DNA of 41,302 nt from Flavobacteriales bacterium (lineage in GTDB: Bacteria; Bacteroidota; Bacteroidia; Flavobacteriales_F; PHOS-HE28), in NCBI GenBank assembly GCA_017987115.1, contig JAGNUG010000023.1, positions 1-41,302 on the forward strand, given 5' to 3'. Below are positions 1-41,302 of the stretch, piece after piece. A program made the position numbers and the translations under genes. Numbering within the stretch: the first letter of the stretch is position 1; the number at the start of each line of letters is the position of its first letter. The notes beneath the pieces were generated by a model. That model did no database searches. It had not been told where the DNA came from and saw only the letters and a program-made list of their open reading frames with translations.

Positions 1-1863
1 CTATTGGTCAACTACTAATATGCGCTGAACTGCGCTTGATCCATCTTCAAATAATGCCTTTACGATATACATTCCGGCAGACGCATCTAAATGAAATTGC
101 AGTAGCTTATCATTTTGGAAATTTGTCTTGATCAAGATCAGCTGTCCAACACTATTCGTTACCAATACGCTTGCTATTTGCGTATTCGTTAGCGCGCGGA
201 TAAAGAAGGTGCCTGAACTTGGATTGGGGTGAATAAATATAGAGCTTCCGCTCAATGATATTTGTTCAGCAACGCTGACAGGTGCAGCGCAAGCTCCCGT
301 TGTGTTTATCCAAGGTACGCAACCTTCCACGTCCGAGGTTACGGCCTGGTAGGCAGTTAATGTATCTGTTACTGACGCGGTTGGTAGATCCAGTGAATAC
401 ACTTCACCAGCCGTTGCCACTAGGATCGAATCAACATGTGGTGAGAATTCCGTCACGTAGATAGGAAAACTATCATCGAAACAATTATCCGAGAACCCCT
501 GAAGTTGGGCGTCTAGTTTTATATATAGCGGATCGAAATCCAGGCCATTCGAAAAGAATCTCGCACGAAGTCCAGAACAGAGGAAGCCTTGACATCCGTT
601 TTCATTCACTTCTGCCGTGCTCGTAATCACTTGGTCTACGCGTAAAGTTTCCAACTCAGAAAAAGGTGATTCTAAGCCGACCTGTTTCCGCAACAGAACA
701 TCTCCTAATTGATCAACCAAGATCAATGCGTTACGGGATCGTACATAAACACGGTCGTTACACCATCCAGCGGAATCACATTCGGCGTTGAAACAATTGG
801 AGTTGGAAGTACAAGGGATAGAGTCCGTAAAAACGACATCGACCGTGATCTTCGCGGATATCAGGATGTTCCCATTACTAGTACGAAGTAAATGCTTGGA
901 TTCTATAGGATAGTCGCTCCAGTATCGCTTCGACCAGATAACATCACCATATGGATTAACCTTCGTTAGAACGGCACCATGCCTTAGGTGCTCTGGATCA
1001 TTGTCCAGATCCTGAGAATCTACGAACGCGAATACTATGGAACCGTCAGGATTCACGATCAAGCCCATTTGTTCACGATTTGTTCGTAGAAGAGTGGGAT
1101 GTGTGTATACAAGCGTCCACAGGACAGAATTACTCGTGTCGAATTTGCAGAGTACAGGCCGATCAACAGAACCGGATCTTGTGTATCCCAGGCATACAAT
1201 ACCGTCTGGAGTTTCTGCTACGTCCATGAACCAGTCATTACCTGAACCATGCCAAGCAGAAATATGTTCAACCGAACCCGTGCTAGCGTTCATTCGTAAA
1301 AAATATGCTGAATCGCCAGAGGCTGACACGCCAGAAAGAGATATTCGTCCTACTGAAAGGATATCCCCTGACGAACTCCTTTTAATTGAAGAAGGCGTAA
1401 TTATAAAATCAGAGCTGCCCAATTCCGTACCCCATTGGCTAATTCCTTGCGAATTGTATTTGTATACGTATTGATTGGTGCCGCTCAGGCTTTCCGCAGA
1501 CCCTTGAACAATGAAGGTGCCATCATTCAGTCCAAACCCTTGGCTAATTGTTGAGGACAAGAGCCCTTCGTTGTATTTCCAAGCATTAATGATATGCCCA
1601 GCAGAATCCAAGCGGGCTATGAATCCATATTCCTGATTAGCCGTCGTCGAAGGGTCCTCATCCAGTTTCCCTGTAGTAAGCAATAAGCCATTGGGTAACT
1701 GCTGTGAGTTTGTTGGTTGTATTGAGATCGCGTCTGCAAGGTTCACAGAACCATCAGCAATATACTTCTGGAATGGAACTATTGGTAGGATCTGAGAATG
1801 TAAATTATTGCCTTGAATGCCGAGGACGTAGAGTAAAAGAGCAAATAGTCGGAATAACCTCAT
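1..1863 (-). CDS. T9SS type A sorting domain-containing secreted protein
   Basis: A secreted or surface protein of about 620 aa. The N-terminus is a typical signal peptide (basic start, hydrophobic FALLLYVLG stretch). The body has repeated beta-strand units rich in G-D-x-x-W/S patterns, resembling the delta-60 or beta-propeller repeats of other Bacteroidota surface proteins. A cysteine cluster (four Cys within about 15 residues) sits in the middle. The last 75 residues start with IHPNPSSG and end in a VxRILVVDQ strand, the hallmark of the T9SS type A C-terminal signal, so export through the type IX system is expected. I prefer the ATG at 1863 over the one at 1878, because it gives a cleaner signal peptide and leaves about 30 nt after a -7 box at 1901-1894. 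The stop codon is at positions 3-1, so the gene is complete. Its function is unknown and nothing ties it to the T6SS. Confidence 0.85.
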   Translation of the reverse strand: MRLFRLFALLLYVLGIQGNNLHSQILPIVPFQKYIADGSVNLADAISIQPTNSQQLPNGLLLTTGKLDEDPSTTANQEYGFIARLDSAGHIINAWKYNEGLLSSTISQGFGLNDGTFIVQGSAESLSGTNQYVYKYNSQGISQWGTELGSSDFIITPSSIKRSSSGDILSVGRISLSGVSASGDSAYFLRMNASTGSVEHISAWHGSGNDWFMDVAETPDGIVCLGYTRSGSVDRPVLCKFDTSNSVLWTLVYTHPTLLRTNREQMGLIVNPDGSIVFAFVDSQDLDNDPEHLRHGAVLTKVNPYGDVIWSKRYWSDYPIESKHLLRTSNGNILISAKITVDVVFTDSIPCTSNSNCFNAECDSAGWCNDRVYVRSRNALILVDQLGDVLLRKQVGLESPFSELETLRVDQVITSTAEVNENGCQGFLCSGLRARFFSNGLDFDPLYIKLDAQLQGFSDNCFDDSFPIYVTEFSPHVDSILVATAGEVYSLDLPTASVTDTLTAYQAVTSDVEGCVPWINTTGACAAPVSVAEQISLSGSSIFIHPNPSSGTFFIRALTNTQIASVLVTNSVGQLILIKTNFQNDKLLQFHLDASAGMYIVKALFEDGSSAVQRILVVDQ

Positions 1864-1893
1864 TATGGGTTGGAGCAAAAACTGTTATTGCCT

Positions 1894-1901
1894 CAAATAT
1901 A
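1894..1901 (-). promoter_or_regulatory. Putative Bacteroidota -7 promoter box for the leftward T9SS-protein gene
   Basis: Read on the - strand the sequence is TATATTTG, a perfect match to the TAnnTTTG element of Bacteroidota housekeeping promoters. It lies 31 bp upstream of the ATG at 1863. I see no good -33 TTG element at the usual distance, so this is moderate evidence only. Confidence 0.45.
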
Positions 1902-2002
1902 GCAGTTGCGCAGTGTAGAATTCCGCTAATTGACTTGGATATCGTTCTCTCCTTATGGTACAAGAACCTTTCAATTCAATATGAAATGAAAGTTTAATTA
2001 TC

Positions 2003-2010
2003 TATGTTTG
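2003..2010 (+). promoter_or_regulatory. Putative Bacteroidota -7 promoter box for the Omp28-like gene
   Basis: TATGTTTG matches TAnnTTTG and lies 18 bp before the ATG at 2029. It is in the divergent intergenic space. The same eight bases recur upstream of hcp2 and hcp3. No clear -33 element was found. Confidence 0.45.
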
Positions 2011-2028
2011 ATTTTGACTACGGTGTAA

Positions 2029-4065
2029 ATGTTGCGAACTATCGCTCTGTCTCTTCTCTTCGGACACGGTGCTTTACAGGCTCAGTATTGCTCCGTATTT
2101 GATGCTCTGCCGGGTAACCCTGATGCGTTAATGACAACGCCGGAGCTACCCAACCCATCGGCTGATTATGGCTGGGCTCAACTTTTGGTTCCTGGTAGCT
2201 CAACTTGGAGCGCTCCGCAGAACATTGGATTTTTCTTTCAATTCAATGGTAATGACTACTCTCAATATGTGGTATCACCGAACGGCGTTGTTTCCTTTAC
2301 GTTGCAACCCAACGAAATTCCAGGTTCGGCACCTACTGCGCTTCCTAATCCTCAGCTAATACCTGATAATTCCATTTGTGTTTGGGGTATGGATATGAGT
2401 GGTTTTAATGATGAGGTAGCTGCTTTAACAATTTCAGGCCCTTGTGTTAAGCAACATTGGATCTTTTTCAATTCCATGAGTGTTCCGGGAGATCCATTCT
2501 GCTGGCACTACTGGGCAATCGTTCTAGAGGAAGGCTCCAATAACATCCACTTGGTGGATATGCGCCATTCATGCCCCACGTCAATAACCTTGGGAATTCA
2601 ATTCGATGACGCCACTGCTGTTCAAGTGCCCGGTGCGCCGAACACACCATTATTGTCCGGAAGCATTGATGGACCTTCTGACAATAAACACTACACCTTT
2701 GAGCCGTGCAGCGCTGTGGAGTATGATGTGGTCGGACTGGAGCTTACAACTACCCCTACTTATTGGATCGATCAATCGCCATTCACAATTACCGGTATTA
2801 TCAAGAACAATGGTCGGCAAACCATCAACTCCTTAGAAGTGGAATACGGAGACGGCTTGAATATATTCTCCGCAACAATTGATGATTTGAATATCGCTCC
2901 GCTTCAACAGTACAGAATAGTTCACCCAGCACCATGGTTCCCTAGTCCGGGTTTAGGGCAGTATGACCTTACCATGCATGTAACTGCTATTAATGATACG
3001 CTCGATCAGGTGCCTAGCAATGATCTTATGGCTAGTTCAGTAAAGGTGATCTCTACTGCTGAACGATCCGCGAGTCTACCGCTTATCGAAGTATTCTCCA
3101 GCAGCACCTGCATGGCTTGCGCCACGACCAACGGCCAACTCGATGCGTTGCTTGCGCAATCACAGAATGTCGGAAAGTTCAATCTGGTGCGATATCCGGA
3201 ATGCAGCCCAGGAATGGGTGATCCTTATTTTACTGATGAAGTAGAACAACGGGCGCAGTTTTATGGCATCGCTGTACCGCCAGCATATCGCGTGAATGGT
3301 GTAATTGTATACGATTCGGATATTTCTCAGGCGCTGTTGGATCACTGGGCTGCTCAGCCTTCAATGATGGACATCACCGTGGATGCGCATCTTGTGGGAA
3401 GTAATATGATCGAGATGAGTGTGGATGTAATATCCAACACGACCTGGACCAACTCACTCGTGCTCCACATAGCAATAGTCGAACAAAGCACAGTTAATAA
3501 TGTGAGAACAAGTGGCGAAGGGATATTTAACCAAATAATGAAGAAGATGGTGCCTAGTGCACAAGGCACGATGCTTCAGCCAGTGAATACAGGAAGCGTC
3601 GAAAATATCAACCTTGCACACACGTTTCAAGGAAATTATGTACTGCCTGCGAATGCCTCTGACCCAGTAGATCATGCTATGGAGCACTCTGTGGAGGAAT
3701 TTTGGGATCTACGCGTCGTGGCTTGGGTTCAGGACAATAGTACCGGGCGAATACTTCAAAGTGCTACCAACACAGGTGCTGTGAGTGTGGACGAACTGCA
3801 AGCGCAAGGGCAATTGGGTATTTCACCAAACCCAGCGAATGAGTTGGCTATTGTGTTGTTCAAGTCGAATGAGCTGCGTAAGAATGTAACCCTTACATTA
3901 TTGGATTTGCAGGGTCGTATCCTATTGCAGCAGCTCTTGCCGCAAATGACTGCGAATACCTATGAGGCATTGGTAGATGTTTCTTCTTTTCGATCTGGTT
4001 TGTACAGGGTGGTTATACGATCAGAGAATGAGCGGATAAGTAGTGTGATATCCGTGGTACATTGA
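2029..4065 (+). CDS. Omp28-like (thioredoxin-fold) protein with T9SS type A sorting domain
   Basis: A 678-aa secreted protein. Residues 1-19 form a signal peptide ending in QAQ. The N-terminal third is a beta-sandwich-like region. The region around residues 345-430 resembles the Omp28-related thioredoxin-like fold: IEVFSSSTCMAC with a CxxC at C361/C364, then a region containing VPPAYRVNG that fits the cis-Pro loop of that fold. The last 75 residues (ISPNP, LLDLQGR, SGLYRVVI) are a T9SS type A C-terminal domain. The protein is therefore expected on the cell surface or outside, perhaps in thiol redox or simply as an adhesin-like protein. The start follows a -7 box by 18 nt. Its 3' end was duplicated and the copy has decayed downstream (see the pseudogene). 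It has no evident link to the T6SS. Confidence 0.85.
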   Translation: MLRTIALSLLFGHGALQAQYCSVFDALPGNPDALMTTPELPNPSADYGWAQLLVPGSSTWSAPQNIGFFFQFNGNDYSQYVVSPNGVVSFTLQPNEIPGSAPTALPNPQLIPDNSICVWGMDMSGFNDEVAALTISGPCVKQHWIFFNSMSVPGDPFCWHYWAIVLEEGSNNIHLVDMRHSCPTSITLGIQFDDATAVQVPGAPNTPLLSGSIDGPSDNKHYTFEPCSAVEYDVVGLELTTTPTYWIDQSPFTITGIIKNNGRQTINSLEVEYGDGLNIFSATIDDLNIAPLQQYRIVHPAPWFPSPGLGQYDLTMHVTAINDTLDQVPSNDLMASSVKVISTAERSASLPLIEVFSSSTCMACATTNGQLDALLAQSQNVGKFNLVRYPECSPGMGDPYFTDEVEQRAQFYGIAVPPAYRVNGVIVYDSDISQALLDHWAAQPSMMDITVDAHLVGSNMIEMSVDVISNTTWTNSLVLHIAIVEQSTVNNVRTSGEGIFNQIMKKMVPSAQGTMLQPVNTGSVENINLAHTFQGNYVLPANASDPVDHAMEHSVEEFWDLRVVAWVQDNSTGRILQSATNTGAVSVDELQAQGQLGISPNPANELAIVLFKSNELRKNVTLTLLDLQGRILLQQLLPQMTANTYEALVDVSSFRSGLYRVVIRSENERISSVISVVH

Positions 4066-4516
4066 TTTGAAGTGATCCAGTTATGAGCGGTAACGAAGTC
4101 AATACGGTCAGTCATTCGATCGGGTCAGTTACCGGGTCGTTGAAGAACATGGACATATACCCATTATTGGGTATTGTGCATCAGTGCTGGTCGCCATTGT
4201 TTTGTCACATCAATGATCATAAACGTGTCGGATGGTCTATAATGTCCAAGTCTTATTACCAATAAACGCCGAAGGAACGGTTTCCTTTAGTTGACATGCA
4301 AACCAGGAGCTTAACGCAGCAGTTGTCTTTTCAAAAGAATGCCTGTGGCTTTGAGGTATTTTTGGACGTGCCTTATTTTCAATTTGGTTAATGAAGATTG
4401 GTTGTGCAAATGGAAACTAAGCGTGTTGATAGTGTGATGGATGTGGTGCATTTAGTTGAACTGCCCATAGTATATGTGCAGCTACGCAATGGAAACGGTC
4501 AGCCACTCGATCGGGT
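3880..4516 (+). repeat. Degenerate tandem duplication (period about 390 bp)
   Basis: Copy 1 spans about 3880-4125, the 3' end of the Omp28-like gene plus some 60 bp of downstream sequence. Copy 2 spans about 4270-4516. Matching anchors include CAGCAG, TGAGG, GGTT, TAGTGTGAT (4041 and 4430) and a non-coding 22-bp block at 4104-4125 and 4495-4516 with 20 of 22 identities. Earlier parts also align, with an extra 36 bp or so in copy 2. The non-coding downstream part is better preserved than the coding part. Confidence 0.65.
4137..4451 (+). pseudogene. Decayed duplicate of the T9SS C-terminal domain of the preceding gene
   Basis: When translated, 4272-4451 aligns without gaps to the last 60 or so residues of the 2029-4065 product: LVDMQTRSLTQQL against LLDLQGRILLQQL, FLDVPYFQFG against LVDVSSFRSG, and SVMDVVH against SVISVVH. 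Two consecutive stop codons (taa tga) interrupt it after QFG. Further upstream (about 4190-4225) LVAIVLSHQ matches ELAIVLFKSN in another frame, followed by a stop, so at least one frameshift is present. MDIYPLL near 4150 may be the remains of the IYPNP motif that opens such domains. There is no start codon or signal peptide. It is a dead fragment left by local duplication. Confidence 0.72.
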
Positions 4517-4605
4517 TATTGAAGAGGTTGGGTCCCGGGTAATGCATGAAGCAGTTAATTGATGAATTGGCCAAGAGCAAATTTCAGTATTACTCTAAAT
4601 GACGC

Positions 4606-5361
4606 ATGTTCATGAGTAACGTGAATAAGGTTACATGCTTGATCGTGGATAATGACCAGCAGACCAACAAACAGCTAGAGGTGGAGATAAAAAGGCTTTC
4701 TGACGAATTGGATCTTCTTGGCATACATACCGATGCGACCAATGGCTATGCAAGGGCAATGATGATGCGTGCAGATGTGGTTTTCTTGAACATTACATTT
4801 CCGTGGTTCACCGGACTGGACGTTTTGGGTAATGCACCTGTGCGTGGCTCGCGAATTATCTTTTTAGCGAAGGAAACCAACTATGTTCACCAAAGCCTAA
4901 AGGGCGGGAAATTCGATTGTCTTCTGAAACCGTTTTCTCAGACTGAATTGCGCCGTACCTTAAAAAGATTGAAAGAGGAACAACGGTTTTCCAATCCTAC
5001 TACCTTTCAATCGGCAAGCGCCGGTGTTGCCCAATACAAATTCAATAAGCTATCTCTGCCTACCACAAAAGGGAACATTTTCTTGGACCCAAGGGATATT
5101 ATCTATTGCCAAGCTGATCAAGAGTATACTCGCTTGGTCACTGTATTTGAAACTCACCTGATCTCCAAAAACTTGAAATATTTTGAGACCAGGCTGGATA
5201 GCAGACGCTTCTTTCGGGTGCACAAAAGCTACGTGCTTAACTTGGAACACATGGAAAGTTATGTGCGCAGTGAAGGTGGTCATGTAGTAATGAGCGATCA
5301 AAAGGTGATCCACATAGGCAGAAGTAGAAAGAACGAATTCGCAGCCCTAATGGGGGTATGA
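4606..5361 (+). CDS. LytTR-type response regulator with degenerate receiver
   Basis: A 251-aa two-domain regulator at the head of the T6SS locus. Residues 8-125 are a CheY-like receiver and residues about 140-248 a LytTR DNA-binding domain (DIIYCQADQEYTRL, FFRVHKSYVLNLEHM, IGRSRKNEF). The usual phospho-acceptor in VFLDI is Asn (N62, codon aac at 4789-4791). The conserved Thr/Ser after the next strand is Ala (FLAK). The acidic pocket (VDND, D15/D17) and the Lys of LLKPF remain. No histidine kinase gene is adjacent. The family normally binds paired direct repeats upstream of target promoters. I infer a phosphorylation-independent or ligand-tuned regulator of the T6SS genes that follow. An alternative start is the ATG at 4612. 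Its stop overlaps the next gene's start by 4 bp. Confidence 0.88.
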   Translation: MFMSNVNKVTCLIVDNDQQTNKQLEVEIKRLSDELDLLGIHTDATNGYARAMMMRADVVFLNITFPWFTGLDVLGNAPVRGSRIIFLAKETNYVHQSLKGGKFDCLLKPFSQTELRRTLKRLKEEQRFSNPTTFQSASAGVAQYKFNKLSLPTTKGNIFLDPRDIIYCQADQEYTRLVTVFETHLISKNLKYFETRLDSRRFFRVHKSYVLNLEHMESYVRSEGGHVVMSDQKVIHIGRSRKNEFAALMGV

Positions 5362-5723
5362 CCATGAAGGAAATTGTAACACATATAAAGCAGGTACGAT
5401 CTGAACTAAGATTCTATATGGGCAAACCGATCCCGGACTACAGTGCTAAGAAAGCCGAAGAAGTCATGGAACGATTCCTACGTAATATGGAGATCTATAG
5501 GCGGCGCTTAAGAACTTCATCTGCAGATGGTCTGCAACGACAACTTATTCTACGGGAACTCACTAAGCTGAAAGTGGACTTGGATGTTTTTGTTCTTAAA
5601 CGAAAGAATGATCCAGAGCGCATTTTGAACGATAACAAGAAAATTCCTGTACTTCAGGCTGTTGTGCTCCTTTGTGATACTTTAGGGGCCAAACCGATCA
5701 AACATCTATTTCAAAGAACATGA
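5358..5723 (+). CDS. Small helical protein of unknown function preceding ClpV
   Basis: A 121-aa, highly charged, almost wholly alpha-helical protein without a signal peptide or membrane segment, so probably cytoplasmic. I do not recognise a family. It overlaps the LytTR gene by 4 bp and the ClpV gene by 4 bp, so it is translationally coupled to both. By position it could be a ClpV accessory protein, as TagJ is in some proteobacterial systems, but no sequence similarity to TagJ is visible to me. A second in-frame ATG at 5364 could also be the start. Confidence 0.72.
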   Translation: MTMKEIVTHIKQVRSELRFYMGKPIPDYSAKKAEEVMERFLRNMEIYRRRLRTSSADGLQRQLILRELTKLKVDLDVFVLKRKNDPERILNDNKKIPVLQAVVLLCDTLGAKPIKHLFQRT

Positions 5724-8191
5724 TTGCAGAAGGAGTCACTGATCAGGTGATCGATACGATCGATTTTGCCAAAACAATAGCCAAGGAATATGCGCACAGC
5801 CAATTCTCGTCTTGTCATATTCTTCGTGCCGTGCTGCGCAAAGAAATTGGCTTAGTGCCATTCATGGATGGTATACATAAGGATATTGGATATATGCGCG
5901 AATGGGCCGATGTGCGCATTGAGGGGTACCCTAAAGGCACGGGGCCAGTAGCGGAACCAATGCCGGATGCACAAGTTGATGCCGTGATACGTGAGGCTGA
6001 TTTTGTAAAGATAAAACTTGGTCGAGGAGAAGCAGACCCAATGTGTTTGCTTATTGCGCTTTGTACACCCGGTGTGGGTTTCAGCTATGAACAATTAAAA
6101 TCATTTCCGGTAACTCGTGCTGAGCTTTTCGATAATATCGATGCGCCCAAATTGGTAACAGAGGGACATAGCTCATCAGGTAGTGGGACTTCTGGTAATG
6201 GTGCCACTGCCTCGGCAAATGCTAAATCGCTCGGCGAGTATTGTGTTGATAAAACGGAACTAGCAGCTCAAGGCAAAATTGACCCTATTGTGGGCCGTGA
6301 CCGTGAAGTGCGACAAGTAAGTGAGATACTTGGGAGGCGTAGCAAGCCGAACGTTATTATTATCGGCGATCCGGGTGTAGGGAAAACTGCACTGGTGGAT
6401 GGTTTTGCCCTTAACATCAATGAAGGGAATGTGCCTACGCACCTAAAGGATGCCCGATTGTTCGAGCTTGATCTGGGTGCCTTAGTGGCCGGCGCCAGTT
6501 ACAAGGGTGAAGTTGAGGATCGGATCAAAAAAGTCGTAAACGCTGTGAAGGCTTTTCCCAAGGCTATACTTTTCATCGACGAGATCCACGCCTTAATGGA
6601 TGATAACCGTGGCCTTTCCGGTTGCGCCAATTTATTGAAACCGGAGCTGGCTCGTGGAGAACTCACAGTTATAGGTGCTACGACCAATGACGAGTACCGG
6701 GAATTCTTAGAAGGTGAGGAGGCATTCATGCGCCGCTTTGAAATAGTACGCGTGGAAGAGCCAACTGATGATGTGTGCCAGAAAATGCTCGAAACGGTTG
6801 TTCCGTTTTACGAGCAACACCATAGTTTGAAAGTAGAAAATGCCGGTATTACTGAAGCGATCCGATTAGCTCGCCGCTACATGAAAGAGCGACGCCTACC
6901 GGATGCTGCGATTGATCTGATCGACCGCACACTCGCTTCCATTCGTATGATGAACGATACCAGTGGTTCGGATATCAGTTCTCTCACTGCGAAGCTGGCT
7001 GAGATTGCCAATGACGAGAAAAGCCTGGATAAACTGCGGTATTTCAATTTGGAAATGAACAACCTGCTAAGCCCTGTTATATTAGGCAAGCTCGAGGACG
7101 AGACCGATGTTCTGAAAATTGAGGACGTAGGCGATCTGCGCAAACACTTGACCACCACATTGGTTAAATTGGAACAGCTTTCTGGAACTAGGAAGGAAGT
7201 TGTGGAGAAAGATGATATAGCTGCGGTCGTGGCTTACAAGACCGGAATTCCCATTGGTAAAGTGCAAAGCCAAGAAAAGGAACGACTGTTGAATATGGAA
7301 GAGACCCTCAAAGGGCGTGTGATCGGGCAGGATCATGCGATCAAGATCTTGGCTGACTCTATACTCGAGTCGCGTTCCGGACTTACTAAAGCGGAACTTC
7401 CAATTGGCTCCTTCTTTTTTCTTGGCCCAACTGGAACGGGTAAGACCGAACTCGCAAAAGCACTTGCGGAATTCCTTTTCTCTGATGAGAACAGTTTGAT
7501 CCGCTTCGATATGAGCGAATTCAAAGAAGAACACAGCGCAGCGTTATTGTATGGCGCACCTCCCGGGTATGTCGGATACAAGGAGGGTGGGCTGCTTGTG
7601 AATAAGATCCGCCAGCAGCCTTATTCCATTGTGCTGTTCGATGAGATAGAGAAGGCGCACCCCTCGGTGTTCGATCTTTTCCTTCAAATTCTGGACGAGG
7701 GTAAATTGCATGATCGTTTAGGTAAGGAAGGTGACTTTAGTAACGCAGTTATCCTGTTCACTAGTAACATTGGTAGTGAGCATATCATAACTGAGTTTGA
7801 AAAGGGCGACATACCCAAGAGCAGCGACCTGATGGAAATAATGGGAAATCACTTCCGCCCGGAATTCCTTGCTCGACTTACAGAGATACTTCCCTTCCGC
7901 CCGATCCATGAAGACACCGTTGAGTTCATCTTCGGCTTACAGCTGAAACAATTGGAGAAAGCTCTGGAGAAACAGCATATACTCCTTGATCTGGATAAGG
8001 AGACAAGAAAGAGATTGGCAATGGAAGGATTTACTCCAAAGTACGGTGCACGGCCGTTAAGAGGAGTTATCCGCAACCGGCTGCGTCGACCAATATCGCG
8101 AATGATCATTGGTCAGAAAGTGAAGAAAGGTCAAACCATTCAAGCGAATTTCGTTGGAGATGAGCTGGAATTCAAGATATTTGATAACTAA
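5720..8191 (+). CDS. tssH: T6SS AAA+ ATPase TssH (ClpV)
   Basis: A Clp/Hsp100-type unfoldase of 823 aa that disassembles the contracted TssBC sheath. Order of parts: Clp N-domain (about 1-145); a Ser/Gly-rich linker (about 150-170); first AAA+ module with Walker A GDPGVGKT (about 216-223) and Walker B LFIDE (D287-E288); middle region (about 400-530); second AAA+ module with Walker A GPTGTGKT (569-576), Walker B LFDE (D641-E642) and a C-terminal D2-small domain (GARPLRGVI). Both ATPase sites look intact. The N-domain differs from that of ClpB, and the gene lies directly upstream of tssB and tssC, so ClpV rather than ClpB or ClpC is the right call. The start overlaps the preceding gene by 4 bp (ATGA). 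Confidence 0.95.
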   Translation: MIAEGVTDQVIDTIDFAKTIAKEYAHSQFSSCHILRAVLRKEIGLVPFMDGIHKDIGYMREWADVRIEGYPKGTGPVAEPMPDAQVDAVIREADFVKIKLGRGEADPMCLLIALCTPGVGFSYEQLKSFPVTRAELFDNIDAPKLVTEGHSSSGSGTSGNGATASANAKSLGEYCVDKTELAAQGKIDPIVGRDREVRQVSEILGRRSKPNVIIIGDPGVGKTALVDGFALNINEGNVPTHLKDARLFELDLGALVAGASYKGEVEDRIKKVVNAVKAFPKAILFIDEIHALMDDNRGLSGCANLLKPELARGELTVIGATTNDEYREFLEGEEAFMRRFEIVRVEEPTDDVCQKMLETVVPFYEQHHSLKVENAGITEAIRLARRYMKERRLPDAAIDLIDRTLASIRMMNDTSGSDISSLTAKLAEIANDEKSLDKLRYFNLEMNNLLSPVILGKLEDETDVLKIEDVGDLRKHLTTTLVKLEQLSGTRKEVVEKDDIAAVVAYKTGIPIGKVQSQEKERLLNMEETLKGRVIGQDHAIKILADSILESRSGLTKAELPIGSFFFLGPTGTGKTELAKALAEFLFSDENSLIRFDMSEFKEEHSAALLYGAPPGYVGYKEGGLLVNKIRQQPYSIVLFDEIEKAHPSVFDLFLQILDEGKLHDRLGKEGDFSNAVILFTSNIGSEHIITEFEKGDIPKSSDLMEIMGNHFRPEFLARLTEILPFRPIHEDTVEFIFGLQLKQLEKALEKQHILLDLDKETRKRLAMEGFTPKYGARPLRGVIRNRLRRPISRMIIGQKVKKGQTIQANFVGDELEFKIFDN

Positions 8192-8202
8192 AACCTAACC
8201 AC

Positions 8203-8658
8203 ATGAGCCAGTTTGAATACGGAATAGGGGGTACCGAAAGGCCCGAAGAAGGAAGTGAAGGCATGGCCGAACTTCCTATGAACAAAACACTAATGATCAG
8301 TAAGCTCACCAGCGATGATGCCGTGAAGCCCGTGATCGTTAAAGGTCTGACCAATGTGGAAGCGGTGTTTGAGCATTATAAGCCTACCATTAAGGCAGAA
8401 TTCGCTGATGAATCCGGTGCCGAGGTCAAAGAAGAAATGCATTTCAAGAATCTTGGCGATTTTGGTGCCAAAGGGCTTACACGACAAAGTAATTTTTTGC
8501 AAGGGTTGAACCTTAAGCAGAATGAGATGAATCGCATTATTAAACAACTGCGGAGCAATAAGATCATGGTAAGCGCCATGCAAAACCCCGATGCTAAGGC
8601 TGCCTTTGTTCAGGTGCTCAGGGAAATGATGCAGGAATTAGAACCAAACTCGAAGTGA
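8203..8658 (+). CDS. tssB: T6SS sheath small subunit TssB
   Basis: A 151-aa cytoplasmic protein that pairs with TssC to build the contractile sheath. Its size, its place between ClpV and TssC, and the FKNLGDFGAKGLTRQSNFL region followed by a helical C-terminus fit the Bacteroidota TssB family. There is no signal peptide. It starts 11 bp after the ClpV stop, in an A/C-rich leader (AAACCTAACC) with no Shine-Dalgarno sequence. The acidic Gly/Glu-rich first 20 residues are variable in the family. Confidence 0.9.
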   Translation: MSQFEYGIGGTERPEEGSEGMAELPMNKTLMISKLTSDDAVKPVIVKGLTNVEAVFEHYKPTIKAEFADESGAEVKEEMHFKNLGDFGAKGLTRQSNFLQGLNLKQNEMNRIIKQLRSNKIMVSAMQNPDAKAAFVQVLREMMQELEPNSK

Positions 8659-8682
8659 TAACCAGACCCTAACAACACTAAC

Positions 8683-10047
8683 ATGGCAGACAAAGAGAAA
8701 GCCCCAGAGGCAAACGAAAAGGTGAAAGAAGGTGCAAAGGGAGGCTTGCAGGCCAATCTGGATGCCTTAGTGAAATTTGGAGGCTTCGACCTATTCGAAA
8801 GCGTGATCGAAGGTGCGCAGAACCTGAATCCCGAGCGAAAGGCTAGAAAGCAGATCTTTCTTACTGAGGCGCATAATGCGGAAGAACGTGCGAACCTGAA
8901 AGGTAAACTGCAAATGTGGATAGACACGTTGACCGGATCGGATGATATAGCCGAGATCATTGGTCAGTGTGAAGCAAAAAGTGAAAGCGCAGAGAAAGTG
9001 TACAAGAAAAATCTTAAGAGCGCCCTGGATGCTACCGCCGAAATGGAGAGGTCCTACCGTGGAGTGGCGCTGTTCTATAAGAATACCGAGAGCGATAAGA
9101 TCAAGAACGTGAATATTATGAACGCCTCATTAGAGCAAGCCTCTGATCTGGATAATACCACTTTTATTGATAATGTGGAGAACGAACTTGCGGACTGTTA
9201 TGATCGCCTGGATCTGCGTGACAACTACGGAATGGTGGTGGTGCCGGGCTATCTTGGTAGCAATAAAGTTGTAGAAAAATGGGCCAAATTCTGCCATAAG
9301 AATAAGGCTATGCTCGTTACCGATTTTCAACACTTGGATACGCCCGATGACGTAATGGAATTGTTCCAGAACGCGAATTTGGCTGGTGGTGATACATACA
9401 AGAGTAATGTGGTAATGAGTGCCAACTGGCTTGTAGGACGCGAGAAGGCAGAGGAGTTTGGGGAAGAAGAGCATCTTTTTGTTCCTCCTGCAGGTGCCCT
9501 TGCAGGGCAAATGTACCGGACGCTTATGAGTCAAGTAGCTGCTGGTAAAAAGCACGGTTCACTTGCTGAGGTGGATGGCGTAGCATTTGACCTGCGTAAA
9601 GGCGAAATTGCGGAAATGGAAAAAATGGGCTTGGTGCCCATGGTGAACGAGTATGGTAAGGTTATGGCATTCAGTGCCAAAACACTTTTCAACGGTGACA
9701 ACATTGGTTTACAGACCTACTCGGTAGTGCGCGTGTTCGATTATATCAGTAAAGTGCTCATGGATTTCCTGAACCGCCGTGCATTCGAGAATTTTAATGC
9801 CAAAACACAGCGTGAGATCCGCGCACAGATCGTGAAATTCCTTGACGGCATTTGTGGCCCGGGTAAACTCATTGAGAAGTTCAAGATTCTTCGCTTTGAG
9901 CAGGATCCTAATCAAAAGGATCGGATCTTCTTGGACATTCACATGACGCCCTACTTCCCTGCCAAGAACTATGTGTTCAAGCTTGATGGGCGCAAAGGTG
10001 ATGACCCGGACAGTGCAGAATGGCAGAGTGAATATGCACAACAGTAA
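8683..10047 (+). CDS. tssC: T6SS sheath large subunit TssC
   Basis: A 454-aa sheath protein, the partner of TssB. Recognisable regions are the GVALFYKNTESDKIKN segment, the LRDNYGMVVVPGYLG core, LFVPPAGALAGQMY, and a C-terminal tail-sheath-like part (VRVFDYISKVLMDFLNRRAFENF, PYFPAKNYVFKLDG). The length is normal for the family. The first 30 residues are charged and low in complexity. The gene begins 24 bp after tssB, with the leader ACCCTAA eleven bases before the ATG. A gap of about 390 bp follows it, so the first T6SS block (regulator, 121-aa protein, TssH, TssB, TssC) probably ends here. Confidence 0.95.
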   Translation: MADKEKAPEANEKVKEGAKGGLQANLDALVKFGGFDLFESVIEGAQNLNPERKARKQIFLTEAHNAEERANLKGKLQMWIDTLTGSDDIAEIIGQCEAKSESAEKVYKKNLKSALDATAEMERSYRGVALFYKNTESDKIKNVNIMNASLEQASDLDNTTFIDNVENELADCYDRLDLRDNYGMVVVPGYLGSNKVVEKWAKFCHKNKAMLVTDFQHLDTPDDVMELFQNANLAGGDTYKSNVVMSANWLVGREKAEEFGEEEHLFVPPAGALAGQMYRTLMSQVAAGKKHGSLAEVDGVAFDLRKGEIAEMEKMGLVPMVNEYGKVMAFSAKTLFNGDNIGLQTYSVVRVFDYISKVLMDFLNRRAFENFNAKTQREIRAQIVKFLDGICGPGKLIEKFKILRFEQDPNQKDRIFLDIHMTPYFPAKNYVFKLDGRKGDDPDSAEWQSEYAQQ

Positions 10048-10436
10048 GAAGTTCTGCTTTGTCGAATAGTCCTTTTCCTCATTGCCAGGTGGCCCGTAAT
10101 GTGATTCTGCCTTCCAATGAATTGTCCCGCGACGGCTGTGATGCAGGATAATATTGTTGTTGACTGGTCGTAATTGCGCTTCCATTTATTATTGTGAAGC
10201 AGGGACGATACTCGGACCCGGCTAAGCATTGAATAGCTGCCCGAGCACCCTGTAATGTGGAAAGATCAGCTTGTCTTGTATCGTGAATTGGCTTAAGACC
10301 GTCTGACGGTCATGTAATTTACTTAACGACCCAACAACGCATTTAATGTGGCTAAAATTGCCGTTTGTGGATTGAACGTAAAGCAGATTTGCTAGTGCAG
10401 TTACATTGACCCAAGAATCAAATAACGGACACGACG
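10048..10436. other. 389-bp intergenic region between tssC and vgrG
   Basis: No credible coding sequence was seen on either strand; short leftward frames here lack start context and coding character. It contains the 15-bp palindrome at 10297-10311. It probably carries the promoter for the vgrG-tssEFGNK block, but I cannot point to a clear TAnnTTTG box. Confidence 0.5.
10297..10311. promoter_or_regulatory. Perfect 15-bp palindrome upstream of vgrG (operator candidate)
   Basis: GACCGTC-T-GACGGTC, two 7-bp arms around one central base, 126 bp before the vgrG start and the most symmetrical element I saw in the gap. Size and symmetry fit a dimeric regulator site. The arms are too short and the loop too small for a terminator. 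Confidence 0.35.
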
Positions 10437-12263
10437 ATGGCAGAAAGAATTTTTCTTGAGGTCAATATTGACGGCCTGGATCCTTTGGTGAGCGTACGTT
10501 CATTGAACATTCGGCAAGGCATATTTGCACACCACAAGTTCGATCTTGTAGTGCCTAGTGCATCAATAGAACCGGATAATGAAAAGCTCTTCGACACTAT
10601 CGCGGAACTTGTGGGCAAGGACATTACAATTGATTGGGAAATAGGCACATTTAAGGAAAGTAGTCAAGGAACAGATGCTTCATCCTTCAAGGGGATCATT
10701 ACCGATGTTTCGGTGCAGAATGAACGTGGCAATTTCATGACCGTGTGTATACAGGGCAGCAGTCCAACTATATTGATGGATGGTGTGCCAAACACTAATT
10801 CATTCAGTGAGTTGAAGTTGAAGCCGTTGTATGAAAGCGTTATTGCCAGCAATCTTGTCAACAAACTGAACGCCGAGGATAACCTGTCATACGCTGAGAA
10901 GATTCCATTTTCCATTCAATACAATGAGACCGATTTCAATTACATCTGTCGCATTATGCATCAATGTGGCGAGTGGTTCTTCTACGATGGGCAAACTATT
11001 TCCTTGGGAGTGAAAACAGGCAAGGAACTCAAGCTCACTCCGGATCGTACCAACTCACTCCATTTCGGTTTCAATCTTTCAGGACCAGTAGCACAGGTGC
11101 GGGGTTGGGATTACTTGAAGCACGATAAATTCGAGGTGAAAGGAGCATCGCCTAGCCATGATGATGCCAACGCGCAAATGGTTGAAGATGCTTCGGTGAA
11201 CTTGTATCCGGCTTCAGGTGCGAACTTTATGCCTCATCCGTCCATTCCTGAAGGAGAAGAACTTTTCTTGGGAAAGGATGCCGTGAAGCAACGGTTGGAT
11301 AATTTGAAACAAGGCAAGAGCAATGCCGTGTTCAGTATAACAGGTTCATCAGACCTGGCAGAAATGCAGGTGGGGGCTACCATTGTTTTGGAAGGTTTTG
11401 CCTATGGTGGGACCTATATTGTATTATCCGTAACTCATACTTGCAGCGGTAGAGACAACTATTCGAACCACTTTCATGCAGTACCGGTCAATTCAGGTAT
11501 TCCAGCAGAAGTGCCCATTACCATACCTAAGATGAATGATTGCGTTGCCGTGGTCACGGACAATAAGGATCCGGAAAAAATGGGTCGGGTAAAAGTGCAA
11601 TTCCCGTGGGGCGAAGCCATATCACCTTGGTTGCGTATGGTGCAGCCTCACACAGGCAAAGGTCGCGGATTCTACTTTGTTCCCGAGATCAATGATGAAG
11701 TGATGGTGGGCTTTGAAATGGGCATGGCCGAAGTGCCGTACGTGATAGGCACATTGTATAACGGCAAGAACAAGCAAGACAAGCATTATGATGACGATAA
11801 CAAGATCAAGGCGATAAAAACGCTTGGCGGTAATGAGATCATATTCAACGACAATGGCGTACTCACCATACGCAATGGGAAGAACAGCATGAAGCTCAGT
11901 TGCAAAGATGATGGCGTGTTGACCATTGCTACCGATGGGGACATGAACTTCGAGGCAGGCAAGAACATGAACATAACCGTGGGTGAGGATTTCACCATGA
12001 CCGTAGGTAAGAACTGCGTGCTGGATGTTGGCAATGATCTTACCCTGACTGGCGGAAGTAACATGAATGTGAGCGCCGGTAAGAATATGGAATTGGCCGC
12101 AGGCATGGATAATGCGATTAGCGCAGGTAAGAACTTAACGCTGGGTGGCACCGCAAAAGCAAGTATGAGCGGTGCGCAAACATCAATAGAGGGTACTGCA
12201 ACAGTTGAATTGAAGGCGAGTGGAATGACTACTGTAAAAGGTGCGATCGTTAAGATCAATTGA
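10437..12263 (+). CDS. vgrG: T6SS spike protein VgrG (TssI)
   Basis: A 608-aa trimeric spike protein that caps the Hcp tube. Residues 1 to about 360 are the gp27-like base (SLNIRQGIFAHHKFDL; ETDFNYICRIMHQCGEWFFYDG). Residues about 365-450 are the gp5 OB-fold (DPEKMGRVKVQFPWG, SPWLRMVQPHTGKGRGFYFVPEINDEVMVGF). The rest, from about 470, is a run of short Gly-rich beta-helix repeats (GKNMNITVG, GKNCVLDVG, GSNMNVSAG, GKNMELAAG). There is no C-terminal effector extension, so this is a structural spike that would carry cargo through PAAR proteins such as the one at 37033. It overlaps tssE by 4 bp. Confidence 0.95.
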   Translation: MAERIFLEVNIDGLDPLVSVRSLNIRQGIFAHHKFDLVVPSASIEPDNEKLFDTIAELVGKDITIDWEIGTFKESSQGTDASSFKGIITDVSVQNERGNFMTVCIQGSSPTILMDGVPNTNSFSELKLKPLYESVIASNLVNKLNAEDNLSYAEKIPFSIQYNETDFNYICRIMHQCGEWFFYDGQTISLGVKTGKELKLTPDRTNSLHFGFNLSGPVAQVRGWDYLKHDKFEVKGASPSHDDANAQMVEDASVNLYPASGANFMPHPSIPEGEELFLGKDAVKQRLDNLKQGKSNAVFSITGSSDLAEMQVGATIVLEGFAYGGTYIVLSVTHTCSGRDNYSNHFHAVPVNSGIPAEVPITIPKMNDCVAVVTDNKDPEKMGRVKVQFPWGEAISPWLRMVQPHTGKGRGFYFVPEINDEVMVGFEMGMAEVPYVIGTLYNGKNKQDKHYDDDNKIKAIKTLGGNEIIFNDNGVLTIRNGKNSMKLSCKDDGVLTIATDGDMNFEAGKNMNITVGEDFTMTVGKNCVLDVGNDLTLTGGSNMNVSAGKNMELAAGMDNAISAGKNLTLGGTAKASMSGAQTSIEGTATVELKASGMTTVKGAIVKIN

Positions 12264-12709
12264 TGGAAGTGGTCACTGGCTATAGGATCCCGTTGGATTT
12301 TGACAACTTCTTTGGCACCCGAACATTTGTGCAATGCAGCGTAATTGAAAGCATTTCCTTCTACGTGCATGTATTGCTGCTTACGACACACGGTGAATTT
12401 GAATTCGATCAAGACTTCGGTTGCGAGGTATGGGAAACAGAGTTTGAGCACCAACAAACCACAAGACTTTGGGTGGAACAATTGGGGCGTAACATCCAGG
12501 AAGTACTTGAGAAGTATGAAACAAGGCTCACTAACATTCATGTTCAGGCTAAAGTGAGCCAAATGGAATTTGAAAACAAAGAAGAGTTCAAAGTAAGTAA
12601 ACGGCTTAAGAAGAAACTTAACTTAGTGGTTAATGCAAAGCTGAGAGCCACCAATGAGAAATTTGAATTGACGGAGAATATCCTGCTAAGTCCATTCGCC
12701 ACTGACTGA
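12260..12709 (+). CDS. tssE: T6SS baseplate protein TssE (gp25-like)
   Basis: A 149-aa homologue of phage T4 gp25, which starts sheath polymerisation at the baseplate. The motif region FEFDQDFGCEVWETEFEHQQ, followed by a helix and a beta-rich end, is characteristic of gp25/TssE. The length is normal for the family. The ATGA overlap with vgrG and a gap of only 4 bp before tssF show tight coupling. An antisense open frame over the vgrG/tssE junction is only a shadow. Confidence 0.88.
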   Translation: MMEVVTGYRIPLDFDNFFGTRTFVQCSVIESISFYVHVLLLTTHGEFEFDQDFGCEVWETEFEHQQTTRLWVEQLGRNIQEVLEKYETRLTNIHVQAKVSQMEFENKEEFKVSKRLKKKLNLVVNAKLRATNEKFELTENILLSPFATD

Positions 12710-12713
12710 TCAA

Positions 12714-14516
12714 ATGAGGACCAACAAGTTCACCAAAGAAGCGGTTTACCGCAGGTTGCTCAAGAATGCGGGTGAATTATGGAACGTGCACCAAAGTGAC
12801 CTTGAATCCATTGACCCTGTGGCCAAAATGCTCTTGGGTGCCCTTGCCAAAGAATTGGAACGGGTTGGCAATGACCTATATACTTCCGATGCTCGCATTT
12901 TCGACCGAATAGCTGATTTTTTACTTCCGGAGGAATTGCAAGTGGCCACCCCGGCGCACGGCATTGTGCGTCTGGAACCCAGTGAAGAGGGTGAGATAAC
13001 CGTGTATGATGAGATGTTCTTCGAAAAAAAGTGGAAGGACAAAGAGAACTTGAACAAGATAAATACAGCCGACATCTATTTTAGCAGTGCCGGAGAGCAA
13101 CCCTTGAGCAGCCTTCAATTATGTTACCGCATACATGCCGGTCGGGCGCAAGTTATCAATGGGATCAAAGCGGAGGAGCTGGGCGAGGTGGAATTGCAGC
13201 AAGGTGAACACGAGATCCTTTTGGGTTTCCGTCGAGCGCGTGGCCTGAAGAGTTCAGCTGTGCGCTTGTACTTTGATTGGCCCGTAGTGCAACAGAAAAA
13301 GCACTTATTCAACACTGTACCCAAAGTCGCCGTGCTGAATATGAACGGTGATCCTATCCCAACGCGCTCTGGATTGCATGATTCCGTAGATCGTTTTGAT
13401 CTGCGCAGCTCCTTGCGGCCTGTGGTCAAGTTTGAAGAACAGGTGGTTAACTATTACGATGAGCGCTTTTTACGTATTGAGCAGATCGAGCTCGATGAAA
13501 GTGTTCGTAATGAGCAATTGGATTTGCAGTTGCAGGAATTGGGTGAGCGCATTGATGGAGATGACGTGATTTGGTTAAGGGTGTTGATGCCGCCGGACAA
13601 TTCTCCGGAAGAAGTGCGCGATTGCTTAGTATTGGACAACTGTACACCGGTGCTGAACCGCAAGTTGGACAAGGTCATCTTCCGCCTATTGCGTGATCTG
13701 AACATCCGTCGCATCGATTTCGACAACTTCTTTCTTGGTGTGGAAAGGGCAGAAAGTAACAAAGGCCAATTGTATGAAGCTTGCCCCTCTTTTGAACTAA
13801 CGGAAATGGCCGCTGGCAGCTACAACATAAGGATTGGGGGTGCTGGGAGGCTGGATGAACGTGATGGTCATGACCACCTGAACTATCTGTTGGATCTGCT
13901 ACGCGATGAGAAGCGATCATTCTCGGCAATGGATGTAACAAGCACAGTAGCAGACCTGAATACCATTGAGCAGATCCTGGAAAAGATAAAGAAGAAGAGC
14001 GGAACCATTACTGGTGGAAAGCAACCATATGTGGTCATCAAACCACATACCGATTCGGAGAACGCCCACATGCATTTTTGGAGTTGCGATGGCACCTTGG
14101 CGAACCGCATAACACCGAACAGCAAACTTCGGGTAAAGAACCCCGGCTTGGCCCGCAACGGCTACAGCACAATGGTTACCAGCACCATTGGAGGTAGTGA
14201 TGCCAAGAGCAACAAAGAGATGGTGCGGGCATTCCGTGCGGCCTTGCTTTCAAGGGGTATGGTTGTGACCAAACGTGACATTGCCGAATTGTGTCGCTCC
14301 ATTGCAGGGCCACAGTTGGAGCATGTCATAGTTACGAATGGATTCCGCACCGCGGCAGCACGCAACAATGGCTTGCAGCGCACTATTGATGTGGTATTGA
14401 CGTTCAACGAGCAAATGCAGGATGTGGAACAGCAGGAGCATCTGCGTCAACGGATCGGTTCTGAGCTAAAGGCCTCTTCCAACTTCTCCAAACCCCTAAG
14501 GGTTATCCTGAACTGA
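12714..14516 (+). CDS. tssF: T6SS baseplate wedge protein TssF
   Basis: A 600-aa baseplate wedge protein that works with TssG and TssK. The N-terminus (helical segment, then DRIADFLLPEELQVATPAHGIVRLEPSEEGE) is the part of TssF that includes the conserved P-x-H-G region. Long mixed alpha/beta domains follow, and a C-terminal gp6-like part contains MVVTKRDIAELCRSIAGPQLEHVIV. Size and position between TssE and TssG support the call. Its stop codon shares one base with the tssG start. Confidence 0.88.
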   Translation: MRTNKFTKEAVYRRLLKNAGELWNVHQSDLESIDPVAKMLLGALAKELERVGNDLYTSDARIFDRIADFLLPEELQVATPAHGIVRLEPSEEGEITVYDEMFFEKKWKDKENLNKINTADIYFSSAGEQPLSSLQLCYRIHAGRAQVINGIKAEELGEVELQQGEHEILLGFRRARGLKSSAVRLYFDWPVVQQKKHLFNTVPKVAVLNMNGDPIPTRSGLHDSVDRFDLRSSLRPVVKFEEQVVNYYDERFLRIEQIELDESVRNEQLDLQLQELGERIDGDDVIWLRVLMPPDNSPEEVRDCLVLDNCTPVLNRKLDKVIFRLLRDLNIRRIDFDNFFLGVERAESNKGQLYEACPSFELTEMAAGSYNIRIGGAGRLDERDGHDHLNYLLDLLRDEKRSFSAMDVTSTVADLNTIEQILEKIKKKSGTITGGKQPYVVIKPHTDSENAHMHFWSCDGTLANRITPNSKLRVKNPGLARNGYSTMVTSTIGGSDAKSNKEMVRAFRAALLSRGMVVTKRDIAELCRSIAGPQLEHVIVTNGFRTAAARNNGLQRTIDVVLTFNEQMQDVEQQEHLRQRIGSELKASSNFSKPLRVILN

Positions 14517-15469
14517 TGGCGAAGAAGAACGTATGGAAGCAATGGCATGAGCAATTACGCTCACGAGCTGAAGACTTACGTGCGGAGGTCGTTATCGCGG
14601 ATCTGGTGTTGGACGGTTCAATTGATCTGGACGATGTATTCATGCTTCCAAATGGGGGGTTCCACCGGATCATTTCGAAAGACATTGCAGCTCTGCATGA
14701 TCCTGGTACGACTGAGCACAAGACTGAACGCGCTGTGGTGGAGGTGAATCGCAAAGGATTGTACGACGGCTTACCAGAGGTGCTTTTCCATCAGAATCGC
14801 AAACGCAAATCCTTTCGTTCCATTGTGGAGATCAAGGACGAGGTGAAGTACCAAGATGATGTTGAACGCAAGGCCCGTAAATTCTTCGCGCCACTTGATC
14901 ATGAATTGCTGCGCACAAGAAGCCTTATTGAGCTGAATGAGCGCAGCATGACCACCGAGTTGCTCACACTTGACAATGATCGTGGTCTTCGTAAATTTTG
15001 GAGCATACCTGAATACTTCAGTAAAAAGCAACAAGGAACCCTAGTCTTGCTCTTGCCATTGGTGCATCGGTTGGTTAAAGATCTGGACCTTGCTGCGCAG
15101 GCCATGCAAATAGTGCTCGACGTTCCAGTGGAAGTGACTTTATCAACCCCGGAACCGTTAATGACCGATGCTTTGACTCAGGTGGCATTGGGAAGTGGTC
15201 AATTGGGTGTGGACATGATAACGGGCGGCGCTTACCAGGATGAAGATGAAGTCGCTTTGGTGCGAATAGGTCCAGCCAGTAAGGCAAAGGCTGCAAGCTT
15301 CGCCTTTATGCAACGTGGTTATCAGCAATTCATTTATCTCAGTGAATTGTTGTTGCCTGCTGATATGGAAGTGCAGTTACAGGTGGAATTGAAACCTGAG
15401 GACCATGACCTGGTTTTACAAGAGGATCCAGAATATATTAGATTAGGCGTTACAACTTACTTGACCTGA
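14516..15469 (+). CDS. tssG: T6SS baseplate protein TssG
   Basis: A 317-aa protein, the usual partner of TssF in the wedge. The call rests mainly on length, gene order and general features: a charged N-terminal helix, a segment with NRKGLYDGLPEVLFHQ, a long LLPLVHRLVKDLDLAAQAMQIVLDVPVEVTL region, and beta-strands at the C-terminus. This form is well diverged from proteobacterial TssG, as expected for T6SSiii. It has no signal peptide. It starts at the last base of the tssF stop. Confidence 0.82.
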   Translation: MAKKNVWKQWHEQLRSRAEDLRAEVVIADLVLDGSIDLDDVFMLPNGGFHRIISKDIAALHDPGTTEHKTERAVVEVNRKGLYDGLPEVLFHQNRKRKSFRSIVEIKDEVKYQDDVERKARKFFAPLDHELLRTRSLIELNERSMTTELLTLDNDRGLRKFWSIPEYFSKKQQGTLVLLLPLVHRLVKDLDLAAQAMQIVLDVPVEVTLSTPEPLMTDALTQVALGSGQLGVDMITGGAYQDEDEVALVRIGPASKAKAASFAFMQRGYQQFIYLSELLLPADMEVQLQVELKPEDHDLVLQEDPEYIRLGVTTYLT

Positions 15470-15476
15470 GCATAAC

Positions 15477-16463
15477 ATGGATCCACTAGGTGGTATTAGA
15501 AGTACGGCAGCGCAAGGCCAAGCCATGAAAAAAGGGCTTGGTTCCAAAGTGAAACAGGCCAAAGGGACACAGGCCAAAATGGCCAAATTCAACAGTGGCA
15601 TCGTAAAGCATTTGTTAGTGTTCTTGCTATTGGGTTTGTTATTAGGCCTCACCGTATTCCTGCCGTATTATCAATTCGATGCTTTTTTTGCCACTCCGGT
15701 TGCGGATGGTACTGTGCCAAAGCTCAACATGGTTCGGGTTGCGTTTACGTCACTATCCATCATTTTCCTGTTCATCGGAATATTGCATTTAAGCAGGGCG
15801 GAGAAGAAGGTGGATTGGTTCGATCGCTTCCGCTTGGGTCCTGAGCTTGGGTTCACTATTGGCTTGGCTTTTATTGCGGCCCTCGGATTGTTTCTTATGC
15901 ACCGCTTTGGTCATTTATTGTTGTTTTTTCTGCCCACACCTCCCGATGCCTACTTCGCACCCATGGCCAGTACCTTCGCGTTACTTTATGCCAGCACGGC
16001 CATCTGGTTGGTCGTGCCATTTCTGGTGAGGCACCTGTACCAACGCGCCATGTTGGTGGAAGACAAACAGTATCCGCTTTGGTATTTCCCAAAGAACCAT
16101 AAAGAGAAAGAGCCGGTTTGGGCAGAGCCGTTCGTACATCTGCACATGCGCTTCGTACCGGACCGAAGACAAGGCAGTAGCAAATTAATAGAAACCAAAT
16201 TACCGTTGCAGTGGAATTTTGGACAAGGGGTGTATCTATTTATTGAGGATTATAATGAACATCGTAGTCCCGATGCTCCGATCAAAGAATTGAGACACGA
16301 TGATAATTCACTGGGATGGCTTTTCAGCGTGCCTAGAAAAATTGGCGGCATTAAGATCGGTCAGCGCTATCTGGACCCAGAACTGAGCGTGCAAGAGAAT
16401 CGGATCGAGGAGAATACCGAGGTTCATTTCAGCCGTATATACAGAATTCCTGCTAAGTCATGA
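15477..16463 (+). CDS. tssN: T6SS inner-membrane protein TssN
   Basis: A 328-aa integral membrane protein found only in Bacteroidota T6SS, where it helps replace the TssJLM envelope complex. A basic cytoplasmic N-terminus (Lys-rich, 17-38) is followed by hydrophobic segments at about 44-65, 85-105, 123-142 and 162-186. A soluble C-terminal domain of about 140 residues follows (YPLWYFPKNHKEKEPVW, HMRFVPDRRQGSSKLIETKLP, SLGWLFSVPRKIGG). This fits the TssN arrangement of several membrane helices plus a cytoplasmic domain. It lies between tssG and tssK, 7 bp after tssG, and overlaps tssK by 4 bp. Confidence 0.85.
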   Translation: MDPLGGIRSTAAQGQAMKKGLGSKVKQAKGTQAKMAKFNSGIVKHLLVFLLLGLLLGLTVFLPYYQFDAFFATPVADGTVPKLNMVRVAFTSLSIIFLFIGILHLSRAEKKVDWFDRFRLGPELGFTIGLAFIAALGLFLMHRFGHLLLFFLPTPPDAYFAPMASTFALLYASTAIWLVVPFLVRHLYQRAMLVEDKQYPLWYFPKNHKEKEPVWAEPFVHLHMRFVPDRRQGSSKLIETKLPLQWNFGQGVYLFIEDYNEHRSPDAPIKELRHDDNSLGWLFSVPRKIGGIKIGQRYLDPELSVQENRIEENTEVHFSRIYRIPAKS

Positions 16464-17623
16464 ACGATTCCATAAAGAACGGCTACATCAATTGGATCGA
16501 TGGAATGAAGATCAGCAAAGATCATTTCATTGATATGCAACGTGCGACCGAAGACCGTTTACGCGATGTACGGAGTGTACTTGGCAGCGAATTTGATATG
16601 GGCCTGCTTGCAGGCAAGTTGAAAGGCAGGGGGTCATTGGAATATATTTTGACCATTGGTCATCCGAACCGAATTGATATGGAGGTGTATCAATGTCGTG
16701 CGTTAAGTCCTGCAGGTGATCGGGTGGAGATCGTGAGCGACCTGAATAGCCTTACGAATGCATTGAAAGCCACCTTTACCATAGATCTGGAGAAGGCCGA
16801 GGATCGAGATACATACGATGTGATCATTAAGGTTGATTCCTTCAACATGACGCCTTACGGTGAACCGGATGTAAAGGAATCGCCGCCCAGACACCCATTC
16901 GCACAACCTGGTTACACGTTGGAATTGGCACCTAGCAAAGAGATCCAATACAACGAGTACAACCGCAATTACGTGGTGTTGACCAGGGTGCAATTGATCG
17001 GAAGCGAGATCAAGCATTTGAAAGAATACATACCGCCGTGCATGAGCATGGAAAGCGCTGCGGAACTGACCGAATTCTACTTCAGGTATCTTCAATTTGT
17101 TAAGGACTTGGAGCAGAACGCTTTCCGCATAATTATAAAAACCAACAGCGCAGAGCACAAAACCCCGTTGGTCAATAATGTCGAACTGATAGCACGTCGC
17201 GTGTTTGATCTGATCGAGAAGGAAATTGATGATGTGGTACTGTTCTACCGCTTCGAGAACCCTGTACACTTTGTGGCCCACACCATGCGTTTGGCCCGGT
17301 GCATAAGGAACTCCATTGAGCTGACCACCAATGCAGGAAAGGATGAATTGCTGAATTATTTCAGTACCGAAGTAATGGATCTAAGTTCGGCGGAATACAT
17401 GAACGTGCTGTCGGGTCTATTCGGTATGGAATACCAACATTACGATATCAATGCGTGTTTGACGCGCATCAGTTCATTCTGTAAACATACCGCGAAATTG
17501 TTCGATGAACTGAGCCGCTTGGATTACATCGGTAAGAAGAAGGACATCGGTATTTTCGTGACCGACAAAACCAAAGAGGATACCTTATCGGTTGCCCAGA
17601 AACGTAGAAAGTGGGATTTTTGA
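16460..17623 (+). CDS. tssK: T6SS baseplate-membrane adaptor TssK
   Basis: A 387-aa protein that joins the baseplate to the envelope complex. The N-terminal INWIDGMKISKDHFIDMQRATEDRLRD is the Bacteroidota version of the conserved TssK start (W-x-x-G-x-x-I/L-x-x-x-H-F). A beta-sandwich region follows, then a helical middle and the C-terminal domain that in other systems contacts the membrane partner, here probably TssN. Its 4-bp overlap with tssN fits that partnership. It is probably the last structural gene of the vgrG-led block; the next gene starts 12 bp later. Confidence 0.88.
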   Translation: MNDSIKNGYINWIDGMKISKDHFIDMQRATEDRLRDVRSVLGSEFDMGLLAGKLKGRGSLEYILTIGHPNRIDMEVYQCRALSPAGDRVEIVSDLNSLTNALKATFTIDLEKAEDRDTYDVIIKVDSFNMTPYGEPDVKESPPRHPFAQPGYTLELAPSKEIQYNEYNRNYVVLTRVQLIGSEIKHLKEYIPPCMSMESAAELTEFYFRYLQFVKDLEQNAFRIIIKTNSAEHKTPLVNNVELIARRVFDLIEKEIDDVVLFYRFENPVHFVAHTMRLARCIRNSIELTTNAGKDELLNYFSTEVMDLSSAEYMNVLSGLFGMEYQHYDINACLTRISSFCKHTAKLFDELSRLDYIGKKKDIGIFVTDKTKEDTLSVAQKRRKWDF

Positions 17624-17635
17624 AACCGACACGAA

Positions 17636-18994
17636 ATGTTATCGTCGGCATACATTAGCACTCGGTCCATCGTCATTTTGGCGGTGCTAATGATGGATGT
17701 TCCATCTTATGCGCAGCTGGAAAATGCATTCTGGCAGGACCAGGATAATATTAATGCAGCTTTTGTTGTGAATCCTGCGTTTCTGACTTCTGGCAACGCG
17801 GTGATCGCTCTTCCATTTCTTACTGTGTCCCAAGTGGGCAACAACCAAATTGATAATGGTCCATTCAAATTGGTGGAAAGTGAGCTGGATCGTTCGTTCA
17901 AGGGCGAAAAAGGTGTAGACCTTCAGAACACGTTCGGCTCAGCTCATGAGGAGGGTAATTTATTGTCACGGCAAGCGAACCTTTTGGGCGGAGCCATTTC
18001 CTCTAGGGTGCGTTCTAAAAAGCACCCAGAGCGACGCATAACGGTGCGGTTGGCGTATTTGAGTAACAATACGCTCGATATTGTGTATAGCGGGCGTTTT
18101 GCTGCCATGGCACTCTCGCCGCTGTTCTCTATGGAAGTGCCCTACACAAGTAACGTTACGAATAACTTCGAGCTTCGTTATATGGATTACCGTGCAATTG
18201 CACTAGGCGGTACTATCGAGGTGAGACCTTTGCAGACCTACGTTGGTGTTAACTTGAAATTGCTTGGAGGATCATCTTTTATTGTAGCAGATATTAATAA
18301 TGGGATCACAACCGTACTAAGCAAAGGAACTGACCTAGTGTTTTCAGAGAGAGCCCCAAATTCCAATTTTTTGAACGGTAAAGGAGTGGCGATTGATGTT
18401 GGTGCAGTGCATCGTATTTCTCGCGTTTGGAGCTTAATGGCGTCTTTGGTGGATCTAGGTTTCATTTCTTGGCCTGATGCAGAGCGTTTTGAAGTGCGGA
18501 ACAACCAAGAAATACTGCTCGGATTGGAGCCGCTTAACGAACTCACTGGTCAACTTTTTCTTGTGAGTGCATATGCCCCGCTTCTGAATGACCTGCGAAG
18601 TGATGGCAGTAGCAATGAAAAAGTACGGACTTCACTCCAGGGAAGGACCAATTTAGGGGTGGAAGGGCTGATAGGCCGATGGGGCGTGCATGTACTTGTA
18701 CAAAAAGCCATACGTAATTGGTCCAGTTCCGCAGATGCTACTGTGATTGCTTCAAAAGCCTCCTACTGGTTATTGGATCGTAAATCAGGTCGGTTGGGCT
18801 TTTCGGTGGGTGTCCGCTATGGCAGCGATACGGAATTCTCAATTACATCATCGCTTCGTGCTGACCTTAAGGTAGTCGATTTTTATTTCGGCCTGAACGG
18901 TTTGAGTGATGGATCACAACCTTATGGTAGAAGCATGCTCATGTTGGGCATACAAATAAATACAGCGGGCATAACTGATCGCGATCGGCTATGA
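17636..18994 (+). CDS. Outer-membrane beta-barrel protein (PorP/SprF- or DUF5723-like)
   Basis: A 452-aa exported protein. A signal peptide ends near SYAQ (residue 26). The rest is made of alternating strands and tight turns typical of a Bacteroidota outer-membrane barrel, with NPAF near the start as in the PorP/SprF and DUF5723 families (QDNINAAFVVNPAFL) and paired strands such as RLGFSVGVRYGSDTEF, ADLKVVDFYFGLNGLS and SMLMLGIQINTAG at the end. PorP/SprF-type proteins usually anchor surface or gliding proteins beside T9SS. Its place between tssK and hcp1 suggests an outer-membrane role in this T6SS, but that is inference. It starts 12 bp after tssK. Confidence 0.7.
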   Translation: MLSSAYISTRSIVILAVLMMDVPSYAQLENAFWQDQDNINAAFVVNPAFLTSGNAVIALPFLTVSQVGNNQIDNGPFKLVESELDRSFKGEKGVDLQNTFGSAHEEGNLLSRQANLLGGAISSRVRSKKHPERRITVRLAYLSNNTLDIVYSGRFAAMALSPLFSMEVPYTSNVTNNFELRYMDYRAIALGGTIEVRPLQTYVGVNLKLLGGSSFIVADINNGITTVLSKGTDLVFSERAPNSNFLNGKGVAIDVGAVHRISRVWSLMASLVDLGFISWPDAERFEVRNNQEILLGLEPLNELTGQLFLVSAYAPLLNDLRSDGSSNEKVRTSLQGRTNLGVEGLIGRWGVHVLVQKAIRNWSSSADATVIASKASYWLLDRKSGRLGFSVGVRYGSDTEFSITSSLRADLKVVDFYFGLNGLSDGSQPYGRSMLMLGIQINTAGITDRDRL

Positions 18995-19035
18995 ACAATT
19001 TTACGCAGAGCAAAATAACTTAACCTCCCACAACC

Positions 19036-19452
19036 ATGTCTTTCAGAGCAGACCTTACTATTGATGACCGCACCTACCGCGTGCTTTCTTGTACACATAC
19101 CCTGCTTACGCCAGTGGATCCAGCTTCGGGATTGCCAACCGGTCGAACCAGGGGTGGAATCGTAACCATTGAGATCGAAAGCACTGATGATATATTTTTA
19201 TGGGTGAAGATCGCAAATGTAGTGGAGGGTGCGAAGACAGTATTCAGCGGTGCAGTGGTCTTTAGGAAAGTCGAAGAGGATGTGCGTATGAGAACACTGA
19301 AGTTCAATGATGCTATGGTGGTGGAGCATACCGAAACCTATAATGCTGCAGACAAAACGCCAATGACCATCAAGTTCTCATTAACGGCTCGCGAACTGAT
19401 CATGGAGGGTACTAGCGAGATGGGAGCTTGGCCGCGTGAGTGGCCGAAGTGA
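19036..19452 (+). CDS. hcp: Hcp tube protein (TssD), divergent copy
   Basis: A 138-aa Hcp-like protein: FRADLTIDDRTYRVLSC at the start, GGIVTIEIESTDDIFLW in the middle and a terminal EW-P. It shares the fold pattern of the other two Hcps (FRADL, IEIEST-D, DAM/AYVV) but is clearly diverged and has longer loops, for example PASGLPTGRTRG and VVEGAKTVFSGA. Possible roles are a tube-end or baseplate-adjacent Hcp, or a cargo-specific Hcp. It lacks the TATGTTTG box of the other two copies and lies 41 bp after the barrel gene, so it may be read from upstream. Confidence 0.88.
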   Translation: MSFRADLTIDDRTYRVLSCTHTLLTPVDPASGLPTGRTRGGIVTIEIESTDDIFLWVKIANVVEGAKTVFSGAVVFRKVEEDVRMRTLKFNDAMVVEHTETYNAADKTPMTIKFSLTARELIMEGTSEMGAWPREWPK

Positions 19453-19528
19453 AGTAGGGACCACTTAGACGTGTGGCGGAACACAATACTGATTTTCCGG
19501 ATCAACTTACAATTCAACCTACACTACC

Positions 19529-19738
19529 ATGGAGCCAGATGCCATCAGACAAGAGATCACCGAGATCCGCCAGAACATTGCAGCGCTAAAACGACGCTAT
19601 GAGCGCAACGTTAAGTTGCATGCTGCTACGTGTGTTGAGAAACGTGCCATACAAGGTGAGCAACAGAAGTTGCAGCGTCTGAAGCGCCAATGTCCAGCGG
19701 TGAGCAGCTCGTGGGAGGACAGCTTCGCGGTAAGCTAG
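19529..19738 (+). CDS. Small coiled-coil protein between hcp genes
   Basis: A 69-aa, strongly helical, charged protein with a likely coiled coil over residues 3-55 (EITEIRQNIAALKRRYERNV) and no signal peptide. I do not recognise the family. It lies 76 bp after hcp1 and about 180 bp before hcp2, on the same strand. The reading frame is plausible because of its composition and its start in an A/C-rich leader (ACACTACC). It could be an Hcp-associated chaperone or a regulator. A non-genuine frame cannot be excluded at this size. Confidence 0.5.
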   Translation: MEPDAIRQEITEIRQNIAALKRRYERNVKLHAATCVEKRAIQGEQQKLQRLKRQCPAVSSSWEDSFAVS

Positions 19739-19868
19739 ATCGCTACTTGGACCATTGCTATTCCATAAGGGATCTTGCTAGATCGTCGTTCATGGAGTGA
19801 AACGTACGTTTCAGCCACCTGAAGCATGGCTTGGCTAAATCGATAGCGTCCACAGTTTTGAGTAGCAA

Positions 19869-19876
19869 TATGTTTG
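19869..19876 (+). promoter_or_regulatory. -7 promoter box of hcp2 (TATGTTTG)
   Basis: TATGTTTG followed by TATCG. The base after the box is exactly 39 bp before the ATG at 19916. The box, its flanks (ATATGTTTGTATCGT) and its distance to the start codon are the same as upstream of hcp3, which argues for a real shared promoter. Confidence 0.65.
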
Positions 19877-19915
19877 TATCGTAGAACATAATAAACAACC
19901 TAAAACAACAACACC

Positions 19916-20305
19916 ATGGCATTCAGAGCAGACTTGGAAATCGATGGCAAACAGTACAGATTGTTGCATTGCAGTTATTCGTTGCAGCGCAGTGTGGATC
20001 CTACTGGTCGCCCATCATCAGAAGTGAAAGGAGGTACCATTAGCTTTGAGATCGAAAGCACCGAAGACACTTCGTTGTGGGATCTGATGATAGCACAATT
20101 CAAAAGTGTGGACGGCACTATCACCTTCAAAAAGCGTGACGAGGATGCTAAAATGAAGGAACTGAAGTTTGAAACCGCTTATGTGGTTGATCTTGCAGAA
20201 AATTTTGACAGTGTTGGTGGTAATCCAATGACAGTCTCCTTCACGCTTTCGGCGCACAAGCTCACCTTGGGCAGCGAGACACACGTGAATGAGTGGCCTG
20301 TATAG
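19916..20305 (+). CDS. hcp: Hcp tube protein (TssD), copy 2
   Basis: A 129-aa tube protein. FRADLEIDGKQYRLLHCSYSLQR, GGTISFEIESTEDTSLWDLMI and FDSVGGNPMT are the signature stretches of Bacteroidota TssD. I count about 105 identities in 129 positions with copy 3 (about 80%), so the two arose by duplication. It forms hexameric rings that stack into the inner tube, and it can bind cargo in the ring lumen. It has its own promoter box 40 nt upstream and a strong hairpin right after the stop (20318-20355), so it is expected to be highly expressed relative to its neighbours. Confidence 0.95.
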   Translation: MAFRADLEIDGKQYRLLHCSYSLQRSVDPTGRPSSEVKGGTISFEIESTEDTSLWDLMIAQFKSVDGTITFKKRDEDAKMKELKFETAYVVDLAENFDSVGGNPMTVSFTLSAHKLTLGSETHVNEWPV

Positions 20306-20317
20306 AGCAGTAAGGTC

Positions 20318-20355
20318 TGTGGGAAGAGCGATCCACATGAGTTCGCTCTTCCACA
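20318..20355 (+). terminator. Hairpin downstream of hcp2
   Basis: A perfect 10-bp stem (GGAAGAGCGA / TCGCTCTTCC) with an 11-nt loop, extended by TGTG/CACA across a one-base bulge. It begins 13 bp after the hcp2 stop. A T-run (20367-20371) lies a little further on, so it may act as a partial terminator or an mRNA-stabilising 3' hairpin that lowers expression of the next gene. Confidence 0.6.
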
Positions 20356-20510
20356 ACCTCATTGCCTTTTTCTACCGCGATTCCAAAAGAACCCAATTCG
20401 ATCGGTCTTACGGGATCATGGGTCTATCACTAATGCAATGAAGTCTTGCTCTTTTCAATGAGTAATGAAGGAATAGACATGGACTTGTTCGAAACACTCT
20501 CCCACAGAAC

Positions 20511-21173
20511 ATGAGTTACATTGAAGAACAAACGAAATTAAGTGCGTGCCTCAAGCGATTGCTAAGCTCACCATTGTCTGAGATATTGGCTGATCAGGAA
20601 TTCCAATACTTCAACAAATGGCGCAACCGTTTCAGTGATCGCCATGTACACAAACTGATCCAACTACCACCGTACAACCCAGCAACACCCAAATTCAAGG
20701 ATGAGCTCGGTCGCACGTGGTATGAAGTAATAGATAGTGCCCAACTGCACAGCGATAAATGGAACTGGAACCCTTATACCATACTGGCGGATAAAGGCCA
20801 AAGTTTGCGCAAGAGTGAGCGGAACAAAAAGTATCGTTCGCACCGTAAGTTTATTCGTGAAGCTGACCTGCCAGGCTACGTTGGGGCAGAATCGGAAATG
20901 GTAATTGCGCGCAATGGCAACCGTGTGGTAAGTGGAGACCAGATGGAGATCTTCCGATTTGCTTCCAGTGGCCAAATGAACAACCGACCTGTACGAAGCG
21001 GAAGTGTATCAGGCGATGGGTTGAACGCCAAATTCGATATTGCGCCTCGCCAGAAGTTCGGTCACCAAGCCATTATGTGCTACCCTGCGCCACCTGTTCG
21101 TATAATCGACTTTATTGACCTGCTGGAGAGCAACGAGGTGGACCTGAAGAATATGTTCAAGAGTTATTTCTAG
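20511..21173 (+). CDS. Unknown protein paired with hcp2 (candidate Hcp cargo)
   Basis: A 220-aa soluble protein, with no signal peptide or membrane helix. I do not recognise a domain. The N-terminal part is helical (residues 1-60); the centre is basic and polar (SERNKKYRSHRKFIREADLPGY); the C-terminal half is beta-rich, with a GHQAIMCYPAPP segment. It is separated from hcp2 by a hairpin and ends at a rho-independent terminator, so it forms a two-gene unit with hcp2. By analogy with hcp3 and its downstream gene, it may be a cargo carried inside Hcp or a cargo adaptor. There is no adjacent gene that looks like an immunity partner. Confidence 0.7.
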   Translation: MSYIEEQTKLSACLKRLLSSPLSEILADQEFQYFNKWRNRFSDRHVHKLIQLPPYNPATPKFKDELGRTWYEVIDSAQLHSDKWNWNPYTILADKGQSLRKSERNKKYRSHRKFIREADLPGYVGAESEMVIARNGNRVVSGDQMEIFRFASSGQMNNRPVRSGSVSGDGLNAKFDIAPRQKFGHQAIMCYPAPPVRIIDFIDLLESNEVDLKNMFKSYF

Positions 21174-21201
21174 AATGCAACTACATAGTTCGAAATTAAA
21201 G

Positions 21202-21224
21202 ACCATCCCTACGGGTGGTTTTTT
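21202..21224 (+). terminator. Rho-independent terminator after the 220-aa gene
   Basis: ACCATCCC pairs with GGGTGGT around a short loop (one bulged T), directly followed by six T residues. It starts 29 bp after the stop codon of the 220-aa gene and isolates hcp3 from the upstream unit. Confidence 0.75.
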
Positions 21225-21443
21225 ATGTTTTTGACATTTGAACATAGCCCTATAGCACGATTTGGGATAGAATGTAGCTTTCCTGCAAATGCAAATACGA
21301 ACAACACACCTAATGCCAATGTGAGCGTTTCAGCCCCGTTATGAAAAGCTGAGAATTCAACTCATGTTCGGCTTTCAGCTCCCACCAGTTAACGATCATC
21401 TCAAAACACCACCTGCATTCAAGCATGTCGTTCATCCGTTCAA

Positions 21444-21465
21444 ACCCAACATACATGTGTTGGGT
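21444..21465. promoter_or_regulatory. Perfect inverted repeat upstream of hcp3 promoter
   Basis: ACCCAACA, six bases, TGTTGGGT: two perfect 8-bp arms ending 24 bp before the hcp3 -7 box. No T-run follows and it lies over 200 bp past the upstream terminator, so an operator for a dimeric regulator is more likely than a terminator. I saw no equivalent repeat upstream of hcp2. Confidence 0.45.
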
Positions 21466-21489
21466 CATCGCAACTGTGCATTACCCCGA

Positions 21490-21497
21490 TATGTTTG
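21490..21497 (+). promoter_or_regulatory. -7 promoter box of hcp3 (TATGTTTG)
   Basis: The same sequence, flanks and start-codon distance as upstream of hcp2 (the box's last G is 40 nt before the A of the ATG). Surrounding bases further upstream are not conserved, so the shared part is the box itself rather than a whole recent duplication. Confidence 0.65.
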
Positions 21498-21536
21498 TAT
21501 CGTCAAACTTGAACATTCACCAAAACCCTAAACAAA

Positions 21537-21926
21537 ATGGCATTCAGAGCTGACCTTACCATCGACGGAAAAGAATACCGACTATTGCATTGCAGTTATG
21601 CCCTGCAGCGTAGCAAGGACCCTACAGGCCGGGTTTCATCAGAAGTGAAAGGCGGAACCATCAACTTCGAGATAGAAAGCACCGAGGACACGTCGCTGTG
21701 GGATCTGATGATAGCACAATATAAAAGTACTGAAGGTAAAATAGTGTTCAAAAAACGCGACGAGGATGCCAAGATGAAGGAACTCTCGTTCAAGAATGCT
21801 TACTTGGTCGATCTCAGTGAGAACTTTGACTCAGTAGGTGGCAACCCTATGACGCTCAACTTCACCATAAGCGCACAGCAACTCACATTGGGCAGCGAAA
21901 CGCTGGAGAACGAGTGGCCGATCTGA
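21537..21926 (+). CDS. hcp: Hcp tube protein (TssD), copy 3
   Basis: A 129-aa tube protein, about 80% identical to copy 2. The differences are scattered and mostly conservative (for example K26 for V26, and HTL to QTL near the end). The conserved core includes FRADLTIDGKEYRLLHCSYALQR and IESTEDTSLWDLMIAQYKS. It is followed 14 bp later by a strong terminator-like hairpin, then by the 173-aa gene. Having two near-equal Hcps suggests mixed or alternative tubes, each perhaps matched to its downstream gene. Confidence 0.95.
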   Translation: MAFRADLTIDGKEYRLLHCSYALQRSKDPTGRVSSEVKGGTINFEIESTEDTSLWDLMIAQYKSTEGKIVFKKRDEDAKMKELSFKNAYLVDLSENFDSVGGNPMTLNFTISAQQLTLGSETLENEWPI

Positions 21927-21940
21927 ACCGATGTGATATA

Positions 21941-21973
21941 AATGCAGGCTAGTTGGAACTGGCCTGTATTTTA
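21941..21973 (+). terminator. Strong hairpin terminator after hcp3
   Basis: AATGCAGGCTAGT pairs with ACTGGCCTGTATT around the tetraloop TGGA: 13 bp, including two G-T pairs. T-rich sequence follows. It starts 14 bp after the hcp3 stop. The next gene begins 61 bp beyond it. Confidence 0.75.
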
Positions 21974-22034
21974 CATTTCTGAATGTTCATTCATGAATAG
22001 CGCATTTTACAAACCTATTTGAACCCAATGCACA

Positions 22035-22556
22035 ATGAGTTCCTATCACTACCGTAAACATAGGCTGCCCGACAATGAACGAAGTACATTCAGAAATGGA
22101 CTGGCGCAACGCATGGTTGTTTCACCTGGCGTTGAGTTGTACCGTGTGATCACGCCCCTTGATCAATTTGGGAATGGCAACCATGTTTTTGGTAAATATT
22201 GGTTCCCCCGATCAGCATTGACCCAACTGAGGAGCCTCATGCAATTGAACGATTGTACGTTTGAAGAAGCAGCAAGAGCCAAGCTAGCTGTGAATGAAGT
22301 TTGGAACCCGAGGATGAGCCACTTGTGCAAGATCAGAATGCAGCGCACTGCTTTTGTGTGGCGGGGCAGCGCGAGGTACCAACACAAGTTGAACACGCAG
22401 AAAAAAGTGGCTTACATCGGGGATGCGGAGCAGATCTACATTCCACATATACCCATTGCTAAAGCTAATGACCAAGGTGATCGTCCGTTGAGCGAACTTG
22501 TTACATTGATCTATAACCGGCCATTGGAGGAAGTCATACGATCTGGTGGTTGGTGA
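22035..22556 (+). CDS. Candidate ADP-ribosyltransferase-like toxin, cargo of hcp3
   Basis: A 173-aa soluble protein without a signal peptide. I know no exact family, but its motif order resembles ART-fold toxin domains of polymorphic toxin systems: VELYRV (R37, like the first-strand Arg), FGKYWFP (51-58), a helix ending in LAVNEVWN (84-91), VWRGSARYQ (108-116) and GDAEQIYIP (129-137), where the E132 region could supply the catalytic Glu. These families bind NAD and either modify targets or destroy NAD. The position right after hcp3 and its terminator-like hairpin fits an Hcp-delivered effector. No immunity gene is obvious: the next gene is an M23 peptidase lipoprotein. The fold is inferred from pattern only. 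Confidence 0.6.
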   Translation: MSSYHYRKHRLPDNERSTFRNGLAQRMVVSPGVELYRVITPLDQFGNGNHVFGKYWFPRSALTQLRSLMQLNDCTFEEAARAKLAVNEVWNPRMSHLCKIRMQRTAFVWRGSARYQHKLNTQKKVAYIGDAEQIYIPHIPIAKANDQGDRPLSELVTLIYNRPLEEVIRSGGW

Positions 22557-22659
22557 TCCTATCGGGGTATACACTGTATACAAGGCCCTGTTGCTCGAAA
22601 ACAATGAGACCCTTACTAGATGCGTTCCATACACGCCTTTCCTTGTACTAAATTGCGCC

Positions 22660-23307
22660 ATGCGCGCGCTTACTTCGGCAAGGTCATTGCACTTGTTATC
22701 AATTTTATTGTTCCTAGCCTCCATGCTTTACTTGACAACCGGTTGCGAGCAAAAACCCAAGATGGCAAATAAAGTGGAGGAGCGTAAACCCTGCTCTGGA
22801 GATCCCTGCTTTAACCCAGCTCTTGCAATGCAGAACGTTTCTGGAATGAATGGCGCTCGTTTTGGGAAGGTGCGTGATGGCGGAACCAGACAGCACGATG
22901 GCATTGACCTCCAGATGGCTATCGGAACACCGCTTTTCGCAATGTATGACGGGTACGTGGTTGAAACTGGTAATCGCTCAGGTTACGGTAACTGCCTTGT
23001 TTATCTTACCAAGTTCCATGGCCAACCTATTTATATCATGTACGCACATCTGCGTTCCGTTAGTGTAGCAGTAGGTGACGTTATTGAAGCAGGTGATCTA
23101 ATTGCCTTGTCCGGAAATACTGGCAATTTGGAAGTGGCCATGTATCAAGGCGGTGTAAAAGCGCACATGCATATGGAGGTGCGAGAGTTCGATATCAGCA
23201 GAACATTTGCTACCTGTGTTCGGCTGGACCCGGAAGGCTTCATGGGTACTGAATTTGGCGGCAGTGGAAGACCGTTGTACGACCGCGGTTGTCATCATGC
23301 CTTTTAG
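22660..23307 (+). CDS. M23 (LytM-type) peptidase lipoprotein
   Basis: A 215-aa lipoprotein with a zinc endopeptidase domain of the peptidoglycan-cleaving M23 family. The N-terminus has a hydrophobic segment and a lipobox LTTGC (C29). Zinc ligands are visible as HDGID (H79, D83) and HMH (H169, H171), plus H130 in AHLRS. All key residues are present, so it should be active. I start it at 22660, because the upstream ATG at 22546 would place 38 residues before the signal peptide and overlap the previous gene. Its place just ahead of TssO/TssP suggests it opens the cell wall for the envelope complex. A second possibility is an unrelated housekeeping or effector role. Confidence 0.85.
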   Translation: MRALTSARSLHLLSILLFLASMLYLTTGCEQKPKMANKVEERKPCSGDPCFNPALAMQNVSGMNGARFGKVRDGGTRQHDGIDLQMAIGTPLFAMYDGYVVETGNRSGYGNCLVYLTKFHGQPIYIMYAHLRSVSVAVGDVIEAGDLIALSGNTGNLEVAMYQGGVKAHMHMEVREFDISRTFATCVRLDPEGFMGTEFGGSGRPLYDRGCHHAF

Positions 23308-23561
23308 TAGCGTTCCTGTTCATGTCGTTCTTTCAACAATGGCATCTGGTTGGCGCCATCGTGAGCTAATGTCGTTGGCAACGAAAATTTTAAGAATGAG
23401 CGGCCTTTAAAATGCCCCTATCTCCCTAACTGTCTGAGAAGCGCAGATGCTGTTTTGTATTAACAAGTCAATTTTTAGTATGCGGAGCATTATTTTAATC
23501 TACTACTTGTTTAGAGATGCTGAACTCTTTATCATTGCTGTAACATTAATATCCAATTTAT

Positions 23562-24116
23562 ATGGAACCGTTGAATAAGAAAGAGCGACAAATGAATATT
23601 ATGAGCTTCGTGCTCATCTTATTACTCACGGTGCTGCCCATCTGTGCTGGTGTATATCTCTTCGCTCGGACGGATGCACACGAAAATGAATTGTTGCGCA
23701 CCAAGGTGGGGGCCATGAAAGTCTATGAAGAAGAGGAAGATGACATTGATCGCATGGAAGCAGATATAATTAGCACAGTAACAGCATTGGACGAAAACAT
23801 CAACAAAGTAACTATCGCGAAGGACATGACAGGTGAATTGGGCGATCAAATCGCTGGCTACCCAACAAGTTTGAAAGAGAAATTGGTAGAATTGAACGGA
23901 AAGGTGATCGGACAGGAGAAGAAGAAGGATATCGGGATTATGTTGGAGATGTGTAAAGCGTTGAAATCGTACAACGATAACATCTATACGATCTTATACG
24001 ATGAAAAGGAAGACATGAGGAAGAATTCGGAGCGTATCCAACTTGATCTCGACCGGATCAAAAACGTCGCAAGACAGCATGGTGCTGCAGAGAGTGAACT
24101 GATAACAGCCCAATGA
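23562..24116 (+). CDS. tssO: T6SS envelope protein TssO
   Basis: A 184-aa membrane protein with a short basic N-terminus and one transmembrane helix (about 14-35: FVLILLLTVLPICAGVYLF). A long acidic helical region follows (YEEEEDDIDRMEADI) with coiled-coil character to the end. This topology, and the 4-bp overlap with a TssP-like gene, match TssO of Bacteroidota T6SS, part of the complex that replaces TssJLM. It begins 254 bp after the M23 gene, so a new promoter may lie in that gap, but I see no perfect TAnnTTTG box there. Confidence 0.78.
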   Translation: MEPLNKKERQMNIMSFVLILLLTVLPICAGVYLFARTDAHENELLRTKVGAMKVYEEEEDDIDRMEADIISTVTALDENINKVTIAKDMTGELGDQIAGYPTSLKEKLVELNGKVIGQEKKKDIGIMLEMCKALKSYNDNIYTILYDEKEDMRKNSERIQLDLDRIKNVARQHGAAESELITAQ

Positions 24117-25300
24117 AGAGGCCGGTCATTTTCAGCTTACTTGTCGTTTTCATCCTTGGTGTCATGTTCATGCTAATGGCATCAACGCATTACGAAACAC
24201 TGCCTATCGTGGTCCGCAATGTTCAGGATACGCTGGTGGTGGATTCTGTGTTCTGTATAGGGGAAAAATTCCGGGTTTCGCCTCCTCAAGATGTTACGTC
24301 CAAGAATGACGAGATAAAGTGGCGACTGGATAGTTCGCAGTATGACGTTGAAGCGGTTCGCGAATTCTCACACCTTGCCGAGGGTGTGCATAGGCTGGAT
24401 ATGTTGATCAACGGAAGATACAGGGGCACAAGGAATATTACTGTGCGGCAATGCAACGCGGTTATACAAATTCCTAATAGTATGGTAGTAAATGTAGAAG
24501 CCACCTTCAGCGATAAGACCACCAATGCCCGCTCGCGCCATTGGTATATTAATGGTGATGATATTACTGTGGATAGCATCGCCACCGATCTAACATATAA
24601 GTTCAGCACCGCCGATGTCTACAATATGGAAGTGCAGGTGATAACCAATGACGGGGATACCTTACCTATATATAGTAGTGAAATAGTGGTATACCCACCA
24701 CAAAAGAAGGTTGAAAGAAAAGTGCCCTTAGTAGTAACACCTACTGAAAAGCTGCCCAAGGTGGAAAAAGAGAAGGTAGTTGCACCACCTGCCGAAATTC
24801 CTGGACCGGTGACAAGCAATGGATTCCTGAATAAGGCCAGCTATGAATTCAGTAAAGTGCATGTGGTAAGCTATGTAGATGATGCAGAGGAAAGTTGTTT
24901 TGACTACAATGGCGAGCGCAGTACGTTGAACTTGAAGGACCTGAAAAAAGATGTTTGCCTAAGCAAGATCTGGGTAGTGCCGGATCCTGATCTGAAAGGC
25001 AATAAATTACTTGTCCGTATAAAGAATGCCAAAAGCGATTTCGAATGGGCGCAGAACGTGTTCCCCGTACAAGGTGGATTTTCTGATGGTCCTAGATACA
25101 TAAGCATAACCACATTGGGTTGCGCGCTATTAAAAGGAGAATCATACATAATAACTGTTCAATCCGCAGATGAAGAAAGCCGCTTTGCCGACATGAGCTA
25201 TGCTAACGATTGCCTAGGTCTTATTGACATAGGTGACCTGATGGGTGGCTTGGATTTTGTCGAGAAGACCAAGATCGTGAAACTTGAATTCAGGTATTGA
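24113..25300 (+). CDS. tssP: T6SS envelope protein TssP
   Basis: A 395-aa protein with one N-terminal transmembrane segment (about 6-24) and a periplasmic body. The body includes two PKD/Ig-like beta-sandwich stretches (about 45-200, including RHWYINGDD), a Lys/Pro/Val linker (about 200-235) and a C-terminal beta domain (VHVVSYVDDAEESCFDYNGE ... VVPDPDLKGNKLLVRI). The arrangement and its place directly after tssO fit TssP; the exact family is assigned by context more than by a signature motif. It overlaps tssO by 4 bp. Its stop lies 7 bp before the ATG I prefer for the next gene. Confidence 0.68.
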   Translation: MKRPVIFSLLVVFILGVMFMLMASTHYETLPIVVRNVQDTLVVDSVFCIGEKFRVSPPQDVTSKNDEIKWRLDSSQYDVEAVREFSHLAEGVHRLDMLINGRYRGTRNITVRQCNAVIQIPNSMVVNVEATFSDKTTNARSRHWYINGDDITVDSIATDLTYKFSTADVYNMEVQVITNDGDTLPIYSSEIVVYPPQKKVERKVPLVVTPTEKLPKVEKEKVVAPPAEIPGPVTSNGFLNKASYEFSKVHVVSYVDDAEESCFDYNGERSTLNLKDLKKDVCLSKIWVVPDPDLKGNKLLVRIKNAKSDFEWAQNVFPVQGGFSDGPRYISITTLGCALLKGESYIITVQSADEESRFADMSYANDCLGLIDIGDLMGGLDFVEKTKIVKLEFRY

Positions 25301-25307
25301 CGGCGTG

Positions 25308-27431
25308 ATGAAGAACATAGGTTGTCACATACTGAATTGTTGGATGATGCCCTTGTTTTTACTGCTTAGCATACAAGCATTCACGCAACCGGTATTTACG
25401 CTCAAATTGTGTTCCCCTGTAGATTCTGCTGAGTTCGATCTCAACGACATTGGATTAGGTAATCGCTTTCTTTGCGCGGATACAAGTAACGATAATGTGC
25501 ATTTCGCGACGGATACAACAGGTTCCTTGGTAGGCATAACCGATGTAGAAGCAAGCAATTACTGGAGTGTGCGTGATACCATCTTCGTTTTTACCAGCAC
25601 TGATCAAGCTTGTATCAACCCCGCCCCCATTTGGTTGTCTTTGGAATTGATCGTGGATCCATTACCAATAGTGACCATTGTTGATAATACGCTATGTTCC
25701 GGAGACTCCCTGACCATGTTCTTCGGCCCGGATTCCGGATCCACTTGGGAAATGTTTTGGAGTCAGGCATCGCCCATTACCAATGCCATTGCCGGTGATA
25801 CGGTGGTCGCATTGGTGGGTAACATAGGCGCCACAACAGCTTATTCGCTGGATAGTGTGATGAACACAGGTACCGGTTGTGTGAGTGCTGTTCCCGAAAT
25901 GATAACTGTCCATTCCATTCCATCGGTGACCCTGCTCACTGACACGATCATGTGTCCCGGGGATAGTTTGCAGTTGCTATTCACACCCTCAGATGAAGGA
26001 CCTTGGTCTTTGTTTTGGTCAGATGGTGCAACCACACAATGGCCGCAGGCCGTTATTGGAGATACTGTGAGCAGCTTTGCAACAACAGCAGGAGTAGATA
26101 CATTGCTTTCCATTTCAAGTGGCGCGCAATGTGCGTTCAATGATACGATCATGTTGCACGTGCTGGCTGGTCCTTCTGCGACACTAACTGCCGGCGCGTG
26201 CGTGGGCGATACGGTGGCCTTGAGCGATACCTTGAACTTGAGCACCATCGGTTTTGCCAATAGCGCTATTGTACCGGTGGACCTTGATATGTTTGTAATG
26301 CCCAATGATGTGATCAACCCACCGCTATTGGTTGTACTAGGGGCACCAAATGGGTGTATGGATACCTTAACTCTACAGGTTGATCCCGAACCATCGTTCG
26401 ATACAATAACCTCCATCGCTTGTGAAGGCGATGCCATAATTGTTTCCGGCATCGCGAATGCTACCACCCTCACCTACGAATGGGCCAATTCACAACAATC
26501 TCTTGAATTGAATGTAGTCAACGGTAGTGCCAGCATTCTCAGCTCCAACACATCAGAGGGTCCACTTCATCTGGTATTGCAAGGTGCCTGTTCGTTGGAT
26601 ACGCTATTGAGCAATATTCAGGTGTACCCATTGCCAAATGCGGTAATTATCAACAATAGCAATTCGCTGGATGGTCAAGTGGGATACTGTGTTGGCCAGC
26701 AATTGGACTTGTTGAGTACGAATGCGAATGCTATTTGGACCGCCCAGGACACCGCCTTTTTGGAGCCGGACATGGCCATTGGTGCTTCATACGACCCCAT
26801 GATCACGAACACTGGAAGCTATGAAATAGTGCTCACCGTTAGTCGGGATTCAGGCGGGGTAGTTTGCACAGCTGATACCAGCCTAACTGTGGACGCGTCA
26901 CGCTCGTTGTGCAAGATCAGTTCATTATACCAGTTTCCCGGCTACATATTCATCGCTGCGTTGGATACCACTTTCAATGGCGATTCACCATACTTCCAGT
27001 GGTTCAATGCCAATGACCCCTTGATCCTTGACACTCTTGCTAGTGTTGGCAATGCGGCCATAGCGATAATACCTGCATCTCTGGCAGATAGTGTGATCCG
27101 TGTATTCGGATCCTACTATGGCGAAGGACTCTGTGAGTGTAGTTCCGGAAGGTTGAACACCAAGGCGATAGTTGATCAAGTGAACGAATTGAAAGTTTAC
27201 CCGAATCCGATCGAAGGAGGCAATTTCAATATGATCATGCCCAGTTATTTTCAGGATCAGCGTGTACAAATGCAACTGATCGATCCGCTGGGAAAAAGCG
27301 TTCTGAAATTGGAACTGGAACCGGGAAGCATCTTCCGAACAATTGAAATACCGGTTGATCTGGATGGGGTCCATTTGATGGAATTACGCTCCTCCGCCCA
27401 GGTAGTTGGTCATAAAGTGATCGTGCGATGA
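25308..27431 (+). CDS. Ig/PKD-like repeat protein with T9SS type A sorting domain inside the T6SS operon
   Basis: A protein of about 707 aa. The signal peptide is MKNIGCHILNCWMMPLFLLL to about QAF; I prefer the ATG at 25308 over 25284, which overlaps tssP. The body is a string of short beta-sandwich repeats of the gliding-motility/PKD type, each with a Cys-x-G-D-S/T-like start (for example LCSGDSLTMFFGPDSG, MCPGDSLQLLFTPSDEG, ACEGDAIIVSGIA). It ends in a classic T9SS type A domain (LKVYPNPIEGGNFNM, VHLMELRS). It would be exported by T9SS, anchored or released at the surface, and it overlaps the next gene by 4 bp. A T9SS cargo in the middle of a T6SS operon is unusual; a role as an outer-surface scaffold around the T6SS exit is speculative. 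Confidence 0.85.
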   Translation: MKNIGCHILNCWMMPLFLLLSIQAFTQPVFTLKLCSPVDSAEFDLNDIGLGNRFLCADTSNDNVHFATDTTGSLVGITDVEASNYWSVRDTIFVFTSTDQACINPAPIWLSLELIVDPLPIVTIVDNTLCSGDSLTMFFGPDSGSTWEMFWSQASPITNAIAGDTVVALVGNIGATTAYSLDSVMNTGTGCVSAVPEMITVHSIPSVTLLTDTIMCPGDSLQLLFTPSDEGPWSLFWSDGATTQWPQAVIGDTVSSFATTAGVDTLLSISSGAQCAFNDTIMLHVLAGPSATLTAGACVGDTVALSDTLNLSTIGFANSAIVPVDLDMFVMPNDVINPPLLVVLGAPNGCMDTLTLQVDPEPSFDTITSIACEGDAIIVSGIANATTLTYEWANSQQSLELNVVNGSASILSSNTSEGPLHLVLQGACSLDTLLSNIQVYPLPNAVIINNSNSLDGQVGYCVGQQLDLLSTNANAIWTAQDTAFLEPDMAIGASYDPMITNTGSYEIVLTVSRDSGGVVCTADTSLTVDASRSLCKISSLYQFPGYIFIAALDTTFNGDSPYFQWFNANDPLILDTLASVGNAAIAIIPASLADSVIRVFGSYYGEGLCECSSGRLNTKAIVDQVNELKVYPNPIEGGNFNMIMPSYFQDQRVQMQLIDPLGKSVLKLELEPGSIFRTIEIPVDLDGVHLMELRSSAQVVGHKVIVR

Positions 27432-28891
27432 AAGGATGCCCATTATCCTTTCTTTTTTTAGCTGTGGTACTCGTGCCGTTAGGTGTGAATGCGCAGGATA
27501 AAGGATCAATGGAACTGAACCGCGCACAGGCGAAGATCAAAGCATTTGATCTGGCAACTCGGTTTGGTGATCTAAGCCAATTGAAGGATACACAAGGAAA
27601 CAACCTTGAAGGAGAATTTTTGGATCTATTTGGATTGAACGCACAACTGTTGTTGGATTTTTATGCAAACGAAGAGAGTGCAGCTGATCATGGTCGGAGC
27701 CTAGGTCCTAAGGCGTATTGCGCTGAGTACTATTCGAAAAAGATCGACGAACCTTTAGGGGTGGTCACAAAGGTCATGAAGCCACTTACGTCAGTTCTGC
27801 TTTCAGGGGCTGAAGATCATTTCATTGTTCGGCTCGTTGTCAAACGTACCTTCCCCAGGGTGCTCAGCAACGGAGTATTGATCGAGCCGGAAAAGCCGAA
27901 GGAGGTGTTCCAGTTCATTACCGTGCGAGTGAGCAAACAAGAGCAAGCATTCATCCAGATCATACAACCCTATTTTGAGCAAATAGAGAATAAATGGACG
28001 CTGGACTTCTACAGGTTCGGTGGTGGCGATGGTACTATCCGGAGCAACGGTGCGGCCATTTTGACCAAAGATCCGAACATGGCCATCGCTCTGTTGGGTT
28101 TTCGTGTCGGTTATCGCTTTTATCCATTCAAGGAGGCTTCACCACTTTTACGTGGTCGATTGGGTTTTCATGTAGGTGCGGGAGCCGAAACATGGAACTA
28201 TAAGCTTACCGGAATAGAGGCTATGGGGTCACAGCAAGTTGATTACTTGGGTGCTGGTGATAATGTGATCGATCTTATCGATCTGGATATGTTGAATGAT
28301 CTTGGCGGTGACGATTTCATACTTAACCAGCGAAGCAAGTTTGCGCCGGAAACCATTAAAAGAACATTGTTCACGATCCGTGGAGCAGGTAGCTATGATG
28401 TTTTCAAAAAGAGTAAATGGAGCACCAATCTGGAACTTGGGTTGGGCTATGTTTCCGGCGGCAAAGCCAATGTTCACCTAAGTGCTGTGGATGATCAGTT
28501 CGTAGTGTTCCAAGAAGGACCATTTGCGGGTAATGAGGTTACTATTGAACACAATTCCGTTGGTTACAACGGCGATATTGTCTTTAGGAACACACATGCA
28601 AATGCTTATGGTTTCGGGTCGTCCACTTCTGAATTGGACCAGCAAGTGGAGTTACGGTCCACGATCTATTGGGATGTGAAATTGACCCAGGTTTTTAACT
28701 ATAGGAAGATCGAATTTGGGGTTTTCCTATCTTTAAGGCACCATATCACCCCTAGTCTTGATAATACAGACCTATCCACAATACAACTGAACGAAATTCG
28801 CCAACAGGAGGTTTCTGCTAGTAGGGCATTCGTGGAAAAGGCAACGCCGCATTTCTTTGGCTTTGGACTAAGTATTCAAAAAATCAGATAA
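27428..28891 (+). CDS. Exported barrel-like protein of unknown family
   Basis: A 487-aa exported protein with a signal peptide ending near NAQ (residue 23). The first 180 residues form a mixed alpha/beta region with FLDLFGLNAQLLLDFYAN, which may be a separate periplasmic domain. From about residue 200 it alternates strands and turns in the manner of an outer-membrane barrel (MAIALLGFRVGYRFYPF, RGRLGFHVGAGAETWNY, YWDVKLTQVFNYRKIEFGVFLSLRHHITP) and ends in FGLSIQKIR. I do not recognise the family. By position between the T9SS protein and TssR it may be an outer-membrane partner of the system. It overlaps the preceding gene by 4 bp. Confidence 0.65.
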   Translation: MKGCPLSFLFLAVVLVPLGVNAQDKGSMELNRAQAKIKAFDLATRFGDLSQLKDTQGNNLEGEFLDLFGLNAQLLLDFYANEESAADHGRSLGPKAYCAEYYSKKIDEPLGVVTKVMKPLTSVLLSGAEDHFIVRLVVKRTFPRVLSNGVLIEPEKPKEVFQFITVRVSKQEQAFIQIIQPYFEQIENKWTLDFYRFGGGDGTIRSNGAAILTKDPNMAIALLGFRVGYRFYPFKEASPLLRGRLGFHVGAGAETWNYKLTGIEAMGSQQVDYLGAGDNVIDLIDLDMLNDLGGDDFILNQRSKFAPETIKRTLFTIRGAGSYDVFKKSKWSTNLELGLGYVSGGKANVHLSAVDDQFVVFQEGPFAGNEVTIEHNSVGYNGDIVFRNTHANAYGFGSSTSELDQQVELRSTIYWDVKLTQVFNYRKIEFGVFLSLRHHITPSLDNTDLSTIQLNEIRQQEVSASRAFVEKATPHFFGFGLSIQKIR

Positions 28892-28893
28892 GA

Positions 28894-31401
28894 ATGAACA
28901 TCGTACGGCATATGCGGCTTTGGCTTTTTTTGGCTTGCACGGCTAGTCCTTTTTTGGCTGGTGCACAGCTGGAGTTGCCCAGTGAATTGCTGCATCCACG
29001 GTATAGCATGGCCGAGAAAATGATCAAGCTGAATGACGGCGTCGATTATCGGACCGGAAAAGTTCCGAGCCGCAATACGAGCGATCAGGAATGGCGTGCA
29101 TTTACGGACAGAGCTGATGTGGGCGTTTATGACAATGATAAATGGAAAGAAAAGACGAATACGCTGCCGCGCATGGGAACCATGCTAACGATAAGAAAAG
29201 AAAGTGATGAGGGAGTTGAAGTCATGCAGGGAGGTGCCAAATTAGGTTGGGTGAAAAAAGCGGAACTGGTGCTTTGGCCACATCCATTGGTGAAGTATGG
29301 TTCTGAGGCGGTTGATCTAAAGGCGTTCATCGTGAATACGGTCGATAAGGCGTTTACTGACAAGATCAAAGAAGACCCAACGTTGAAGTCCTTCTATCAA
29401 ATTTATGATGCCCCAACATCCAATAAGGTCTTGGATACGAAACAGATCTACCAAATTCTTTTTGCGTACAAATACGACGATGCGCAAGGCCGTTACTTGC
29501 TCAGTAATAACTATAAGTTGGATGGAGATGGACAACTTCTAGGATGGGTGGATCAGAACCGTGTAAAGATCTGGGATACGGCTTTAGCACTGGAACCTAA
29601 TTGGGATAGCCCTGCTATGGAAGAGCGCAGGAAGAACGGTCAGTTCATAGCCCAGGTGTTCAAGGACCACAATGATGCAACGCGTTATTATGGTGGTGAC
29701 TATAAGGTGAAACCATTGAACCAGCTCGATCCGGTCATCTTGGAAAAAGACAGAACGAACGTGGATATTCTTCACGAAAGTGGTCGGTTCAGTGGTATTA
29801 TTCCACGTTTTCCTTTTTTATCCCAAGCTAGTAACGATGCTGTAATTGAGTGCGGTGCAATAGGTAAAATGAATGTTGCCAACACAGGAACGGTCAAGGG
29901 TACGAGCGATGTGGAATTTGGCCTGTTGCGAAAGAAACTGGAACGCGCACAGGAGAACCAAAGCAAGGTGAACATAGTATTTGTTGTGGATGCGACCAGT
30001 GGCATGCAAAAGCATTTCAGGTCCACCGTATTACCAGCTATGCAGGCTCTTATTCAGAATACGGCAAGTGAGAAACGTAGCAATTTGCGCTTTGGAATGG
30101 TGGCTTATTCCGATGGTGATTGTGGAAGCTCGGTAGATGATGTTCTGGTGAAACGGATCCAGCTAACGAATGATCTTGATAAGTTCAACAACGCGGTCAA
30201 TATTGCGCAAGTGAATACGGTCATTGATGGTGATGTCCTGGTTGCCTCTAAGCTTGGTCTGTTGTCAGCACTGAATGATCTAGGAATGAATGACGACGAG
30301 ACCAACATCATCTTCCATTTGGGTAGAACGATGGATGTGGGGAGTGATATGGTGCGTAGTTTCAGTTGTACCCGAACACCCTTTGTTGATGAAGGAGATC
30401 TGGTCAATGCGTTCTTCAATAAACGACCAGCCTTCGTTTCCTTTCAAACAGATTGGAAGAATGGCATTGGCTATAAAGGGTTTGAAGATGAGGTCCAGGT
30501 GTTAATGGAGAAGGTCGCAAGTAAGATCAATGACAGCGAGAAGGAACGGTTCATAACCTATGATGCCGGACAAGAGACCCAAACTGAGGCCGTTCGGAAT
30601 CAAGGATATACTGAGATCGTAAATGCGCCAGCTTTAATGCGGATCTATTATCCGGAAAGATCCCTGGCTGAAAGTGAATTGAGCCCTGAAGTTCTCGTTC
30701 GTTTGATCGGCGAAGCGTATGAAGCAGCCCAAAAGAAAGGCGAGGTGGAATTGAAGATCAGAGCTATGCTCTTCAACGATGACCAAACACTTGGTAAAGC
30801 CTTTACGGAATTCTCCTCGGAAGCAGCTATCGCGTTGAGTAAAGCTAACCTGAGCACCGAGGAAATGCGTTTATTGGCCAAGGAACGCGTACACACGTTC
30901 CAGCTGGCAAATACATTCTTGAAGAACAAAGATGCACAGAACCCTACCTATAGATTAGTGCTATTCATGAAACAAGGTAGCGTTGATGCATTGCGTGATC
31001 TTTTCGAGCGTGTTGAGAACGCTTCAGACAGCCAGGATGCTGCAGGGCAGCGCGATGTTCTTAAAGATGCATTGGAGAAATACGCAAAAAGCATTCTGAA
31101 TATTGAAGATATGGACCAGAAGGTGGACATAAGCAGATTGCGTAGCCAAATAACCGGAGTGGGGGACCATGTTGGTGGCAGCAATTCCCTATTAAGCCGC
31201 TTAAGCAAATTGGACGATATTGAAGACCTGAGTGATATGGAAGTTCAGAACTATTTCCGTGACATACAACGAAAGGGGCGCGAATTCAAAGACAAGGTCA
31301 TAGCTGTTAAGGGTGGTTATCCCTTTGTATATACCGCAGGTATAACAGATCGTGACAAGGAATTGAAGTTCTACTGGATCCCAATGGAATACCTGTTCTG
31401 A
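28894..31401 (+). CDS. tssR: T6SS periplasmic protein TssR with VWA domain
   Basis: An 835-aa exported protein. A signal peptide ends near GAQ. An SH3-like segment (about 85-130: RMGTMLTIRKESDEGVEV, GWVKKAELVLW) is followed by a second similar strand set (LLGWVDQNRVKIW), then a VWA domain from about residue 360 (VNIVFVVDATSGM). A long helical region (about 590-790) comes next. The MIDAS motif reads D366-A-T-S-G-M, so the position usually held by the last Ser (DxSxS) is Gly. Size, VWA and neighbours match TssR, a Bacteroidota-specific component. It is followed by an ABC transporter pair and a TssQ-like lipoprotein. Confidence 0.85.
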   Translation: MNIVRHMRLWLFLACTASPFLAGAQLELPSELLHPRYSMAEKMIKLNDGVDYRTGKVPSRNTSDQEWRAFTDRADVGVYDNDKWKEKTNTLPRMGTMLTIRKESDEGVEVMQGGAKLGWVKKAELVLWPHPLVKYGSEAVDLKAFIVNTVDKAFTDKIKEDPTLKSFYQIYDAPTSNKVLDTKQIYQILFAYKYDDAQGRYLLSNNYKLDGDGQLLGWVDQNRVKIWDTALALEPNWDSPAMEERRKNGQFIAQVFKDHNDATRYYGGDYKVKPLNQLDPVILEKDRTNVDILHESGRFSGIIPRFPFLSQASNDAVIECGAIGKMNVANTGTVKGTSDVEFGLLRKKLERAQENQSKVNIVFVVDATSGMQKHFRSTVLPAMQALIQNTASEKRSNLRFGMVAYSDGDCGSSVDDVLVKRIQLTNDLDKFNNAVNIAQVNTVIDGDVLVASKLGLLSALNDLGMNDDETNIIFHLGRTMDVGSDMVRSFSCTRTPFVDEGDLVNAFFNKRPAFVSFQTDWKNGIGYKGFEDEVQVLMEKVASKINDSEKERFITYDAGQETQTEAVRNQGYTEIVNAPALMRIYYPERSLAESELSPEVLVRLIGEAYEAAQKKGEVELKIRAMLFNDDQTLGKAFTEFSSEAAIALSKANLSTEEMRLLAKERVHTFQLANTFLKNKDAQNPTYRLVLFMKQGSVDALRDLFERVENASDSQDAAGQRDVLKDALEKYAKSILNIEDMDQKVDISRLRSQITGVGDHVGGSNSLLSRLSKLDDIEDLSDMEVQNYFRDIQRKGREFKDKVIAVKGGYPFVYTAGITDRDKELKFYWIPMEYLF

Positions 31402-31420
31402 AGCGATCGCGCACCGCGCT

Positions 31421-32158
31421 ATGGCCACTGCTCCTGTTTTCTCAATTCGCGATCTTGATCTAGGCTATGATCCGGGTAATACGGTGTTGCACATACCGCA
31501 GCTAACAGTTATACCGGGTGAGCTTACGTTCGTTCTGGGCCCCAGTGGTGCAGGCAAAAGTACGCTGCTGGAGAGTTTGGGTTTAATGAAGAATACGTTC
31601 CAGCCCGGCCCGAACTCTTTACTTGACCTCAGAACCGTACAAGGCAACACTACAAGTTTATTGGGCATTTGGGAAGATGGTGGCGACCGCGCAAATGCTA
31701 TGCGGAAAAAGCATTTCTCGTTCATTTTTCAAAGCACTAACCTAATGCCCAACTTCAGCTTGGGCGAGAATATCTGCTTTACGGGTATGCTGGAAGGAGC
31801 GGACCTTAGCGCCATGAAACCAAAGGCCTTGCAGTTAATGGATCAGCTCAACTTGGATCCTGCATTGTTCGACCAACCTGCTACAATGGCCAGTGGTGGC
31901 CAAAGACAACGTGCGGCATTCGTGCGCGCTTTGTGCAAAGGGTTCGACGTGCTATTTTGCGATGAACCTACTGGGAACTTGGATCACGAGAATGCATTGT
32001 CATTGTTCCAATTGCTGCGCAAGCATATAAAGGATAACCAATTGGCAGCAGTAATTGTCACGCATGATGTGGACCTTGCTGAACGATTTGCGGATCGCGT
32101 AGTGAATATAGAATTGCAGTCACGCAATAAGCAGACCTTAGGAGTGGTTCAACCATGA
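31421..32158 (+). CDS. ABC transporter ATP-binding protein (LolD/MacB-like)
   Basis: A 245-aa nucleotide-binding subunit. The Walker A motif is GPSGAGKST (40-48, K46). Next come a Q-loop (FQSTNLMPNFSL), a signature ASGGQRQR in place of LSGGQ, a Walker B VLFCDEPTGNLD and an H-loop VTHD. This pattern (the EPTGNLD end especially) is typical of the MacB/LolD/FtsE branch, which drives mechanotransmission rather than simple transport. It begins 19 bp after tssR and overlaps the permease gene by 4 bp. Confidence 0.93.
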   Translation: MATAPVFSIRDLDLGYDPGNTVLHIPQLTVIPGELTFVLGPSGAGKSTLLESLGLMKNTFQPGPNSLLDLRTVQGNTTSLLGIWEDGGDRANAMRKKHFSFIFQSTNLMPNFSLGENICFTGMLEGADLSAMKPKALQLMDQLNLDPALFDQPATMASGGQRQRAAFVRALCKGFDVLFCDEPTGNLDHENALSLFQLLRKHIKDNQLAAVIVTHDVDLAERFADRVVNIELQSRNKQTLGVVQP

Positions 32159-33801
32159 TCGAACTCCTGTACAGAGCCATAGCTGGAAATGGCACGGACC
32201 ACCGGTCGCTTTTCTTGCGCAATGAGTTGCGCACATTGCTTGGTCGGGCTAACAAGAATTTAAAGACCCTCGCGTACTTCACACTGCTGGCATTCATTGC
32301 TGTTGTGTTTGCTGAAGCAGGGTGGAAGTACTTGGGCAAACGCATGGACAACCCGTACGTGAAGTGGATCGATTTTCCTGTGAGTTCTGATGTGGACAAC
32401 CAATACGGGCCCATTATTCGCGATCTGGACAGCTTAAAGAGCGAACAGCAGTTCACGATGGACCGCCACAGCGGCTTCAACCGGTACATTCTGGGTTTCC
32501 GTAGAGCCGATGGTCGCCTTACCGATAAAGTGAAAGGCCGCACGTTCATACATCCGGAAGACAACACGTTATTGGCTGCCATACTCATCGAGCAGAATAG
32601 AGTGCGAATGAATGCTCCCGGGAGTGACCCTGGTGCATGGAGCGAAGCGCACAAGAAACGGGGTATCATCATCACTGAGGAATTAGTGCGGATGATGAAA
32701 TTCGATGCGGATCAAGACACGTTGTACGCGGAGTACGGCAAAGATCATTACTTGCAATTAAAGGTTATCGCAGTGGTGAAAAGCCTCCCGGATCGCGCTA
32801 TGTTCATGAGCAGCTATGAAATGTTCTGGGACCTTACGCGAAGCGCTGGCACCGAATTCGATTTTTACAATAAGTACCGCCGGACCGACCGATTGCCGTT
32901 CCTCGTCAGAATGGAAGATGCTCAATACGACACGAAAAAGGCCAAAATTCAATTGGACCAACTTGTGCGGGAACAAGGTTATGATCTGCAGGTAACGAAC
33001 ATAGCGATCGGGCAATTGCCCGTGTCACAAGGACCATTCAATGCAACCATGACCGTAATGTTGGAAGGAGAGCATGAAATGGGACGAACCCATGACTTGG
33101 TGGAACTGATCACCCGCGCCAGCAGTACCGAATACCTACGTCCGTTCCTGCAGGAAGAGTACAATTGGCATCGCACAGGCGAACTTAGTGGCTCCAAGGA
33201 TGTGTTGGTAAGACCGGGCACTGGCGACAACAAATACTCCTTCGTTACCATGCACTTCGATCAGATCGACAGCATCCGTCCATTCCGCAAATACATGTTG
33301 AACAAATTTGCGGTCGATATTGACCTGGAGCAGATCGAATCGCGGGAGAACTTTCATTTGGTCACAGTGATCACCAGTATTCTGGCCATTGCGCTCATAC
33401 TTTTCGCTCTGATCAGCATTTCCCTGTTCATAAGCAATGTGTTGCGGGCACATTTGGAAAAGATCAAAATGAATCTGGGCACCTTCATGGCATTCGGCCT
33501 TTCGCGCCAATTCCTGGTGGGTAGTTATTTACGTATGATCCTGGGAATGTTATTGGCCGTGTTCCTGTTTGCCCTGTTGGTGGTGGGCCTGTTGGATGTA
33601 CTGGACGTGCCATACCGTTTGCTCACACTGTTCGGCATGTCATTGAACCAGGACTTCACCGAGGCATTCAGCGTATTGAGCTTGAGTTTGTTCATGCTCA
33701 TCATACTTATCTTGCTGCTCACTTGGTGGAACACGCGCCGTTCTGTGAATGCGGTGTTGCGCCATGCTCCAAGCGACCTCATTTACAACCGGACGGAATG
33801 A
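32155..33801 (+). CDS. ABC transporter permease (FtsX/MacB-like)
   Basis: A 548-aa membrane subunit with one transmembrane helix near the start (about 38-56), a large extracytoplasmic domain of about 340 residues, and three C-terminal helices (about 402-428, 460-482, 507-528). The topology is that of type VII (MacB/LolC/FtsX) ABC proteins. It overlaps the ATPase gene and the lipoprotein gene by 4 bp each. The large domain could act on TssR, TssQ or the M23 peptidase, as FtsX-like proteins do with their own wall hydrolases. A comparison with TagS of the P. aeruginosa H1-T6SS is suggested by position. Confidence 0.85.
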   Translation: MIELLYRAIAGNGTDHRSLFLRNELRTLLGRANKNLKTLAYFTLLAFIAVVFAEAGWKYLGKRMDNPYVKWIDFPVSSDVDNQYGPIIRDLDSLKSEQQFTMDRHSGFNRYILGFRRADGRLTDKVKGRTFIHPEDNTLLAAILIEQNRVRMNAPGSDPGAWSEAHKKRGIIITEELVRMMKFDADQDTLYAEYGKDHYLQLKVIAVVKSLPDRAMFMSSYEMFWDLTRSAGTEFDFYNKYRRTDRLPFLVRMEDAQYDTKKAKIQLDQLVREQGYDLQVTNIAIGQLPVSQGPFNATMTVMLEGEHEMGRTHDLVELITRASSTEYLRPFLQEEYNWHRTGELSGSKDVLVRPGTGDNKYSFVTMHFDQIDSIRPFRKYMLNKFAVDIDLEQIESRENFHLVTVITSILAIALILFALISISLFISNVLRAHLEKIKMNLGTFMAFGLSRQFLVGSYLRMILGMLLAVFLFALLVVGLLDVLDVPYRLLTLFGMSLNQDFTEAFSVLSLSLFMLIILILLLTWWNTRRSVNAVLRHAPSDLIYNRTE

Positions 33802-34268
33802 AGAACTTGCACATTTTCCCTGTTCTATTGGTCGCATTGTTGTTAGGTGCCTGTGGTGTTGACGAACACGAAGAAAAAGTGCAGAAAGCCGTAGAAGCGT
33901 TGGATCAGAAACCACAGATACAGGAGCAACAAGAGGCCAAGCAGCAGGACCTTGAGGTATTGGACGAGGACGAAGCCAAGGCTCTTCAAGAAGAGATCAA
34001 GAAGCAGGAAGATAAACGCGTAGATCGCATTTCGGCCTCGCCTTTAGCAGGTTTTGCTACCGAGCCTGAGAAGCTGGCTGCGTATTTGCAAGAAAAGGTG
34101 AATGATGCGGCCAGTTGCCAAGGCATTGCGGAGTTGAACGAGTTTTTTATTACGTGTAGCGATGATCAGGTATTCAAAGAAATTTACAATGACCCGGATC
34201 ACCGCGACGGTATTTTAGAAGTATTCGGAAACTATAAGAAACTAGTGAGCAAGTGTGCGGGCAAGTAA
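33798..34268 (+). CDS. tssQ: TssQ-like lipoprotein
   Basis: A 156-aa lipoprotein: hydrophobic signal with lipobox LLLGAC (C19), then a Gln/Glu/Lys-rich helical stretch (about 25-75), then a small compact domain with three further cysteines. The start at 33798 overlaps the permease stop in ATGA; an upstream ATG at 33723 would put 25 residues before the signal and is rejected. In Bacteroidota T6SS, TssQ is the outer-membrane lipoprotein. Size, type and location fit, but the sequence is too short and variable for me to be certain. Confidence 0.62.
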   Translation: MKNLHIFPVLLVALLLGACGVDEHEEKVQKAVEALDQKPQIQEQQEAKQQDLEVLDEDEAKALQEEIKKQEDKRVDRISASPLAGFATEPEKLAAYLQEKVNDAASCQGIAELNEFFITCSDDQVFKEIYNDPDHRDGILEVFGNYKKLVSKCAGK

Positions 34269-34279
34269 CCGTTGTCGGA

Positions 34280-36862
34280 TCACAAGTAATTGTATTCGTC
34301 CTTGAAAAGATCGGCCTCCTTTAGATAAGGGCAATTTACCGCTTTGGGTAAGCTCTTCAACTGAGGATACACCTCATTGTCCAACTGGTCGTTCCAGCCA
34401 CGTAATTCCTTTATAAGATCATTGTCGTTGAAAAAATACATAGGTATATCCGAGTGGGTTTTCATGTTCTCAATTACATCACGTGCTTCCAAAGGCGTGC
34501 CTTTGTAGACCTTTTTATCCTTAGGGTCGCGTTCGTTATAGCCTTTAAGGCAAGCTACCAACATGCGACCAAAAGCGGCGTATGCCTTTCCGGGCTCTTC
34601 GCCGATCTGCAAGCGGCTTGCACGGTCGTTGATGTGGGTCAGTAACCTATTCACCTGGTCTTCTTTCGATCGGTCATCCGACGTTTGGTTACGCAAAAGT
34701 TCCATTGCTTGGTTCGCATCGGCAAGGATCCAAAGAAATTCCAGAAGTTCTATCCCCCGTGTGTCCAACAAAGGTTCAATACCATTGTCCATAGCGTTGG
34801 TCAGGTTTTCCGCCAATGAGCCTAGCTCATTCGTACACGCATGCACTATTGCCCGAGCAAAATAGACCGAAGCCTCACTGCTGCCGTTCTTGTTAGCAAG
34901 GGCGTAGTAGTGCGCCGCCTCCTCCATATCATCTATCATAACATAACAACGTGCCACCTTACGATCCATCAATGCCTTTTGGTAATTTTTCTTTTCTGCC
35001 TTTTTGAATTCTTGTATTGCCTGATTATAGAACCCTTTGCGATTAGAGTTGCCTAGCGTCGTCGAATCAGTATCCGCGATCCATTGGCTAATGAACCCTG
35101 TTTTAAAGAATTTGACCCCGGTAGTTGGTTTTGTCGTTCTCACATACTTCCGCCAATACTTGCGATGCTTGGAGGCATCCATGGTAAGGTTACCTTTTAC
35201 CACGAGCAGGTCCGGGTCGTTCTTCCACTGCTTTAGGCCCACAGTTACAAGTTCTTGTGCTTGGGGTCTTTGGGCAATGGCGTTCAAATACGTTGCTTGT
35301 GCCGCATGTGCTTTTGCTTTGTCTTCGCCATCAAGTGTTCTTGCTTTTGCAATAGCGGCCGACGGGTCTTGTCCAAGTGCGCCTTGAACCATTGCGAGTT
35401 CCAACCATGTTGCGCTGGGGTCGGGTGCGCTTCCTTCTTTGAGCATTTGGGTGTAGCAAGCTTGTGCAATGGCCAAGTAGCCTGACCTTTCTGATTTTTC
35501 CGCTAGTGTCTCAAGACGTTCCGGGGTGGGTGCCAGCATGGCACCAATGAAATACCCTTTCATAGCTTCCTGATGCGAATTCACGAAGTGCATTTCACGA
35601 CCATGATCGAACCATGGCAGCGCGTATTTATCCGTAAGGTATTTGCTCATTACCGCTTGTCCATTCAATATACGGTACCTGGCCATGCTCTCCAACGCTT
35701 CGGAATAATGCCCGGCCTTTGCTTGTGCCAAAAAGCGGATCAAGTAGATCTCTTTGATCACAGGGCAGTTTTCCGCTCCCTCCAGATTTTGTAGTGCTTT
35801 CGGCAGATTCTCTTCCAATAGGGTATAATACCATGCTCCAACTAAATGGGCCTGAATGTTCAAGGGGTCATTCGACTGGTTGTACTTATTCTTAACGCTG
35901 GTCACTTTGGAAGGAACTCCATCAGGGTCTTTTTCCAGCATGGTAAGAAGTTCCCTGATCTCAATGTCACCGCGAAAGATAGTTGTGTTCGGAGTCTTTT
36001 TCGGAAGGTAGAATGGCAATGACTGGAATAGTTCCGTTGAATAATACGTGGTCCTGTTACGCAGATCGGTCGCTTGTGTGAAATTGGTCCGGGTGTCTTT
36101 CTTGGTCCCAGATTCGAAATCATATTCGATCTGCCATTTCAATATGGGCCGCACAATTCGCTCCAATTGTTCAGGTGAGCATAGGCCGCTGCCGGCCGTG
36201 CTCAATGGAGACGCATAGGGGTCAAGGAATATGGGCGTGTGCAAGGACCATGGTTCAAAATTGCTTCTGCCGTGCATCGTTGGGAGGTCGTCCGGAGAAC
36301 GAGCAGCTTTAAACTGTTTCATCAAACAGGTATTCGCTGCCGGTACAAAACTCACTTCATACGTTGCATGGAAAGGTCCCGGAAATACCTTTTCAATGCC
36401 TTTATCCTCATTGAGGAATTCAGCAGCAAAATTCAACATACCGGTTACATCAATGCGTTGCACACCATTTTTCTCGTAGAGATCGGAGAACTGAAGAGAC
36501 TGGAAAAAGAACGGTTCGTGCAATACCGTCATCAGGTTCAGGTCACGTTCCAAATTGAAGATCACATCCTGTGCTTTCTGAGCCGCATAGCGTGATGCGA
36601 ATTTCGCATTGTCGAACAGCGCCAGTTCTATCGTGCAATCCTTGGTAAAAAGATCACTTTCGCGATAAGGGGAAAGTAGTTCTAGTGAAGCATCACTCTT
36701 TGGTGCTGCACCAATATGCACCATATCATTAAAAGCAAATAAATTGTTGAGCACCAACGAGCGCGCCATGTATTCGTGGAGATCGGAGCTGTTGGGCTGA
36801 GCGGCCAACCCACCCAAAAGGGTGTAGGCTAGGGCGAGGCAGGAGAGGGGGCGTAGCTTCAT
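34280..36862 (-). CDS. Large exported helical-repeat (TPR-like) protein
   Basis: An 860-aa protein read opposite to the T6SS block, ending 11 bp from the TssQ-like gene. The signal peptide is MKLRPLSCLALAYTLLGGLA. The first half (to about 330) is mixed alpha/beta and unassigned. From about 340 it shows helical repeats of TPR type (EENLPKALQNLEGAENCPVIKEIYL, KAGHYSEALESMARYR, AIAQACYTQMLKEG, ALMDRKVARCYVMIDDMEEAAHYYALANK). It may be a periplasmic scaffold. No T6SS family is evident, so its link to the locus is position only. Confidence 0.75.
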   Translation of the reverse strand: MKLRPLSCLALAYTLLGGLAAQPNSSDLHEYMARSLVLNNLFAFNDMVHIGAAPKSDASLELLSPYRESDLFTKDCTIELALFDNAKFASRYAAQKAQDVIFNLERDLNLMTVLHEPFFFQSLQFSDLYEKNGVQRIDVTGMLNFAAEFLNEDKGIEKVFPGPFHATYEVSFVPAANTCLMKQFKAARSPDDLPTMHGRSNFEPWSLHTPIFLDPYASPLSTAGSGLCSPEQLERIVRPILKWQIEYDFESGTKKDTRTNFTQATDLRNRTTYYSTELFQSLPFYLPKKTPNTTIFRGDIEIRELLTMLEKDPDGVPSKVTSVKNKYNQSNDPLNIQAHLVGAWYYTLLEENLPKALQNLEGAENCPVIKEIYLIRFLAQAKAGHYSEALESMARYRILNGQAVMSKYLTDKYALPWFDHGREMHFVNSHQEAMKGYFIGAMLAPTPERLETLAEKSERSGYLAIAQACYTQMLKEGSAPDPSATWLELAMVQGALGQDPSAAIAKARTLDGEDKAKAHAAQATYLNAIAQRPQAQELVTVGLKQWKNDPDLLVVKGNLTMDASKHRKYWRKYVRTTKPTTGVKFFKTGFISQWIADTDSTTLGNSNRKGFYNQAIQEFKKAEKKNYQKALMDRKVARCYVMIDDMEEAAHYYALANKNGSSEASVYFARAIVHACTNELGSLAENLTNAMDNGIEPLLDTRGIELLEFLWILADANQAMELLRNQTSDDRSKEDQVNRLLTHINDRASRLQIGEEPGKAYAAFGRMLVACLKGYNERDPKDKKVYKGTPLEARDVIENMKTHSDIPMYFFNDNDLIKELRGWNDQLDNEVYPQLKSLPKAVNCPYLKEADLFKDEYNYL

Positions 36863-37032
36863 GGTGCAATGGGTCCCAAAGGTCGTAACGGATGGTCAGA
36901 GTGGGAAATATAGCAATAACAAACACTATCTGGAGCTGATCATGATGTTCATCCCGTGCATCGTGCCGTTGGTGAACACGAATTGCCATTTCATAAACCC
37001 GTAGTTACTTTCACTGCGCAAGATCCAGGTTC

Positions 37033-37839
37033 ATGAGCAAACCCGCAGCACGAATAGGCGATATGCACGTGTGCCCGATGGTAACACCGGGAACACCGCC
37101 CATACCTCATGTGGGTGGCCCCATAGCAGGACCAGGTTGTGCCACAGTGTGGATCGGCGGCATGCCTGCCGCAGTACTGGGTGATATGTGCGTATGTACA
37201 GGACCGCCCGACACGATCATACTAGGTTCTACCGGAGTGTTGATAGGAGGCAAACCTGCTGCTCGCATGGGAGATATGTGCGCGCATGGAGGGAGTATCG
37301 TAGTAGGATGCCCTACTGTGCTGATCGGCGAGATCTCACCAGCTGGAATGGCGCTAATGCGTATGGTGCTTCTTGCCATATTATTGAAGATCAAGGGCTT
37401 TGAAGGAGGAGAAGCAGGCGGATTAGCGGTTCGGCAAATGCTTAGCTTACAACAAGCCGCAGTGAATGGTGCGGCTTTCTGTGAAGTATGTGAAGCCAAT
37501 AAGAATAATAATGGCAGTTCAGGTTCCGGAGCATCACGTGGGGGCACAGCCAATGCCCCTGGGTCGCAAGCAGTAGTTGAAGAAAAAGTGAAGAAGATAA
37601 ACGCTATTTATTTTACGGATAGCGCAGGAAACAGAATTACCGAAGTGAAGGAGGAAGAAACCGTGATGCTGACCATAGAAGGGGAGAATATTGCTGGCGA
37701 GGAAGTACTGATCACGCTTTACGACAACGCCGGGGACTTCACTTATCAAGGGAACGATATTGAAAATGATCAGCTAACCTTAAGTCTATCAGGTAATGAT
37801 CACAAAGTGGAATTAGGTATTAAGATAACCACGAAGTAA
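37033..37839 (+). CDS. PAAR-domain spike tip protein with Ig-like tail
   Basis: A 268-aa protein that caps the VgrG spike. Residues 3-100 are a PAAR domain (KPAARIGDMHVCP, GGPIAGPGCATVWIGGMPAAVLGDM, GGKPAARMGDMCAHGG, CPTVLIG) with the cysteines and histidines for zinc binding. A Gly/Ala/Leu-rich helical stretch (101-152) follows, then an Asn/Ser/Gly linker (about 155-180) and an Ig-like domain (about 189-268) with VMLTIEGENIAGEEVLITL. The tail is probably a docking site for the effectors encoded right after it. It overlaps the metalloprotease gene by one base. It is divergent from the - strand gene, so its promoter should lie in the 170 bp before it. Confidence 0.93.
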   Translation: MSKPAARIGDMHVCPMVTPGTPPIPHVGGPIAGPGCATVWIGGMPAAVLGDMCVCTGPPDTIILGSTGVLIGGKPAARMGDMCAHGGSIVVGCPTVLIGEISPAGMALMRMVLLAILLKIKGFEGGEAGGLAVRQMLSLQQAAVNGAAFCEVCEANKNNNGSSGSGASRGGTANAPGSQAVVEEKVKKINAIYFTDSAGNRITEVKEEETVMLTIEGENIAGEEVLITLYDNAGDFTYQGNDIENDQLTLSLSGNDHKVELGIKITTK

Positions 37840-39026
37840 TGCCAAGCATTTTTTTAAGTTCGGATACTAGTGTGACGGCTACAGCTGCTGCGTTGAAGTT
37901 GCCAAAACCTGAAGTAAGGGTTGAGTTCAGGCCTGCCTCTGACTACGACGGTGACCACGGCTTCGATTGGGTACGCAGAGGAGACACATCGCTTCTAGGA
38001 GATAAGGACTATGCCGACATTATAGGATCATGCACAGGAGGTAGCTTCGTTGCTGATATTGATGAAAAACAATTGAAGAAGTACTACAAAGAGTATTGCG
38101 ACTCGAATAGTGCGGTTCCTAAGATCATGGAAGAGGATTACCCGGTCGCGGTTCTGGCATTGTTCAAAGACAAGAAGGCGAAGGTTTCGCTAAAGGTGAA
38201 CATCAAGAAAAGCCCGGATGAACTAAAGTTCAAGTACAATGAGCAAGCGCTTGAATTGACCAAGAATAAGCTGGACAATGTATCGGTCGGGGAGCAGGAC
38301 TTGAAGGATTTCTTGAGCATTTCATTCAAGGACGGAAGGGCAAGCTCGCAGATTGAGTTCGTTGAGGTCTATGCCGATGATGAACTTGCAGGTCAACTAA
38401 GGGTTTTGCCTAATGATACTAAGCACACATATCTAGTAGATGTTGTTTTCATTTACGTGAAGACCGACATTGGCAACGGATCCATCAAAGAGGGCAAGCA
38501 CATGGCCAATGAAGTTGACTCCTTCAACAAAACGTTCCGTCAATCATTGTCTGATCCACAGGTCACTAAGGTCAATTGGGACCTCAGAAAGAACGAAAAG
38601 TTCAACACGGACCTGGTCTTGGATGATGATGGGAACAAGATCATCAAGAAGGGCGATGAACTATTCAACTTCTTGGAGAGCGAATTTTCGAAAGAGCATT
38701 CTCAGTACGATGACAACTACAAAGTGTTCATCTTCGATGATAGAGGCGGCCGGAAGAAAGCAGACGGTTCGATCAAGGGATTAGGAGGTGCAATGCAGAT
38801 CGGAGGGAAGATCGGATTCGTATTCAGTTCAAGGAAACTTACCACCTTACCGCATGAGTTCCTTCATGGGTTAGGGCTCAGGCATACGTTCGATTGCGCT
38901 GAGAAATATCAATTCGAAAAATTGAAAACAGCCAATATCATGGACTACACACAGAATAGGCAATATACATGGCACTGGCAATGGAAGAAGCTCTGGCCCA
39001 AATTCAAGAAGATAAGTGAAGTATGA
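37839..39026 (+). CDS. Metzincin-type zinc metalloprotease, candidate T6SS effector
   Basis: A 395-aa protein with no signal peptide. The C-terminal part holds the metzincin motif HEFLHGLGLRH (H339, E340, H343, H349) and a Met-turn NIMDY (M368), so the zinc ligands, the catalytic Glu and the Met-turn are complete. The N-terminal part starts with a segment FRPxxDYxGDHGFDWVRRGD (about 30-49), and a beta-rich middle follows (residues 120-210). I think the N-terminal part is a delivery domain. The stop overlaps the start of a lipoprotein gene by 4 bp, which is the pattern of an effector and its immunity gene. As a secreted toxin it would cut proteins in the target's periplasm or cytoplasm. No experimental substrate can be predicted. 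Confidence 0.85.
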   Translation: MPSIFLSSDTSVTATAAALKLPKPEVRVEFRPASDYDGDHGFDWVRRGDTSLLGDKDYADIIGSCTGGSFVADIDEKQLKKYYKEYCDSNSAVPKIMEEDYPVAVLALFKDKKAKVSLKVNIKKSPDELKFKYNEQALELTKNKLDNVSVGEQDLKDFLSISFKDGRASSQIEFVEVYADDELAGQLRVLPNDTKHTYLVDVVFIYVKTDIGNGSIKEGKHMANEVDSFNKTFRQSLSDPQVTKVNWDLRKNEKFNTDLVLDDDGNKIIKKGDELFNFLESEFSKEHSQYDDNYKVFIFDDRGGRKKADGSIKGLGGAMQIGGKIGFVFSSRKLTTLPHEFLHGLGLRHTFDCAEKYQFEKLKTANIMDYTQNRQYTWHWQWKKLWPKFKKISEV

Positions 39027-39664
39027 AGACGTGGATCTTGGCCTTCACGCTCCTCACAGTTATTACCTGTGGCGATAGTAGAATGACCGATGAAGAAAAT
39101 GGGAACAACAAACTTGGAAGTGTGATCATGCAAGAACCGGAATTCAATATCAGTGAGTATGAAAAGAGGAAGGAAAGCGGCACGACCCATTTCTTCTTGG
39201 ACGATGGAACGGAGATCCAGCAGTTCGATGTGGAGGAAGGAGATGTTTTGAACTATGTGGAGTATCGAACTGTTCCAGGGCAATACTTCAAGGAGTATAG
39301 GCTCTATTATGAGAATGGTAACATCAAGACGTCAGGAAAGGAATATCCCAGGCAGTTCCAGGCTGGTGTCTGGAGCGAATTCGATAGAAGCGGCAAGCTG
39401 GATCGCGAGATCGATCATGATCTTCCTTACAAATTCACGTTCGATTCATTGTTGATGCTTATTCAAGGCCAAACGAACGGAAAAGACGAACTAGCGATCG
39501 ATGTGTTCAGCGGAACTACCATGATCTCCAGGAAGGTTAGCGAGCAAGGACCTAGGTGGTACGTAAAGTGGAAGGAGAGGGAAGAAAGAAGGGAGCGCTT
39601 GGTCATCGACGGGGAAACAGGACAAGTTCTTGAACGAGGAACCGTTGAATGGGAAGAAAATTGA
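39023..39664 (+). CDS. YwqK/MORN-like lipoprotein, candidate immunity protein
   Basis: A 213-aa lipoprotein with lipobox TVITC (C16). Residues about 92-130 (YRLYYENGNIKTSGK ... GVWSEFDRSGKLDREI) match the MORN_2/YwqK-type repeat, which is common in antitoxin or immunity proteins. The rest is a charged beta/helix mixture. It overlaps the metalloprotease gene by 4 bp and would sit in the periplasm, where it could block a protease entering from a neighbour. Immunity is inferred from position and repeat, not shown. Confidence 0.72.
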   Translation: MKTWILAFTLLTVITCGDSRMTDEENGNNKLGSVIMQEPEFNISEYEKRKESGTTHFFLDDGTEIQQFDVEEGDVLNYVEYRTVPGQYFKEYRLYYENGNIKTSGKEYPRQFQAGVWSEFDRSGKLDREIDHDLPYKFTFDSLLMLIQGQTNGKDELAIDVFSGTTMISRKVSEQGPRWYVKWKEREERRERLVIDGETGQVLERGTVEWEEN

Positions 39665-39665
39665 A

Positions 39666-40004
39666 ATGATCATCGCCCAACAACAGCTCGAAGCTCTTGG
39701 AGCCCCGCATAAAGAGGCATTCATTGCGAAGACTCTCGTTTTTTTGCGAAAGGAATGTGCGCAGTGGGCTATGAATAAGGAAGACGAAGTCATCGTGGAG
39801 TCTATTGAAAACATGATCTACTTCGCCAAGAGATACGACGTGAAGAAGGAGGTCAATGTGCAAAAGTTGCTGTATCACTGGATCCAGTCTGAACTAGAAT
39901 TGCCATTCAAGCAGCCACTGAAGGATGCTTTGATGCAGGAAAACGTAAGTGAGGATAAACGGGTCAAGGACATGATCAAAAAAACGAAAGGGTCATGGGG
40001 CTAG
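39666..40004 (+). CDS. Small helical protein, T6SS effector-adaptor-like
   Basis: A 112-aa helical protein (from the ATG at 39666, one base after the previous stop; an ATG at 39630 inside the preceding gene would add 12 residues). It has no signal peptide. The pattern QQLEALGAPHKEAFIAKTL ... W ... I ... MIYFAKRYDVKKEVNVQKLL recalls, from memory, small helical proteins found beside PAAR and effector genes in proteobacterial T6SS loci (QL-x-x-L, F, then A-x-x-Y-x-V/I-x-x-E-x-x-V). I suspect an effector chaperone or adaptor for the amidase gene, which it overlaps by 10 bp. This is a pattern match only. Confidence 0.55.
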   Translation: MIIAQQQLEALGAPHKEAFIAKTLVFLRKECAQWAMNKEDEVIVESIENMIYFAKRYDVKKEVNVQKLLYHWIQSELELPFKQPLKDALMQENVSEDKRVKDMIKKTKGSWG

Positions 40005-41095
40005 ATAGTATTATAAGTGATATGTTCGATAGGGGGATTGCAACGGTGATTCCTACGCTTACTGTTTCTTATCCCCATATTAAGAGAGCCTATTTCGCCA
40101 AAGTATCGGTGGGTGATGACATGACCATTGAGCGGATTACAGGGGCCGCTGTTACCGCTCGTGTTCATTTAGTAGTGGAAACGGAGAATTTTAGAAATAA
40201 AACGCTCAAGGTGAACATTAAGCAAGGTATTGAGCGGGTGGTCGCAGATGTAGACGCGGTAATTGCAGTTCAGGTAGGAGATGAACACAAAGGCTTGATC
40301 GAGATACAAGTAGGCCAATTCTCTTCAGGGACAAATGCTAACAATAGGAATGAATTCTTGGATCACGCGATAATTGCCATCGAGTTAAAAGCTTCATGTA
40401 CAGAAGCAACTAGAGACTGGGATGAGGCCATTTTGGGAGCATCAGGACAAGTAGCGCCATTGTACCTCTTGGTGGATGCCCACACAGGAAACACAGATGT
40501 GCCGCAATGCAGATTCAGCTATTACGGACGGAACGAGGGCACGGATTCCATGCGCAACCTTTGGTTGGATATGGATGGCTTTTGGTTTCAGCTCAAGAAA
40601 ACGCCTGCACCTTGGATGGAAATAGCCAAAGGCGAAATAGGACAACATGAAGCCGGCGGGTCAAGGATCAATCCTCGAATACAAGAGTATTTTGATGCAT
40701 CAGGTTACTGGGGCACAGATGATACCGGTGCGGAAAACGCTTGGTGCGGATCATTTGTCGCATGGGTTATGACCCAGCATGGTTCAGCTCCTCCAAGAGC
40801 TTCTTACCGGGCTAACAGTTGGAAGGAATTTGGAAGACAGATCCATGAACCTATTTACGGCGCTATTGGTGTTAAAAGTAGGACAGGTGGTGGCCACACC
40901 TCATTTGTGGTGGGCAAGAGTATAGATGGCCTGTGGCTGTTCATGCTAGGTGGAAATCAAAGAAATGAGGTGAACGTATCGAGGTATGCGAGAGATGTTT
41001 GGTCGCACTTCATGTTGCCATCGGACTACGATGCGTCAGGTGATGAACTTCCTGTGTATGATCAAAGTGCCACTGCAGCAGGTAGTGAGGCATGA
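39995..41095 (+). CDS. Peptidoglycan hydrolase (TIGR02594/NlpC-CHAP-like), candidate T6SS effector
   Basis: A 366-aa protein with no signal peptide. Residues about 30-135 are beta-rich, including ARVHLVVETENFRNKTLKVNI, a module similar to the PAAR tail. The C-terminal half (about 200-350) is a cysteine peptidase/amidase domain: NPRIQEYFDASG, AWCGSFVAW (catalytic C251), GGGHTSFVVG (H301) and LGGNQRNEVNVSRY (GGNQ). These are the landmarks of the TIGR02594 family of NlpC/P60 or CHAP-like wall hydrolases, so it should cut peptidoglycan. The short lipoprotein gene that starts 4 bp before its stop is the expected immunity gene. It lies in the PAAR island, overlapping the adaptor-like gene. Confidence 0.87.
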   Translation: MGLDSIISDMFDRGIATVIPTLTVSYPHIKRAYFAKVSVGDDMTIERITGAAVTARVHLVVETENFRNKTLKVNIKQGIERVVADVDAVIAVQVGDEHKGLIEIQVGQFSSGTNANNRNEFLDHAIIAIELKASCTEATRDWDEAILGASGQVAPLYLLVDAHTGNTDVPQCRFSYYGRNEGTDSMRNLWLDMDGFWFQLKKTPAPWMEIAKGEIGQHEAGGSRINPRIQEYFDASGYWGTDDTGAENAWCGSFVAWVMTQHGSAPPRASYRANSWKEFGRQIHEPIYGAIGVKSRTGGGHTSFVVGKSIDGLWLFMLGGNQRNEVNVSRYARDVWSHFMLPSDYDASGDELPVYDQSATAAGSEA

Positions 41096-41302
41096 GGACC
41101 AAATGGCATATACCGACCCTTTGCTCCTTCTTATTGGTGGCTTGTTCAGGTCTAGAACATGCGGAACAGGAGATTGAGCTGTCGTTGGTGGATGATAAGC
41201 CAATAGTATTGGAGAATAACACCATGCAGAACAAGCACCTGAGCAAAATGCTTGAAGCAATGGAATATACAATGAGGTCCACAACTTATTGCGCAAAGAT
41301 CA
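41092..41302 (+). CDS. Lipoprotein, candidate immunity protein (truncated by window end)
   Basis: The first 70 residues of a lipoprotein: MRTKWHIPTLCSFLLVAC with lipobox LLVAC (C18). After the lipid Cys it is acidic and hydrophilic (EHAEQEIELSLVDD), then helical. It overlaps the amidase stop in ATGA. Periplasmic lipoproteins encoded right after a wall-hydrolase effector are usually its immunity protein, and that is my inference. No stop codon falls within the window in this frame. Confidence 0.65.
   Translation, partial: MRTKWHIPTLCSFLLVACSGLEHAEQEIELSLVDDKPIVLENNTMQNKHLSKMLEAMEYTMRSTTYCAKI

Follow-up and report, generated by a model that had tools for sequence, protein, structure and literature searches.

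A putative T9SS-exported surface protein encoded within a T6SSiii operon is very probably a dedicated component of a conserved gene block in Bacteroidota

Among the known systems closest to the locus studied here is the T6SSiii of B. fragilis, which has TssN, TssQ, TssO, TssP and TssR and in which TssR is a lipoprotein (PMC10781749). The paper on this membrane complex is silent on an ABC transporter, a kinase or T9SS, and published models fail to detect TssQ in 23% of systems (PMC10781749). In P. aeruginosa, the H1-T6SS is activated by a threonine-phosphorylation pathway that acts via TagQ (an outer-membrane lipoprotein), TagR (periplasmic), TagS/TagT (an ABC transporter) and PpkA/PppA/Fha (PMC6657622, PMC11881912). 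Searches of open-licence papers revealed no description of a T9SS protein, an outer-membrane barrel or an ABC transporter in T6SSiii loci.

The window, the whole stretch of 41,302 nucleotides that was analysed, comes from a Flavobacteriales bacterium (contig JAGNUG010000023.1). The following features were assigned.

5720..19452, + strand: T6SSiii core (tssH, tssB, tssC, vgrG, tssE, tssF, tssG, tssN, tssK, DUF5723 barrel, first hcp)
19916-20305 and 21537-21926: further hcp genes
23562..24116, + strand: TssO (PF17561, E 1.1e-6, at the cut-off)
24113..25300, + strand: TssP-like protein with an N-terminal TM, a PKD-like region and a C-terminal domain (profile comparison; without Pfam match)
25308..27431, + strand: putative T9SS-exported surface protein of the cassette (ORF, sub-threshold TIGR04183/PF18962, same-position orthologues)
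25308..25385, + strand: signal peptide (read by eye from the sequence)
26916..27161, + strand: pre-CTD domain, aa 537-618 (profile searches; cassette proteins only in the genomes scanned)
27195..27428, + strand: putative T9SS type A sorting domain, aa 630-707 (TIGR04183/PF18962; family profile against 8glk_D)
27428..28891, + strand: predicted outer-membrane protein, here called BB (AlphaFold2 model, VIA-align, profile-profile matches)
28894..31401, + strand: TssR, a VWA protein with a signal peptide and without a lipobox (PF20782, 35 bits, cut-off 25.7)
31421..32158, + strand: ABC ATPase of the LolD/MacB/FtsE type (PF00005; solved relatives)
32155..33801, + strand: ABC permease (position and conservation with the ATPase elsewhere)
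33798..34268, + strand: small lipoprotein, lipobox LLGAC (position after the permease kept in most cassette loci)

Based on sequence comparisons, the host locus is a T6SSiii. TssN (PF17555, E 5e-21), TssO (PF17561) and TssR (PF20782) reach their Pfam cut-offs, with TssO standing at the cut-off; DUF5723 was also matched, and TssB, C, H, E, F, G, K, Hcp and VgrG resemble their counterparts in other T6SSiii loci. PF05947 (TssF) was dropped as a T6SS marker as it misses the TssF of the window itself, and profiles of TssB and TssC were used. The TssP-like protein matched classic TssP by profile over aa 2-192 (probability 96.4), while a single-sequence TssP search across the genus matched the window alone, TssP being too divergent. 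Like the T6SSiii of B. fragilis, the window encodes TssN, TssO, a TssP-like protein and TssR together with a full sheath/baseplate set. The window departs from it in that its operon also encodes a T9SS-tailed protein and an outer-membrane barrel, together with an ABC transporter and a lipoprotein; its TssR has no lipobox, and TssQ was not identified, a single TssO-type gene and no TssQ-like second one being seen in the operon.

The genes of the operon (23562 to 34268) follow one another closely, either overlapping by 4 nt or standing no more than 19 nt apart. The overlaps lie between TssO and TssP, the T9SS gene and BB, the ABC ATPase and the permease, and the permease and the lipoprotein; the gaps are of 7 nt (TssP to the T9SS gene), 2 nt (BB to TssR) and 19 nt (TssR to the ABC ATPase). 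An earlier, sequence-only reading had noted that the stop codon of the T9SS gene overlaps the next gene in the TssP-TssR stretch, and this is borne out by an ATGA at 27428-27431. The next gene is that for BB, so that tssR follows at one remove and is not the direct neighbour. A terminator-like hairpin with seven T lies at the junction of the T9SS gene and BB (27430-27452) and could attenuate the downstream genes; in promoter and terminator scans the site counts were not above chance, and the Bacteroidetes promoter pattern had zero matches.

The ORF at 25308-27431 is intact, begins with ATG and encodes 707 amino acids. Its product had been described as an Ig/PKD-repeat protein with a signal peptide and a type A sorting domain. 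The N-terminus, MKNIGCHILNCWMMPLFLLLSIQAFTQ, does read by eye as a signal peptide. The sorting domain is a match to the whole of both models over the C-terminal 78 residues, but with scores below the curated cut-offs (TIGR04183: E 4.6e-4, 20.1 bits, cut-off 23; PF18962: E 0.0025, 18.5 bits, cut-off 27). The family profile of this domain matches the solved CTD of Endonuclease I (chain 8glk_D, E 5e-6), and the sorting domain of the Cryomorpha ignava orthologue scores above the cut-off. The repeats are clear in the C. ignava orthologue, which has three Ig_7 domains (E 1e-18), but amount to hints of Ig_7 and PKD_4 in the window protein (E 0.07-0.08). No effector domain was found in the 707-aa protein in scans with Pfam/TIGR04183-type profiles, and a predicted structure of it was discarded (pLDDT 33). 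Most likely the protein leaves by T9SS, a secretion system other than the T6SS, as had been proposed. It resembles T9SS type A cargo in its apparent signal peptide and its sub-threshold sorting domain, and differs from the usual cargo in its T6SS operon, its cassette-specific pre-CTD domain and its dedicated outer-membrane-barrel partner.

A TssR search over Bacteroidia was combined with a TssR-profile scan of GTDB genomes, the latter yielding 68 loci, and the loci fall into two architectures. The first, found in Pedobacter, Chitinophaga, Deminuibacter, Segetibacter and Taibaiella, is an uninterrupted run of two TssO-type genes, TssP and TssR, mostly with TssH-B-C after it; these loci have no T9SS gene, barrel or ABC transporter. 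The second, here called the cassette, occurs in Flavobacteriales, Saprospiraceae, uncultured Bacteroidetes and some Bacteroidales. Its order is a T9SS-tailed protein (462-2494 aa), a barrel (approximately 420-730 aa) and TssR, usually followed by an ABC ATPase, a permease and a lipoprotein of 110-190 aa; in one branch TssP and a gene of approximately 200 aa stand between the barrel and TssR. Two TssR-type genes per locus were seen in L073, L092, L098, L099 and L103.

Of the 31 cassette loci with enough sequence, 26 have a T9SS-tailed gene no more than five genes upstream of TssR, as against none of the 27 loci of the Pedobacter/Chitinophaga type (TssQOPR-TssHBC). The difference has a p value of 8e-12, uncorrected for kinship, and of 7e-4 when the Pedobacter/Chitinophaga type is collapsed to five genera, which is the only kinship correction applied to these hand-assembled locus lists. 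On the TssR tree, six changes are needed for the T9SS gene, three for BB and one for the ABC transporter; independent-pairs tests on this tree had too few pairs and did not reach significance. The gene is absent from five cassette-type loci and occurs as tandem copies in Portibacter. The lack of such a gene in every other T6SSiii locus had been named as a refutation of the earlier reading. This fails, as T6SSiii loci of C. ignava and several MAGs carry one, and the tie to TssP and TssR is conserved and specific.

The T9SS proteins of the cassette share a domain of approximately 80 aa, which is followed by about 90-104 aa up to the C-terminus. A profile of this pre-CTD domain gave 13 matches in 25 whole genomes, all of them cassette proteins: one each in the window genome, G015, G020 and C. 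ignava, and two to three in Portibacter. The T9SS gene of the operon was the only match in the window genome, which has at least 150 T9SS sorting domains. There were no matches in ten genomes of the same genus without the cassette, in G033 or in the Pedobacter-type controls. G362 and G404 (third-branch cassettes) and G430 gave no score, so that the domain has diverged or is lacking in them. Of 395 Bacteroidia genomes, three gave strong matches, all with the cassette, and there were six weak matches (E 1e-4 to 1e-3). As cassette members were used to build the profile, their recovery is by construction; the absence of other copies is not. Given at least 150 such CTDs in the genome, one T9SS gene in an operon means little alone; recurrence across families together with a locus-specific pre-CTD domain excludes chance adjacency. 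Comparative evidence of this kind makes it very probable that a conserved block has the T9SS gene as a dedicated component.

The block-bearing genomes form three sets by TssC/TssB status. Those of the first have a T6SSiii with a TssC at least 60% identical to that of the window (the window genome, two relatives, C. ignava and others). Those of the second have a divergent TssC (27-35%), and in several of them H, B, C, Hcp, VgrG and E are linked to the block; loci L133-L139, from Saprospiraceae and other MAGs, have a TssC in this range and are perhaps a separate T6SS subgroup. The third comprises 20 distinct genomes with a TssR block and no TssC or TssB detectable by profile; all five positive controls scored in the TssB check, and G106/G455 and G306/G453, being the same assemblies, were each counted once. 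The T9SS protein is found in the block in 14 of the 20. Completeness is known to be 99-100% for five (G033, G106, G306 and two Portibacter isolates): G106 and both Portibacter have the protein, G033 lacks it, and in G306, where the contig ends, it is not visible. The complete Portibacter marinus and P. lacus carry the block without T6SS sheath genes. Block loci of this kind are L067, L068, L071-L074, L080, L081, L089, L093, L096, L097, L103 and L108.

G033, of the same genus as the window, encodes TssP-TssR-ABC-permease-lipoprotein (L039, C2:820-827 kb) and lacks the T9SS protein, BB, TssB and TssC; parts of the block can therefore separate, and the surface protein can be dispensed with. The C-terminal domain of the window TssP is shared with the upstream protein, often a lipoprotein, of T6SS-less loci (probability 97.3, with T6SS-less and divergent-T6SS loci mixed in the comparison set). 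A published survey detected no complete membrane complex in the absence of a T6SS, which agrees with the present blocks because only TssP/TssR-like genes were seen in those that are T6SS-free. An eCIS cluster (sheath, tube, VgrG-like, LysM, AAA) shares a contig with the Portibacter block (L150-L151, L154; G240:C65, G354:C11). A link between the two was not adopted, since the PF04984 sheath genes are approximately 35-65 kb away with unrelated genes between, and most T6SS-less genomes with the block have no eCIS.

Because the block exists without TssB and TssC, the T9SS protein is not simply a T6SS decoration, and the proposal that it decorates the T6SS exit site is not supported in that form. 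The distribution suggests that the protein belongs to a module of which T6SSiii is one user and not the sole owner. It is possible, although we would give it clearly less than an even chance, that the block, accompanied in many genomes by kinase, phosphatase and FHA genes, is a stand-alone envelope-spanning surface-sensing system from which T6SSiii recruited the TssP-TssR parts, or to which it was coupled. The T6SS-free copies of TssP-like and TssR genes bear on the origin of the T6SSiii membrane complex.

Genes for a Ser/Thr kinase, PP2C and/or FHA protein lie near 13 TssR loci, mostly in T6SS-less genomes. PP2C, FHA and Ser/Thr kinase genes are directly beside the block in L095:199-3521, L099, L100, L103:1049-3183, L082:4807-8236 and L131, and at L082:6257-8236 a fusion joins the kinase to a protein whose C-terminus is TssP-like. 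Upstream proteins at L072:423-2216 and L091:6193-7158 appear Hsp70/actin-like by eye and take the place of the kinase; the former has no Pfam match. The ABC ATPase has LolD, MacB and FtsE as its best solved relatives, and the permease, without a Pfam match, is conserved beside the ATPase in other loci and fused to it in some. Profile searches of the PDB with the permease, BB and TssR gave no match.

Sensing and signalling are suggested at least as strongly as decoration by the ABC transporter and by the neighbouring kinase, phosphatase and FHA genes. The TssP-like protein would be anchored in the inner membrane, TssR would be a periplasmic VWA protein, BB an outer-membrane barrel with a periplasmic NTF2-like domain, and the T9SS protein would lie outside; the ABC ATPase and permease at the inner membrane and the lipoprotein would complete an envelope-spanning block. 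Sec and then T9SS would bring the 707-aa protein to the surface, where its CTD would anchor it. From there, on contact or when the envelope is disturbed, it may signal by way of BB and TssR to the ABC transporter. The transporter would in turn license the T6SS membrane complex to assemble or take up its position, in the manner of TagQRST; in genomes that lack a T6SS, the sensor would pass its signal to the kinase/phosphatase/FHA set nearby.

The likeness to TagQRST lies in a T6SS-tied ABC ATPase, permease and lipoprotein, with kinase, PP2C and FHA in related loci. The window ATPase is judged by its LolD/MacB type and not by direct comparison with TagT, and the counterparts of TagS and TagQ (the permease and the lipoprotein) are matched by position alone. 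The cassette differs in having a surface-exported protein, an outer-membrane barrel and a VWA protein instead of TagR, and no TagR-type FGE domain was found among cassette proteins in a Pfam scan. The block resembles TagQRST in outline, and membership is not claimed. Counting against a sensor are this lack of an FGE domain, a permease without a solved relative and the window itself, where none of the proteins scanned is a kinase, PP2C or FHA protein and a LytTR response regulator is present. By analogy with TagQRST, a contact or damage sensor is plausible at slightly under even odds.

We put the probability of the whole reading, a dedicated surface subunit with a sensing role, at approximately 0.5. 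Its computed basis is recurrence, gene coupling, the pre-CTD domain, the predicted BB fold, the ABC type and presence with and without T6SS. Against it stand the five cassette-type loci and G033, which lack the T9SS gene, and the T6SSiii of B. fragilis, which works without such a surface protein (PMC10781749). Two secretion systems that have been studied apart would be linked, in that a T9SS-tailed protein with an outer-membrane partner of its own is a dedicated part of T6SSiii loci in Flavobacteriales, Saprospiraceae and other Bacteroidota. The pair offers a candidate for the means by which the T6SS of Bacteroidota sense or grip a target, and equally for the part of their membrane complex that lies in the outer membrane.

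Gripping without signalling is the best of the alternatives, although we consider it rather unlikely. An Ig-like surface protein would act as an adhesin or tether, holding a neighbour or surface near the exit of the T6SS or, in T6SS-less genomes, near another machine, with BB and TssR only as its anchor. A length that varies from 462 to 2494 aa with Ig-like content, as is typical of stalks, fits this, as do the tandem copies in Portibacter and the Ig_7 repeats in Cryomorpha; the conserved ABC transporter, lipoprotein and kinase/PP2C/FHA neighbours are left unexplained. Like the cassette, pairs of the SprB/SprF type, known from gliding adhesins, place a large surface protein beside an outer-membrane barrel. 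In the cassette, by contrast, the best CTD match is type A and not type B, and BB, which has no match to the PorP/SprF family, combines an NTF2-like domain with an 8-strand barrel.

That architecture is predicted from an AlphaFold2 model (pLDDT 76, alignment of 27 sequences), in which a signal peptide precedes the NTF2-like domain (aa 31-183) and an OmpA/OmpW-type barrel (aa 184-487). With VIA-align, the barrel matched OmpA (Z 16.1) and the N-terminal domain a ketosteroid-isomerase-like protein (Z 12.2). Profile-profile comparisons of disjoint sequence sets showed that BB is homologous over approximately 410-420 columns among Flavobacteriales, Saprospiraceae and the third branch (E 8e-19 and 1.5e-19), and the homology extends end to end between T6SS-positive and T6SS-less groups. 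BB is thus predicted to be an outer-membrane barrel protein with an NTF2-like domain.

Such a protein, encoded directly before tssR, could with the T9SS protein form an outer-membrane gate, that is, a part of the membrane complex that replaces the lipid anchor of TssR and perhaps TssQ. The TssR proteins of cassette loci have a signal peptide and no lipobox, as opposed to the lipoprotein of B. fragilis (PMC10781749), and no TssQ-like second gene was seen in the window operon. However, TssR of Pedobacter and Chitinophaga is also without a lipobox by the same check, yet these have no BB; L086 and L088 have both TssO-type genes alongside the T9SS protein and BB; and the block persists without TssB and TssC. 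A gate is an improbable role.

Genes for effectors and immunity are frequent in T6SS operons, but a T6SS effector, immunity or self-protection surface protein is very unlikely here, as the protein has no recognised effector domain and its gene also occurs without T6SS. Very common as T9SS genes are in this genome, an unrelated T9SS cargo that entered the operon by chance is the least credible explanation of all, being contradicted by the recurrence, the cassette-restricted pre-CTD domain and the coupled start and stop codons.

Two further regions of the window were noted. A LytTR response regulator (4606-5361) heads the T6SS operon and is a candidate T6SS regulator; one also adjoins TssH in C. 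ignava (L140) and lies near TssH in G020 (L149). At 37033-41095, a PAAR protein is followed by a protein with a zinc-protease-like motif (HEFLHGLGLRH), and the region also encodes a MORN-like small protein and a TIGR02594/CHAP peptidase, these genes forming a possible T6SS effector/immunity set.
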